64,000 bases of DNA, taken from contig CM055897.1 of assembly GCA_029582155.1 (NCBI GenBank), positions 10,034,482-10,098,481 on the forward strand. The letters run 5' to 3'. The stretch comes from Panopea generosa. Lineage: Eukaryota; Mollusca; Bivalvia; Adapedonta; Hiatellidae. A program made the translations under genes and the position numbers. The notes under the pieces were generated by a model. The model was not told where the DNA came from, did not search any database, and was given only the letters and a program-made list of their open reading frames with translations. Shown piece after piece: positions 1-64,000 of the stretch (its first letter is position 1; every line of letters starts with the position of its first letter).

Positions 1-1317
1 CAGAAGCAAAGACGCCACTTGTGTGTTTAAACCCCTGGTAAGCGGTGATCCAGCTTCAGTCCTATCTCCGTCTATGCATCATAATACGAGACTGTGTGGA
101 ATTGATTAAAACTCCTCTTGTTCTTACAGATATGGCAGCATTCATGTTGACAAAATATTAACTCAACTATTATTTATTAACGTATTATTGAAAATTATTT
201 CATCATTAGTGTTTTATATCAAATATAGGTGTTGAATCGAAATCTGGAATTAATGGAATATTTCATTAAATAACGCAAAACCTGATATTTATTTGGAAAT
301 AATATCTGACGACATTACAACTGTATTTATGGGCTATATGTTTGAAGCATTTATTAATATGTATCAGTTACCAAAATTATCTGTTGTATTAATATTGATA
401 TAGTTACATTATTATAACTAACGCACGACCAGTTTAATCCAGCAAATATTAACGGAGAATTTACTCATATTTCATTTTAATTATCATGATAAAGCATTAT
501 TTCAGAAAGTTAACATATGGTCTCTTTGAATAGTTTATTAAAAAAATATATTGAAAAAAGTTTATATAATTTATGCTCGAATTCATATACAGTGGAAAAT
601 ACCAAACATTATTTCATGTACAATCGTATGACGCTCGTACATTTGTTCGTATGGGAAAGGGCAAAAAATATCGTATGAGAATTATGCGTTCTAATTACAT
701 GGTTCGAGTGCGAAAAGTGTATGAATTCTATGCGATTTTTATCAACGTATATAGGGTTAGTATACGAAATTAAATGTATGAATATCATGTATAAATACTC
801 GCGTGCCTTTCATATGTAAACTACGACAATTGTGTATTTGTCATATGTAAAAGTTTCTGTAAACTGTACATATTTTATAAGAAACATACATGTACCAGTT
901 TAAAAAGTGAGGGCAGATTGAAATTGAATGGATATATATCATCCAAACAATTAAAAGCAATGTTTATGCAAGCACGCCGTTTAACTTTATGTTAATCATT
1001 CATAAAGATATCTATACAGGGGCTAGATAAAACTAATTGATTAAATTGAAAAGTAAGTATACATATGTATAACAAGTTATATCAGTAATTTATTCCAATA
1101 TTGTATATTCATTTACAAACAAGAACTATAAATAAAAGAAGATCAAACCTAAAATCTATTCTTTGCAACATATACATTGTTTTTATTTTTATATTATAAC
1201 ATTCAGTGAGCTTTAAAGGCGTGATCAGCGTGCTAGTAAATTAATGTAATTCGTATTTGTGCAATGTATTGACCAGAGTCAACATTAAAGGAATACCGCA
1301 ATTTCCTCTATATATCT
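1..1317. other. AT-rich non-coding stretch
   Basis: No exon, RNA gene or recognisable element was seen on either strand. The single open frame of 66 codons near 573-773 has no recognisable motif and no splice context, so it is not treated as a gene. Confidence 0.5.
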
Positions 1318-1880
1318 TAACATCAGTCTCAACGTGGTTTTAGAATAAGTCATTCAACGGAATCTTCTTTATTATAATTGTTTGATAAAGAGATAGAGAC
1401 AACAGACGAAGGTCAGTTTGTAGGATATGTTATGGTCGATTTCAGAAAAGCATTCGATTAAGTAAAATGAAATACTATTAAAAGGTTAAAGCTTTCCAAA
1501 TGAAGCGATGAATTAAATTGTATCGTATTTTGATGCATACCTTACCGAACGCTCTCAAGTTGTTGACATAAATTGGACTATGTCAGAACAAAAGTCCATC
1601 GCGTGTTGCGTTCCACACTGCTCCAGCCTTGGGCTTGTTTTGTGTTAATCATTTATAAACAACTTAACCATGACGCTTTCTAAAATTGTCTCAGGTACTG
1701 ATTTATATGCAGATGATACTATAATTGATTATTTTAAATCTGAAAAAAAAAGGAAATCTTGAACGAAATGTTCAGTGTTCACTAAATTATATTTTAAATT
1801 GATGTAAATAGAACGAAATGCTTTTAAACACTGCCAAAACAAAAGTCTCAATGTAGATTGGATTTGTCAATAAATCCTGC
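1318..1880 (+). pseudogene. Decayed LINE reverse transcriptase fragment (Jockey/CR1-like)
   Basis: Conceptual translation in shifting frames gives the ordered blocks of a non-LTR reverse transcriptase. A QxGFR-type block is at about 1326. A block ending VDFRKAFD, with the catalytic Asp, is at about 1435-1460. A YLTER block is at about 1540. A degenerate CGVPQGS block reads ACCVPHCS at about 1600. The YADDT catalytic box is at about 1708-1722, followed by an LNTAKTKV block at about 1825. Stops and frame changes occur throughout, so it cannot be expressed. The endonuclease and the C-terminal part are not visible. The block order and spacing make the family call firm; the clade is an inference. 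Confidence 0.75.
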
Positions 1881-2948
1881 GTGAAATATCTAACATGATT
1901 TTTTAAACAAAGTATCTTATTTAATTGAAAAAATAAGTATGGCCAAATGTTCTTTTTAAAGTATGTAGCTAAACTAAATAAATTGTATCCGTTTAGTCAC
2001 TGTTTTTTAGTTCGAGGACAAATGACAGCAGTATTTTTGTATATATATTTTTCCGTAGAAATTAACATCGTTAATTAATGATGCAAGCTAATAATTTTAA
2101 AACGTTTTTACCTTGTTTTATTTTTCTATTTCTATAAATAAGCTGAACATATGCATAAAACATATATTTCAGCTAAAGTTTTTAAAACCGATATTAGACG
2201 ATTTTTCTTTATTATCTCTTTGTACACCATACCTCTGCATACCCCGATTGTTTATAAGATTGTCACGTGGGACATTCAAGTAATGATCCGTTGTATTTAG
2301 AGAAATGGCTAGCTTTAAATCCAACTCGTAGCAATATATACACGGTAACGTATTAAAAGATAAACTTAATATGTGTATGAAATTTCAGTCGTTCGCGCCT
2401 TTTTGGTAAGTTCATTTACTAAACCAGTCAATTTTAGTATTTGTAAATAGTTTACGTTCGACGATTAGGCCAAACTTTAGTAACATGTTGATTTATAATT
2501 AAATTTTTCATTTTAAATCAGAACGTGTGATAAAGTAGTGCACAATGCTGATATATCGTGCTGGTGGTGTTTAATATTGAATTATATCGTCATCTGATTT
2601 TTATAGCCAAAATAAAATCTATATTGAGTCGATTGCTCCATCACAATATCGTTTAACATGTTATTTAGCGGTAGAGAATGACGTTCACATTTATGAATAT
2701 ATAAACTAGAATTTGTATGCAATTCGTATGTATTTATATAAGTTGGAATCTGGTTTCAAATTAAACCAAATCAATTATTTAAGAAATGAGTTAAACAGTA
2801 TATTTTAGTTGATTAGCTGTATTTAAAAACAAATACAGAAAATCAATTGCCCCGAGCAGAATTAAAACATTTGTACTATTGAAATAGTCCATACTGAGTT
2901 ATACTGAGTTATTTTCAAACATGTGTTCAATGTACATGTATAAATGAT

Positions 2949-2985
<37 letters not shown>

Positions 2986-4500
2986 GGTCTGACTGGTTAT
3001 CTTAGTTCAAGTCTAAAAACATAGTTGCACTGTGCTCTGTGTTCTATAAAAATATGGTCTACGGTACCATATATATCGTTTAAATGAATTATGTACATGT
3101 AGTGTTTATTTCTTTAATGTTTGGACCATTGTTTTATTTATCTCACTTTGTTTGAATTCAGTGGTCTATACGGTTTTTTAGGATTGTTATGCAAATTAAC
3201 ATGATTAACCTTTTATACGTTGTGTTATTGTGAACATTGTATACTGTTAATACGCCCAAATCATGAAATATAATAAACATGCTTGTTATTATAGGGTTTA
3301 TTTTGATTCCCCGACAATATATCCATGAAACAACTAATTAAAAACAATCATCTTATTCTTCTATCGTATTTATCATTTTTATTTGTAGAATAAGATTAAT
3401 TTTTATTTTGGGCTACTCTATTTCTATAACACGTCGCCTTAAAAATATATATGACCCCTGACAAAATATCTTAACATTAAGAATATTGAACGTAAATTGA
3501 TGTTTGTTATTTGTTTGGACATGGTTGGCTGAATATGATGTTTTATTTAACACTGACCTAAATCTATATAAAAGCAGTTTTTATCATGACAATAACTCTT
3601 TTTCTTCCATACCGGACAGGAATTTCCGCGTTTTTTTACCGGGTACGGATTTATTTTCCTACACCCCTCCATGCACTCGTCCGACACTGTTGTAACGTTG
3701 GAACAATATATGACGTTACATATTTAAACATGTGCCGTAATATATTAACTTTGACGTCTAGAAAGCCATTATGGTAAAAATAATAATAATACTATCAATT
3801 AATATAAGTATTCAATTGTTTGGTATGCAAGAAAAATAATCTTTCATGGCTTTTTTTCTGTTCAGATAAATAATTCCGTCCCTTGGGATCATAAAATTTC
3901 CTCCGAACCGATTTTTCTATCCGAACCTCCAACCCATGTAGTTACTAAGATTCTTATAATTTTTGGATGTTTTACTTTACTTAGTCCTTTTAAGTATTAA
4001 TTGTGTTTAGGCTACTTTGGTGGGTGAATGTCTTATGCGTTTATCTCGGTCTTGCTGTACCCTGAATTACTATTCTCTTGCTGGTCGGTCTTCTGCAAAG
4101 TTATTCTACGTAAAGTATCACTTGTTTCTTTTTGTAAATATACAAAAGTATTAAATGAAAACGCAAGGTGAATTTCAGAGTCAAATTATTGAAAGCGATA
4201 TTTAGTTTCAGAATGTATATATTAAGGTTTTGCTTTGATAACTTGATCAATAATATTGCTCATAACTCATTAATGAAATACTTGTACAAACATCTTCTAG
4301 AACTGTAAATATCGCTTACTATAGTTTGATAATGTGATTCTGAAATTGGTAAGCCGTTTCTTTATATTTTCAGTATATTACTTGAACAGTTCTGCGTTCT
4401 ACAATATACACATGTTATATGCATGCTGTCGTATTTGTTAGGGTCCAGAATAGTCTGGCGGGTAAACTTTATTTAACACTATCTAGGTTTATGATATGAC
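1881..4500. other. AT-rich non-coding stretch
   Basis: Apart from a (TA)n run at 2954-2983, no gene or known repeat was recognised. Two overlapping short open frames near 3504-3777 have no domain features and no splice signals that would make an exon. Confidence 0.5.
2954..2983. repeat. (TA)n microsatellite
   Basis: About 15 uninterrupted TA dinucleotides. Confidence 0.9.
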
Positions 4501-4512
4501 GTCTGTGAAAGA

Positions 4513-4768
4513 TTTTTTTGAATGGGGGTTAACGCCATTTTCAACACACTTCAGGTTATATTTCTGTAAATTGCACCACTCTATTCCATGTTCTTTTTTT
4601 TTCATTTCTCTTTTTAATGGGTTAAAAGTCATTTTCAACATCTTTCCTTCCGCAAGTAACTGGGCAACTTTCTCACATAAAGCTTTTGGAACTAGCGGGA
4701 CTCGAACTTCGACCGTAGCGGTGAGAATTAAGTGCTCTTGAGAAAGCGCCTTAGATCAGTCGGCCGCG
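4513..4768 (-). mobile_element. tRNA-derived SINE, decayed copy
   Basis: This is the same family as the copy at 57227-57488. Both share the block around GGGTTTAACGCCATTTTCAA, the CTTCCGCAAGTAACTG block, the TTTCTCACATAAAG block and a tRNA-like head on the - strand. Here the B-box complement is at about 4699-4709 with one change, and the A-box complement is at about 4756-4768. A short poly-T at 4513-4519 corresponds to the 3' tail. The imperfect direct repeat GTCTGTGAAAGA (4501-4512) and GTCTGAGAAAGA (4769-4780), matching 11 of 12, looks like the target-site duplication. It is older than the other copy, judged by box mutations and the degraded duplication. Confidence 0.8.
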
Positions 4769-4780
4769 GTCTGAGAAAGA

Positions 4781-5320
4781 ACGACGTTGAATGCACCCGA
4801 AGGTCAGGTTTAAGCTCCCTGGTGATTATTCGTGCTCCTGACCATTCCATAGAGGTGGTCCCTGTTGTCGCTTATATCTACATATATGTATATTATATTT
4901 ATTGTAATCATTTATTATACTAAATTTGTTTTCCGTGTCCTTTGTATCTATATCTACATTTTTATAGATTTTCTTAATTTTGGTATCAACAATTGCTCAT
5001 AAATAGATACTATGGATACAACTACAATTAAAATTATAACAATAATTAGATAATATATGAGTGGTATATCAGAAGAATGTGTAACCCTTTCCATGCTTCT
5101 CATATATCATATGATTTGATATTAAAGTGATATTATAATTAAAATCCTAGGTATAAAAGACTTGTTTTAAGAATAATTGTAAATAACCATTTAAAACATA
5201 AATATCTAATATTTTATTCTACAGTTTGTAACAAGTTAATAGTATTAAAACAATAAATATAATTATACACCTGTTGATTACTATATTACTACTGATAAAA
5301 TTTAAACTAAACACGCTTAC
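4781..5320. other. AT-rich non-coding; presumed first intron of the - strand exon at 5321
   Basis: No exon was recognised here. If the - strand signal exon is real, its first intron begins at 5320 and runs toward lower coordinates through this stretch. Confidence 0.35.
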
Positions 5321-5408
5321 CTGTTCTGGCAGTTGTTGACGCAGATACTAAAGAAATGTTCACTACGACATGGATGTAAAATATAAACAAGTCACGTACT
5401 TCCACCAT
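5321..5408 (-). CDS. Probable signal-peptide first exon of an unidentified secreted protein
   Basis: Reading the - strand from the ATG at 5408, 29 codons stay open up to a clean donor, CAG|GTAAGC, at 5321/5320. The peptide starts MVEVRDLFIFYIHVVVNI and continues to a small-residue segment VSASTT. This is a short N-region, a hydrophobic core at residues 7-21 and a plausible cleavage site near residue 23. The donor is in phase 1, the phase typical of exon-shuffled extracellular modules such as the EGF exons in this window. The ATG context (AAAATGG) is good. No downstream exon was found between 1 and 5300, so the mature protein is unknown. A chance open frame next to a donor-like sequence is the alternative. 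Confidence 0.45.
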
Positions 5409-5723
5409 TTTTATCTCAAAATTTGTATTTTCATTTTATTCTATGATAAACACAATATAAAGCAACTTTGAATATAAACTCCTTTCAAGAAGGAATCAAC
5501 TATCTTAAGATAGATTGGTATATTACTGATACAACGCTAGGTTCTGTTTGCTGGCACTACTACTCTCTGTATATGGTTTTATAGTGTGATAAACGTGTGG
5601 TATTATGTATCATATATTGTATTCACGCTTCCACGAAGCGCACTATATTAGAATAAAATTTCCTGTACGTTCGTACCGTCGTTTGCAGAAATTAATGAAG
5701 CTTGTGATACTGAATAACAAAGT

Positions 5724-5750
5724 AATATATATATATATATATATATATAT
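5724..5750. repeat. (TA)n microsatellite
   Basis: About 13 TA dinucleotides. Confidence 0.9.
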
Positions 5751-5789
5751 CATTATCATTAGGTCGACTGCTTACACTTCACGATATAT

Positions 5790-7115
5790 ATAGGAGGGAC
5801 CACTGGTATGGTCCTCTTTATATGTTAACTTGCAATAAAATTATTTTAGCACCAATAATTTTGTAGCTGAGAAGTGGATAGTTATGTTTCAAGGGTCGGT
5901 GTGTTCTAGTCCTTGTTAGGTTCATTTGTAAGAAACTATAAACATTTTGTTGACAGACGTATATATTCCCTGGTAAGATATATCCTGCAATAAGTGGACC
6001 GAGGAGATTTATAAAATAACGAAATATAGATTGAGTATCAAGATAATTTACATGTGAATAATTTATCATAAGTTCCATAATAGAAAAAAAGAAGATAACG
6101 AATTGTTATATTACAATTATGGTTTTGGCCAAAGTTGTTTGAGATTTCCTGGACTTTATGTTTGGAAAGGCGGCTCGATATTGGAGGAGGTGTTCTGAGT
6201 GACAGGAACAGGATTTCATGGCAGGTAATAAACAAAACATTTGATAAATTTTTAAATCTTGATGATTTTGCCAAAGCTAGACTTTAATATTTTGTTCATT
6301 AACCGAGTGTATTGGTGTTGAATTCGGAGTTTCAACAGTTTTATTTTGTTAATAGTTATGATAAAAGGCATAATTAGTATTGACGTATGTTCTCCGAAAT
6401 ATTACCCCACCTAAGACATACACCAAAGCTAATAAATACATTGGTCAAATATAGCAGAGAATACTTTTTAATGTTTTATGGCAGTTTATTTGTCTAGATG
6501 GAATATATACAAGAATATTTTTTGTAAATTATGATATATCATTGATACCAGAGATACAACTGGCCCCGGTTTCACAAAAATACTTAAGTTATTACTCATT
6601 TAAAAGCTCAGTAACTAACTCAAGTCCACAAACTGACTCCGCTGAGCAAGCAATCAGGAAGGGAATACGCTACTGATTTAATATATGTCATAGTGATACC
6701 CTTTTCAGCAAGTTCCGAGGAGCGTCATCGGACAGAAAGCGATATGGTGCTAGGAGATCGCCATTTCTTGTATTTCATAAGTATATACTGTACCACCAAT
6801 ATCATATTATAAACATAACCATTTTAAATGAAAAGCTGTCTCAATTTAGTGACAACATTTACACGTTAACAGTTAAGATTTTCTCATGTTTCTACATTGT
6901 ATTTGTATATATCTATAATGTCAGTACACAGTACTCGACAATGTGTGTTGACCATGGCCCTGTGTGTAACATTTAGGCAGGTAGGTAAGTAGACATTTCC
7001 AAAGACTTGTTACCTCCAGATCATATTGAATGTAATCAGTCAATAGGGATAAAATAATATTTTATATGAAGTATTTCTTTCTGAATTAGATAAAAATTGC
7101 TATATTTAGTCTTAT
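5790..7115. other. Non-coding stretch with no recognised gene
   Basis: A short hairpin-forming sequence (GGACCA, six bases, TGGTCC) sits near 5796-5813. A GGCCCCGGTTTCACAAAA motif at about 6561-6578 resembles the left end of the inverted-repeat element at 8976, but no matching right end was found. Two overlapping - strand open frames at 5818-6274 have no domain features. Confidence 0.4.
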
Positions 7116-7278
7116 TGTATAAATAAGAGCGTGGTCTATTTGTTTAATCGTTTATTCAGAAACAATGAACACGGTCTGAAAATAGACAATAATGAGACAA
7201 GTTGTAACAATCCTTAACATGTACTGTTTGTAAGTCATTATAGATACTAGTACTATTTATCTCTAAAGACTATAATCA
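7116..7278 (-). repeat. G1 3' LTR (163 bp)
   Basis: Aligns along its whole length with 8686-8854, with about eight substitutions and small indels by eye. Its outer edge is TGT on the + strand. Its inner edge abuts the polypurine tract. Confidence 0.8.
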
Positions 7279-7471
7279 TCTATCTCCCCCAAGTTTTTGG
7301 TAACTGATTCCAAACAAAGACTGAAATGATGGTACAAACATTTGAAAATTAAACGCAAGAAATCAATAGTTTCCTTGATAAATGAGTATATACATGTATA
7401 GTAATTATAATGTCAATTGTCAATAGGAATTAATGCCTATTTTTTTTATTATATAGGCTTATAGCAAAAAG

Positions 7472-8643
7472 TCACATGTTATAATCATTGTGCCATACTG
7501 GCTGTCTTGTAGAGCGGCCTGATCGCCGAACGGTCTGCGGGTGGACAGGGCTGTCAGTTTGGGGTGTATGATCATGAGATGGAGTATTCGATGTCATCAT
7601 GTCTGGTGGTGTCAGCGGGGCGTTTGTTTCGACAGGCCTTTCACCACTAGTAGTATCAGGTCCCTCTGTGTTTGCTGGTTGCGGATCATTGATCAATACT
7701 AATCGACGACGACTTTTATTGTCATTGAGAATTGATGACTTCTGACCAGCTTTTGATTGGGTCAAGGCAGGTGTCAGGTTGGTTGTGATAGTCAGAGGCC
7801 CTGGAGAGCGCGGTAGATTTTCTTTGGTATTACCCAAAGGCTCAAGTCTTATGGTAGGAGGGTCAGGCTTCCACATGCCAATGTCCTTGTCAATTGATAG
7901 GCGTGATGTTATGAGGTAGACAGGAACATATCGTCTAAGAAATTTTCTGTTACGGAGAGTAACACGTCCTGATCCATCAACACGAACCACGTATTGGTCA
8001 AATTGGCGAACTTCTATTACTATTCCAGTCTTGTCCCATTTAAGAGGGTGTAGGCCAAACTGGTTCTGAATACGTACATGGTAACCGACAGAAAGTGGTA
8101 AAAGTCGCTTGGTGTGCTGAGATAAACGTTCTGCTTCTTTCATATGACGCTTCCTCAGTGCTTCTTCCCTTGCTGCAAGTGTTTCATGCCAGGTATTATG
8201 TGGATGGTATCGGCCAGGTGGGATAGGGATGAAGTCGCGAATAGGGCGGCCAAATACGCACATAGCTGGTGAAAGTTTGGTATCTCTGTCAGGTGTGTTC
8301 CTGTATTGTAATATGGCACGCTGGAAGGAATCTGTTTTGGATTTGTATTGTCCATGATCAGCCGTTTGACAGTCTTGGCTCCAACTTCTGCTCGGCAATT
8401 GCTATGAGGGAAAGCAACTGATGAAAGGCGATGATGAACTCCCCAATCCTTCAGATATTTGCGTGTGGCAGCAGATGTAAACTCTGGTCCTACATCAGAG
8501 GCCAACTCATCAGGGATGCCGAAGGTGACAAATGTGCGACGAAGACGGTCTATTAGGCCATTAGCGCCATTTTGAGCCCTTTCAACAAAAGGCCGCCATT
8601 TGCAATGGAGTAAACAAGTAATCGGGAGATACAAAAGAGACAA
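7472..8643 (-). pseudogene. Gypsy integrase C-terminal half, frameshifted (G1)
   Basis: The first part (8643 to about 8335) carries the integrase core. It shows FGIPDELASDVGPEF, with the second catalytic Asp, and PHSNCRAEVGAKTVKRL, with the catalytic Glu. A single frameshift near 8335 moves the rest into another frame. That frame continues with the ILQYRNTPD block, the basic helix region and a GPY/F-like stretch (VGYHVRIQNQFG), and ends in an RRSGRSTRQPVWHNDYN tail at 7472. The zinc-binding HHCC domain and the first catalytic Asp are absent. The motifs match the animal gypsy group that includes mag and Steamer-like elements; that subgroup is an inference. It cannot make an active integrase. 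Confidence 0.85.
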
Positions 8644-8685
8644 TATACAAAATGTTATTTAGTCGGCATGAGGCATAACATACCG

Positions 8686-8854
8686 TGTTCATAAATAAGA
8701 GCGTGGTCTATCTGTTTAATCGTTTATTCAGAAACAATTAACACGGTCTGAAAATAGACAGTAATAACAATAACAAGTTGTAACAATCATTAACATGTAT
8801 TGTTTGTAAGTCATTATAGATACTAGTACTATTTATCTCTAAAGACTATAATCA
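8686..8854 (-). repeat. G1 5' LTR (169 bp)
   Basis: Partner of 7116-7278. It carries a few extra bases near 8764 and 8689 compared with the 3' copy. Confidence 0.8.
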
Positions 8855-8975
8855 TTTATTGTATAATATTCTTAATTAGTCTAACATTACCATGAATAAA
8901 TGACTGCATCACATGCTTTGCAATACTCTATCTCAGATCAGAAAAAGTTCTTAGCCACTGGTCAGACAGACTAAC

Positions 8976-9182
8976 CTGGCTTCCGTTTCACCAACATTTT
9001 ATATAAATACTTAAAAATCTAAATAAGATTTGACTGTTTTTTACTTAATGAATAATCAACATCAATAAAACCATATGCTGTTTTACTGGAACCAGTCGAA
9101 AATCATGATCATCTTGCTGCTTGTTTAGATTAAAGTTACATGTATTAAGTATTTGAAAATATGTTTGTGAAACAGGAGCCAG
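8976..9182. mobile_element. MITE-like element with terminal inverted repeats
   Basis: The left end CTGGCTTCCGTTTCACCAAC and its extension to about 9014 (AATACTTAA) is matched by an inverted copy at about 9145-9182 (TTAAGTATTT through TTTGTGAAACAGGAGCCAG). The imperfect terminal repeats are about 37 bp and the body about 207 bp. No coding capacity is present. No convincing target duplication was found, so the superfamily is unknown. Confidence 0.55.
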
Positions 9183-9348
9183 CTTTTTAAGATCTGCTAG
9201 TGCTCAAAACTAAGTAGGCACAGGAATCTACAAATACAATATTCATTTCTGAAACAGTTACTAAATTAAATTACACGACGTGAATCATAAATTACATTTA
9301 ACTGACAGCATTACTTTGTTGATTTACGACTTCATAAGGTAGATCAAT

Positions 9349-11355
9349 GATGGTGATGATTTAGATATCGAGCTATAAGACAGACCACATGAAATAAATG
9401 AATAATGTTCATGATATAAATATCGAGCTATAAGACAGACTATATGAAGTAAATGAATAATGTTCATGATATAAATATCGAGCTATAAGACAGACTACAT
9501 GAAGTAAATGAATAATGGTGATGATTTAAATATCGAGCTATATGACATAATACATGAAGTAAATGAATAATGGTGATGATATAAATATCGAGATTTATGA
9601 CAGACCACATGAAGTAAATGAATAATGGTGATGATATAAATATCGAGCTATATGACAGACCACATGAAGTAATGAATAATGGTGATGATATAAATATCGA
9701 GCTATATGACAGACCACATGAAGTAAATGAATAATGGTGATGATATAAATATCGAGCTATATGACAGACCACATGAAGTCAATGAATAATGGTGATGATA
9801 TAAATATCGAGCTATAAGACAGACTTCATGAAGTAAATGAATAATGGTTATGATATAAATATCGATCTATATTACAGACCACATGAAGTAAATGAATAAT
9901 GGTGATGATATAAATACCGAGCTATATGACAGACCATATGAAGTAAATGAATAATGGTGATGATATAAATATCGAGCAATATGACACACTACATGAAGTA
10001 AATGAATAATGGTGATGATTTAAATATCGAGCTATATGACATAATACATGAAGTAAATGAATAATGGTAATGATATCAACATCGATCTATATGACATAAT
10101 ACATGAAGTTCATGAATAATGGTGATGATATAAATATCGAGCTATATGACAGACCACATGAAGTAAATGAATAATGGTGATGATATCAATATCGATCTAT
10201 ATGACATAATACATGAAGTTCATGAATAATGGTGATGATATAAATATCGAGCTATATGACAGACTACATGAAGTAAATGAATAATGGTGATTATATAAAT
10301 ATCGAGCTATAAGACAGACTACATGAAGTAAATGAATAATGGTGATGATATAAATATCGAGCTATATGACAGACCACATGAAGTCAATGAATAATGGTGA
10401 TGATATAAATATCGAGCTATATGACATACTACATGAAGTAAATGAATAATGGTGATGATATAAATATCGAGCTATAAGACAGACTACATGAAGTTCATGA
10501 ATAATGGTGATGATATAAATATCGAGCTATATGACAGACCACATGAAGTAAATGAATAATGGTGATGATATAAATATCGAGCTATAAGACAGACCACATT
10601 AAATAAATGAATAATGGTGATGATATAAATATCGAGCTATGTGACACACTACATGAAATAAATGAATAATGGTGATGATATATATATCGAGCTATAAGAC
10701 AGACCACATTAAATAAATGAATAATGGTGATGATATAAATATCGAGCTATAAGACATACTACATGAAGTAAATGAATAATGGTGATGATATAAATTTCAA
10801 GCTATAAGACAGACTACATGAAGTAAATGAATAATGGTGATGATATAAATATCGAGCTACAAGATAGACTACATGAAGTAAATGAATAATGGTGATTATA
10901 TAAATATCGAGCTATGTGACACACTACATGAAATAAATGAATAATGGTGATGATATATATATCGAGTTATAAGACAGACCACATTAAATAAATGAATAAT
11001 GGTGATGATATAAATATCGAGCTATAAGACATACTACATGAAGTAAATGAATAATCATGATGATATAAATATCGAGCTATATGACAGACTACATGAAGTA
11101 AATGAATAATGGTGATTATATAAATATCGAGCTATGTGACACACTACATGAAATAAATGAATAATGGTGATGATATATATATCGAGCTATAAGACAGACC
11201 ACATTAAATAAATGAATAATCATGATGATATAAATATCGAGCTATAAGACATACTACATGAAGTAAATGAACAATCGTGATGATATAAATATCGAGCTAT
11301 ATGACAGACTACATGAAGTAAATGAATAATGGCGATGATGTAAATATCGAGCTAA
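9349..11355. repeat. 55-bp minisatellite array, about 36 copies
   Basis: Head-to-tail copies of a 55-bp unit containing TGATGATATAAATATCGAGC and CATGAAGTAAATGAATAATG. Copies differ by a few bases. Some variants recur in fixed order, for example the GCTATGTGACACACTACATG variant at 10636, 10911 and 11131 (spacings 275 and 220, both multiples of 55). The array lies upstream of the EGF-like exon at 12115. Long open frames on its - strand are a by-product of the repeat. Confidence 0.95.
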
Positions 11356-12010
11356 TCTTTCTTAATTTCTTACATATAAATGACCGGTAAAAATATTATG
11401 TCAGATAACTGTCAGGAATAAGACTCTCTAGAAAAGCATTACGATGTGTTCAATTATCTAAAATCGAAACAGTGTCACCTTTTTTATCTGCAGGATTGCC
11501 ATTATACCAATAAAGATATATGTTATGGAACTGTAAATATGGCTTGCAATAGGATGCTTATGTACGAGTAGATTTTTAAATAAGTAATGATGGGAATAAC
11601 GACACGAAGTAATTATCTCACGTTCAGCTTTTCTCAGGAGAACTAAAAATTAATCAGCACTTTCTGGAATCGACATTACAGGTAACGTAATGGGTATAGT
11701 GCATACCAACATAAAATTCTAATTAGGTTATATATTGTGTATATTCTTGACGAACATGTGAAAATGTAACAACATATATGCCAGTCCTCGATATGTCAAT
11801 CAAAATGTCAATCAAAAGTAAACAGTACACGTGGCCGCCGCTATCTATCAAAAGACAATGTAGCATAGATTTAAAGAGTCAGAGCAAATGTATGACATTC
11901 TAGCAAATATTTGGTATTTGGACTTATTTGTGTATACTGAACAACAAGATTATTTTTTAATACCGCTATAAAATATGCATATCAGAGAAAACAATTATAT
12001 ATTAACTTGT

Positions 12011-12018
<8 letters not shown>
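11356..12018. other. Non-coding stretch between the minisatellite and the first EGF exon
   Basis: No gene or repeat was recognised. Confidence 0.5.

Positions 12019-12067
<49 letters not shown>
12019..12067. repeat. (TG)n microsatellite close to a splice acceptor
   Basis: About 24 TG repeats ending 46 bp upstream of the AG at 12113-12114. The sequence between includes a T-rich tract. Confidence 0.9.
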
Positions 12068-12068
<1 letters not shown>

Positions 12069-12114
12069 AATTGAGATATGGCATTAATCTAACACATGAT
12101 TTTTTTTGTTTCAG

Positions 12115-12228
12115 TGATCAAGACGTGTACACCAACTCTCTGCTTTACCGATGTATGCTACGTAACTATATACAGTTACATGTGCTTGTGAAATGACACT
12201 AGGTATATAGGTGTCAAGTGTGATATTC
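12115..12228 (+). pseudogene. EGF-like exon with in-frame TGA at the fifth cysteine
   Basis: A T-rich tract and CAG acceptor precede it and C|GTAAGT follows. The exon is 114 nt with phase 1 at both ends, as usual for shuffled EGF modules. Translation shows cysteines in EGF order: KTC, TLC, DVC, YMC, then L-stop where LC is expected, then VKC before the donor. The TGA lies at 12188-12190. Everything else, including the exon length and the donor, is conserved. The simplest reading is a recently disabled exon of a multi-EGF extracellular protein. Readthrough, skipping of this symmetrical exon or recoding are alternatives that need transcript data. Confidence 0.65.
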
Positions 12229-12564
12229 GTAAGTATTAATGTAGATTTAATGGATACACATATAGTGAAAGAATAAAGAAACTCCAGATTGACTTCAGAG
12301 CCACACTATCTAGCTAGTGTACGTGTTATTTACTGTTTAAGAACATGTACGTAAATGTAATTCATTAGAGATTTCTCAATAATAACGATCATATTGACAA
12401 ATGCATCAAAGTTTTTCTGTAACCTCCAACTGTTTCATCTGTTCTACTATCACAGAACAGAACATTTCTAACGTAACAGGTCTAGAACAATATAGAGTCA
12501 GTCAGTCCTGTATTCTAACGCGGTACCGTTCCCGATATAACGATAACCAGAGTCCTGTGATGCG

Positions 12565-13400
12565 TTTCTCTCGTAACAGGTTACAGAACTGTTATAGTGC
12601 AGGTGAACATGCAACTCTCATCAACTCGTATACATTGTTACATAATATATATATATATATAATGAACGTATGTTACAAGCACTATTACGCCGGTTCAAAC
12701 GACTAATCGCTAAACCATGATGATATCATGCCAATAGAACAAACAACAACTACATATAAAGTGGTAGTTTTCAGATTATAATTCCATTTAATCAACACAT
12801 CACTTCTGACAAATGAAATATATAGCATGCATCGTCAGAATATTTATCATGATTCGAGCAATGCATAGCACATGAACATCTGTCGTATAATTTCTCCTGC
12901 TAATCAGTTTATAATAATGTTATAATCTAACTTGGGAGTTCATTTGTAGTTAAGTAACATGCAGTTACTAATATAACATGAATGATAATATTCATTTTTC
13001 AGAGATCGATCCGTGTAATCCAAACCACTGTGGTAGTTTTTGTGCATGTAAAGCCAATAGTAACGAGTACACCTGCGCGTGTCTCCCCGAATACAAAGGT
13101 TTCAACTGAGAGTCTCGTAAGTAACCAAGTGTAATTTACGGATACATAATTACATAAATTCCTCACAGTTACCACGAGTTAATGTAATCTACACGACGTG
13201 AATATCGGCTGTCAGCGCACCTAATCAGAAGACACATATATTTATTGATGTGGTTAAATAAAGATGATGATTTTATTATTACATTATACGGTACACGTCA
13301 TGATACTGATGGGTAATTTAAAGGTGTATTCATTGATCATATTGTATCGTATATAACATGTCGTGGATGAATAATGTTGATAATTGAATACATGTATTCC
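12565..13400 (+). repeat. Duplicated segment: EGF exon plus flanking introns (copy 1)
   Basis: The intron before the exon (from the ACAGGTTAC block near 12573) aligns with about 46880-47320. The exon and downstream intron (to the block containing TCGTGGATGAATAATG near 13362) align with 58437-58940. The two copies are therefore paralogous, and the second has been split by the gypsy element G2. Confidence 0.7.
13003..13116 (+). pseudogene. EGF-like exon with in-frame TGA at the sixth cysteine
   Basis: The acceptor TTTTTCAG precedes it and C|GTAAGT follows. It is 114 nt, phase 1 to phase 1. The peptide begins IDPCNPNHCGSFCACK, continues to NEYTCACLPEYKGFN, and then has TGA where the final Cys should be, followed by GAG TCT C. 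IDPC, the Y-T-C-x-C block and the G-Y/F-G turn are classic EGF signatures. All six half-cystine positions are recognisable; only the last is lost. It is a member of the same array as 12115 and 14628. Confidence 0.75.
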
Positions 13401-13569
13401 ATCTATAATTGATGATATACATCAACGTGAATTGGGTGATGAATAATGATTTCTAGATCATCGTATTTATGGTTGACTTCGTTGTGCAGATGAATAATGG
13501 TGAGGGATAAGTCGTGGAGATAATGTCACAATTATGACACGGACGGTTAGTGGTGATATAATACTGATG

Positions 13570-13960
13570 AATAAAATCAATGCCTTAATCACCGATGATT
13601 ATATAAGATTACATAACGATGTAGAAAAGTAGCGAAGCCTAAATCGTCGATGATTATAGTATACTACATAACGATGTCGAATAGTAGCGATGCCTAAATA
13701 ATCGAATCTTTTAGAAGACTACATAATGACGTAAAATAGTAGCGATGCCTAAATCGTCAATAATTATATTATACTACATAACGATGAAGTATAGTACACG
13801 TAGCGATGCCTAAATTATTAATTATTATATAAGACTACATAACGATGTAGAATAGTAGACGTTATGACGTGGAAGAGAAATTGTGATGATTTAAATATCG
13901 AGCTATATGGTTAATTACATGCGGTTAATGAAAGAAGATGATGAGGTAAGTATCGATTTA
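13570..13960. repeat. Degenerate 55-bp repeats in an intron
   Basis: Copies containing TAGCGATGCCTAAAT and ACTACATAACGATG repeat at about 55 bp between 13570 and 13860. At 13885-13925 a TGATTTAAATATCGAGCTATATGG segment closely matches the unit of the main 9.35-11.36 kb array. The same satellite family appears to be decaying here. Confidence 0.6.
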
Positions 13961-14627
13961 TATGGTATACAACATAACGGTGGTTCTTTCAACAGCGATC
14001 GATTTATATGTTAGACGCCATAAGCTGTATGAGTGATGTTGATGATTCAATTATTAGTTGTATGAAAGCAGCCAAAGAGAAACAACCCTATTAAATCCAA
14101 TTTAAATGTTTTAAAGTATAATTGTATTTGTGATTTTTGTAATGCAAATATGAATTAAATACTTGTGATATTAATTGTGTTCCAAAGCGATTGTTAAAAT
14201 GGCTTGCATATATAATCACTTTTGTGTGCTTGTGTGTGTGTTCTTACTTTTATGGAATTGCCCTCTTCATATGGTTACACCGTTATTTAACAAAATACAT
14301 GGCGAACATTGCCTCACATTGTCATTCATCTCTCGCCGCTGATTCAAGTAAGAAACAAAACCATTATATGCCCATTATACCAACATTTTGACAATACAAT
14401 AAATATTGCATACACTGTAAACAATAAAGATATGATTATTTGCGTTAATTACAATTTAGTTCAAGACTCATAATTAGACCTATTAGAAATTAGACCTATA
14501 ATTATAAATGTATTAATGACTAATCAATTATAATGTGTGTATTTATAAGTAGTACAGTAACTTATTAATCACTAAGATAACGTCAATAACAGCATTGATA
14601 AGAACACAGACAATTTTATTTCTTCAG

Positions 14628-14739
14628 AAATTGATCCATGAAATCTGGACCCCTGTGGCAGTCATTATTCGTGTACAAACAATGGTAGCTTTCACCTGTC
14701 AGTGTCGCCTTGAGTATAAAGGTGTCAACTGTGAGACTG
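14628..14739 (+). pseudogene. EGF-like exon with TGA at the first cysteine and a frameshift
   Basis: The acceptor TCTTCAG precedes it and G|GTAAGT follows. The 112-nt length breaks the frame. It reads IDP, then TGA in place of the first Cys, then NLDPCGSHYSCTNNGSF. One extra C near 14694 shifts the frame, and the second part then reads CQCRLEYKGVNCETG to the donor. The EGF cysteine pattern is otherwise complete. It is non-functional as read, but clearly homologous to the exons at 12115, 13003 and 58437. Confidence 0.75.
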
Positions 14740-14894
14740 GTAAGTAATTAATATATGGATTAAACTGGATACAAATACGAAGTGAATTTGGTTAACATAT
14801 GTTTACTTCGAGAAGGAGTGACTTTGTTCCGAATAACTTAAATTCACACGCACATGCCATCGTGTTCACGACGTCCGCGAGCTTTATGTTCGAC

Positions 14895-16339
14895 AGGTCT
14901 GTGTACTTACAACAGACCCTGACATCGATCCCATGGTGTCAACACAATGGTATATTGTATGTAGAGAACAATAAAGGACGGGTCTGCGTACTTACAACAG
15001 AGCCTGACATCGATCCCATGGTGTAAATACATTGATATATCGTATGTAGAGAACAATAAAGGACGGGTCTGCGTACTTACAACAGAGCCTGACATCGACC
15101 CCATGGTGTCAACACATTGATATATTGTATGTAGAGAACAATAGAGGACGGGTCTGCGTACTTACAACAGAACCTTACATCGACCCAATGGTGTCAACAC
15201 ATTGGTATATTGTATGTAGAGAACAATAAAGGACAGGTCTGCGTACTTACAACAGAGCCTGACATTGAACCAATGGTGTCAACACATTGGTATATTGTAT
15301 GTAGAGAACAATGAAGGACGGGTCTGCGTACTTACAACAGAGCCTGACATCGACCCCATGGTGTCAACACATTGGAATATTGTATGTAGAGAACAATAAA
15401 GGACGGGTCTGCGTACTTACAACAGAGCCTGACATCGACCCCATGGTGTCAACACATTGATATATTGTATGTAGAGAACAATAAAGGACGGGTCTGCATA
15501 CTTACAACAGAGCCTGACATCGACCCCATGGTGTCAATTCATTGATATATCGTATGTAGAGAACAATAAAGGACGGGTCTGCGTACTAACAACAGAGCCT
15601 GACATCGACCCAATGGTGTCAATACATTGGTATATTGTATGTAGAAAAACAATGAAGGACGGGTCTGCATACTTACAACAGAGCCTGACATCGACCCCAT
15701 GGTGTCAACACATTGGTATATTGTATGTAGAGAACAATGAAGGACGGGTCTGCGTACTTACAACAGAGCCTGACATCGACCCCATGGTGTCAACACATTG
15801 ATATATTCTATGTAGAGAACAATAAAGGACGGGTCTTCGTACTTACAACAGAGCCTGACATCGACCCCATGGTGTCAATACATTGATATATCGTATGTAG
15901 ATAATAATAAAGGACGGGTCTGCGTACTTACAACAGAGCCTGACATCGACCCCATGGTGTCAACACATTGATATACTGTATGTAGAGAACAATAAAGGAC
16001 GGGTCTGCGTACTTACAACAGGGCCTGACATAGACCCCATGGTGTCAATACATTGATATATCGTATGTAGAGAACAATAAAGGACGGGTCTGCGTACTTA
16101 CAATAGAGTCTGACATCGACTCCATGGTGTCAAGACATTGATATATCGTATGTAGAGAACAATAAAGGACGGGCCTGCGTACTTTCAACAGAGCCTGACA
16201 TCGACCCAATGGTGTCAACACTTTGGTATATTGTATGTAGAAATAAATAACGGTCGGGTCTGCGTACTTACAACAGAGCCTGACATCGACTCCATGGTGT
16301 CAACACATTGATATATTGTATGTAGAGACCAATAAAGGG
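14895..16339. repeat. 85-bp minisatellite array, 17 copies
   Basis: Seventeen head-to-tail units contain GGGTCTGCGTACTTACAACA, GACATCGACCCCATGGTGTC and TTGTATGTAGAGAACAATAA. The span of 1445 bp equals 17 x 85. Divergence between copies is low, so the array is young or homogenised. It begins 155 bp after the donor of the EGF exon at 14628. Short open frames on both strands are by-products, since 85 is not a multiple of three. Confidence 0.95.
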
Positions 16340-16599
16340 CAGATAATCCTTGATGTAAAGTGAAGTATGAACCTCTTTAATTGCCCTTTGTCATTATTAA
16401 TATTATTAACCAGAAATATTGAAATATATATTATACGATGACGTGACTGAATAATGGTAATAGTTTATACATCGGATACGGCAAACTTCGTGACGTGGAG
16501 GGATAATAGCTGCTTTTTTATGATCAAAATATTTATAATCTTAGATGAATCATGGTGATGGTAAAAACATCAAGTTGTGCTGTAGAAAATATGATGTTG

Positions 16600-16905
16600 A
16601 TGAATAATGATAAAATCACCGAGGTACAAGGTAGACAACCTGATGTGGTGGAAGAGTACATATGATATATTCATCGAGGTACATTGTAGGCTTCATGACA
16701 GACGAATAGTACAGATGATATAATCATCGGGGTATATGGTAAACAACAGAACGGACAAATAGTACAGACGCTATAATCATCGAAGTACATGGTAGACAAC
16801 ATGATGTGGACGAATAGCACAGATGATATATCATCATAGTACATGGTAGTCAACATGATGTGGACGTATTGTACAGATGATATAATCATCGTGGTACACG
16901 GTGAA
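16600..16905. repeat. Degenerate 55-bp repeats, related to the 9.35 kb array
   Basis: About five imperfect units with GATGATATAATCATCGAGGT, ACATGGTAGACAACATGATG and GTGGACGAATAGTACA. They align end to end with the unit of the main array. Confidence 0.6.
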
Positions 16906-17282
16906 AAGCATGAAAGAAATCACAGGGTACCAGCAGGTGCAAAACGTAAACAAAATGTGCTTGTGTTAAATCTGGATTTATGTACAAAGTTAGCAATAAA
17001 TATTCAATATAAAATGGATGGATGGATTTAGGAATGTACGGTAAAACATTATTTATTGACTATAAAAAGAAATATATTTAAAAAAGAAGTTATTTGAACA
17101 AAAACAACAACATGAAATTACAGCGATAAACCGATAGGCCATATGCACAGCGTTAGACTGACTCATATATGTGCTATATACAATACTAGATAACACCTTT
17201 TAACACTGCAAATTGACCAACGTTAAGAGCGGTTAAATAAGTCACGCTCAAATATTTATGAAGTATAGTATGAAGCAAAGAA

Positions 17283-18263
17283 ATGTCAACGATTCCGGAA
17301 AGGGAAACAGAAGCAGATAAAAAAAGGAAAAGAAGCCAAAATAGTAGCAACAGTGAGCTTGATATAAGTACAGATAACTTAAAAACAAATAGCCAGAAGA
17401 AAAAGAAAAAGACAAAAACAAAAATAATGAGTATAATAGAAGAAACAAAAACAAAATAAGATGGTAAAGAAGAAGGTAAAGAGACATTCGATACTGATAA
17501 AATGATAAAGGCGTTAAGCGAAATAAATGAGAAACTACCGAATGTGTACACAAAAACAGACGACAGCTTGCAGACAATTATAAAAGACATTGTTTATCAA
17601 ATGAAAAGAGAACTACAATCATCCCTGGAAAAGAGAATTGAAATCTTTGAAGGAAAACTTTTTGAAAAAGAAGACGAAAACGATAAATTAAAGCAGAAGG
17701 TGAAACAATTGAATGAAAAGTTGGAGGAACAGATACAAGAAGAGACTAACATGAAAAGGGAGATAAAAAACATGCAAATACAGTCTAGTGAAAAAATAAA
17801 CGAACTGGAGCAATATGGTAGCCGAAACAACATAAGAATGAGTGGAGTCGGTGAGAAAGAAAACGAAACCGCAGAAGAGACAACGGAATTAGTTATAAAA
17901 ACAATCAATGCCCATCTTGGAGGGTTAAAGCTAAATAGAAAGGACATAGATATTGCACATAGACTAGGAAAAAGAACAGACAAGCCGAGACAAATTATTG
18001 TAAAGTTTTTATCTAGAATGGACCGAGATAAAGTGATGTATGCCAAGAAAAACTTAAAGGGAACCCGCATCTATGTCAGTGAAGACCTCACATACATTAA
18101 TCAACATGTGCTGGCATGTCTTAGGAAGAAGATGTGCGACGAAATTGAGATCGCGTGGTCCAGACAGGGTCGAATAATGTAAAAGAACAAAAGTGGCAAT
18201 ATACATGAACTGAAATACAAAGACTACCAGAAGTGGATATATCTCAAATGGCCAACTGAGTAG
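17283..18263 (+). pseudogene. LINE A ORF1 (RNA-binding coiled-coil protein), two nonsense codons
   Basis: The frame runs from the ATG at 17283 to a TAG at 18261. In-frame TAA codons interrupt it at 17457 and 18180. The first 60 codons are Lys/Ser/Asn-rich. Residues about 75-180 form a charged heptad-like coiled coil (EKRIEIFEGKLFEKEDENDK region). An L1 ORF1-type RRM domain follows, with the signatures LEQYGSRNNIRMSGV, IDIAHRLGKR and PRQIIVKFLSRMDRDKVM. After the second stop the frame continues with KNKSGNIHELKY, the usual end of this family. L1-type ORF1 products coat the element RNA. This copy would be truncated. Confidence 0.8.
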
Positions 18264-20095
18264 AAATATATCAAATATATAATGGGTTTTTTTTGTAGAG
18301 AAATAAAACAAAGTAATGTCATTTTTTTTTTCCTCAGCATCTTTGATTTTTAATTAAAGACAGTAAATAGTGTATATAGAATAACTTTTTTCCTCTATAA
18401 TTTTTGTCACTTTGTATAAATAAATTAGTATTCTAATTCAATCCAAAAAAAAAAAAAGTACGTGATAAAAGTAAAATTTGTCACTAAATATATACATTTA
18501 AGATACTATTACTCATCGATATCTGTTATAAATGTGTTTCATTTTCCCCCCAAAGTTGTGTGTGCAGTATCTTGTTTCATTTGGTTTTTTTATATGTTTT
18601 TTTTTTTATTATTGTTGTTTTTTGTTGTTTGTTTGTTTTTTCAATTAAATCAATATTCACATGCTGTCCTCATCGCATATTAAATTTTTCACTAGCTTTT
18701 TTTCCCCTAAATATTATCAAACTTTGTCAAACTAGATCAGGTCTTATCATATACTAAGGGTTCATACATTAATACCAAGTTAACCTTTTCTTGCAAACTT
18801 GTTATTGCTTTTGTTGAATATTAAAAAAAACAGCTGCTTTTTTATAATTATTATGAGACAGGTGAACAGCAGCCACTGCTTGACATGTATGATCGGTCTC
18901 ATTGAAAGAAGCTATTATGGTGTTTATTAAAATATTTTTTCAATTATGTTTATACCCATATAGAATAATTATATCGTTATATTTGCTCGTAACTATACCC
19001 CGCGGCACACACGAATTGAGCGGGATGTCTGCCTATGTAAAAGCATGCATAAATAAAGCACTTGCCGCCCTTTAGATTGACAGCCTTTGTCATCGATATT
19101 AAACGAGATGTTTATGATATGGAAAGTATTAACTTGAGTTGCTATATACTAGTACTTTATTTGACTGTGATTATAATCATTTTATTTTATATGCCACATG
19201 TTCATTGTCGTCGGCGGTATTGATGAAATTGCCTCACTAACTTTTGGTAATAAAAAAAAGAACAGTGTTATTAGATAACACTATTTCGTATTATACCTTA
19301 TTGGATGTTTAATTGTTCACATACATGAAATACCAATGTAATCTGTTTAAACATTTTGTTTCCAAGTAACTTGTATCTCACGAAACATAGGTACATGTAT
19401 TTTTCAAAAATAACTGTATGATACAAAACGTATTATAACAATTCATAGGGTTTAAAACAATTATAAATACAAAATTCTAAATAAGATACTATTATTTACT
19501 CTATTGAAAATGACTCTACATCGTGTTTGCGTGTAACAAGGCAACACATCAAAATTCATTTACAACATAATTTTTACAATATCTCAGAAACTGTCGGTGT
19601 GATGAAAGATATCTTAAAAAAAGGAACAAATTTGAAATAATTTATACATTTTATACTCTGGAAGTTATCTGCCTATTGAGCTCGTATTTATATAAGGGCA
19701 GTTACCAACGCATAAAAATATATTAAAATATATAGCCTTTTGTAAACAACATGATATACTTAAAGAAAAAGCTAATGCGATTAGATTGATAGTAATTAAT
19801 ACAGATATTGATTTTTTTTCCTTTTATCATAAAATAATTGTTCAAAATATTTAAAGTCTGTGCTGTGCATATTGGCGAAACTATATTCCAGTTTAGTCAG
19901 TAACCGAGTTGTTACCTTAAATTAATAAATGCTTCAATTTACAACACCTCTCATTTTCCTCTTCTTCTTCTTTTTCTTCTTCTTCTTCTTCTTCTTCTTC
20001 TTCTTCTATTTCTTCTCTGTTATGCGTTATATGTGCGAAACAATGTTCAAACCATTCAATTTCATTGCTTACGAAACTATCTCCCATTTTTATAG
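18264..20095 (+). other. LINE A ORF1-ORF2 spacer, unusually long
   Basis: About 1.8 kb, T-rich and without coding content. It includes a (TTC)n tract at 19957-20013. L1-type elements normally have a short inter-ORF gap, so an older unrecognised insertion here is possible. Confidence 0.5.
19957..20013. repeat. (TTC)n microsatellite
   Basis: Imperfect CTT/TTC repeats of about 57 bp, about 85 bp upstream of the LINE A ORF2 start. Confidence 0.9.
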
Positions 20096-21762
20096 ATGAG
20101 TGTTAAGATATGTACTTTTAATGTAAAGGGTCTTGGTAAATATAAAAAAAGAATACAGCTGTACGAATATCTAAAGTCAAACAAATATGCAATTTGCTTT
20201 TTACAAGAACTCCACTGTGAAAGTACAACATATGATATATGGGAAAAACAATGGGGCAACAAAGCGTTCTTCTCCGGTAATAGTAAAAACAGTGTCGGTG
20301 TGGGAATTCTACTAAATTCAAATTTTTCATATAAGGTTGTAGAATACAAAAATATAGTTGAAGGTAGACTACAGTCATTAAAACTTGTAATAAATGAAAA
20401 TGAATACCACTTTTTAAACGTTTATGGACCAAACAATGACAGTGTTGATTTTTTAAATACATTAGAAAAATATATAATAGATAACGACAGTGACACATTT
20501 GTCATAGGTGGTGACTTCAACACAATTATAGACGCTAAAAAAGACAAAAAAAACGGAAATGTCAACAATAGCAAAAATAAAAGAGAAAAAATTAATTCAA
20601 TTATTGAAAATAACGATATTCATGATATATGGAGAATTTTAAACCCTGATTCGTGTCATTATACATGGCATTCTAATCATAAACTTCCTATTTATAGCAG
20701 ACTTGACTACTTTCTAGTTTCATCAAATATCTTAAATTCAATTACTAAATGTAAGATTTCTGTTGGCATCAGGTCAGATCACTCTATTGTCTATTTTAAT
20801 ATCAATACAGATCATGAAGCACGAGGTCCGGGATATTTTAAAATTAATAACAGTGTTATTTTAGAAAATGATTATCAAGAAATAATAAGAAAATCTGTTA
20901 AGGATATAACAGAAATAAATATAAATTCAAATCCAAATACCATCTGGGAATTAATAAAAGGTACAGTACAAAACAAAACTATTAAATATACTTCAAAGAA
21001 AACAAAAAATAATAAAAATTTAGAAAATAGTCTTAAAGAAAAAATAGATAAATTAGATGAAGAATTGTCAAATGATCCAAATAACCAAAATATTTTAGAT
21101 GTATTAAATAATAAAAAAAATGAATTAGCAAATATAATAGATATAAAAACAAACGGTATTATCTTACGAGCTAAAGCTGAATGGATTGAAGGTGCGGAAA
21201 AAAACACTACATACTTTTCAAATTTAGAAAAAAAGAGGGCAGAATCAAAAAAAAATAAATAGACTTATACGAGACAATCGTAAGATAACAAATTCAAAAG
21301 AAATATTACAAGAAACTAAAAGGTTTTATAAAGAGCTATATAGCAAGGTTCAAACGAATGACGAAAATTTTGATTTTTTGAATAATCATAATATTAATGA
21401 ATTAAATGATAATCAACAATAATTATGTAATGGTATCTTAACTGAAAATGAATGTAAACTAGCTTTAAAGGATATGAAAAACAATAAAAGTCCTGGGTCC
21501 GATGGGTTATCAACAGAATTTTATAAAATATTTTGGAATGACATAAAACAGTTTTACATTGAATCTATAAATTACTCATACATGCGGGGCACTTTAACAC
21601 CACTGCAGGAACAAGGAATTATAATACTTCTACCAAAAAAAGACAAAGACCTTTCACTATTGACAAACTGGAGACCAATACGCCTATTAAATGTCGACTA
21701 TAAAATTGCAACAAAAGCCATAGCCAACAGAATGAAAACTGTATTACCAGACATTATCAATG
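20096..21762 (+). pseudogene. LINE A ORF2, first part: endonuclease and N-terminal reverse transcriptase
   Basis: The ATG at 20096 opens an APE-type endonuclease. KICTFNVKGLG, CFLQELHC with the catalytic Glu, VYGPN, VIGGDFN with the catalytic Asp, YSRLDYFLV and IRSDHSIV appear in order through about codon 235. A Lys/Asn-rich linker follows. A frameshift in an A-run near 21250 ends the 388-codon frame. The next frame carries a TAA at 21420-21422, then the start of the reverse transcriptase: NNKSPGSDGLSTEFYK, LLPKKDKD, NWRPIRLLNVDYKI. It stops at DIIND where LINE B has inserted. EN and RT cut the target and prime reverse transcription; this copy cannot do so. Confidence 0.85.
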
Positions 21763-22213
21763 ACATATATATATATATATATATATATAATCTTTATTTC
21801 CTCCATATATGAAGAGATAATACATATTATGCAAACATGATATAGTGGCAATTATTTGAAAAGATTTATAAATACATGTAGTTACAATATCAATATTGTC
21901 TAACAATCAGTATTTTCATTTCAACATGTTGATTTCATATATAGAACTAGTTAAGAACCATATGAAAAATGAAGCAGGTAAGAAATGATTGTACGATAGC
22001 TATTTACATTAATGACAACAACAACACAAACATATTTGACTTACATATATGATAAGGATAATAGTCATAGTTATATACTGTTAGAGAAACATATTTACAT
22101 TGATAATACATACTGAGCACATCATATTAGACAGCCTTAAACGAAACGAAACATCAAGACAACTAAGATGAGCTCACAAGTCTCTCGTTCGCACGCGCAC
22201 GGACACACAGACA

Positions 22214-22417
<204 letters not shown>

Positions 22418-22593
22418 TATAAATGTATATACACACAAATACATACACATACATGTCAAAACACATATGCAATAATTATATAGATATATATCAAATAATG
22501 AATATGTTAATTACAGCACCCTTGTCACAATTTATGTTTACATGATTTCATTTTCATTCTATATCCTCTTGTATCCTAGGAAATTAATACATA

Positions 22594-23067
22594 TTATGTC
22601 ATAATATTGTGGACCGTTTTCAAGAAAGTTTTGAAGCATTGCACCCTAGTTTTATCATCTATGTTAAAGGAGACAAACCCACTGAACATTTCGAGTAGTT
22701 GTAATTCCGGTGTATAAGCACACAATTTTGCATAATTTTCCGGGCCCAACAATCGTGACAGGTTAACCCATAACTTAGACCGTATATAGTCTTTATGATT
22801 GCAAAACAAAATTATATGAAGTGCAATATTTTCAGTTGCTAGGTTACAAGTTTTACATATTTCTTCATATTTTTTAGAAAAGAATTTAGAGAACAGTATG
22901 AATGCTGTAGAGCATTGTATTTTGCATATTTTAAATTCTTGACTAAATTTCCACAGAGTACATGGTTCGTATTTTGAATGAACAAGCAAAAATTGGCTTA
23001 AGGTAGCGTCGCATAAGAGTCTGTTTCTCCAGTCAAACTCTACCGTTTTATGGATTGCGATTTTCAT
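22594..23067 (-). pseudogene. LINE B C-terminal region of ORF2
   Basis: It overlaps the end of the reverse transcriptase frame by 4 nt at 23064-23067, consistent with a one-base frameshift near the junction. It carries a zinc-knuckle-like pattern (CKTCNLATENIALHIILFC) around codons 84-102, as found at the end of many LINE ORF2 proteins. It ends at 22594. The function of this region in the family is nucleic-acid binding by analogy. Confidence 0.65.
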
Positions 23068-25313
23068 CGATTTTTTCCATATATTTTGAGAAGGGAATTC
23101 TCCGTTTTTGAATAGTCTGTTAGATACTTGGTTAAGCTGTACCGACCTAATAATCTATATATATCAGGCATGAATCCTTTCATTTTTAAGGGTATGGAAA
23201 AGTATGATGTAAGGCTACGGGAAAATACTTGTTTAATTTTGAATTTTGAGTTGAGCCGACACAATTGCCCAAGTAACAGTAATGTTCTCTTGTCAATAAT
23301 ATGTTTAATAGGGTAAATACCCAGACAGCTTAAAGCAATATCTGTTCTTGATCCTGTCGGTATATTTTGAATACGCTTAACGCACTGTCGATGAGCCCGT
23401 TCTAGGGGACATAACTGATTGTCTGTGAGATCATTCCACAGTTCACTCCCATATAGTGCTTTGGGAAGAACAACCGTTTCATATATACGCTTTGCTGTTA
23501 GGGCGTGTACTCCATTTCTATAAATTCCACAGTCAGCAATAAGGAAAAATGTTTTTCTTAATTTAGTACAACTTTCTTTTATGTTTTCATTTAATGATAG
23601 GGATTTGTGGCATGGTACCCCTAGATGTAGATAGCTATCCGTTTCTGCAACTTCATCATTGCCTAGTTTCCATTTGCGTTGTGTGTGCACTTTTTCATTA
23701 AAAACAACGACTTTGCATTTACTGGCATTGTATATGTATCGTTCGTTTTGTGAATTCACATAACACAACTTGAGGAGGCTGTCTAGTCCGCGTTTGACGT
23801 TTGAAATAACTACCATGTCATCTGCTGAAGTTGGACATCCACAATGTATATCATATATCTTAAAACAATATTCACTTTTTTCAATTTCGTACATCAGGTG
23901 ATTAATGAAACCGAGATAGAGGTAGGGACTAAGACACTGGCCCTGGCGGGTTCCTTGTAATATGGGGAACCAGTCCGATGTATAGCCTTGTGACTTTACA
24001 CAACTAGAGCATTCTACGAAAAATGATGCAATCGACTTGAAAAGTGAAATATCGATGCCAGTTTTAAATAATTTAAGTAGCAACAGGGAAATCCATGCCC
24101 GATCGAACGCTTGTTTTGCGTCTAAGAAACAGGTGTAGATTTGTGAATTGTTTTCATCTGCATAGTTTATGCATTCACGTAACATATATGATGTCATGAG
24201 ACAGTTGACATTTTTCTGAAAACCTCCTTGCGAGGGATTAAAGCTCAATTTTCCATCCTTTTCAATCAGCTGAATTAAGATTTTTTCATAAAGTTTTAAT
24301 ATGCATGAACACAATGAGATGGCTCTATAGCTATTTGGGTCATTTTTCTTTTTGTTTCCGCCTTTAAATAGTGTTATAATTATACCTTTTTTCATTTCTG
24401 CGGACGTATGTGAAAAAGCAAGCATACAGTTAAACAGTTTAATTATCACCTGCTGCAGTAAAACACCGCCATGTATGATATTTTCGTAAAATACTTTATC
24501 GTTCCCGCAGGCTTTAAGTTTTTTACAGTAACTCAATGCATTTAAAGTCATTTTCTCGTTAATAATATGTTGTCTACCATATTTATGAGATAAATTTTCT
24601 TTTAGCTTAATTAGTTCGCATTCCACTTCCGATTTGTAAGTTGGATTGAATGATGCGTCTTGACTAGGTGAGTAAAGCTCACTAAAATAGTTTTTCCAAC
24701 CCGTGTTAATTAGCTTCGGCTCTTTTAGGATAGTACCGTTAAAATTCATTTCGAAACCCGAGGCATATGACTTTTTGTTTCGACGATTATTTATAAGCTT
24801 CCAGAATTCATTGTTGTCACATTCTGCTGCAGAATCAATTTCTGCATCCTGGCTCTCTAAAAACATTAACACTGCTTCTCTGTGGAAACGTCGAAAAGAA
24901 CATTTTGATTTTTTATAATTTTGATATGAAAGTGAATTGGTGTCATTTGGCTTATTTTCGTTTAACCATGTGTAGCGTTTTGCTTTCATTTCATTATGTA
25001 GGTACGTCAGTTCGTTATTCCAATATGGTTTTATGTATGGTTTAAAACGTACCTTTGGAATATATAAGTCTGTTGCTAGGTTAACTATTAGCACAATGGC
25101 CGAGTACAAATCGTCAATTTCTCTAGTATCACATATATCAAGTTTTTTTGCGCATTTTAACACATCACTATTTTCTAAGAATTGTTTATAAGAATCTAAC
25201 TGTACCTTTTTCACATTTCGCCAGTTTATAATACGGGTATTTAATGTTTCCGTTTCTGTAACAGTTTTTATAGAATACGTGCAAACAATGGGGCGGTGTG
25301 TGGATACATTCAA
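23064..25313 (-). pseudogene. LINE B reverse transcriptase (long open frame)
   Basis: A 749-codon open frame. It begins with the end of the endonuclease (NVSTHRPIVCTYS). A linker follows, then the reverse transcriptase blocks: KKLKACGNDKV, IITLFKGGNKKKNDPNSYR, NPSQGGFQKNVNC, CFLDAKQAFDRAW with the first catalytic Asp, QGTRQGQCLSPYLY, and SADDMVVISN as the catalytic box. Box 5 is SADD rather than the usual Y/FADD. The thumb shows DSYLHLGVPC and KALYGSELWND. It is split from the upstream and downstream frames by single frameshifts, so the element is dead but young enough to keep 749 codons open. The clade was not determined. Confidence 0.85.
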
Positions 25314-25989
25314 TGCCTTGTCATCAAATATTTGACAGTCGGTAATAGCAGCTCCTGCACAAAAATATGATCTATAAGTGTTTCTCTGTCACTGTTATAG
25401 GGAACATTACTGAACTTCGATCCTCTGCATAAGGCAAGTGTATTAACTGATTTAAGATCAAATTTGTTTGTAAGCTGTAATAGTAATTTACCTCTTGAAT
25501 CTAAATTAAAGTTTGTTGCAATGCGTTTAGATTTAAGTTCAGTATTGTAATCACCTATAACAAACAGAGAACCCTTATCTTGATATGTACAAATGATATT
25601 TTCTAATTCTTCAAGGTATTGATTATACAACCGCATAGGGTGGTTTTTACATGGCAAGTATACTTGAACTATATATGTGTAACGACCGGGAGCTGTCATG
25701 ATTTGAATGCCAATAAAAGTATCACAGTTAAGGTCTAAAGGGGTCACAATAGGGTTCAAATCTCTATGCCATAATAAAGCGAGACCACCTTTACCGACTT
25801 TTCTACCCGATACGCTGTCTAGATCAGGGTCAGATAAAGCATAACTACTGTAGTCAGTGTTTATACTATCCGAAAAGCGGAGATCTTTTCTAAAGAGCCA
25901 GTGTTCTGATATTCCACAAACATCTATTTTATATTTATTGAGAAAGTCAGCCAGATAGCTAGCACTAGACATAATGCATAAGACATATT
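25310..25989 (-). pseudogene. LINE B endonuclease domain, 5'-truncated
   Basis: The open frame extends to 26035 but the part above about 25989 is antisense LINE A. The genuine segment reads SSASYLADFLNKYKIDVCG, then ISEHWLF with the catalytic Glu, KGGLALLWHRDL, SLFVIGDYNTE with the catalytic Asp, and TLIDHIFV near the end. The first motif of APE-type endonucleases is missing at the truncated 5' end. A one-base shift near 25370 moves the rest of the domain into the next frame. Confidence 0.8.
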
Positions 25990-27855
25990 GACTGGATAAA
26001 GTTATTTTATAACGACGCACAAAGTTGTGTGTCAAATAATGGTTATGCCTCAGAGTTTTTTAATATAAAAAGAGGAGTTAGGCAAGGATGCCCATTGTCT
26101 CCATATTTGTTTTTATTAGCTATTGATATTTTATATAAATCTGTAAATATTACTAATACTATTGAAGGCGTAAAGGTACGCAACATCATTATAAAATACA
26201 CTGCTTTTGCAGATGATGCCACTTTTCTGTTAAATGGAAATCAGTCTTCATTTGAATCTTTAATATTATTAATTGACAGGTTTAGCTCCATTTCCGGTTT
26301 AAAGTTAAATTCAAAGAAATCGATTATTCTTCGTGTAGGCTCTTTAAAGAATTCTATTGAAATATTTTGTAAAAATAAGAAATTTGTTTGGACTAATGAA
26401 AAAGCAACAACATTGGGAATTGTTTTCACAAACGATAGAAATAAAAATAAAGATTTTAACTACAGTTTAAAAATAGAACAATTTCAAAACTGCCTTTATA
26501 ACTGGAAAAAACATAAATTATCGATTTTAGGTAAAATCACAGTAATAAAAACATTTGCACTACCCAAACTTATTTTTCCACTAACAGTGCTTGAATCACC
26601 TACCATGAACACTATAAACCTAATAAAAAATAAAATGTTCGAATTTCTTTGGGAGGGAAAACCAGACAAAATTAAGCGAAAAACAATTATTCAAAATATT
26701 GAAAACGGTGGTATGAAGATGATAGATATAGAGCTTTTTATACATTCAATTAAGGCAAGTTGGGTTAAACGATTAACAGATGTAAACAATAATGGCGAAT
26801 GGAAGTATACATACATGTCTTCATTGGAAAAATATGGCGGAAACTTCATCTTTGAGAGTAATTTTAATTTTAAAGATAGTTGTTCTATGTTCAACGAAAC
26901 GCCGTTTTTATGTAACATTATTGAATCATGGTCAAAAATAAATTTTAACTGTAATATTGAAGATGTTAATCTACTAAAACAGTACATATGGAATAATTCT
27001 TTCATAAAACATAATGGCAATTTATTATTTTACAAAGCATGGCTACAGCTAGGAATTAAAACAATAAATGATATATATGATTGTAGACACAAGACATTTT
27101 ATAATTTTGAAAGATTAAAACAATTGTACAATATAAGTAATTCAGAATTTATAAACTATTTCACTATTATTCGAAGCATACCAAAAAAATGGAAACAGAT
27201 TATTAAAACAGAGAATATACCAGAAATTGAACAAACACCTTTATTACACCAAGTGAGAAAATGCAACTCTCCAACTAAAATGTTATATAACATGCAAATT
27301 AAATTAATTAATATTGATAATGAAATAAAACCTTATCTTCAATGGGAAGAAATATTCAACAACCTCAACTGGAAAACTATTCATTGTCTACCTTTCAAAA
27401 TTACAATAGACACAAAACTAAGATCATTTCAATACAAATACATTATGAGAATTTTACCTACTGACCAATTTTTATCTAAATGTAAATTAGTTAATTCAAG
27501 TCTAAGTGATTTTTGTGATAGACATCCTGAAACTATGAAACATTTGTTTTGGGAGTGTCATTTTGTAAGAACTTTTTGGACAGAAGTCCATAATTTTTGT
27601 ATTGCAAACAATCAATCTTTTAACATCTGTTATCAAAACATATCGTTTGGGTTTTGTAACTCATCAAAACTTAACTTACTAAACTGTATAATTTTACTTG
27701 CTAAATATTTTATTTTTAAAAACAAATACACGAAAACAATTCCCAGTATTGCAGCTATCAAACATTACTTACAAAAAACAAAGCAAATAGAAAGACTTAT
27801 TGCAATAAACAAAAACAAACTCGGGTCACATGAAATTAAATGGGGAAATATGTAA
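25990..27855 (+). pseudogene. LINE A ORF2, second part: reverse transcriptase core to C-terminus
   Basis: It resumes with DWIKLFYNDAQSCVSNNG, followed by RGVRQGCPLSPYLF and the FADDATFLL catalytic box near 26200-26225. The thumb (LGIVFTND, LGKITVIKTFALPKLIFP) and long C-terminal domain follow. A Cys/His motif is near the end (FCDRHPETMKHLFWECHF). It stays open for 608 codons to the TAA at 27853-27855, in contrast with the broken first half. The block holding the first catalytic Asp (F-x-D-F-E-K-A-F-D in LINE C) is missing because of the LINE B event. Confidence 0.85.
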
Positions 27856-28140
27856 GTGAAAATACGAAAAATATAATGCATACAGTTTCTCGTAAATTCT
27901 ATTTCTTATATTTTTCTCCACTCTTGATACTTTTTCTAAACCCTCTTTGCCGCTATAACTCTTTACACGTATACATAAAAATGTTACTTGTAAGACATTG
28001 TATTAATGTTCTCTTATATACAGTTACCATGTAATATGTTTAGTTTCAAAATTATAGTGTTTGTATTGATACCTGAATATTTTTGTATAACATTGTATTA
28101 TGTCTTACATGGAATAAAATATATTTATCACAAAGAAAAG

Positions 28141-28528
28141 GAAGAACTGTATGATTTATATTGAAACCTCTTGAGATCCATCTGCCACAGAGTCCTTTGC
28201 ACTACGCTTCAGTCACCTCTGTGCTGAGACTCACACTCAATGAAATTAACACATGACATACCTTACTTCCTTCATTGTAAATAAAGTTCCTTATTTGTTG
28301 CTCTACAAATGCTTTAAATGCAACAGGTAAAACGCTTGTATGTTGATATGCACACATCAAACCAATGTTTACACTGTTCACGTATATCTTATCGTCAGTT
28401 TGGTAATATTCATGTCAAAGTATTTTTATCTCAATTTTCATGTGTATAATAAGTTATTTCAATACTTATTTTTTGTCATATAAGATCACGAATATGTAAA
28501 ATGTGATTCCCTTCAACCATTTGTGATA
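28141..28528. other. Non-coding stretch after LINE A
   Basis: Nothing was recognised. Host intron sequence is likely. Confidence 0.4.
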
Positions 28529-28706
28529 TACAGTCAAACCTGTGTAAGCGGTCACTTCTATTAAGCATCAAATTGTATTAAGCAGCCGCATTTGCTATTT
28601 CCGATTTTATTCTTTCAGAGTAAATTATCCTGTATCAAACAACTACCTGTCTTAAAAGGTCCCTTCCTAGACTAGCTACTTACATGTAAGATAAGTTTGA
28701 CTATAT
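28529..28706. mobile_element. MITE-like element with ACAGTCAAACCTGT-type ends
   Basis: The left end TACAGTCAAACCTGTGTAAG is partly mirrored at the right by AGATAAGTTTGACTATA. Inside are repeated TATTAAGC-type words, as in a family of short dispersed elements common in invertebrate genomes. There is no coding capacity. The boundary and superfamily are uncertain. Confidence 0.4.
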
Positions 28707-29453
28707 AAACATATATAATATGCATCTTTATAATGTCTTATGTAGACATAAAATTAAAAAGACAGTACACAACTAACGTCTTCCTTTTGCATGGTTCCAT
28801 CATGTTAATATAGAATTTTTAGAAATAGAATTATGTAGAATATGAATATAAGTACCGAATGTCCCTATAATATATATTTTCAACTGTTTCCTTACGTACC
28901 TATATATATAACCCAGACAAACAAATATAATATCGGAGCTATGAACCTGCTTTATAAACAAACAATTAAGCAAGAGACACACACTTGCTCTTTTTAGTCT
29001 CTACGTTAACTGACAGGTTTATGCAATATATTTAATAAAGTAGGTTCATGCTCGACTTAAACAACATATATCGACCATCCATGTTGATACCAAATGTATA
29101 TGTACATTGACGGCGTTAGTGTTTTTTCCTAGTTATTTAGGTTCATATCTCAAGAACGTTCAATGTGTCAGGTTCACTCCTCATAGCTATATAATCATTA
29201 ATGTCATATGATCGAAGCATAGAACACGAGGATCAATGGAAATTACTGACAGTTTTTGTTTTATTAAGGTTGTTCATATGATGTAACGAATAGTATGACG
29301 CCCGCTGTCATCGGAGTATTAATAGACGCTATTCTATTGTTTAGCCACAACGATTGAACTCCATGATTCGAAGAAACGAGAGAAAAACGAATCAAGGTAC
29401 ATGTAACTACTCTGCCAATATCAGTGTAACACATGTCTTAATTGTCTTTTTAG

Positions 29454-29644
29454 AAGGTCTCCTGAGAAACCTGGACATCTTTATTGGTAACACATTTTGT
29501 CAAAATTACATCGGACCTCCACCTCAAGTCAAGTATATTGTCCAGATCATGTATAATACCACTATGACTGGACAGACTGTCAGAATCCAAGCCCAGGCGT
29601 TTGCGTCCCTCATCGTGTGTGCAGTTGGAGTGTATATTGAGTAA
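29454..29644 (+). CDS. Terminal exon of a fucolectin/FTP-like galactose-binding domain
   Basis: The acceptor CTTTTTAG at 29446-29453 leads into a phase 1 frame reading GLLRNLDIFIGNTFCQNY, IGPPPQVKYIV, GQTVRIQAQAFASLIVCAVG and VYIE, then TAA at 29642-29644. The pattern R-L/V-DIFIG, a C-x-x-Y-x-GPP block, G-x-x-V-R-I-Q and L-x-x-C-x-V-x-V matches the C-terminal half of fucolectin-tachylectin-pentraxin-like domains, which bind fucosylated glycans as secreted lectins. An AATAAA overlaps the stop at 29643-29648. No nonsense codon is present. The first half of the domain was not found upstream; LINE A occupies most of that interval. Together with upstream EGF exons it suggests a secreted EGF-FTP protein. 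That linkage is an inference. Confidence 0.55.
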
Positions 29645-29648
29645 TAAA

Positions 29649-31039
29649 CGTGAGTGATAAACAAAAAAACAGCATGCATTTGCTTAAATTATGTCTATTT
29701 GAGTTTTGTTCAAACTTAATAAAAATGTCCATAGCCAATACGTAAATATAGCGTTCAAAACACATATATCACAACATGAAATGTCAATGCATTGAGAACA
29801 TAAAAATTAATGTTACATTTATTACCTGGGAACTTATGAAGGTAACACTTCCATTGGGATATTATCATTGTCATATATGTTTGCAAGATTAATCTGTTGA
29901 AGTAAAGTTGCTAACGATTTGTCCATGACTGTGTGTACACTTATGTTTACAGATCATGTTTGTCATTAGCCGTCTGGTTACACCGTCATGCTATTTTACA
30001 CAGTATTAACGGATATATAGGCGTTACCCTGCTGTAATTATCATTTCTCATGTTTTAGAATGTTTACAAGAATGGTGTTTTGCTGGCGGAATGTGAATGT
30101 GAGAGTGCAAGAGGATCGTGTCACGTGTTTTATGTCCTGTAGAAACAATGACGAGGGCTGACGTTCCGAAATGTATAACTTTAATTGTCAACACCAATGC
30201 AGTTAGTGATTCTTTACGACCACAGAAGAAAAAATCAAAGCCATAATGCAATAGTACAAATCACATTAAAATAAATGCCAATTATTATACAATGAAAACT
30301 TTCATTTATTTCATACAATAACAGGAACTCAGTCTCATATATCAATTTAAGAACACCAAATGACTTTATGACACAGGACGGTAAGATAATAATTTAGTTA
30401 ATTAATCAGTAAAATAACATAAATAGTGTATATAGTTTAATTGCAATTGTTTGATAAAACTTATAAAATATATTCCAATAAATCTCTACTCAATTCGAAA
30501 TTTTTCGAAAAAGTTGACAAATTAATGGGGACATTTTAGTTCAATAGATTTTATCACTCATTGTTTAGAAGAAATATTGAACTCAGTATTAACACAGTGA
30601 ATATACCAATATTTCGATTTATGTTTTCGACCAAAACTATTCTTGCTCTTACGTTGTTTTCGACAGAGTTATAAGGTATTCGACCGATATGTACTGTCTT
30701 CGAAAGACGTATTTTATAAAGGTTAGCGGTGTTGAGAGTACTCTTTGTCATGAATACATTCTGAATAGACTCAATGTAAGCCACATGCGTTTTTAAATAA
30801 AGAGAGTGTACATGAATTATGTACGTCGTCGTTTTCTATTTGTTCCTACCTTATTGCATCTTTAATGATATAAATACTGCATGGAGAGAATTTGCTTCTT
30901 TAGTTCAATATATTTCATTTTCCTAATCTGTATTGTATTTCTTACACCAATCGATTTATACTGATAGTTATACCGTAACATCGGAACCCTACCCCTACCC
31001 CTAAAACGCAAACATCATAATATCGTGTCGTTATTAACT
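29649..31039. other. Non-coding stretch with no recognised gene
   Basis: AT-rich. Short open frames at 30048-30251 and 30554-30784 on the - strand have no domain features or splice context. Confidence 0.45.
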
Positions 31040-31135
31040 CCCCCCCCCCCCCCCCGCCCCACACACACACACCAAAACCCCAACCCGCCCCCAACCCCCC
31101 AATCCCAACCCCAAACCCCCAACACACCAACACAA
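31040..31135 (-). repeat. Poly-C / (CCCCAA)-like tract with G-quadruplex potential on the - strand
   Basis: The + strand has a C-run at 31040-31055, then CACA repeats, then repeated runs of three to six C separated by A/AA/AAT up to about 31120. On the - strand this gives at least six runs of three or more G with short loops. Confidence 0.8.
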
Positions 31136-31499
31136 ACACACACCTAGACACACAACAACGGAATTCTATAGGTTATGAGTGAGTATGCTCCACCAATATC
31201 TACAAATGTGCACAAACATGTGAATACGATGTAAACATTTCAGGACGGGGAGATAGTATATTTTTATAATGAATCATCTTTTAAAAATTATATTTGGTAT
31301 ATAATTGTATAATAATATCGAAAAAATAGAGTTTATTACCTCTTCTTATAATAATTGCTATATAATAAAATTATTTTGACACACTTTTATCAAAGAAACT
31401 GGCAATTTACCTATAATATATCTGAAAATCATTAAGGATTCTCATGAAGTCGATTCATCTTTATTTCCAGAAATAATAGATAATGATATTCGAATAGGG

Positions 31500-32040
31500 C
31501 CGTCACGCTACTCCTAATATTTCCTGATACAATATGATATTACCTGTTGAACAATCGTCTAAGTATCTTGGAGTACATTTCTACAAAACTAAACTGGCAC
31601 TGAGCTCAAAAGCGACTTACACAACATTCATCTTTTGCGATTCATCAATTTTTCATTTTTTAACCAAATATGACTCACATCATTCGATGAGTGTAAATTA
31701 TTTGTTAGTCTTGATGGCTCAATTTTAAACTATAGTGCCAGTACGGATCATTAAGAATAAAGAAACATAGTATCAGGACTAATTTACTGCTAACTTTAAA
31801 GTATTAAATGTTAAGAAATCTACAAAGCTTGATGGCCTTTATTGGGAAATTTGTCAAGACAACTTATTATGATAAAATGCTGGATAAAAAACAAATATCT
31901 CTATAAGTTTGTATTCTTATATCTGTAAATTAGAATATTATAGTAATACAAATATACGTTTATACTGGAAAATGATATGACTTGATAAAATGTTTAGCAT
32001 TGCTGCTATTACTTAAATCAAGGAATAACCATTGGCCAAC
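31500..32040 (+). pseudogene. Decayed LINE fragment (C-terminal side of reverse transcriptase)
   Basis: Translation gives an SSKYLGVHFY thumb block at about 31555-31585, then a degraded VSL-x-GSILNY-type block at about 31700-31735 with many stops. A related copy is at 38250-38600 and both share long nucleotide stretches. Only a relic remains. Confidence 0.55.
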
Positions 32041-32044
32041 ACTG

Positions 32045-32560
32045 TTTACAGCAACCAGAAGTGACTTACTCAGTAAGAGCCTCAGATTAATAACATTAAT
32101 ATCATTAATAACAGATTTTATTTTTTCTAAGACAACGCATTGGTGTGTCTTTTAAAGGAATTACATATCCATTTTCAATAATGTTAATAACAAATTCAGA
32201 TGTTTCTTATAAATTTCCAGATGGTACAAATTGTCTAAGTTTTCCTTTGACACTAACATTCTTATAACTGGATATTTCAGATTCTTGCACTTAGATAAAA
32301 ACTAAATGTCTGTAAATTAAAAGAACTATACTCATTAATAAGTCCTTTGTTCTTACTGGTATCCTTTGGTACTCCTACTGCCGGTACACTATTATCCATA
32401 GTGACCTCTGGCAAAAACAGAAATATTTGGTTTGATGGGCTATCAACGCCTGATTGATATATCGGATAGGGCCTATAACTGGAAGCTGATGCAGGGACGC
32501 CATATCTGGGATGAAACGTTCCAGCTGTCTTCGGTATGACAGATGTAGATTTTATAGGGA
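32045..32560 (-). pseudogene. DIRS-like (tyrosine-recombinase retroelement) pre-RT fragment
   Basis: On the - strand, interrupted frames read LSYRRQLERFIPDMASLHQL and PVIGPIRYINQALIAHQ near 32540-32430. They then read VSVKGKLRQFV near 32262-32230 and FVINIIENGYVIPL near 32200-32159. The V-x-G-x-L-K followed by F-V-x-x-x-I-x-x-G-Y-x-I-P-F arrangement is what lies just upstream of the reverse transcriptase in DIRS-type elements of marine invertebrates. Reverse transcriptase and recombinase are not present. Several stops are present. The family call rests on these two motifs only. Confidence 0.4.
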
Positions 32561-33233
32561 AAATAATATTTTAACATGATCAGTTTAATTTGAAGACTTA
32601 GAGAGTTCGGACTTTTCACAGCGCGAATATTTTTCTTTTCCCACAGTTGATCCATTAGTCGTAATTTAACAAGTACAAATTTTGTACAATGCAGTGAGCT
32701 AATTTGAATAACTGTTTATATCCCGCCAAATCCTATATTTTGGCCTATCCAGGTGAACGATTTCTACGAATTTTTAGATGGATATTTAGTACATAAATAA
32801 ACACCTTGTGACTATATCACATGATGTATTAATATTGCATGTGATACTACTGAACGTGTTGTCTGTTTAACGGATACCATCTGAATAAACAAAATTTAAT
32901 ACAATTGGTTCTTCGGAAAGTGTCTTGCTTATCGTTATCAGATTACTTAATATATACAATTTGATATACATGTAGCTATGATATCAACATTTAAAATACT
33001 AATAAAAATTAATTTCAGCAGATCTGCCAACTGAAAGGTACTTGGTTACTCCGTTGAATAACCTATTTGCGTCTGTTGCATTGTCTACTGGAGTATGCGA
33101 TTTGAATACATCATGTATTATAATGCTGTAAAATGCACGATTATGCAGTTAATAGTTTGCTATAGTTGATGAAAAACGATTAAATTAAAACGCGTGGCTT
33201 TATATATACCCTTTTAAATATTTTCTGAACTGT

Positions 33234-33446
33234 GTGGTATTTATAGGGAATCGGAGATGTCCAGGGCTTCAGTCTATCGACAAACTATTGACAGACAAAT
33301 TGAGTTGTGTTAGATTAAGTTCACATATGCTTGCGATTGCAGACTTCAGCAGATATACTGGTGTCGAAAGACAGAATGTGATTTGCCACATGTGTACAAA
33401 CAATACTGTAAAATCTGAATTACATATTCAGTACTATATATTCTAA
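33234..33446 (+). pseudogene. LINE ORF2 C-terminal zinc-motif fragment (copy 1)
   Basis: The frame reads LSCVRLSSHMLAIADFSRYT, then GVERQNVICHMCTNN and KSELHIQ. The R-x-SSH-x-L-x-I-E-x-G-R-Y and C-x-x-C…E-x-H pattern is the usual end of many LINE ORF2 proteins. Its duplicate is at 45690-45860. Confidence 0.55.
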
Positions 33447-34099
33447 ACTTTTTACAATGTATGCCTTGGAATAAATAGTTGTCATATATTTGCCATATGA
33501 TTTAATATAATGTGAATTGCCAAAAGCTATGTTTGGTGAAAGTTTGACAATACAACTGAATTGAATGTAATGTTATTAATACGAAGCATATAATACAATA
33601 TATTTTTCATATTTGATGCATATACTGATGCATATACGAGTTAGTAGAGTCGTAAGTAATCCAACAGCTTGGTAGATAAATTGACTTTTTGCTAACAGGA
33701 GTCCGTTATTAATAGTTTAAAGCTAGTTATAAAACGTATGATTAAGAAATATACTTTATATACCTTTTACTTAGTCCCGAATATGTCACGAATATGAGAG
33801 AAATAGGAGAAAATATATAATCTCCGTTTCGAATATATTGGGACCTTGAAGATATAATGAAATCATAGTGATTGAACGTTTATATAAACTATTTTCACTG
33901 AAAGTAAAAAAAATAATTTTGACATGTGGTCCTATATATTAGGAATCGAATAGGTATTTCTCTAGTTATGTCCTTTACACCAGGAAATAAGAAATCGTTT
34001 TCATTTATGATATCCTACAGCCCAAAACGGTACATTTTCTTACGTTTTTTATCGCTGTCGATAACATTTAGACATGTTCACATACTAAAAGCTGTATAA

Positions 34100-35235
34100 T
34101 AGTCCAGAGACGGTAAAAACATAATACTATCAAGTTGAAGTGTTGTATAAACATATGCCTGGAATGCATACTTAAGTTTGGATGTTTGATTAATACATGA
34201 CCAGAAGTGTATAACCAAAATTGAGACGTACATATTCAGGTGGAAATGTTGTTGTTTTTTTTTTGCGAATACAGTGTCAGCAGTGAATACTTTAAATTGA
34301 GATATTTTGTGAATACAGGGTCAGTAGTGCATACTCAAGTTAAAATGTTTTGTGAATACAGTGTCAGTAGTGAATACTCAAATTGAATTATTTTGTGAAT
34401 ACAGTGTCAGTAGTGCATACTCAAGTTAAAATGTTTTGTGAATACACGGTCAGTAATGAATACTCAGGTTGAGATATTTTTTGAATACAGAGTCAGTAGT
34501 GAATACTCATGTTGAAATGTTTTGTAAATACAGGGTCAGAAGTCCATACTCAAGTTGAGATGATTTGTGAATACACGGACAGTAGTGCACACCAAAGTTG
34601 AAATATTTTGTGAATACAAAGACAAGACTACATACTCAAGTTGAGATATTTTGTGAATACAGTGTCAGTAGTGCATATTCAAGTTGAAATGTTTTGTGAA
34701 TACAGTGTCAGCAGTGAATACTCAAATTGAGATATTTTGTTAATACAGTGTCAGTAGTGAATGCTCAAGTTGAGATATTTTGTGGATACTGTGTCATTAG
34801 TGAATACTCAAGTTGAAATATTTTGTGAATACATGGTCAGTAGTGCACACCAAAGTTGAAATATTTTGTGAATACAAAGACAAGACTACATACTCAAGTT
34901 GAAATATTTTGTGAATACAGTGTCAGCAGTAAATACTTAATTTTAAATGTTTTGTGAATACACGGTCAGCAGTGTTAGTAGTGAATGCTAAAGTTGAGAT
35001 ATTTTGTGGATACTGTGTCATTAGTGAATACTCAAGTTGAAATATTTTTTTTGAATACAGTGTCAGTAGTGCATACTTAAGTTGAAATGTTTTGTGAATA
35101 CAGTGACAGTAGTCAATACTCAAGTTGAAATGTTTTTTGCGAATACAGGGTCAGCAGTGAATACTCAAATTGAGATATTTTGTGAATATAGTGGAAGTCG
35201 TGAATACCCAAGTGGAAATATTTTGTGAATAAATG
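34100..35235. repeat. 43-bp minisatellite array, about 26 copies
   Basis: The unit contains TTTTGTGAATACAGTGTCAG and TAGTGAATACTCAAGTTGAA. The first units (34100-34230) are strongly degraded. Shorter relatives are at 46290-46700 within the duplicated block. Confidence 0.9.
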
Positions 35236-38229
35236 TCCAGATGTTCTATTTAGTTTGATATCATAATGTTCCTTCAAGATCTCAGAATACTTAAAACACT
35301 TATATTTTTGTTTTGTTGTTTTGTGCACATTTTAGAATTAATTATTAATTGGAAAGTTGTGCAAAATCAGTTTTACGAACACGTGTCTCTAGGTAGACAT
35401 TTACATGCATATATTATAGTGGTGCAAATGATGTTGTTTCATTTATTATCTAATTAATATCTCATTTTCATTTCGCATTCATGGGGATATAGCGAATAAA
35501 CGATCTGCATCATAATGAAAACAAATAAAATGAATACATTGTTTTCCTGTCAGTTAATTAACATGTGTTATGTTGCATGGGATAAACAATAATTTTGATC
35601 AATTCACCGTGTTTTGATAGACATGTTTGCCGGTTTTCGGTTCCGGATTTCCATGCAGATGTTAACATAACAAATAAAACAAAAATAACATAATAAGTTG
35701 TAATTTGGCAGATATTTTGTTCTGGATATACTGTAGATAGCAGTAACAATTTTCCAAAGCTAATTATATGCTATAAAACATTAATATAGTAATAAATAAA
35801 TGGTTGTGGAGCTTACATTTTCCTTTTGAATTACTTTAAGGCCAGAGAAATGTTTTGAAAACTTTTTAAAAGGTTGTCTAATATTAAACCATTCTGTGAT
35901 TTAGTTGATGCATACATCTGTATTTGCCTCAATAAATGACCTCCTGTGCGGATAGGAAAATATTTAACTTACTGCCAACAACTCGACATTCACTGCAGGT
36001 AAACAGTATATCATAAAATCGATACATAATTGAATAGATCATGCATTTGTCATATTTGATGTTATGTTTATTCACACAATTATGATGACAATTTTCTATA
36101 TGATCTTAGCAAATAATAATGATAATTGAAAAGAGTGTATAAACATGTCTGAACATGCAAACCAACTATATCCTATACAAATATGTTCTAACTTCAACCT
36201 AGTGTGTTTTTTGGCTAATGTGATATCAGTACGGAACAATATGATAAAGCTTTTATAACTTTATTATTAATTGAATGCTAAACACTAGTTTATGTGTGTT
36301 GATACTATGTTTAAACTAACCATGAGTTATGCTTAGATGTTGAGGGCCTTAAAAAGTTTATTAAAAATCCATATATAGTAAACATAATGTATTCTTAAAT
36401 AGTCCGTGCCTACGTACAATGTCGATATTAATTATCCTATTTATTTAAATTTATCTCAATAGATATCAGACACTATACTCTACAAAAATCAAATTATATT
36501 GTATCAGATAAAAGTTTACAAAAGGTATAAAATGCATAATCATTTTCATAACTGTATACAAAGCTAGTAACTAATACATTTATTATTTACATTGAATTGT
36601 TATTAACATAATTATTTTCAACATTTCCCAGAGACTCTTTCTTTATCATACATGATCTGTTATACAGTTAAAAATGAAAACTGTGATGGAGGGACCCTGG
36701 TATTGCATATATACAGCATGTAAGACTTGTGTTATGATTGTCACCAATATGTGAACAATATCTCTCTGTTAAACAGCCAATGATTAAAATGGCGGACATC
36801 CATGGAAACATATGGTTATCAACTAACTCCAACTAAATCCAATTACGTCCGGTGGTTGTCGTTGTTATGCTGTTTTAACATAAAATGGTCATTTTACATT
36901 ATGTGGAATTTTCAGTGAAATATGTCAATATATGGCAGATGATGGAACAACAAATTCAAGTGTGGCGTTGTGTGGAAATGTATATAATAGACCCCTTAAT
37001 AACCTCGCTGTTGTTAATTACAGCTATTGCATCTAATATCGGAAGTAAATATTTGTTATTGAAATTAAACACCAATTTATTATCACCCTGGTTTTGTGTG
37101 GATATAAAGATACAACGGAAGCATTGTGTTATTGAACGTTAACGATATATCACTCTGCCGATAACTTCCAAACAGTGAGCATTGCGACTTGGGTTGGATG
37201 ATATATCTTTGGTAACTATCGTTTCTCTCAGGTACGCCTTTTATATCTTAAATTATGTTATTATTTACCTTGGAAGTGTTGAAGCTTCGTCAAAGTATAG
37301 AAATGTGCGGTCAAAATATGAACTTGGATTGTTCAATTGTATATATTTTATATAATAATTAATATTTATGACAAAACTATTCAAATTGTGTATAAGTTAC
37401 ATACACCATTATATCAGTTTACTACTATGCCGTTTTTTATATTGGTCACATTCGCAAACAAAAACTTTATTGTTCATGTTTAACCTAAATAAATTTGTTC
37501 TGGTAATCCCACCAATAACATTTTACAGCACAATTTATTTATTTTGAGTCTTTCCGGCTTCAATAATGTAGTTTGATTAGTATTTTAAATGATCAGTGAA
37601 ACTATATTATAAGACGTTCTTTCTGAATTGCTCTTTCATGTCTCACAAGGTAGACGTGGGCAAAGTATCATTATGCAAAATAATTGTAATAGTCCTCTTA
37701 TTTATACAAAATATGTAAATGCTCTTTGATATAATGAATTAAATCAGATTGTGAAAAACAGTGAAGGAAAACGGAATAACAAATTTGCCAGAATTTCGAT
37801 ATGAAGTATTGACAAAGGATGTGCATTCTGAAATTGCAAAATACATATACAATTCTGTGCTACTGAACATTGATTGTTACATGTTTTGGACTAGTCTTAA
37901 TACCTGAAAACGAAAATCATAATATCAATTTGTCCTTTATATAGCATGTGAGTAGTCATGAAACCATAACTGGATCCTTCCCATATAAAGCTATCAATTC
38001 ATTTATGTAAATTGTTCGTCCAGTCCAGATGTGTTGCACGTAAAACCATAGTGTATAAGTCATGGTTGACATCAGATTTATTGGTTTGGCAGAGGCCTTG
38101 ATATTGTAACTATGGTTTGCATTGTACCTAGGCGCGCTCGCCTTAGTCTGGTCTGTATATTTATGTCTGGTTATTCGTAAAAAAAGTCGCGATATATATA
38201 TATATCATACATTGTGAATAGGCATCTTA
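35236..38229. other. AT-rich non-coding stretch with no recognised gene
   Basis: About 3 kb without recognisable exons or elements. An 85-codon open frame at 36885-37142 has no identifiable domain and no splice context. Confidence 0.45.
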
Positions 38230-38249
38230 CAAGATCCCAAACATCGATA

Positions 38250-38830
38250 TGTCATTCGATGAGTGTCAATTATTTGTTAGTCTTATTGGCTCAATTTTAA
38301 ACAATAGTGCTGGTACGAATAATTAAGAATCAAAAGGCATAGTCTAAGGACTAATTTACTGCAAACTTTAAAGTTTTAAATGTAAAGAAATCTACAAACA
38401 TTGATGTCCTTTATTGGGAAATTAGTCAATATCCCTTGTCTATATCAAGAAAACTTATTATGATAAAATACTGGATAAAACTTGCAAAAAAAAACAAATT
38501 TCTGCATAAGTTTGTATTCTTATGTCAGTAAATTAGAATATTGTAGTTAATACAAATATACGTTTATACTGGAAAGTAATATGACTTGATCAAATGTTTA
38601 GCATTGCTGCTATTAAATTTCGATTCTCATCGCATGATCTTGCCATTGAATGATAAAATACTGGATAAAACCGGAAGCTATGTAAATCTAGCACGCGCTC
38701 AACGAATCTGCTTACAATTGAACATGGTAGAATACGAATATAATTTTCTATTTGAATGTCCTAAGTACAGAAAACTTCGCCATAAATATGTTAAACGTTA
38801 TTATTGTCATTGGCCTAATTTGAATTAATG
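38250..38830 (+). pseudogene. Decayed LINE fragment, C-terminal reverse transcriptase and zinc motif
   Basis: The first part (38250-38600) shares long blocks with 31680-32040. The second reads FSSHDLAIE in one frame near 38615, then ARAQRICLQLNMVEYEYNF and LFECPKYRKLRHKY near 38690-38790. It ends in YYCHWPNLN at 38826. This is the standard R-I-C…E-x-x-F-x-F-x-C-P-x-Y tail of an animal LINE ORF2, with frame breaks. Confidence 0.7.
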
Positions 38831-39049
38831 TGACAGTGTTATTGTCTCACAATGTCAATAGACTTTTATCGAAATTTCTAAATTTTGCCTTCAAACTTAG
38901 AGTGAATACTTAGCATCAGATTTATATTTGCAGTAAATTAATAAATCAATGAGATAACTATGATAAATGTTAAATTGTATTAAACCAATATTTATAAACA
39001 TTTATCCCTCTGACAATCTTATTTTCATGTTTTCACTGTTGTAATATAA

Positions 39050-41210
39050 ACACGCACGTGCTTGTAATGACTTATAAAATATTTGATTGTCAAAAAGTAA
39101 TAGCTTGTCATTCAAATAGTAGACAACAATGGTTAAAATATAAAAAGTTACGAAACAAAGTTAACAATTTAAAAAAGCATGCAAAAGAAAGTTTCTTTAG
39201 CAACATTGAAGGTACGATTAGTGGGGCCTTTATTGACAATCCTAAATATTATTGGAAACTTCTTCGTCAGTAAATAAAAACTTACAAAAATTCAGATGCA
39301 ATTCTGCCACTGAAATCAACAATAAACGGTGTTGAAACATTCTGTTTTGTAGATTATGAAAAAGCAACTTGTTCAGTTTCTAGTGTAAACGACAATGGTG
39401 TAAACCTATCAACCTTCGAACTGTGTTCTAATAATTCTCTTTCTCAAGTCGTTTTAACTAAGGAAGAAATAAACGATATTATACAAACATTAATTTCAAA
39501 CAAAGCTGTTGGGGAAGACTTAATAAATCATACAGTTTTAAAAAATACTCGTAATACTATATCAAAACCATTTTGCAATCTTTTTAACAAATCTCTATAT
39601 TAATGTGTATTTCCAAGTTCTTGGAAGTCCGCTGTAGTTATGCCACTGTTTAAAAATGGGGATTCCGGTTGTGTTTCAAACTAATATCTTTACTAAGCTG
39701 TATTGGCACACTTATGGAAAGGACAATGTACAAACACATATATAACCATCTCTTTGATAGCCATTTGATATATAATAAACAGTCCGGTTTTCTAAGAGGC
39801 CATTTCACAGTTTATCGATTAATTGATATATACCACCAAATCACTCAATCACTGCGATATTTCAGAGGCATTTGATCGTGTTTGGCAGAAAGGTTTAATA
39901 TTCAAACTTAGAGAGAACGGCATTACAGGTTGTTTGATAAAATGAATTGAAAGTTATGTAAATGAGAGGGTTCAAAGAGTGTTTGTTGGTTCTTCTTATT
40001 CTCAAGTCAAATCTACAACAGCTGGTGTTCCACAGGGCTCTGTTCTAGGTCTGCTATTTTTCCTTGTTTTTGTTAATGATATTGTAGACCAACTCTTAAG
40101 CTACCTCGTTAGCATTTTCTGCCCGGGATGTAAATAATTTAGAAGGTATTTTAAATCATGATCTGCAGAGCATAAACAATTTGCCAAAAAGATTGCTTGT
40201 CAACTTCAATCCAAATAAAACTGAGGCCATGTTATTTACTTTACAAAAAAATATTAACAATCCTATATTAAATTTTGATAACACACCTGTCAATTTTGTA
40301 AATCGATATAAACATTTGGGAATATCTTTTAGCAGTGACGGAAAATGGCATCAATACATTGATAACATAACTAAATCAGCATCAAAACTCTTAGGTATAA
40401 TGAGGAATATCAAATTAAACGTAAAACATTCAACCAAATTTATATATCTTATATAAGACCAATACTAGAATATGCTTCAGTTATTTGGGATGGATGCACT
40501 ATGTACGAAATAGAAACTCTAGAAAAAATACAAAATGAAGCTGCTAGAATAGTAATGGGTCTTACAATGTAAATCTTTATAGGGAAATAGGATGGCTTTC
40601 ACTGAAAGATCGTCGAAAATATCCAAAACTAATTCAGTCTTTTAAAATACACAAAGGTGACACCCTTGATTATCTCAGTACTCTTTTTCCAAATACAGTA
40701 GGATCAATTAATAATTATGATTTGCGTAATGCGGACGATTACGTTATCGTTAATACAACAACTGAAATTTTCTCTAAATCTTTTGTTTCACTATGGAACA
40801 CTTTACCTACTTCTGAAAGAAATATAGAATCTCTTAGTAATTTTAAAAATGTTTTAAGTAAATCCCATTTCAACAGAAGTAAAATTCCAACATATTATCT
40901 AGTTGGTACACGTCAACTTCCGTTATCCTTGCCCGACTTCGAAATGGATGTAGTGACTTAAAATCAGATTTGTTTTCTAATCACTTGGTAGGGAATGAAA
41001 CTTGTGATTGTGGCTCGAGAAGAGAGGATACTGAACATTTTTTTTTCAATGTTCAGAGCAACTCGTAGGTTTCATCCTCTTAGCTGTAACACTATGTTAC
41101 TGGTTGGTCAAGGTTTTTCAGAAGAGGACAATACCATATTATGTTTGGAGGTTCAAAAGTACATAAAAGTTACCGGTCGTTTTAACTGAATATAATACGA
41201 GATTGTGAAA
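39050..41210 (+). pseudogene. Jockey/CR1-type LINE, decayed linker-RT-C-terminus
   Basis: The linker WLKYKKLRNKVNNLKKHAKE and IDNPKYYWKLLR is at 39127-39273. Reverse transcriptase blocks follow in order: SNKAVGEDLINHTVLKN near 39500, FPSSWKSAVVMPLFKNGDSG near 39612, CDISEAFDRVWQKG with the catalytic Asp near 39858, and AGVPQGSVLG near 40022. The YADD region near 40090-40130 appears deleted or scrambled. The thumb (NRYKHLGISFSSDGKW, RPILEYASVIWDGCT) and a final zinc motif (CDCGSREDTEHFFFQC near 41009-41055) follow. At least six frame breaks occur. The endonuclease is missing, so the copy is 5'-truncated. A TTAATAAAT/AATAAA-rich end near 41650-41680 may be its 3' UTR. Confidence 0.85.
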
Positions 41211-42299
41211 TGACATACTTTAAAATCAGATCTGGGAGTCATACTTATATTTTTTTTTCTAATTATTTTTCTCCTTTTTTTCATTTGCAGTAGTTCATAA
41301 TTATACCCTTATTTTTTCTTTAACCATAAAATAACTTTATTTAAAGTATTTAAAGAAATGGATATTTAATTCTCAATAACATACTCTTACTTTAATATCT
41401 TTTTTTCTTACATTTATTCCAAATCTTATTTTTAGAACATATTTATTGAAACAGTAATGTTAACTATTTTTCAGCTTAGAACGAGTAACCCTACAATTAA
41501 CATGACTGCCAATAGTGTTGTACTTCATTTACACAAGGGACGGGTCGTAACTAATGTTGGTAGAACTTGTGGCCCAACCCTCTTGCTTATATATGTTTGT
41601 AAATATTTATAGTTACACTACTATTTTAATGTAAATTGTACGATTATAAGCAATAAATATGTTTAAACTAATAAATAAAATATTTGTTGTTTGTTTGTCA
41701 TAAACCATCACTATTAATACTTCAATGGTGGATTAATTTTAGAAAAAATGTTACATTTAACATGTATATGAATTTCTCACAATAAACACAAACAATTGAT
41801 TAATACTTTATACGGTTAACTAAAATAAGTGGTATTTATCTTCTTTTATTGAACATAATGTTCCTTTGGAAAGTCTGTTTTCACTCTAGTCTGTATTTTA
41901 CTTATGATGTATGATAATGTCGGCAATGTTGGTGACATCTTCTATGCTCGGCATGTTGTCGCCGATGCTGGTCTCTTATCACATATATTGCGTTTAATTG
42001 ACGGATGGGTGACGATGACCTCGTCTATTAGGGTGATAGATAGAGGCCATTTGACGTCGCTGTCGAGTTCTGTACGTCAACGCTGACATCCATTTCTTCA
42101 GTCATATATGAGTCGCACCTCCAATCCAACGTAAACGTCGCCTACATCATCTCATTGTATTGTGCAGACGTCCATTCTGTTGTAACCCGTGAAGATATAT
42201 GAGTTTATGCTAATATATTTCGCATAAGATATATACAATACTTTCTATAGAAATTAATATATATAATGAAAGATTGTATTAATTGATTACTCCTGATAT
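41211..42299. other. Non-coding stretch; possible LINE 3' UTR then unrecognised sequence
   Basis: The first 480 bp may be the 3' UTR of the LINE at 39050. A 60-codon open frame at 41904-42086 has no recognisable motif. Confidence 0.35.
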
Positions 42300-42605
42300 T
42301 GAATTGAAATCACATGAATTACTATAAAGAATAAACATACACAATATAGTAATATATTATTACTTCTCTGTCATTTATACTTTTAAAAACAAAAATATCA
42401 GTTTATCACATAAATTGCTATAAAATATAAACATAGGAAATTTATTAATATATTTTACTATTATGTCATATATACATTTAAAAAACGAAAATATAGTTAT
42501 ACCAAATAAATTTGATACATATTTTGCTATAAAGAATAAACATACACGATATATTAATACATTTTATAACTGCGTCAAATATATATTTATTAACGAAAAT
42601 ATGTT
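42300..42605. repeat. Three degenerate tandem units of about 100 bp
   Basis: GCTATAAAGAATAAACATAC-like starts at about 42320, 42417 and 42525. Each is followed by an AATATATT..ACT and TTTTAAAAACGAAAATAT-type block. Confidence 0.6.
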
Positions 42606-42781
42606 GGATCCATAATAAATAGAGTCAAGCCTGCTTTGCACGTTCTGTGTTGCCAACGTCCACATACGACACAGTTTAAAGCATGTATTCGAATAGTAAC
42701 TCTACAAGAGCAATTTAGGCAGTATGAATAAGACTTTTTGCTTATGCCGTTAAAACATCGACATCTCATATGAATACCCAA
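42590..42781 (-). other. Short open frame with a CxxC…HRxC zinc-like pattern
   Basis: A 63-codon frame contains CLNCSCRVTIRIHALNC and VVCGRWQHRTCKAG. The C-x-x-C-x-x-W-x-H-R-x-C pattern resembles zinc-binding segments next to FLYWCH-type modules seen in invertebrate transposon-derived proteins. The evidence is a single motif, with no supporting splice sites checked, so no function is claimed. Confidence 0.2.
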
Positions 42782-42799
42782 GAATACGCTTGACTATCG

Positions 42800-44150
42800 C
42801 TAATTCTTCCAAAATTGCTAAATCATCAAGTCAAACATTGCCGATTCAATCAAATAGGCCTTTAGATAGTATTAGCACATCACATGCAAACGGAAACTGC
42901 TAATTTATTAATATATGATTGTTTTGAATCTTTACTAAACATAGTCAACACGTGCAATACTAACCTTCTAATTGATTAATGTATTCTTAATGTCTTACCA
43001 AACTATTCAATCATCAAGTCAAACATTGCATATACAAACAGCTACTTAATCAATATTTGTTTGATTTCGATTATATTGCATGACATTTAACAGGTGTATT
43101 AATTATATATTTTTAATATACCAATCGAAATACGACAATTGTTATAGAAATGAAAAGAAACAAGTTGGAAAGAATTATATATAAATTATTTAATTCATCA
43201 AACAATTAAAAGAATTTCTTGCAAAACAACCATCATTATCATCCCTTAGTGACTTGTAGTGTCGCTAACTCATTGTTGTATTTATTTCGGTTCCAGTGTA
43301 TCGCCTGCCATGTAGCTGAAAATATAAATAATACCATGATATCATATATATTTCGACGAAAACATAAAGTAGACGAAACTACTTATCCCCCACTATAAAA
43401 TAGCAGATAGACGAAACCACTAATTGCTCACTATATGACTTAAGTAAGACGAAGTTGCCTTCACTAGTCTAGTCAAGAATGTCAAACTTAAAACCAAAAG
43501 ATGACAACGGGAATCAATGAGGTCAAAGAATGCACATGACATTAAAAGAAACACCATTTCTGTGCAAACAATGTAAATGGAAGGCATTTTATTATATTCG
43601 GTTTTGAAGGTACAAGTTTCTTAGTCTTTTCTCTCGCCTTACGCAAATTATGTGAATTCTAAACATAACATTTAACATATAAATGTCAAACAGGTTATGT
43701 AATATTAATCATAGTATTTCGTTTTTATAGCACACAACGACTGATACGAATTCTAAAGATGTTCATAATCACACTTCTCTTCCAGATATGCAAAATTGAG
43801 AACATGAGGTTTCTTCTTTGTACAATAAAATTTACTTTTAATTGTAGAGCCAATAGTTAAACGTTAATCCAACATTATAATTTTTTCTTGAAACATTTTT
43901 TTATATAAAAGTAAAGATTTGACCAATGTATTTATTAAACCTATTGGTATAGGGAAGGTAACTGTCGATCCGTGAAAGCAGAATATGAAATATATGCTAA
44001 AGGTGCAAGGGGAAACTCTCGTGCAAGCTTATCTTGCATCACTGAAAGGCACGAATTCATTGTTAAATATTATAGAGCAGTTTTATGATCTTCAGATTAC
44101 ATTTTTCTTTCCAAATACACTTTTATATTTACTTAAATAGATGATTAACC
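42800..44150. other. AT-rich non-coding stretch with no recognised gene
   Basis: Local near-repeats (AATCATCAAGTCAAACATTGC at about 42825 and 43010) suggest a small tandem duplication of about 185 bp, but no unit could be defined further. Confidence 0.4.
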
Positions 44151-44154
44151 GTTT

Positions 44155-44660
44155 TTAACACATACTGTTTACAACAACCCGAAGTGACTAAGTTAGACAT
44201 CATTATTAATAGCAGATTTGTTGTGTGATTTTATAACAACTCATCAGTGTGTCTGTAACAGGAGTTACATATCGATTTTCGATAATTTTGATAACAAATT
44301 AAGATGCTCCTATAAATTTCGAAAATCATACATATTGTTTAAGTCTTTCTTAAACACTAACGTTCTTATCACTAGACATTTCAGATTCTTGCAATTAGAT
44401 AAAAACTAAATTTCGACAAATTAATTGTTAAAGGAGCTATAATCATTAATAACTTCTTTGCTCTTACTTTTATCCTTTCGTACTCCTACTGTCGGTACAA
44501 TAGTTTCCACAGTTGCTTCTGGCGAAGTTGTTTGGTCTGGCTTCTGATGGGCTATCAATGCATGATCGATAGATCGGATAGAGCCTATTATTGGAAGTTG
44601 ATGCAGGGGTGCCATATCTGGGACGAAAAGTTCCATCTGTCTCCGGTATGACAGTTGTAG
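44155..44660 (-). pseudogene. DIRS-like pre-RT fragment (duplicate)
   Basis: Paralogue of the fragment at 32045-32560. The 71-codon open part (44421-44636) reads MELFVPDMAPLHQLPIIGSI then RSIDHALIAHQKPDQ. Further along the - strand, broken frames give FVIKIIENRYVTPV near 44300-44258. The peptide is better preserved here in the first half and worse in the second. Family assignment is as for the partner. Confidence 0.4.
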
Positions 44661-45689
44661 AGATTATAGGGAAATAATATGTTTAGCATGGTCAGTTTTA
44701 CTTGAAGACTTAGAGAGTTTGGTTTATTCACAGCTCAACTTTCAGCATTTCTAATTTTCCGCTCGTCACAACAATCTGGTGTTATACCGTCCATATAATA
44801 TTCCAACACTGTGGTCCAACCTACTGCGGATGAATCTGATATTAATCTGATTAACTATGGTCACTTGCTTTGTCAAACAAATGCCCAAAACTTCTCTTAA
44901 TATAAGTATTTCAGTGTTGAACACGTAACTTCTTATTGCATTCAAATTTAACTTTTATGTTCTTTTCTTTATTTATCTTCTCAGCCTCTAGATCAGCAGT
45001 AAGCTCATGTTTTAAATTTGTCATTTTCGTATCTAAATACGTTTTAATCACTCAAAAATTTCCAATTTATTGTCTCTACCTCCTGTGGGTCTGGTCTACC
45101 TTGATATTTTCTTGTCCCACAGTTGATCCATTAGTCGTAATTTAACAAGATAATGGTGTGTACAATGCAGTCTAACCTACATCTCGTGACCATATAATAT
45201 GATGTATTGAATGTGATACTACTAAACGTGTCGTCTGCTTAAGGAATCCTCTGAATACAAAAAATACATTATAGACGAGACAATTAGTACTGCGGAAATT
45301 ATTTTTGCTTATCGTTATAAGGTTTTTTTCTATACAAATTGATATAGCTATGATATAAACATTTAAGATACAAATAAAAATCGACTTCAGCAAATCTGCC
45401 AACTGAAAGGCTGTTGCTCACTCAACTGAATAATCTATTTGCGTCTGTTACATTGCCTACTGGAGCATGCCAGTAGAAGTCTATGAGAAAAACGCACTTC
45501 TGTAAGAAGTACAAAATGGATTACAATGCAGTAAATGCACATTCATTATCTTACAATGCACGAATATTTATCTATCAGATAAATACATAATTATACACAC
45601 TTGTCATATTTTGAAACTTGAATCTCGTAGCGTTAGACATTCCCTTTAAAATATTTACTGAACTTTTTGGTATTTATAGGGCTTCGGGG

Positions 45690-45860
45690 GTGTCCAGAGC
45701 TTCAGTATATCGACAAACTGGTTGACAAACAAATTGACTTGTTTTAGACTAAGTTCACATATACTTGCGATTGAATTCTGCAGATATACTGGTGTCAAAA
45801 GACAGAATATAATTTGCCACACTTGTACACACATTATTGTTAAATCTGAAATATTCAACT
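45690..45860 (+). pseudogene. LINE ORF2 C-terminal fragment (copy 2)
   Basis: Duplicate of 33234-33446: FRLSSHILAIEFCRYTGVKR, NIICHTCTHIIVKSE. Slightly shorter. Confidence 0.5.
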
Positions 45861-46289
45861 ATTTGCGTTGCAGTATTCCACGAGTGGAAAATATAATAAA
45901 TATATATGTTAATATTTAATCAACGAAAAAAACACGAAAATTATTTGTTTGTTTGTTGATATTACTCTTAAATATGAAGCATTTAATGTTTTAAGTGGCA
46001 TCTAATAACATTCAATTAATTTGTTTGTTTAGTAAAAATGTAAAAAAGCATGTTTATGTGTGATTGCATGCGTGTACGTGCGTTTGTTCGTGCTTTTGAT
46101 GTAACATTTTATACTGTTTCTCACCTATTCACAATGTATGCCATGGAATGAATTTTTGTCATATCTTTGCCGTATGGTTTAGATATAATGTGAATTGCCA
46201 ACAGCTGTGTTTGTTGAAAGTTTGTCAATAAAATGGAATTGCATTTAATGTAAATAATACGAAGCATATGACACAATATTTCTTCGAAT

Positions 46290-46700
46290 TGTTTTGTGAA
46301 TCCATGATCAGAAGTGCATACTCAAGTTGAGAAGTGTTGTGGATACAAAGTCAGGGGTATTTACGCAAGTTGAAATATAGGGTCAATACTGAATTCTAAA
46401 GCTGAACTATTTTGTAATCTAGGGCCAGTTCTTCTATTTAGTTGGATATCACAATTTTCTCGAGATATGAGAATTCTTCTCGCCGGGCTGACGATAACTA
46501 TTTAATAAAATGTTCAAAGTTACCAAAGCCAAGAGTACTTACTCAAGTTGAAACGTTTTTGCGAATACATGGTCAGCAGTGAATACTCAAATTGAAATAT
46601 TTTGTAATACAGTGTCAGTAGTCCATACTCAAGTTGAAATGTTTTATGAATACAGGTCAGTAGTGAATGTCAGCAGTCAGTGATGAATATTCCAACATTC
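46290..46700. repeat. 43-bp minisatellite relatives
   Basis: Several imperfect units (GAATACTCAAATTGAAATATTTTG near 46580, and others) of the array at 34100-35235, interrupted by other sequence at about 46440-46530. Confidence 0.75.
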
Positions 46701-46879
46701 GTAAGTATCCCTGTATAATATCACAAACCCAGCTTCTTACTCAGCTCATTTCTTAAACAATTAAAAACTTATTTGTTACAATATAGAGTGTAAAAAAACA
46801 GGTGTTTGTGTTATAAGTGTTTGCACTACAACTGTATTTAGTATATGGAATAAGTTTTGCCCTACACTACTTGTTATTT

Positions 46880-47320
46880 GTTACAGGTTACTAAAATGCT
46901 ATAGTGCAGGTCAACATGCAACTTTCACAGTTTGAGTCATACACATCGTTTCACAAAATATATTGTAATGATAAAAGTGTATTACGAACTAAAATATCAA
47001 GATACTACTAATACAGAAGCGATCATCTCATATAAGAAATAACAAACAAATATAAAATAGTAGTTTTCAGATTTTAATTTTATTTACTCAGCATGTGGCA
47101 ACCGCTATCGACCAATGAAGTATGCATTTTATTTAACATGATCCAAGTTATTAATAGCACAATTAAGAATATCTGCGATCTTATCTCACCTGCAAATCAG
47201 TTTTAATACTGTTAGTCAACCGTGTGTATTTAAAATGTAGTTCAATAACAGACTAATTAATATGCCTAATATTACTTTAATGATAATATTAATAGGACAC
47301 TATTCATATTTGTTTTGCAG
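46880..47320 (+). repeat. Duplicated intron upstream of the split EGF exon (copy 2)
   Basis: Aligns with 12565-13002. Shared blocks include ACAGGTTAC, CTATAGTGCAGGT followed by ACATGCAACT, TAGTAGTTTTCAGATT-type, and CACCTGCAAATCAGTTT versus CTCCTGCTAATCAGTTT. It ends in the acceptor TTTTGCAG. Confidence 0.7.
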
Positions 47321-47332
47321 AAATCAACCCGT
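47321..47332 (+). pseudogene. EGF-like exon, 5' fragment, cut by gypsy element G2
   Basis: The first 12 nt of a phase 1 exon follow the TTTTGCAG acceptor and would encode I-N-P after the split codon. The last four bases, CCGT, recur at 58433-58436 on the far side of G2. The remaining 102 nt are at 58437-58538. Together they make 114 nt, the same length as the exons at 12115 and 13003. Confidence 0.8.
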
Positions 47333-47718
47333 TGTTGTATATTGACAAATGTATTACTATTATACTATGGCACTTGTATGATTTATGTTAAAGACGTGTT
47401 AGTTCATCAGGTCTTGTTATCTTCATCAGGTCTTGTTATCTTTGTATAAAATCAATGGGTTTGGGAGTCAGTTGGTCAGCTTGGGACAGCGTCCAGGGAG
47501 GGAAAGCGTTGACAGCATGCTGTGATAAGAAATGACGAATTGCTATTGTTTATACATGATATGCTGGGAGTATGTCTGTGAGTCGGAGTGCCAAGTTAGT
47601 TAGAAAATTGATTTCGACCGAACAAGATCTAAAACTATTACCTCTCTCTGTAAAACTGTAAAATAAATATTAAAAAAACAAAACAACTTATATTTAGTGA
47701 TATTCCCCATATATAACA
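47333..47718 (+). repeat. G2 5' LTR (386 bp)
   Basis: It runs from TGTTGTATATTGAC to ATATAACA just before a TGG primer site. An 18-19 bp tandem duplication (TCATCAGGTCTTGTTATCT twice) lies at about 47404-47441. The stretch 47434-47630 matches 58201-58397 with about ten differences by eye. Confidence 0.75.
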
Positions 47719-47730
47719 TGGTGGAGAATC
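47719..47730 (+). promoter_or_regulatory. G2 primer-binding site
   Basis: TGGTGGAGAATC directly follows the 5' LTR end. Its complement ends in CCA, as a tRNA 3' end does. The tRNA species was not assigned. Confidence 0.6.
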
Positions 47731-47743
47731 TAAATTAATAAAA

Positions 47744-48607
47744 ATGGAAAGTATTGCGAAATATATTCGAAAATTTATACAGAAGATGCCAATAAGATTG
47801 TGTTTGACTTTCGCTTTGTTGTACTCTCAATAAGACTGGACGCAATGGTACCAGACGATCAGCTGCGTTTCAATAACAAGTTGATCGGCCAGCCAAAATT
47901 TGGTTTCAAATTTTGGAAAATAAAGACACATGGAAAGAAATTGAACACAATTTTATAAAAATAAGTATGTGCAAAGTCACGGGCCATCCATGCACATGGA
48001 AAGGGAGAAGTTTCATAATACATGTATAAAGTTATTAAATGGACAGCCAAATGAGGCTTTCTTTAGTGATATTTTGGATCATGGCAAAAAGTTACAGAAG
48101 TCAGAAACAGAAATGACTTTGAAGGGTGTCAAAGGTCTGCCAGAGAAATTTGCTTTCTTTGTTCGAGCAGGAAGTCCTTCTAATATTGAGAATGCATTTG
48201 AGGCCGCGAAAATGGGTGAGACGTATGGTTACCGCATTCACAGCAGTGAATATCCAGTTGCAACGGCAGGAAAGGGACATGGTCTCGAGAACAAGGTTGA
48301 CCAACTCTCAGCACAAGTTGAGCAGTTGCTAAGGCAGAAACCAACAAACCGTGAAGAACACGTTATCACATGCTTCTCTTGTAGAGGATCGGGACATTCC
48401 AAACGCTCGTGTAATTGGGCTAGGGGTGAAGCCCAACCAGGACAACAGTTTCAATTATGCGAACAATTCGGACATGTAGCCATGGATTGTTTCAGATATA
48501 ACCGACCAATCCATCAGCAGGGAAACGGGAGAACCCCAGGGGTTACAGGCCGCGTTCCCCGGGGAGGCCAAAGAATACACCGCGGACGAGAAGCATTCCA
48601 TCAGTAA
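47744..48607 (+). pseudogene. G2 gag with CCHC zinc knuckles
   Basis: The ATG at 47744 begins MESIAKYIRKFIQ. A frameshift near 47790 is needed to continue into a DAMVPDDQLRFNNKLIGQ block, and another break occurs before the 212-codon frame at 47969. That frame carries the capsid C-terminal region, a coiled stretch (ENKVDQLSAQVEQLL) and a nucleocapsid knuckle, CFSCRGSGHSKRSC, in full C-x2-C-x4-H-x4-C spacing. A second knuckle (LCEQFGHVAMDC) has lost its first Cys. It ends in a Gly/Arg-rich tail at 48607. Gag forms the particle and packages element RNA; this copy is broken. Confidence 0.8.
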
Positions 48608-48739
48608 GAAAAACATTATATAAAATGTGATACTTTACAAGACAAATCTTCTAGTAATAATTCAGAGGTACATGGCACTAAAGGTACATTTAATTTCTTA
48701 TAATTTGATTGTTTATTTTCTAAAACACAAATCTCTGCA

Positions 48740-49000
48740 TAAGTAGACACTGGTAGTTCGGTGAATTTAATGTCGTACAAACTTTTTTATCATTACCTAA
48801 CCATTGCAAAAGTGCTTTGGCATCAATTGATAACAGTAAAATTATTCTTGAAAATAATCAAACAATTGACATTGATGGTGCAGCCACAGTGGAGTGTTAT
48901 GTAAAAGGTACAAATCATATATTTGATGTTTATGTTCTTTGGGATATTTCACATCCATTGATACTAGGTGTTGAGTTTTTTTTTGTAATTCAACTTTTAT
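48740..49000 (+). pseudogene. G2 aspartic protease
   Basis: VDTGSSVNLM near 48745-48775 is the D-T-G active-site motif. After a frame change the 70-codon frame from 48817 reads ENNQTIDIDGAATVECYVKG, then DISHPLILGVEFF. The H-P-x-I-L-G block is the conserved C-terminal motif of gypsy proteases. It is expected to be a pseudogene because the two motifs are in different frames. Confidence 0.7.
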
Positions 49001-49373
49001 TTCATCAATGTATCAATGTTATTACATAAACGATACAAAACATGACAATGTTTTTTTATACATTCTGGTTATAATAATTCGCATAGTTCAGTTTTAATTG
49101 CATATATATCAACACAGTCTCAATAACAAACAACATCTCCATGTTTTTGCCAGTAAGTGAAAAATCTACTTAAAATGATAATATGATAAAAACAATATTT
49201 TTTTTTTTTGTTGAAAAAAAAAACAGAGGAAAAGAAAGGAAGATTTTGATTTTTTATGACTTATAATGAAAAGAGTGAAAAAAAGAAAAAAATGATTGTC
49301 TCGTCCATGTAAATATCATTAACAATTCCTAACAGCTTTCCCAGTTTTGAATATTATTGTCGTTTATAATATT

Positions 49374-52300
49374 TTAACGGAGATAAAGTCTCCATTTTGC
49401 TTCATGAGTTTCTAATGTGTCATGTTTGAGAGCTATTTCTCGTTCTATCTCGATTCTTCTTTCCATATACTTTTTGAACAATTGTATTTTTGGAACTCTT
49501 TTTGTGATTTGCTTACAAATATGAAATATTTTGCACATATAAGAATAAAGTTTTTTAAATTATTTATACTAGGATTGTTTGTTACAATTCCGAAGGAAAC
49601 TGTGTCTCTGTATATATATATTTATATATATATATATATATTAAAGTTTATATCGTTTAAATATGTCCTTAGCTCAGTCCAGAATGTTTGCACATGAAAG
49701 CATTCCCAGAACAAATGATTAGTTGTTTCTATATAACCATTACAAAATTCACACAAGTTTGAATTTACTATTTTAAATTTCATCAATGACTTATTTGTTG
49801 GGATTATGCGCATCAAGTATTTGTATTGGAAGTTTCTTAATTTTTGATCAATTGTAGATTTGATTGGAATAGTGTATATTTTTTTCCAGTCCAACTGAAT
49901 ATTTTGAAAGTCTGACTCCCATTTTATTTCAGATTTAACTTTAGTTTTTTTGTTCATTTGTCATTTGATACCTTTATAAAAATTGATTTGTTTGTTTGCT
50001 TAAATTAGTTTTTGTAATAGGTTAACATAGTTTGGTATCGATTGGTTCATCTTTTAATCTTTCTTTCCATTCGTTAGGTATGCTTGATACTAATTGGTTA
50101 TATCTGAGAAATTCTGAACTAGATAATCTATATAAAGTTTTAAGCTCGCTGAAATTATAAAATCTTTTTTTTCTAAAATCATATATGTTTTGTATATATT
50201 TGATTCCCTTTTCTGACCAATCAATGTAGCATAACGTATTAAGATTTAAAGTTATATTTGTGTTATTCCATAAAAATTTCTTTATTTATGTTCATTTTCC
50301 TATCAAACTTTTTAATTTTGGTCCATGATATTATGATTTCCTTTAGAAAGTTATCGTTTTTATACATTTTCAAAACATATTTTTCTTGCAAGTTACTTTC
50401 AAAAATGAGTTTACCACCATACTTATTGAGTTTATTTAGATATATGACTTTCCATTGACCGGAATTACTGTTATCAAGTAATCTTTTTATCCAACTTGAT
50501 TTAAGAGAGTTTATGAACATTTCAATATCAATCATTTTTAGACCTCCATTTTCATAGTCTTGAGTTAGTGTTGTCCTTTTTATTTTATCAGGTTTTGAGT
50601 CCCATATAAACTCGTACATCGTGTTTATTATTGTTTTAATTATACTTGGTGGTGGGTTTGGTAAAACTGACAATGGATAAATCAGTTTTGGAAGTGCATA
50701 TGTTTTAATGACAGTAATTTTCCCTAGTAGAGTACGCTTTCTATGTTGCCAACTTTTCAAACAATTTTTAAATTCTTCAAGTTTAGGAACTATATTTAGT
50801 GCAAACATTTCTTTTGTATAAGTGCTAAACACTATTCCAAGCGTTTTCGTTTTTTCAGAATTCCAGATGAATTTTTTATTTTGACAAAAAGTAATATTAG
50901 AGTGTGTCAACCAACCAGCTCTTAATATTGTACATTTTGAAGTATTTAACTTTAGTCCGGAGATACTACTGTAACTATCTAGAACATTGATAAGTGTTTC
51001 AAATGATTTTTTTTAACCATCAGTAAAGAAGGTTGCATCATCAGCAAAAAGAATATTTTTTATTTCACAATTGCCTACGACGACCCCTTTTATATTTTCA
51101 TTCTCTGATATTTCATATGACAGGAGTTCAATACAAATGATAAACAAGTACGGAGATAATGGGCAACCTTGTCGAACACCTCTCTTAACTGGGAATAAAT
51201 CAGTCATATGACCATTATTTGTCACACTATTTTGTACATCATTGTAGAAGAGTCGTACTCAGTTTATGAGCGTTTCTCCAAAATTAAAATGTTTCAATTT
51301 TTTTATACATAAATTCATGGTCAATACTGTCAAAAGCCTTTTCAAAATCTGAAAAAAATATGAGTGCTGGTAATTGATTTTCTTCTATGTGATCTAAAAT
51401 TTTTCTTAATACTCTTATATTTTCTCCAATATATCGCCCTTTTATAAATCCGGTTTGTGTATTATTTATTATTGAGTTTAAAACATTTTTTATTCTATTT
51501 GCTATGGTTTTCGATGCTATTTTATAGTCTACATTTAACAGACTAATCGGACGCCAATTTTCTAACATAATATTATCTTTACCTTGCTTTGGTATTAATG
51601 TTATTAAACTTTGTTTTTGCAAAGCAGTCATGTTTTTAGATTCAAGAGAGTAATTTAAAGAGTTGATAAGAAATTGCTTCATGTCGTTCCAAAAAATCTT
51701 ATAAAATTCTGTTGTTATTCCATCTGTTCCAGGACTTTTCTGATTACTCATTTTTTTAAGAGCAATTGCACATTCATATTCTGTTAACTTTCCTTCACAC
51801 ATTTGGTTTTCAATGTCATTAAGCTTTTTAATTCTGTGGTTAAAAAAAACGTAATTTGCCTCTGTGCACTCCTTTCTTTTATATAGTTTTGCATAAAATT
51901 CTTTCTGTGCATTAAGAATTTCATTTTGGTCTGTGGTTATCTCATCTTTTACTTTTAACCTTGATATAATTTTAGATTCTGACTTTTTTCTTTTCTAGAT
52001 TTGCAAAAAAACTTTGTATTTCGTTCACTATATTCCACAGTGTCTGCCTTTGAACGTATGATCATGCCATTTATTTTATTGTCAATTATTTCATTTAGTT
52101 CATATCTACAGTTTTCTAATTCTGTTTTTAATATTTCAATCGTTATGCTATCAGTTGTTTTTCCTATTTCTGTTTCTAATTTGTTTATTTTGATATTAAT
52201 TTGGCTTTCTTTTTTCTTTTTCCCTTTCTTTTTGGCTGATGAATATCTAATTGTTTCATTTCTTACCGTTCCTTTGATAAGTTCCCATAATGTATTTGGG

Positions 52301-53141
52301 TTTGAATCTTTATTTATGTTAACTGTCTCTGCGATACTTTTTCTGATATTAGTTTGATATTCTTTTTCTAATAGTACACTATTGTTCATTTTAAATATAC
52401 CTGCTCCTTTACTAAGTTTTAAAAAGTCTAAAATTATATTGACTACTGAATGGTTTGATTTTTTCTAACCGGGTTTTATTTTACAATGCTTAATGCAAAT
52501 TGTTATGTTTTGAGAAATTAAGAAATAATCTAACCTGCAGAATATTGGTGGTTTTGTGCTAGAGTGCCAAGTAAATTGTTTTTTAAAAGGATGTTTGATT
52601 CTCCAAATGTCGCTCAAAGTAAAAGTATCAATTATAGAGTTTAGTTTTTGTCTTACATTTTTATTTGTATCGCATCTACCATTTTTTTTGTCCATGTCAA
52701 CGTCTATAATAGTATTGAAATCACCAGCAATAACAAATGTTTTATCCTCATTTTCACCAATATATTTTTCTTATGTGTTCAGTAATGATAAGTCGTCTTT
52801 ATTAGGACCGTATACATTAATAAGAGTCAAACATGTTTTATTTATATCTATATCTAGTACTTGTTAACGACCTACAATTAGCTCGCTGTATTTATTAATT
52901 TTGTACGATAGATTTTTATTTAACAGTATAGCGACTCCTTTGCTATTTGAACTAGTTCCACTGAAAAAGGTTTTGCCTTCCCATTCTCGTTCCCATATTT
53001 GATTTGTATCAGAGGTTGAGTGTGTTTCTTGCAAAAAGCATATTGCGTTGTTTTGATCCTTTAACCAATGAAACATCTGTTCACGTTTAACTTTATTACT
53101 TAATCCTCGGACATTGAATGCACATAGTTTAATATTCATAA
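49374..53141 (-). pseudogene. LINE C ORF2, endonuclease to C-terminus, many frame breaks
   Basis: Ordered pieces from high to low coordinates follow. Endonuclease N-terminus at 53141-52864: LCAFNVRGLSNK, CFLQETHS. Endonuclease C-terminus at 52695-52465: FTWHSSTKPPIFCRLDYFLI. Linker at 52389-51955. Reverse transcriptase at 51802-51284: NQKSPGTDGITTEFYKIFWN, TLIPKQGKD, NWRPISLLNVDYKI, TQTGFIKGRYIGEN, and FFSDFEKAFDSIDHEF with the catalytic Asp. A second reverse transcriptase piece at 51225-51013: RGVRQGCPLSPYLF and the FADDATFF box. Thumb at 50910-50263. C-terminal zinc region at 49957-49642: CEFCNGYIETTNHLFWEC. The frame then meets a (TA)n expansion at 49613-49641 and resumes with VSFGIVTNN to the stop. 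Confidence 0.85.
49613..49641. repeat. (TA)n expansion inside LINE C coding sequence
   Basis: TA repeats interrupt the ORF2 C-terminal region between NDINFN and TVSFG, giving an Ile-Tyr run in one frame. Confidence 0.85.
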
Positions 53142-53889
53142 TACAGTAATATATGTTTATCCATAAACTGGGAAAGTTGTTTAAAAATACACGATACAGT
53201 TTGAGTAAAAAAAGAGGCAAAGAAGGAAGATAAATCTAAGTACACTAGGTACATTTTGAGTACATAAAGGTCTTGTACAGTATAAACTTTAAACTTGACA
53301 TAATGATTTTCACAGATCGACACTGTTAACTTTTGTTTATCATTTATAATCTGTATACTGTTATTACAACCACACACAACAGAATGGTTGTGTATTTTGT
53401 AATATATTTAAGAAAAGTAAGAGAAAAAACACTATGACTGACCTTTTCTTAACAAATTTAACAACCCCCCCCCCCCCACCCAAAAAAATCGACTACAAAG
53501 AGTTTTGCCTATAATACTAGTCATTGGAAAAAAATTCACATTAACTTATAAAATGGTGTTATGATTTAACTACTGCTAGACAGAATGATAAATAATTTGT
53601 TTATGGCGAAATTTCAAAACAAAAATAGTATTACATATCAAATTAAAATACATCGCTTACATCACACACACATTCACGTTAACTAACCCTCGCATGAACG
53701 CGTACACACATACATACACGCACCCACAAACTCACTCACGCACAAATAAAATAATATTATATACTACAATAACAGTTGTTATGCTTTTTCACATTATAAT
53801 GACTTGTAAGCTTTGTGATATCCTAACTAAAAACATTTACCAAAACTTTGACAAAAATGATATACCATATTACATCAATTTAAAAAAAA

Positions 53890-53891
<2 letters not shown>

Positions 53892-53925
<34 letters not shown>
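53892..53925. repeat. (CAA)n microsatellite
   Basis: About 11 CAA repeats after an A-run. Confidence 0.9.
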
Positions 53926-54848
53926 AAAACCCACAAAACAAACCAACACAAACTCAATAATAGTGTCCATAATAAGAATTAATGTTTTGTATTACATTTA
54001 ATTGTGAAATACTAATATAAAGTGTAATCCTGTTGTTAAGTAAGCATTATTAAACCCAATACACTCAACTATTATATCTATGTACAACTTTGAAAACAAG
54101 AAAACATATTAACCAAAGCTACATCAATATTAGTGTGCCCTCAATTATTCGTACAGTTGGTTGAGATGTTCCGTAATTTAAAACAAAAGGCGTAACATTG
54201 GAGCATCTATACTATTGATACACTCTTTAAAGGTATATTTAAACTTAAATTATAAGGGGACAGATCATATAAGCGTTAAGCTTCCTTCTGGATCCTTTCC
54301 ACATGTCTAATATTTGAAATGTTTATATTGAAATGTTTGTACAAACATGTATTATTGTGAATAAAATACTGTTCAAACTATTGATACTTGGTTTATGTAA
54401 AAAAAAAAAAATAATCATCATTTTGTGCCTTATGCTATAGAAAACAATATTTTCATGTTTCTAATTTGTTAAATGATATGACACTTGCGGAATGTTCAAA
54501 TGTTTCAAAATACGGCATTGCACTTTGTAGTTTCGACCAGTTTGTTGACAACACCTGTAGTAATATTCTATTTTTATCACGCACGTGAAATATGTTAGTA
54601 GAACAATATGGAGCATTATATCGGTATAGTTTACTGTTTTATAATCCAAAATTAATAGTTTATATAGACTTTTCCCTTCTTTTAAGATATTTTTAAGGAT
54701 TTTATATACAAAATAATAATTAATAATCCCCTATATAACGAAATAGCGAAAATAATGGAGAACAAATCCTTTGTTTCACATGTAAATGAATATGTGAAAA
54801 AGATTATTATTGTAGAATTGAATATATACCATTTCAGATAACCTACCA

Positions 54849-54899
<51 letters not shown>
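54849..54899. repeat. (CT)n microsatellite
   Basis: About 25 CT dinucleotides. Confidence 0.9.
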
Positions 54900-54904
<5 letters not shown>

Positions 54905-55371
54905 TTATTTATGATAAATATATATTATATTTGATAATATTTCTGTTACTTGTAAATATAAATATATAAACATATTCACAATGAATGCTACATAAGTTGT
55001 ACAGTAATTATTATTTTGTTATCATGTCGTGTGCAAAATCTCCTTAAAGAAGGAAATAAAGAGGCCTACATGAACACTCATATTCATAGCATATATATAA
55101 ATTTCTAATTAATCGGATATGCTATAATTATTTACTTTCATTTCACAAACATTTTATAATCCGTGATAACTGATATGCATGTCTAAATTCTAAGTGTGTC
55201 CATTCGAGTAGTGTTCTTTGTAAATTTAATACCAGTGGTTGTGGCTCATGCTCAGGGTAACAAGTCTATTGTTATGCAACAGTATAACGGTGGCAAATCG
55301 TTAGACCTCGTGCTGCATCACTGTATAGGCTATACACTTCATAAAGTTCATGTATAGTCACCAATAAAAGT

Positions 55372-57210
55372 TAGTATTTGTACAGAATTCAATTTTATGA
55401 TAACACAAACGGTTGGGGAAAAGCTATTGAGTTTTTGAGGTCCAGTTATTTTGTAATTGATTTTGACAAGAGTGATAAAAATGTGAGTAAAGCCACAATT
55501 TACTCAAAACAACGAATTTCTTTGCCTCAAAACTCGGAATCTATTGTCTATGGTAAAGTACCAAAACGTTGCCATGAAGGTTATTTAGGTTTCTCTTCAA
55601 GTACTAGCACACACATTGTCAAGAAAAAAAACTATTTATAGCTAGATCTGTAGCAACAGTTCCTTAAAAGCATATGGTACCAGTTAAAATACTGAACCCG
55701 ACCAATGAAGTGGTAATGATTCACAAAAATAAACCATATCAGGTCGTAGATAATTCTTTTCAGTTCATTCCACACAGTGCTACATCAGCTGATACAGTAC
55801 ATCTGAATGTGTGCAGTCATACTAATGTAAAGTTAGGGGTTAACAAGGGAAATGTCCACAGTGACAAATCTGAAAAAAAGAATTTTTTGTCACACTTTGA
55901 TATGAATTTAGATAACTTGTCAATTCAAGAAATAAATGATTTAGGAGATTGTTTATATGGGAACAGAGACATATTTGTTACTGAGGAGAATTCATAGTAA
56001 ACATCTATAATTAAACACCAGATACATTCAAAACGTGGTGCAAAATCTAAACATCAGAGACCATATAAACTTACCCCGAGAAAAAAGAGGTATTACGTCA
56101 TCAGTTAGATGAACTCTTGAAACAAGGCATCACAACATCTGTCAGTGAAAATGAAGATATTCCTATTTCTAGCCCAATTGTATTGGTTTCAAAGCGCAAT
56201 AAACTTAAACAAGTTATTGAACCTGGGTCACGAGAAGCCAGTTTATCACAGTATCGGATCTGCGTTGATTTCAAATATCTGAATACACAAACTCAAGATT
56301 TCCGTTACAATATCCCAGATGTACAAGAACTTACTGAATCATTTACTCAAAGGACTCCTAACTATATATCCGCCATTGATCTGAGTTCAGGGTTCTTTCA
56401 AATACAAATATCCCCAGAGTCTGCTAAATATACTGCATTTAATACATGTTATGTCACGTATAAATTTAAACAATTACCACAGGGTCTTAAAATAAGTCCG
56501 AACAGCTTTCAGCTTTTGATTGGGATTGTCCTTTAAATCTACTTTATGCTATTTAGATGATGTTGTTATCATATCAGAATCGTTTGAACAGCACATGTCT
56601 GATCTTCAAGAAGTATTTGACCGCTATAAAGTTGCAGGTTTAAAATTGTCACCAGAAAAGTGCAAGTTTGCACAGAGAAAATGTATTTTCTTAGAACATA
56701 AGATCCAAAAATGGAATCAGACCACCTACGGACAGACTGAATGCAATATCAGATTTCCCTATTCCCACAAACACAAACTCTTTGAAAAGATTTTTAAGTA
56801 TGATGAATTGGTTCAAGAAATGTTTTAAAATTTTTAGTGCAGTGGCCAATTGCTTGTACAAATTACTTCATAAGGATGTGAAATTTGTTTGGCAAAATGA
56901 ACACCTAATTGCATTTGACCAGTTACGAAACAGTTTGTTAAAGTCTGAGGCACTGGCATTTCCTCAGTACAATTTACCATTTATTTTGTCTGTGGATACT
57001 TCCAGCCAAGGTATTGGATATATGTTACAGCAAAAACAGCCAACCAGTTCTGGCGAGGAATTGTCTATCAGAGATGTGAAATTTGGTTCAAAGTTATTAT
57101 CTAAATGGCAACAATCTTATGGACCAACAAAGTTGGAACTTTTAGGTATGGTCTCTAGTTAAATTGACTGTGCTTCTTATTTAAGGGGCAGACATTTCAT
57201 TGTTGAGTGT
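55372..57210 (+). pseudogene. G2 pol: reverse transcriptase and RNase H, first part
   Basis: The pol N-terminal region reads ISLPQNSESIVYGKVPK near 55525 and NEVVMIHKNKPYQVV near 55707. The reverse transcriptase shows SPIVLVSKRN, ICVDFKYLNTQTQDF, then YISAIDLSSGFFQIQIS with the catalytic Asp, LPQGLKISPNSFQ, and after a frameshift at about 56525 CYLDDVVIIS, the YLDD box. GLKLSPEKCKF marks the thumb. After another break near 56790-56830 the RNase H begins: PFILSVDTSSQGIGYML with a catalytic Asp, and GPTKLELLGMV with the catalytic Glu position. It reads to HFIVECAHQA, where the SINE interrupts. At least five frame breaks were seen. Family: Ty3/gypsy. Confidence 0.85.
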
Positions 57211-57211
57211 G

Positions 57212-57226
57212 CTCATCAGGCATTAA
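57212..57226. repeat. SINE target-site duplication, left copy
   Basis: CTCATCAGGCATTAA, identical to 57489-57503. Confidence 0.95.
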
Positions 57227-57488
57227 TTTTTTTTTTTTTTTTTTTTTTTTGAATGGGGTTTAACGCCATTTTCAACACATTTCAGGTTATATATGGCATA
57301 TCCAGTTTTACTGGTGGGGGAAGACCTCAGACTGAGTCAGACTGAGTAGAACCACCGTCCTTCCGCAAGTAACTGGAAACTTTCTCACATAAAGTTTTTG
57401 GAACGAGCGGGACTCGAACCTACGACCATAGCGGTGAGAGGTAAGTGATCTTGAGACGGCGCCTTATACCACTCGGCCACGGAGGACC
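57227..57488 (-). mobile_element. tRNA-derived SINE inside G2 RNase H
   Basis: On the - strand the element starts with a class-II-tRNA-like head. The A box TGGCCGAGTGG is the complement of 57469-57479 and the B box GGTTCGAGTCC is the complement of 57410-57420. Between them is a long variable-arm-like stretch, as in tRNA-Leu/Ser. A body follows with the TTGAAAATGGCGTTAAACCC block, then a 24-nt poly-A (complement of 57227-57250). A perfect 15-bp target duplication flanks it, so the insertion is recent relative to G2. SINEs are transcribed by RNA polymerase III and moved by a LINE. The partner LINE is not identified here. Confidence 0.95.
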
Positions 57489-57503
57489 CTCATCAGGCAT
57501 TAA
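57489..57503. repeat. SINE target-site duplication, right copy
   Basis: CTCATCAGGCATTAA, identical to 57212-57226. Confidence 0.95.
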
Positions 57504-58200
57504 AACCGCTATTTCAAAAAAGTCTGAAAGGCGCTATATATGAGCGAGGTTTGCAAGAATTTAATTTTGAAATTCAGTACAAACCTGAAAAGCAAATGGT
57601 AGATGCTGATGCATTATCCAGGGGTCGACCTGACCTCCAGAATCAAGTCAAGATGAAAATGACCTCTATTTCCCATATGTAACTGAGCAAACTGGTAAAA
57701 TAACTCTACCAAATGGTTATACACTCCGAGAGATAATGAGTACTGAAAAGGTCAACAGGGTCAACAATGTTTCTTTTTATCCACCAGCAGACTGTGTTAT
57801 GAAACATGAGCCTCTTATTGACTATGATGCTGATACAGAGGTATCTCACATTCCTAAGTCACGGAATCTAAAAATAGACACAGACATTCCGAAAAACAAA
57901 GACTGGCCACAGAGGGTGGACTAGGGTCTGAAGATAGCCCCTTACAATCACTTTCAACAAGCAATGATTGTTCCGCGATGACGGATAGTGATAATAGTTT
58001 GACCGAGAAAAGCAAATAGAACTATTTTCAAAGTTCAAATTTAGCTCAGAGATAATAGGTCAACAACAAGTAAATGACCCAGACTTATATCACTTGATTA
58101 ATTACTGAAATGCAAACCAGTTGCCCAAAATCAAAAGAAGACGGGTTTTGCTTGAATCAAGTGATTATATTTTATTTGACACGTTGTTGTTTCGAGGTAT
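57504..58200 (+). pseudogene. G2 pol: end of RNase H and truncated integrase N-terminus
   Basis: After the SINE, RNase H continues with KPLFQKSLKGAIYERGLQEF, FEIQYKPEKQMVDADALSRG. A linker of about 150 codons follows, with frame breaks. Then comes an integrase N-terminal stretch (QQQVNDPDLYHLI in one frame, VLLESSDYILFDTLLFRG in another). This joins directly to the interior of the 3' LTR at about 58200. The zinc-binding domain, the catalytic core and the polypurine tract are gone. Confidence 0.75.
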
Positions 58201-58432
58201 TGTTATCTTTGTATAAAATTAATGTGTTTGGGAGTCAGTTGTTCAGCTTGGGACAGTGTCCAAGGAGGGAAAGCGTTGACAGCATGCTGTGATAAGAAAT
58301 GACGAATTGCTATTGTTTATACATGGAATGCTGGGAGTATGTTTGTGAGTCGGAGTACCAAGTTAGTTATAAAATTGATTTCGACCGAACAAGATCTGAA
58401 CTTATTTTGATTTATATTACCAAAATATAACA
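58201..58432 (+). repeat. G2 3' LTR, partial
   Basis: 58201-58397 matches 47434-47630. The end (CTTATTTTGATTTATATTAC..ATATAACA) aligns with the last bases of the 5' LTR after a gap of about 55 bp. The first 100 bp of the LTR are missing at the fusion with integrase. Confidence 0.75.
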
Positions 58433-58436
58433 CCGT

Positions 58437-58538
58437 GTTATCCAAATCGCTGTGGTACATATCGTGCATGTTAGGTCAACGGCGTCGATAACACGTGCCC
58501 ATGTCTCCCTGGTTACACAGGTGTCAACTGCGTGTCTC
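58437..58538 (+). pseudogene. EGF-like exon, 3' fragment, with in-frame TAG
   Basis: It continues the frame of 47321-47332: CYPNRCGTYRAC, then TAG, then VNGVDNTCPCLPGYTGVNC, VS to the donor C|GTAAGT at 58539. All six EGF cysteines are present. The stop replaces a non-Cys codon between the third and fourth cysteines. The intron beyond resembles that after the exon at 13003. Confidence 0.75.
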
Positions 58539-59100
58539 GTAAGTGATTATGTGGAATTTCCGGATACAATTATTCGTTCCTGTTATCAAAATACACTATA
58601 CGACATGAATCATAACTTACCTGTAACTGGATGCAATGTGAATAAACACATAGCACGACTGATTTACAACGAAGTTGATAATATATGTTTATATAAAAAT
58701 ATGGTGTATTTTATCAGCTGTATTAAACGGCGATCAGCACGCCTATACGTTGACGTTATTGTTGTCCGCTAAGTTGATAACTAGTACCCAACATACACAT
58801 CTACTGACGTGGGTAAATAAATGTGATGGTTTTATTATTAAAGCAAAATTTGATAGATGTCATGCTGTACGTGAGTAGCTGTGAAGGTCCAATCATCGAG
58901 TTGTATACTGTATATCGTGGATGAATAATGGTGATAAATGAGTATTCCATCTATAAGCAAACGTTATTGCATGTGTGGTTAGTGGTGATGACTATATGAC
59001 GTTAAAGAAATATAGTGACGTCTTAACCATCTGCGTTTACAGGAGACGATATGACGTTGATGGATAAGATGAAAGTTTAAACATTAAGCTATACCGTACA
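58539..59100 (+). repeat. Duplicated intron downstream of the split EGF exon
   Basis: Blocks GACGTGGGTAAATAAATGTG, TCGTGGATGAATAATGGTGA and others align with 13235-13400. The latter block also resembles the 55-bp satellite unit. Confidence 0.6.
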
Positions 59101-59189
59101 CAGGTAAAATGCCACGTTGGACAATACATATGTTAAACGATGTTAAACGTATGTTTTACATGCGTTTTGATTAACATACGTTTCAAAAT

Positions 59190-59559
59190 TGTGGCATAAT
59201 CGAATCAACAACTTTGTACTTTTATTCACATATTTATATAGTACGCATAAGTTCAAAGTCACAAAACATTTTAAACTCGCATTCGCTCGTTTAAACTAAA
59301 CCTAGTCTAATTTACATGTTACCCTGTTCGTATCTACATTCTGACTGAAGGACCTATCTCTACCAAAACCAGTCCCTGACTGAATAACCAACTATCCTAC
59401 TTTTTAATTGGTCAGTATTATAATTACAGGTCGTAAGATCCCGCCCACAAACTAACTGTCAACTGTCATCAAGATAACCCTAGGCTATTATTTATCTCAT
59501 ACTATCTAATTAACCTGTCATAATATGTACATACAATTTTTAACTACCATAATATAACA
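59190..59559 (-). repeat. G3 3' LTR (candidate)
   Basis: On the - strand it starts TGTTATATTATGG right after a polypurine tract. It contains CTATATAAATATG (TATA-like) and GAATAAAAG (poly-A signal-like) near 59241-59216, and may end at ...GATTATGCCACA (59190). The end is a guess, because the 5' LTR is outside the window. Confidence 0.5.
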
Positions 59560-59574
59560 TTCCTCCCATGTTTA
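59560..59574 (-). promoter_or_regulatory. G3 polypurine tract
   Basis: The - strand AAACATGGGAGGAA immediately precedes the TG of the candidate LTR. It would prime plus-strand DNA synthesis. Confidence 0.55.
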
Positions 59575-61922
59575 AGATAAAATATATATGTACTAATATA
59601 TTTTTCTCTATTGTAATCAGATTATTTTATCTCAGTTCTGGAACAGGCCTGAATACGGTAACTTGCAGTAATTATGCAACAATTACTTTCTCGCTGAGGT
59701 GTCTAACATAAAATATGCCTCAAACAGAGGGTACGCAAATTACTGATAAATCTAATTACTCTAGTATTTCCTGGTTTGATTTCAGTCAAGATAAGACATA
59801 ATTATTTCCTGCTATCTAGTTAGTATATATATTTCCCAAATGTTGTACCTTATCATAAACACTTGTTTAAGACAGATGTTCACAGATATACACTGAAGTA
59901 AGATCTTGTAATAATTTCTGATTGCAAATTGTTTTAACTTAAAATCATTTTGATTGGTATCCGAACTTGTGACAATTTATTTTGCATAACATTTTTTTAT
60001 ATAATATTCTAACATTTTTTATACAGTTATCTATACATATAATGTTATTTATACGTATGCCAATTTGTTTGTATTTCATACTATTTTTGTTTCTTCTATT
60101 ATAATTTTCTACCTTGTTCAATCAAAACTTATATTTATTATAAAATATTATACGCCCATATCAAATAAGAAAATATTTGATAGATGAATATATCTAAATT
60201 TCTATTTCGTACTCTACTTTAATATCACCTTGAAAACGAGAAAGTTAAATTCTTGTAACTAAATTGCGCGCACAAAATAACCTATTTATGTGTCGACGTG
60301 CCGTAAAACACCATTCATTCATTCATTCATTCATTGTAACTAAAAAACACTACTACTAAAGCAATACAATTCTATTATTTTCTAAACAAATAACAATATT
60401 AATAATAAAATCAAACAACAGTATTAAGCAACCCGTCACCACAAAAGGCAAATATAAGTAAAATAAAATGTCGATACAAAATCATTAATGTTCTTTATAG
60501 TATAACTGATAATTTAATTATTGTTCATAGTAACTGCAACTACTCGTATGTCTCGTTCTGCGTAGCGTTCATATTTAAATCACTTTGTTTTGTTGTTGTT
60601 CTTTGAAATTTCTGTATAGCGTTCATATCTAGATCAAAGTATCAAAACTACCGGAAGCCATCGCTTGAATGTAATTTTGTAACACCGGGAATTTAATATT
60701 AATTGATAACACAATTTTCCTTTTAACTTTGGAATTCCAATTTGCTTAATTGGTATAACACATTTTTCTGGATACATTAATTTCTTTCTTAACAGAAGAT
60801 TTCACTATTGTTGAAAACTGTTTTTGCTGGGAAACGGTTGACACTTCATGTAGCCTGAGGATATAGGTGGTGTCCCATTGTCCATTGTTAAGCGTAGATA
60901 GATATCCACAAAATGCCCCGAGCTGGTGGAAGTTGTCATCTTTGACAGGTTGGAAGTTCGCCCTGGTGGAAGTTATCACCATTGACAAATTAATGTGTTC
61001 TGCAATTGTTGTTTACTTATGTGGCAACGGTTACATCTGTGACGCTTGACTGATAGACGATGAAATGTATATGAATTACTTTCACTAAAATGTCGCCATG
61101 TTGACATAAAATTAATGGTATAGGGTACCTTCGACAGTTTATCATTAAGCTAATGTTGCTTATAATGTTTCCCCGTAGGTACATTTGGACAGTAATTACT
61201 GTTTTTGTCCAAACAGTTGTTGTTTCTGTGACATGTTGACTGTTATCCACTTTTGCCGCTGGTGCCTCCCATAATTTACTATCCATATAAAAGTTATTTA
61301 CACAATAATGTCATATATCGCCATGTCGATATATTTACTTTAATGACTGTTTTATGTCGTCATTAACTGGACACACGCACACTGTTTACAATACTGTAAG
61401 TTCGGTGCAGTTATTAATAAACTGTCTAGCAAAAATCTGTGCTTTCGTTGACCGAACCGATTCGTGCTTAAAACGTGATCCCATTTCTATAAATACTAAT
61501 TTTGACAAACCTCCATATTGCTTCTGTTAATTACATGTATGTCATAACCTTATGTCCCATACCACCTTGGTATACATCAATAATTAGTATTTAGAAGAAA
61601 AAACATAATTTACTTCTGTACTAGAAGTTTACAATAATTATACTTTATATAATTTCATGTTCCCATATATATACATGAGTTCCTGTTCCCTTTCAACCAT
61701 AATAATATTTTCAAGTTATAAATGTTTTAGACCTTACAAGCCTTTTTCTCCTTACAACATGTAAGTGATTTTCTAGGCCTAACCTGTCTCCGATTAATAT
61801 GTTTTGATGGTATTTTGTTTTTGTTTTATGTTATTAATTGACATATTAACCTCATCGCCCAGTTGGTTTTCATTCACCATATTAGTCATATCTTGATTAC
61901 TGATTGCTGAAGATATATCTGC
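59575..61922 (-). other. Unassigned 2.3 kb between G3 pol and its polypurine tract
   Basis: Two - strand open frames (60746-60988, 80 codons; 61017-61286, 89 codons) lie here. A small imperfect duplication (CTGGTGGAAGTTRTCA at about 60922 and 60964) and an (ATTC)n tract at about 60312-60335 are also present. No env-like motif such as a membrane anchor or furin-type site was recognised. It may be a 3' UTR, an eroded third ORF or an insertion. Confidence 0.4.
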
Positions 61923-62700
61923 TTAATACGAATATTCAGATTTAATATCAGAATTTTCCTTACATTGATTTCTTAATCTCTTAGCTGACTCTAATAATGG
62001 TATATCACTTTCAACACTGGAATTTAATCTCTGGTTTTTATACCTTTTTGTTAGACGCTTTACAGGTGATTCTATTGGGACTTCAGAATCTGTTTCTGAG
62101 TCAGAACTAGCCGGGGGCGCCACAAAATATTTTTTTGGACTGGCCAGTGAATTGTTTGAGCCTCTAGAATGACTCATTCGTCAACATTTGCTTTAATTAA
62201 CTGAGACGCATGTGTTTTTGTAGCTGACTAAAGATAAATGATTACGTATTATGAAAGTAACAGGAGATCTTTCTTCAGTAATTCTGTAAAATGCATTCCA
62301 GTTTTTATAAAACTTCTGAACTATTTGCGTTGTTGTATTTATTTTGCTTTTGTTTGGCCTTCTGCAATTGTTCGTGTAAAAACGTAAATGCATTATGTTG
62401 TTGTTCTAATAGAATCTTATGAATATCTTCACCAAGACATTTACGCCTTGGGCTCAACAGATTATCGAGAGGCAATGTTGGGTCTCTATTAAACAACAAT
62501 ACAAATGGACTTAGCCCGGTCGCTTCACTGACGTTAAATCTAATTGCACTTTAAACTTGTGGTAAATACAGGTCCCACCTACTTGTGTTTTTACGGACTA
62601 ATTTTGCAAAAAATATCTATTAGAACTCGATGATATCTTTCTATCTTACCGTTTGACTCTGGGTGATAAAAAGACGTTTTAAGATGGTGAATGTTTAATG
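61923..62700 (-). pseudogene. G3 integrase C-terminal region and tail
   Basis: 62499-62305 reads LFNRDPTLPLDNLLSPRRK and a Gln/Lys-rich helix (EQLQKAKQKQNKYNN), as after the core of gypsy integrases. A frame change leads to 62393-62193. The last frame, 62177-61923, is Ser/Lys-rich (SSDSETDSEVPIESPVKRL) and ends at 61923. The tail has no known domain. Confidence 0.6.
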
Positions 62701-63213
62701 CTTCAAGGTTTCTTGGACAGAACGATAACAAAATTCGGTTCCATTGTCCGATAAAAGTACGAAAGGCGTTGAATGCCTTGGGATTATCTCCTGAATTATT
62801 ATATGACTGATTGAATCTGCGCTTTTATCGTTCAGTAGAAAAGCCTCTGGCCAGCCACTGTATAAGTCCATAAAACTTTAAATATGTTTGTTGTTAGACA
62901 GCGTTATTGGCAAAGGGCCAGATATGTCCATTGCGACTTTAGCAAAAGGGAACGTATGTTGATCTGTGTCTTGAAGTCGTGCTTTAATCGCCTTAAGATT
63001 TCTTTCTTTACATATCAGACAACTCCCTACGTAATCACAAAGGTCTTTAAGCATATTTGGCCAGTAATATTTTATCTTGATGGTGTCAAAACATTTATTG
63101 TTCCCCATATGCCTATTAGTTAGATGAAATTGATCCATGACATCAGCCTTCAAGTGATTACGAATGAATAACCTTAGTTGAGGGTTATCTTTTACATCAG
63201 ATATGTAATACAA
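62640..63213 (-). pseudogene. G3 integrase zinc-binding domain and catalytic core
   Basis: 63213-62878 carries the HHCC module (HLTNRHMGNNKCFDTIKIKY, YWPN, CLICKERN), then KVAMDISGPLP with the first catalytic Asp. Frame breaks follow, but VLLSDNGTEFCYRS near 62757-62716 supplies the second Asp. SFYHPESNGKIER near 62672-62634 supplies the Glu. All three catalytic residues of D,D-35-E are therefore present, though in separate frames. Confidence 0.8.
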
Positions 63214-64000
63214 TAAAACATCTATAATGATGTAATTATTCGACCGTTTTACCAGTATTCAATTGATCTATAATATCAGTTATTACTTCATCTTTCGATT
63301 GTCCAGTGACCATGTTGAAAGACTTGAATGTTTTGACACGTTCTGCCGGTGCTTGTCTAAGGTTTAAATCAACACCCGTATATGCCCTTGTGTTTAGCTG
63401 ATTTGTGTTTACTGTCTTTATCTGAAAACTCTAGTCATTTACATCTTCTAATGCTATCTCCTCAATTGAACCTACTGCTAATGCGTTTGATTTTGGTATT
63501 CTAGACAATAAATCTGCTGAAACACCTTTACGACCTTCGATAAATTCAATCTTCGCGTTATATGCTGATATTGCTAATGACCAAAGCTGTATTTATTTAT
63601 TTTGATTTGGTGATTCTAAAACATGTTTTAACGGCTTATGATCGCAAAATAATGTGAAAAAATCCCCATTTAGATAATGATCTAACTTTGACAGTGAAAA
63701 GTAAATTGCAAAACATTCTCTAACTATCGTTGGCCATTTTTGTTGTGTTTTACTTAATTTGTGTGATAAGTAATATATCGGCAACAGATTACGTCTATCT
63801 AAATCCGAAATACTTTCATCTACTGGTTGTGATGACACACTTCCTATCGCATAATTACTGGCCTCAGTATGTAAAACATACCGTTTTGCTGGATTTAGAT
63901 GTGCAAGCAGTGGAAGTGAACCAAGACGTTCTTTTATTATTTCAAAAGCATTTTGACAGTTTTTATCCCACTTAAATCTTGCAAACTTCTTTGTCAATAT
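63214..64000 (-). pseudogene. G3 RNase H and connection to integrase (partial)
   Basis: A 134-codon frame (63997-63593) reads KFKWDKNCQ-like FARFKWDKNCQNAFEIIKER, VLHTEASNYAIGSV, IYYLSHKLSKTQQKWPTIVR, ECFAIYFS and TLFCDHKPLKHVLESP. The Asp usual in V-x-x-T-D-A-S is Glu here (HTEAS). After a stop near 63593 the translation continues IEFIEGRKGVSADLLSRIP, the usual end of RNase H. The reverse transcriptase would lie beyond 64000. Confidence 0.8.

What the first reader, a model, noticed from the sequence alone, without database searches (positions are those of the whole stretch)
47321..58538. A gypsy element splits an EGF exon; removing it restores exactly 114 nt
The acceptor and 12 nt of exon lie at 47321-47332. 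G2 runs TG...CA from 47333 to 58432 with CCGT on both sides. The exon resumes at 58437 and reaches a GTAAGT donor at 58539. 12 + 102 = 114 nt, identical to the EGF exons at 12115 and 13003, and the reading frame and cysteine pattern join correctly. This independently fixes the element boundaries, the 4-bp target duplication and the exon's ancestry.
Basis: seen in the sequence. Interest (0 to 1): 0.75.

Follow-up and report, generated by a model that had tools for sequence, protein, structure and literature searches.

The report
Old retrotransposon inside a dead exon
A decayed gypsy-type mobile element sits inside one exon of a run of EGF-type exons; leaving it out in the computer gives back a 114-base exon, but that exon has a stop codon, so this is an ordinary and well-recorded old insertion rather than a new kind of thing.

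Summary
The structure is real and base-exact. A gypsy-type element lies at 47333-58432 (TG...CA) between two copies of CCGT. Without it, 47321-47332 plus 58437-58538 make a 114-nt EGF exon, 84 of 114 identical to the exon at 13003, and the introns align straight through the junction. The boundary is confirmed by other LTRs of the family in the same genome: 11 of 20 fetched have exact 4-bp flanking repeats, against 6 of 380 mismatched pairings.

Two corrections. The joined frame is not open: it has TAG just after the third cysteine. The other three EGF exons found in the window (12115, 13003, 14628) are also dead; complete ones lie at window-relative 118-147 kb. And the 11.1 kb is not one gypsy element: it holds a nested LINE (about 48981-55426) and SINE (57227-57488), its 3' LTR is truncated, and no integrase was found in the pieces scanned.

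The LTRs differ by K 0.07-0.11, so the insertion looks old and an empty allele unlikely. Whether it killed a working exon or landed in a dying one is undecided. Ordinary; low interest.

The parts
47311..47320 (+). splice-acceptor end of the upstream intron (TGTTTTGCAG)
   Evidence: intron homologous to that before the 13003 exon
47321..47332 (+). first 12 nt of the EGF exon, ending with TSD copy 1 (CCGT, 47329-47332)
47333..58432 (+). decayed Ty3/Gypsy-type LTR retrotransposon with nested insertions (11,100 nt)
   Evidence: TG...CA, CCGT on both sides; LTR family with 4-bp TSDs; RVT_1 and RNase H Pfam hits, sub-threshold zf-CCHC
47333..47718 (+). 5' LTR, 386 nt, with a tandem 19-nt duplication (47403-47442)
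47945..48607 (+). gag remnant with a zinc-knuckle match just under Pfam's cut-off
   Evidence: family copies by protein
48971..48980 (+). nested LINE target duplication, copy 1 (TTGAGTTTTT)
48981..55426 (-). nested LINE (endonuclease and RT; L1/Tx1-like is a recalled label), about 6.4 kb, left edge uncertain within a T run
   Evidence: RVT_1, Exo_endo_phos; 64-66% identical to stretches of the LINE at 20.2-27.6 kb
55427..55436 (+). nested LINE target duplication, copy 2
56069..57162 (+). pol remnants in broken frames: RT (56069-56536) and RNase H (56695-57162)
57227..57488 (-). nested SINE-like repeat (poly-T at the left; tRNA-like stretch at the right by eye), 15-nt TSD 57212-57226 and 57489-57503
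   Evidence: read; related copies in the neighbourhood
58191..58432 (+). 3' LTR, 242 nt, lacking about the first 90 nt and about 50 nt further in, against the 5' LTR; start approximate
58433..58436 (+). TSD copy 2 (CCGT)
58437..58538 (+). remaining 102 nt of the EGF exon, with an in-frame TAG, then GTAAGT donor at 58539
13003..13116 (+). paralogous uninterrupted exon (114 nt), TGA at cysteine 6
12115..12228 (+). second-type EGF exon (114 nt), TGA at cysteine 5
14628..14739 (+). third dead exon of the 13003 type (112 nt, TGA at cysteine 1 and a frameshift)

Best explanation
A Ty3/Gypsy-type LTR retrotransposon integrated 12 nt into a 114-nt, phase 1-1 EGF exon, duplicating the 4 bp CCGT. The exon belongs to an array of EGF exons; the four members found in this window are all disabled, while complete members lie about 60-90 kb downstream of the insertion. 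After integration the element decayed: a LINE and a SINE inserted into it, part of the 3' LTR and apparently the integrase region were lost, and its two LTRs drifted apart by 7-11%. Shown: the insertion, its boundaries, the TSD, the paralogy of the exon, the stop codons, the nested insertions. Inferred: that the exon was once spliced into a message, that the integrase was lost rather than never present, and that the element has no present function.
For: Exact coordinates and length. The empty-site alignment through the junction matches paralogues at 13003 (E 6e-43 in the 264-kb search) and at window-relative 146699-146832 (134 columns, 72%, no gap, E 1e-14). The LTR search gave 42 rows, which make 38 places other than the window element (a lower bound). 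I fetched 20 of those 38; 11 of 20 have exact 4-bp repeats against 6 of 380 swapped pairs. The two closest gag matches elsewhere lie beside LTR hits (C4:33722xxx and C14:3097xxxx). LTR divergence: 14 of 212 sites, K 0.069, over the ungapped block; 25 of 242, K 0.111, over the whole 3' LTR.
Against: No second haplotype, individual or species was available, so the empty site is paralogous, not allelic. The 3' LTR's first few nt and tail align loosely. Nine of the 20 fetched LTRs showed no exact 4-bp repeat. Pfam found no EGF domain in the single joined exon, nor at its cut-off when paired with a complete exon; the exon is called EGF from its cysteine pattern and its paralogues (PF00008, E 5e-17, for the six complete exons joined).
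Confidence: 0.95

Rival explanations
1. The insertion hit a working exon and was itself the inactivating event; the TAG arose later in the freed sequence.
For: All six cysteines are kept. The exon has no gap against the 13003 exon while the rest of that alignment has all 16 gap runs (chance of none in the exon 0.037). Pairwise dN/dS against 13003 is 0.53 (dS 0.49, dN 0.26, 35 codons). About 0.18-0.27 stops are expected in the exon since insertion for K 0.074-0.111, so one later stop is unremarkable.
Against: The three other EGF exons found in the window are dead without an insertion. Differences from 13003 are spread over codon positions 9, 8, 12, and identity in the exon (84/114) is like that in the aligned introns (323/435). 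dN/dS against the complete exon at 146713 is 0.82.
Confidence: 0.4
2. The element landed in an exon that was already unused, so nothing was lost.
For: The array as found in the window is decayed throughout, and the exon's substitution level equals that of the introns.
Against: No gap in the exon, six cysteines kept, dN/dS 0.53 against 13003. Three complete downstream exons also show dN/dS 0.81-1.05 among themselves, so a relaxed pattern does not prove loss of function.
Confidence: 0.5
3. The two exon halves are unrelated stretches that happen to sum to 114 nt.
For: None found.
Against: Intron and exon homology runs through the junction; the one strong match elsewhere in the window is a sister exon.
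Confidence: 0.01

Closest known systems
Ty3/Gypsy LTR retrotransposons
   Same: Two LTRs with TG...CA ends, 4-bp target duplication, gag then RT then RNase H, solo LTRs elsewhere in the genome
   Different: In this copy no integrase was found, the 3' LTR is truncated and a LINE and a SINE are nested; the clade within the group was not determined
TE-interrupted exons and pseudogenes (e.g. PMC9783078, on TE insertion-related gene inactivation in an aphid; seen only as a search listing with the opening of the abstract)
   Same: A mobile element lies within a coding exon (for the paper: as its title suggests)
   Different: Here neighbouring exons are dead without insertions, so the element need not be the cause
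Notch/Delta/DNER-type EGF repeats
   Same: Six-cysteine modules on phase 1-1 exons; the six complete exons joined match Delta-like 1 and Notch chains and a DNER-related protein of Physella acuta at 40%
   Different: Only six complete exons seen in the 324 kb read; the gene as a whole was not identified

Membership tests
Ty3/Gypsy LTR retrotransposon | paired LTRs with TG...CA ends | tested here: met
   the start of the 3' LTR is missing, so its own TG is not seen
Ty3/Gypsy LTR retrotransposon | short fixed-length target duplication (4 bp here) | tested here: met
   CCGT at both ends; 11 of 20 family LTRs, control 6 of 380
Ty3/Gypsy LTR retrotransposon | pol order RT, RNase H, integrase (integrase after RNase H separates it from Copia; recalled) | tested here: inconclusive
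   RT then RNase H found; no integrase seen in this copy, and 57922-58190 could not be scanned because of stops
Ty3/Gypsy LTR retrotransposon | gag with CCHC zinc knuckle | tested here: inconclusive
   PF00098 E 0.0012, 19.3 bits against a cut-off of 20.8
Ty3/Gypsy LTR retrotransposon | tRNA primer binding site next to the 5' LTR | not tested
   Sequence after 47718 begins TGG; not compared with tRNAs
EGF-like exon | six cysteines in EGF spacing | tested here: met
   profile score 49.8 bits with a model that included this exon; Pfam found no EGF family in it alone
EGF-like exon | phase 1-1 exon with splice sites | tested here: met
   acceptor at 47320, donor at 58539, 2 nt + 37 codons + 1 nt
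EGF-like exon | open reading frame | tested here: not met
   in-frame TAG; hence filed as a dead exon

The most novel reading that the evidence does not exclude
The array is a fast-turning-over set of EGF exon cassettes: two complete exons of one type are only 65% and 57% identical in protein to a third, the three have pairwise dN/dS 0.81-1.05 with all cysteines kept, and sister exons have died one by one. The gypsy insertion would be a time mark for the loss of one cassette, younger than the duplication that made it (LTR K 0.07-0.11 against 26% exon difference).
Probability: 0.2. Interest if true: 0.35.

Novelty: new member of a known kind. Interest (0 to 1): 0.15.

Why it matters
It is a clean worked example of reading an old insertion from sequence alone: the paralogous empty site, the TSD and the LTR family agree to the base. 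It also shows that a restored exon length and cysteine pattern do not imply a restored reading frame. It opens no new question about mechanism.

Tried and rejected
A recoded-TGA (selenocysteine) reading was considered because the three TGA stops in the window's EGF exons fall on cysteine positions (12115: C5; 13003: C6; 14628: C1; read). Rejected: in four complete exons 24 of 29 single-base routes to TGA are at cysteine codons, so three of three is expected (p 0.57); the 14628 exon is also frameshifted and the fourth exon has TAG.

A second TE-split exon was suspected at window-relative 126472, where the exon stops after its first half. The downstream intron resumes within about 170 nt (coordinates), so a deletion is more likely. 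Not tested further.

An intron identity from a lenient global alignment (0.75) was dropped: 20 shuffled controls with the same settings reached 0.64-0.76. The BLAST alignment was used instead; it may still flatter the intron.

Rfam at gathering thresholds (0 hits) and ARAGORN (0) found nothing in the window. Two paper searches were seen as listings and abstract openings only; no paper was opened, and no claim is made that such a case is absent from print.

No dates in years are given: no calibrated rate was at hand. The organism was not identified; a mollusc is only a weak guess from the best named protein match.

Full report
Observation. The acceptor ends at 47320; 47321-47332 is AAATCAACCCGT; the element starts TG at 47333 and ends CA at 58432; CCGT repeats at 58433-58436; the exon resumes at 58437 and meets GTAAGT at 58539. 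Joining the halves gives 114 nt, 84 of 114 identical without gaps to the exon at 13003-13116 and 53 of 114 to that at 12115-12228. Over all 114-mers on both strands of the window the mean match is 28.5 with sd 4.6; after the site itself the best are 84 (13003), 53 (12115) and, on the other strand, 52. With introns attached, the empty site aligns to 12573-13146 over 610 columns (407 identities, E 4e-45), continuously through the junction; the exon part has 84 of 114 matches and no gap, the rest 323 of 435 matches, 61 gap columns and 16 gap runs. A further 181-column match lies downstream.

Independent test of the boundaries. The window's genome is held (1.47 Gb; window at C4:10034482-10098481). 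A search with the 5' LTR (my query began one base late, at 47334) gave 42 rows, a lower bound: 211 candidates, 40 scored. Two rows are the window element's own LTRs and two are short pieces beside one other copy, leaving 38 other places. I fetched 20 of these 38, mostly the best-scoring nearly complete ones, with 50 nt on each side. Eleven of 20 have exact 4-bp repeats directly outside TG and CA, against 6 of 380 when left and right flanks of different copies are paired. So the family makes 4-bp target duplications, and these eleven look like solo LTRs; one of them (L035, TGGT) could instead be the start of an internal region. The other nine are undetermined. Alignment to 13003 alone does not place the junction: the six best positions printed score equally.

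What the element is. Pfam finds RT (56069-56536, E 2.1e-14) and RNase H (56695-57162, E 2.3e-16), and a sub-threshold zinc knuckle in gag. Between gag and RT lies a reverse-strand LINE with endonuclease and RT matches, flanked by TTGAGTTTTT at 48971 and 55427, so about 48981-55426. Other repeats of 9-13 nt were also found between the two stretches compared; this pair was chosen because the gypsy reading resumes there (by eye). After the RNase H match a SINE-like repeat at 57227-57488 is flanked by a 15-nt repeat and has relatives nearby; the tRNA-like reading is by eye, and ARAGORN called no tRNA. Setting the SINE aside, only about 750 nt lie between the RNase H match and the 3' LTR, short for an integrase (recalled size about 1 kb). 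The 3' LTR is 242 nt against 386: about 90 nt are missing at its start and about 50 nt inside. By gag protein 14 rows were found genome-wide, one of them the window's own; two other places reach 73-84% identity, and both lie beside LTR hits, while the rest are 35-59%. The window copy is thus one of few with any gag left.

Age. The two LTRs differ at 14 of 212 sites over the ungapped block (K 0.069), and at 25 of 242 (K 0.111) when the loosely aligned ends are included. One solo LTR (L022) is closer to the 5' LTR (17 of 242) than the 3' LTR is, but it is further from the 3' LTR (27 of 242). Among the 5' LTR and the 20 fetched copies, the 5' LTR is the 3' LTR's nearest, by a small margin. Together with the shared CCGT this supports one insertion, but a later exchange between LTRs is not excluded.

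The exon and its array. The cysteine frame of the joined exon reads INPCYPNRCGTYRAC*VNGVDNTCPCLPGYTGVNCVS. The exon at 13003 has TGA at cysteine 6, that at 12115 TGA at cysteine 5, and a third at 14628 has TGA at cysteine 1 and a length of 112. A profile search of 324 kb (100 kb upstream, the window, 160 kb downstream; matches of 8 bits or more kept) found no EGF exon upstream. Downstream it found six complete ones at window-relative 118230, 119444, 125063, 134884, 140881 and 146713, a half exon at 126472 and a degraded reverse-strand one at 70009. The profile was built from eight sequences of this locus, so its scores are not independent. One complete exon (146713) has a GC donor and the ends of another (119444) are uncertain. 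Genome-wide, the best match by E-value to the 146713-type exon outside this locus is 53% identical (others up to 57%), and to the 125063-type 54% (others up to 59%).

Order of events. For an exon alive until the insertion: six cysteines kept, no gap against 13003 (probability 0.037 if the 16 gap runs fell at random), dN/dS 0.53 against 13003. For an exon already unused: its substitution level equals that of the introns, differences fall on codon positions 9, 8, 12, dN/dS against the complete 146713 exon is 0.82 (13003 against it: 1.5), and its window sisters died without insertions. Three complete exons give 0.81-1.05 among themselves. All these rest on 35-37 codons and are very imprecise. The insertion is younger than the duplication separating this exon from 13003. 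Whether the exon was alive when hit cannot be settled with one genome.

Verdict. A real, precisely described and ordinary insertion of a known kind of element into a now-dead exon.

Noticed in passing
window 17460-27855: ORFs suggest a plus-strand LINE (17460-18182, 20096-21262, then an RT/zf-RVT ORF at 25975-27855) split by another, minus-strand LINE with an RT ORF (23064-25388 and 25310-26059).
   Followed up: partly
window 9328-11354, 14892-16338, 34261-35231: Large minisatellites (55-, 85- and 43-nt units, up to about 37 copies) lie before and between the dead EGF exons; copies related to the 34-35 kb unit also occur upstream of the split exon.
   Followed up: no
window 62878-63258 and 8155-8658, minus strand: Integrase pieces of other retroelements: an H2C2 zinc-binding domain, and a sub-threshold rve match.
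   Followed up: no
G000 C12:30682523 and 30724204 (L032, L031): Two LTR copies 41.7 kb apart share the same flanks as far as printed, which suggests a segmental duplication.
   Followed up: no
window-relative 126472-126519 (C4, in the fetched downstream stretch): An EGF exon that stops after its first half; probably a deletion across the exon end and donor.
   Followed up: partly
window 58421-58440: By coincidence the last bases of the 3' LTR plus the TSD read in the exon frame as ITPC, like the start of some sister exons, so homology searches run a few residues into the element.
   Followed up: yes
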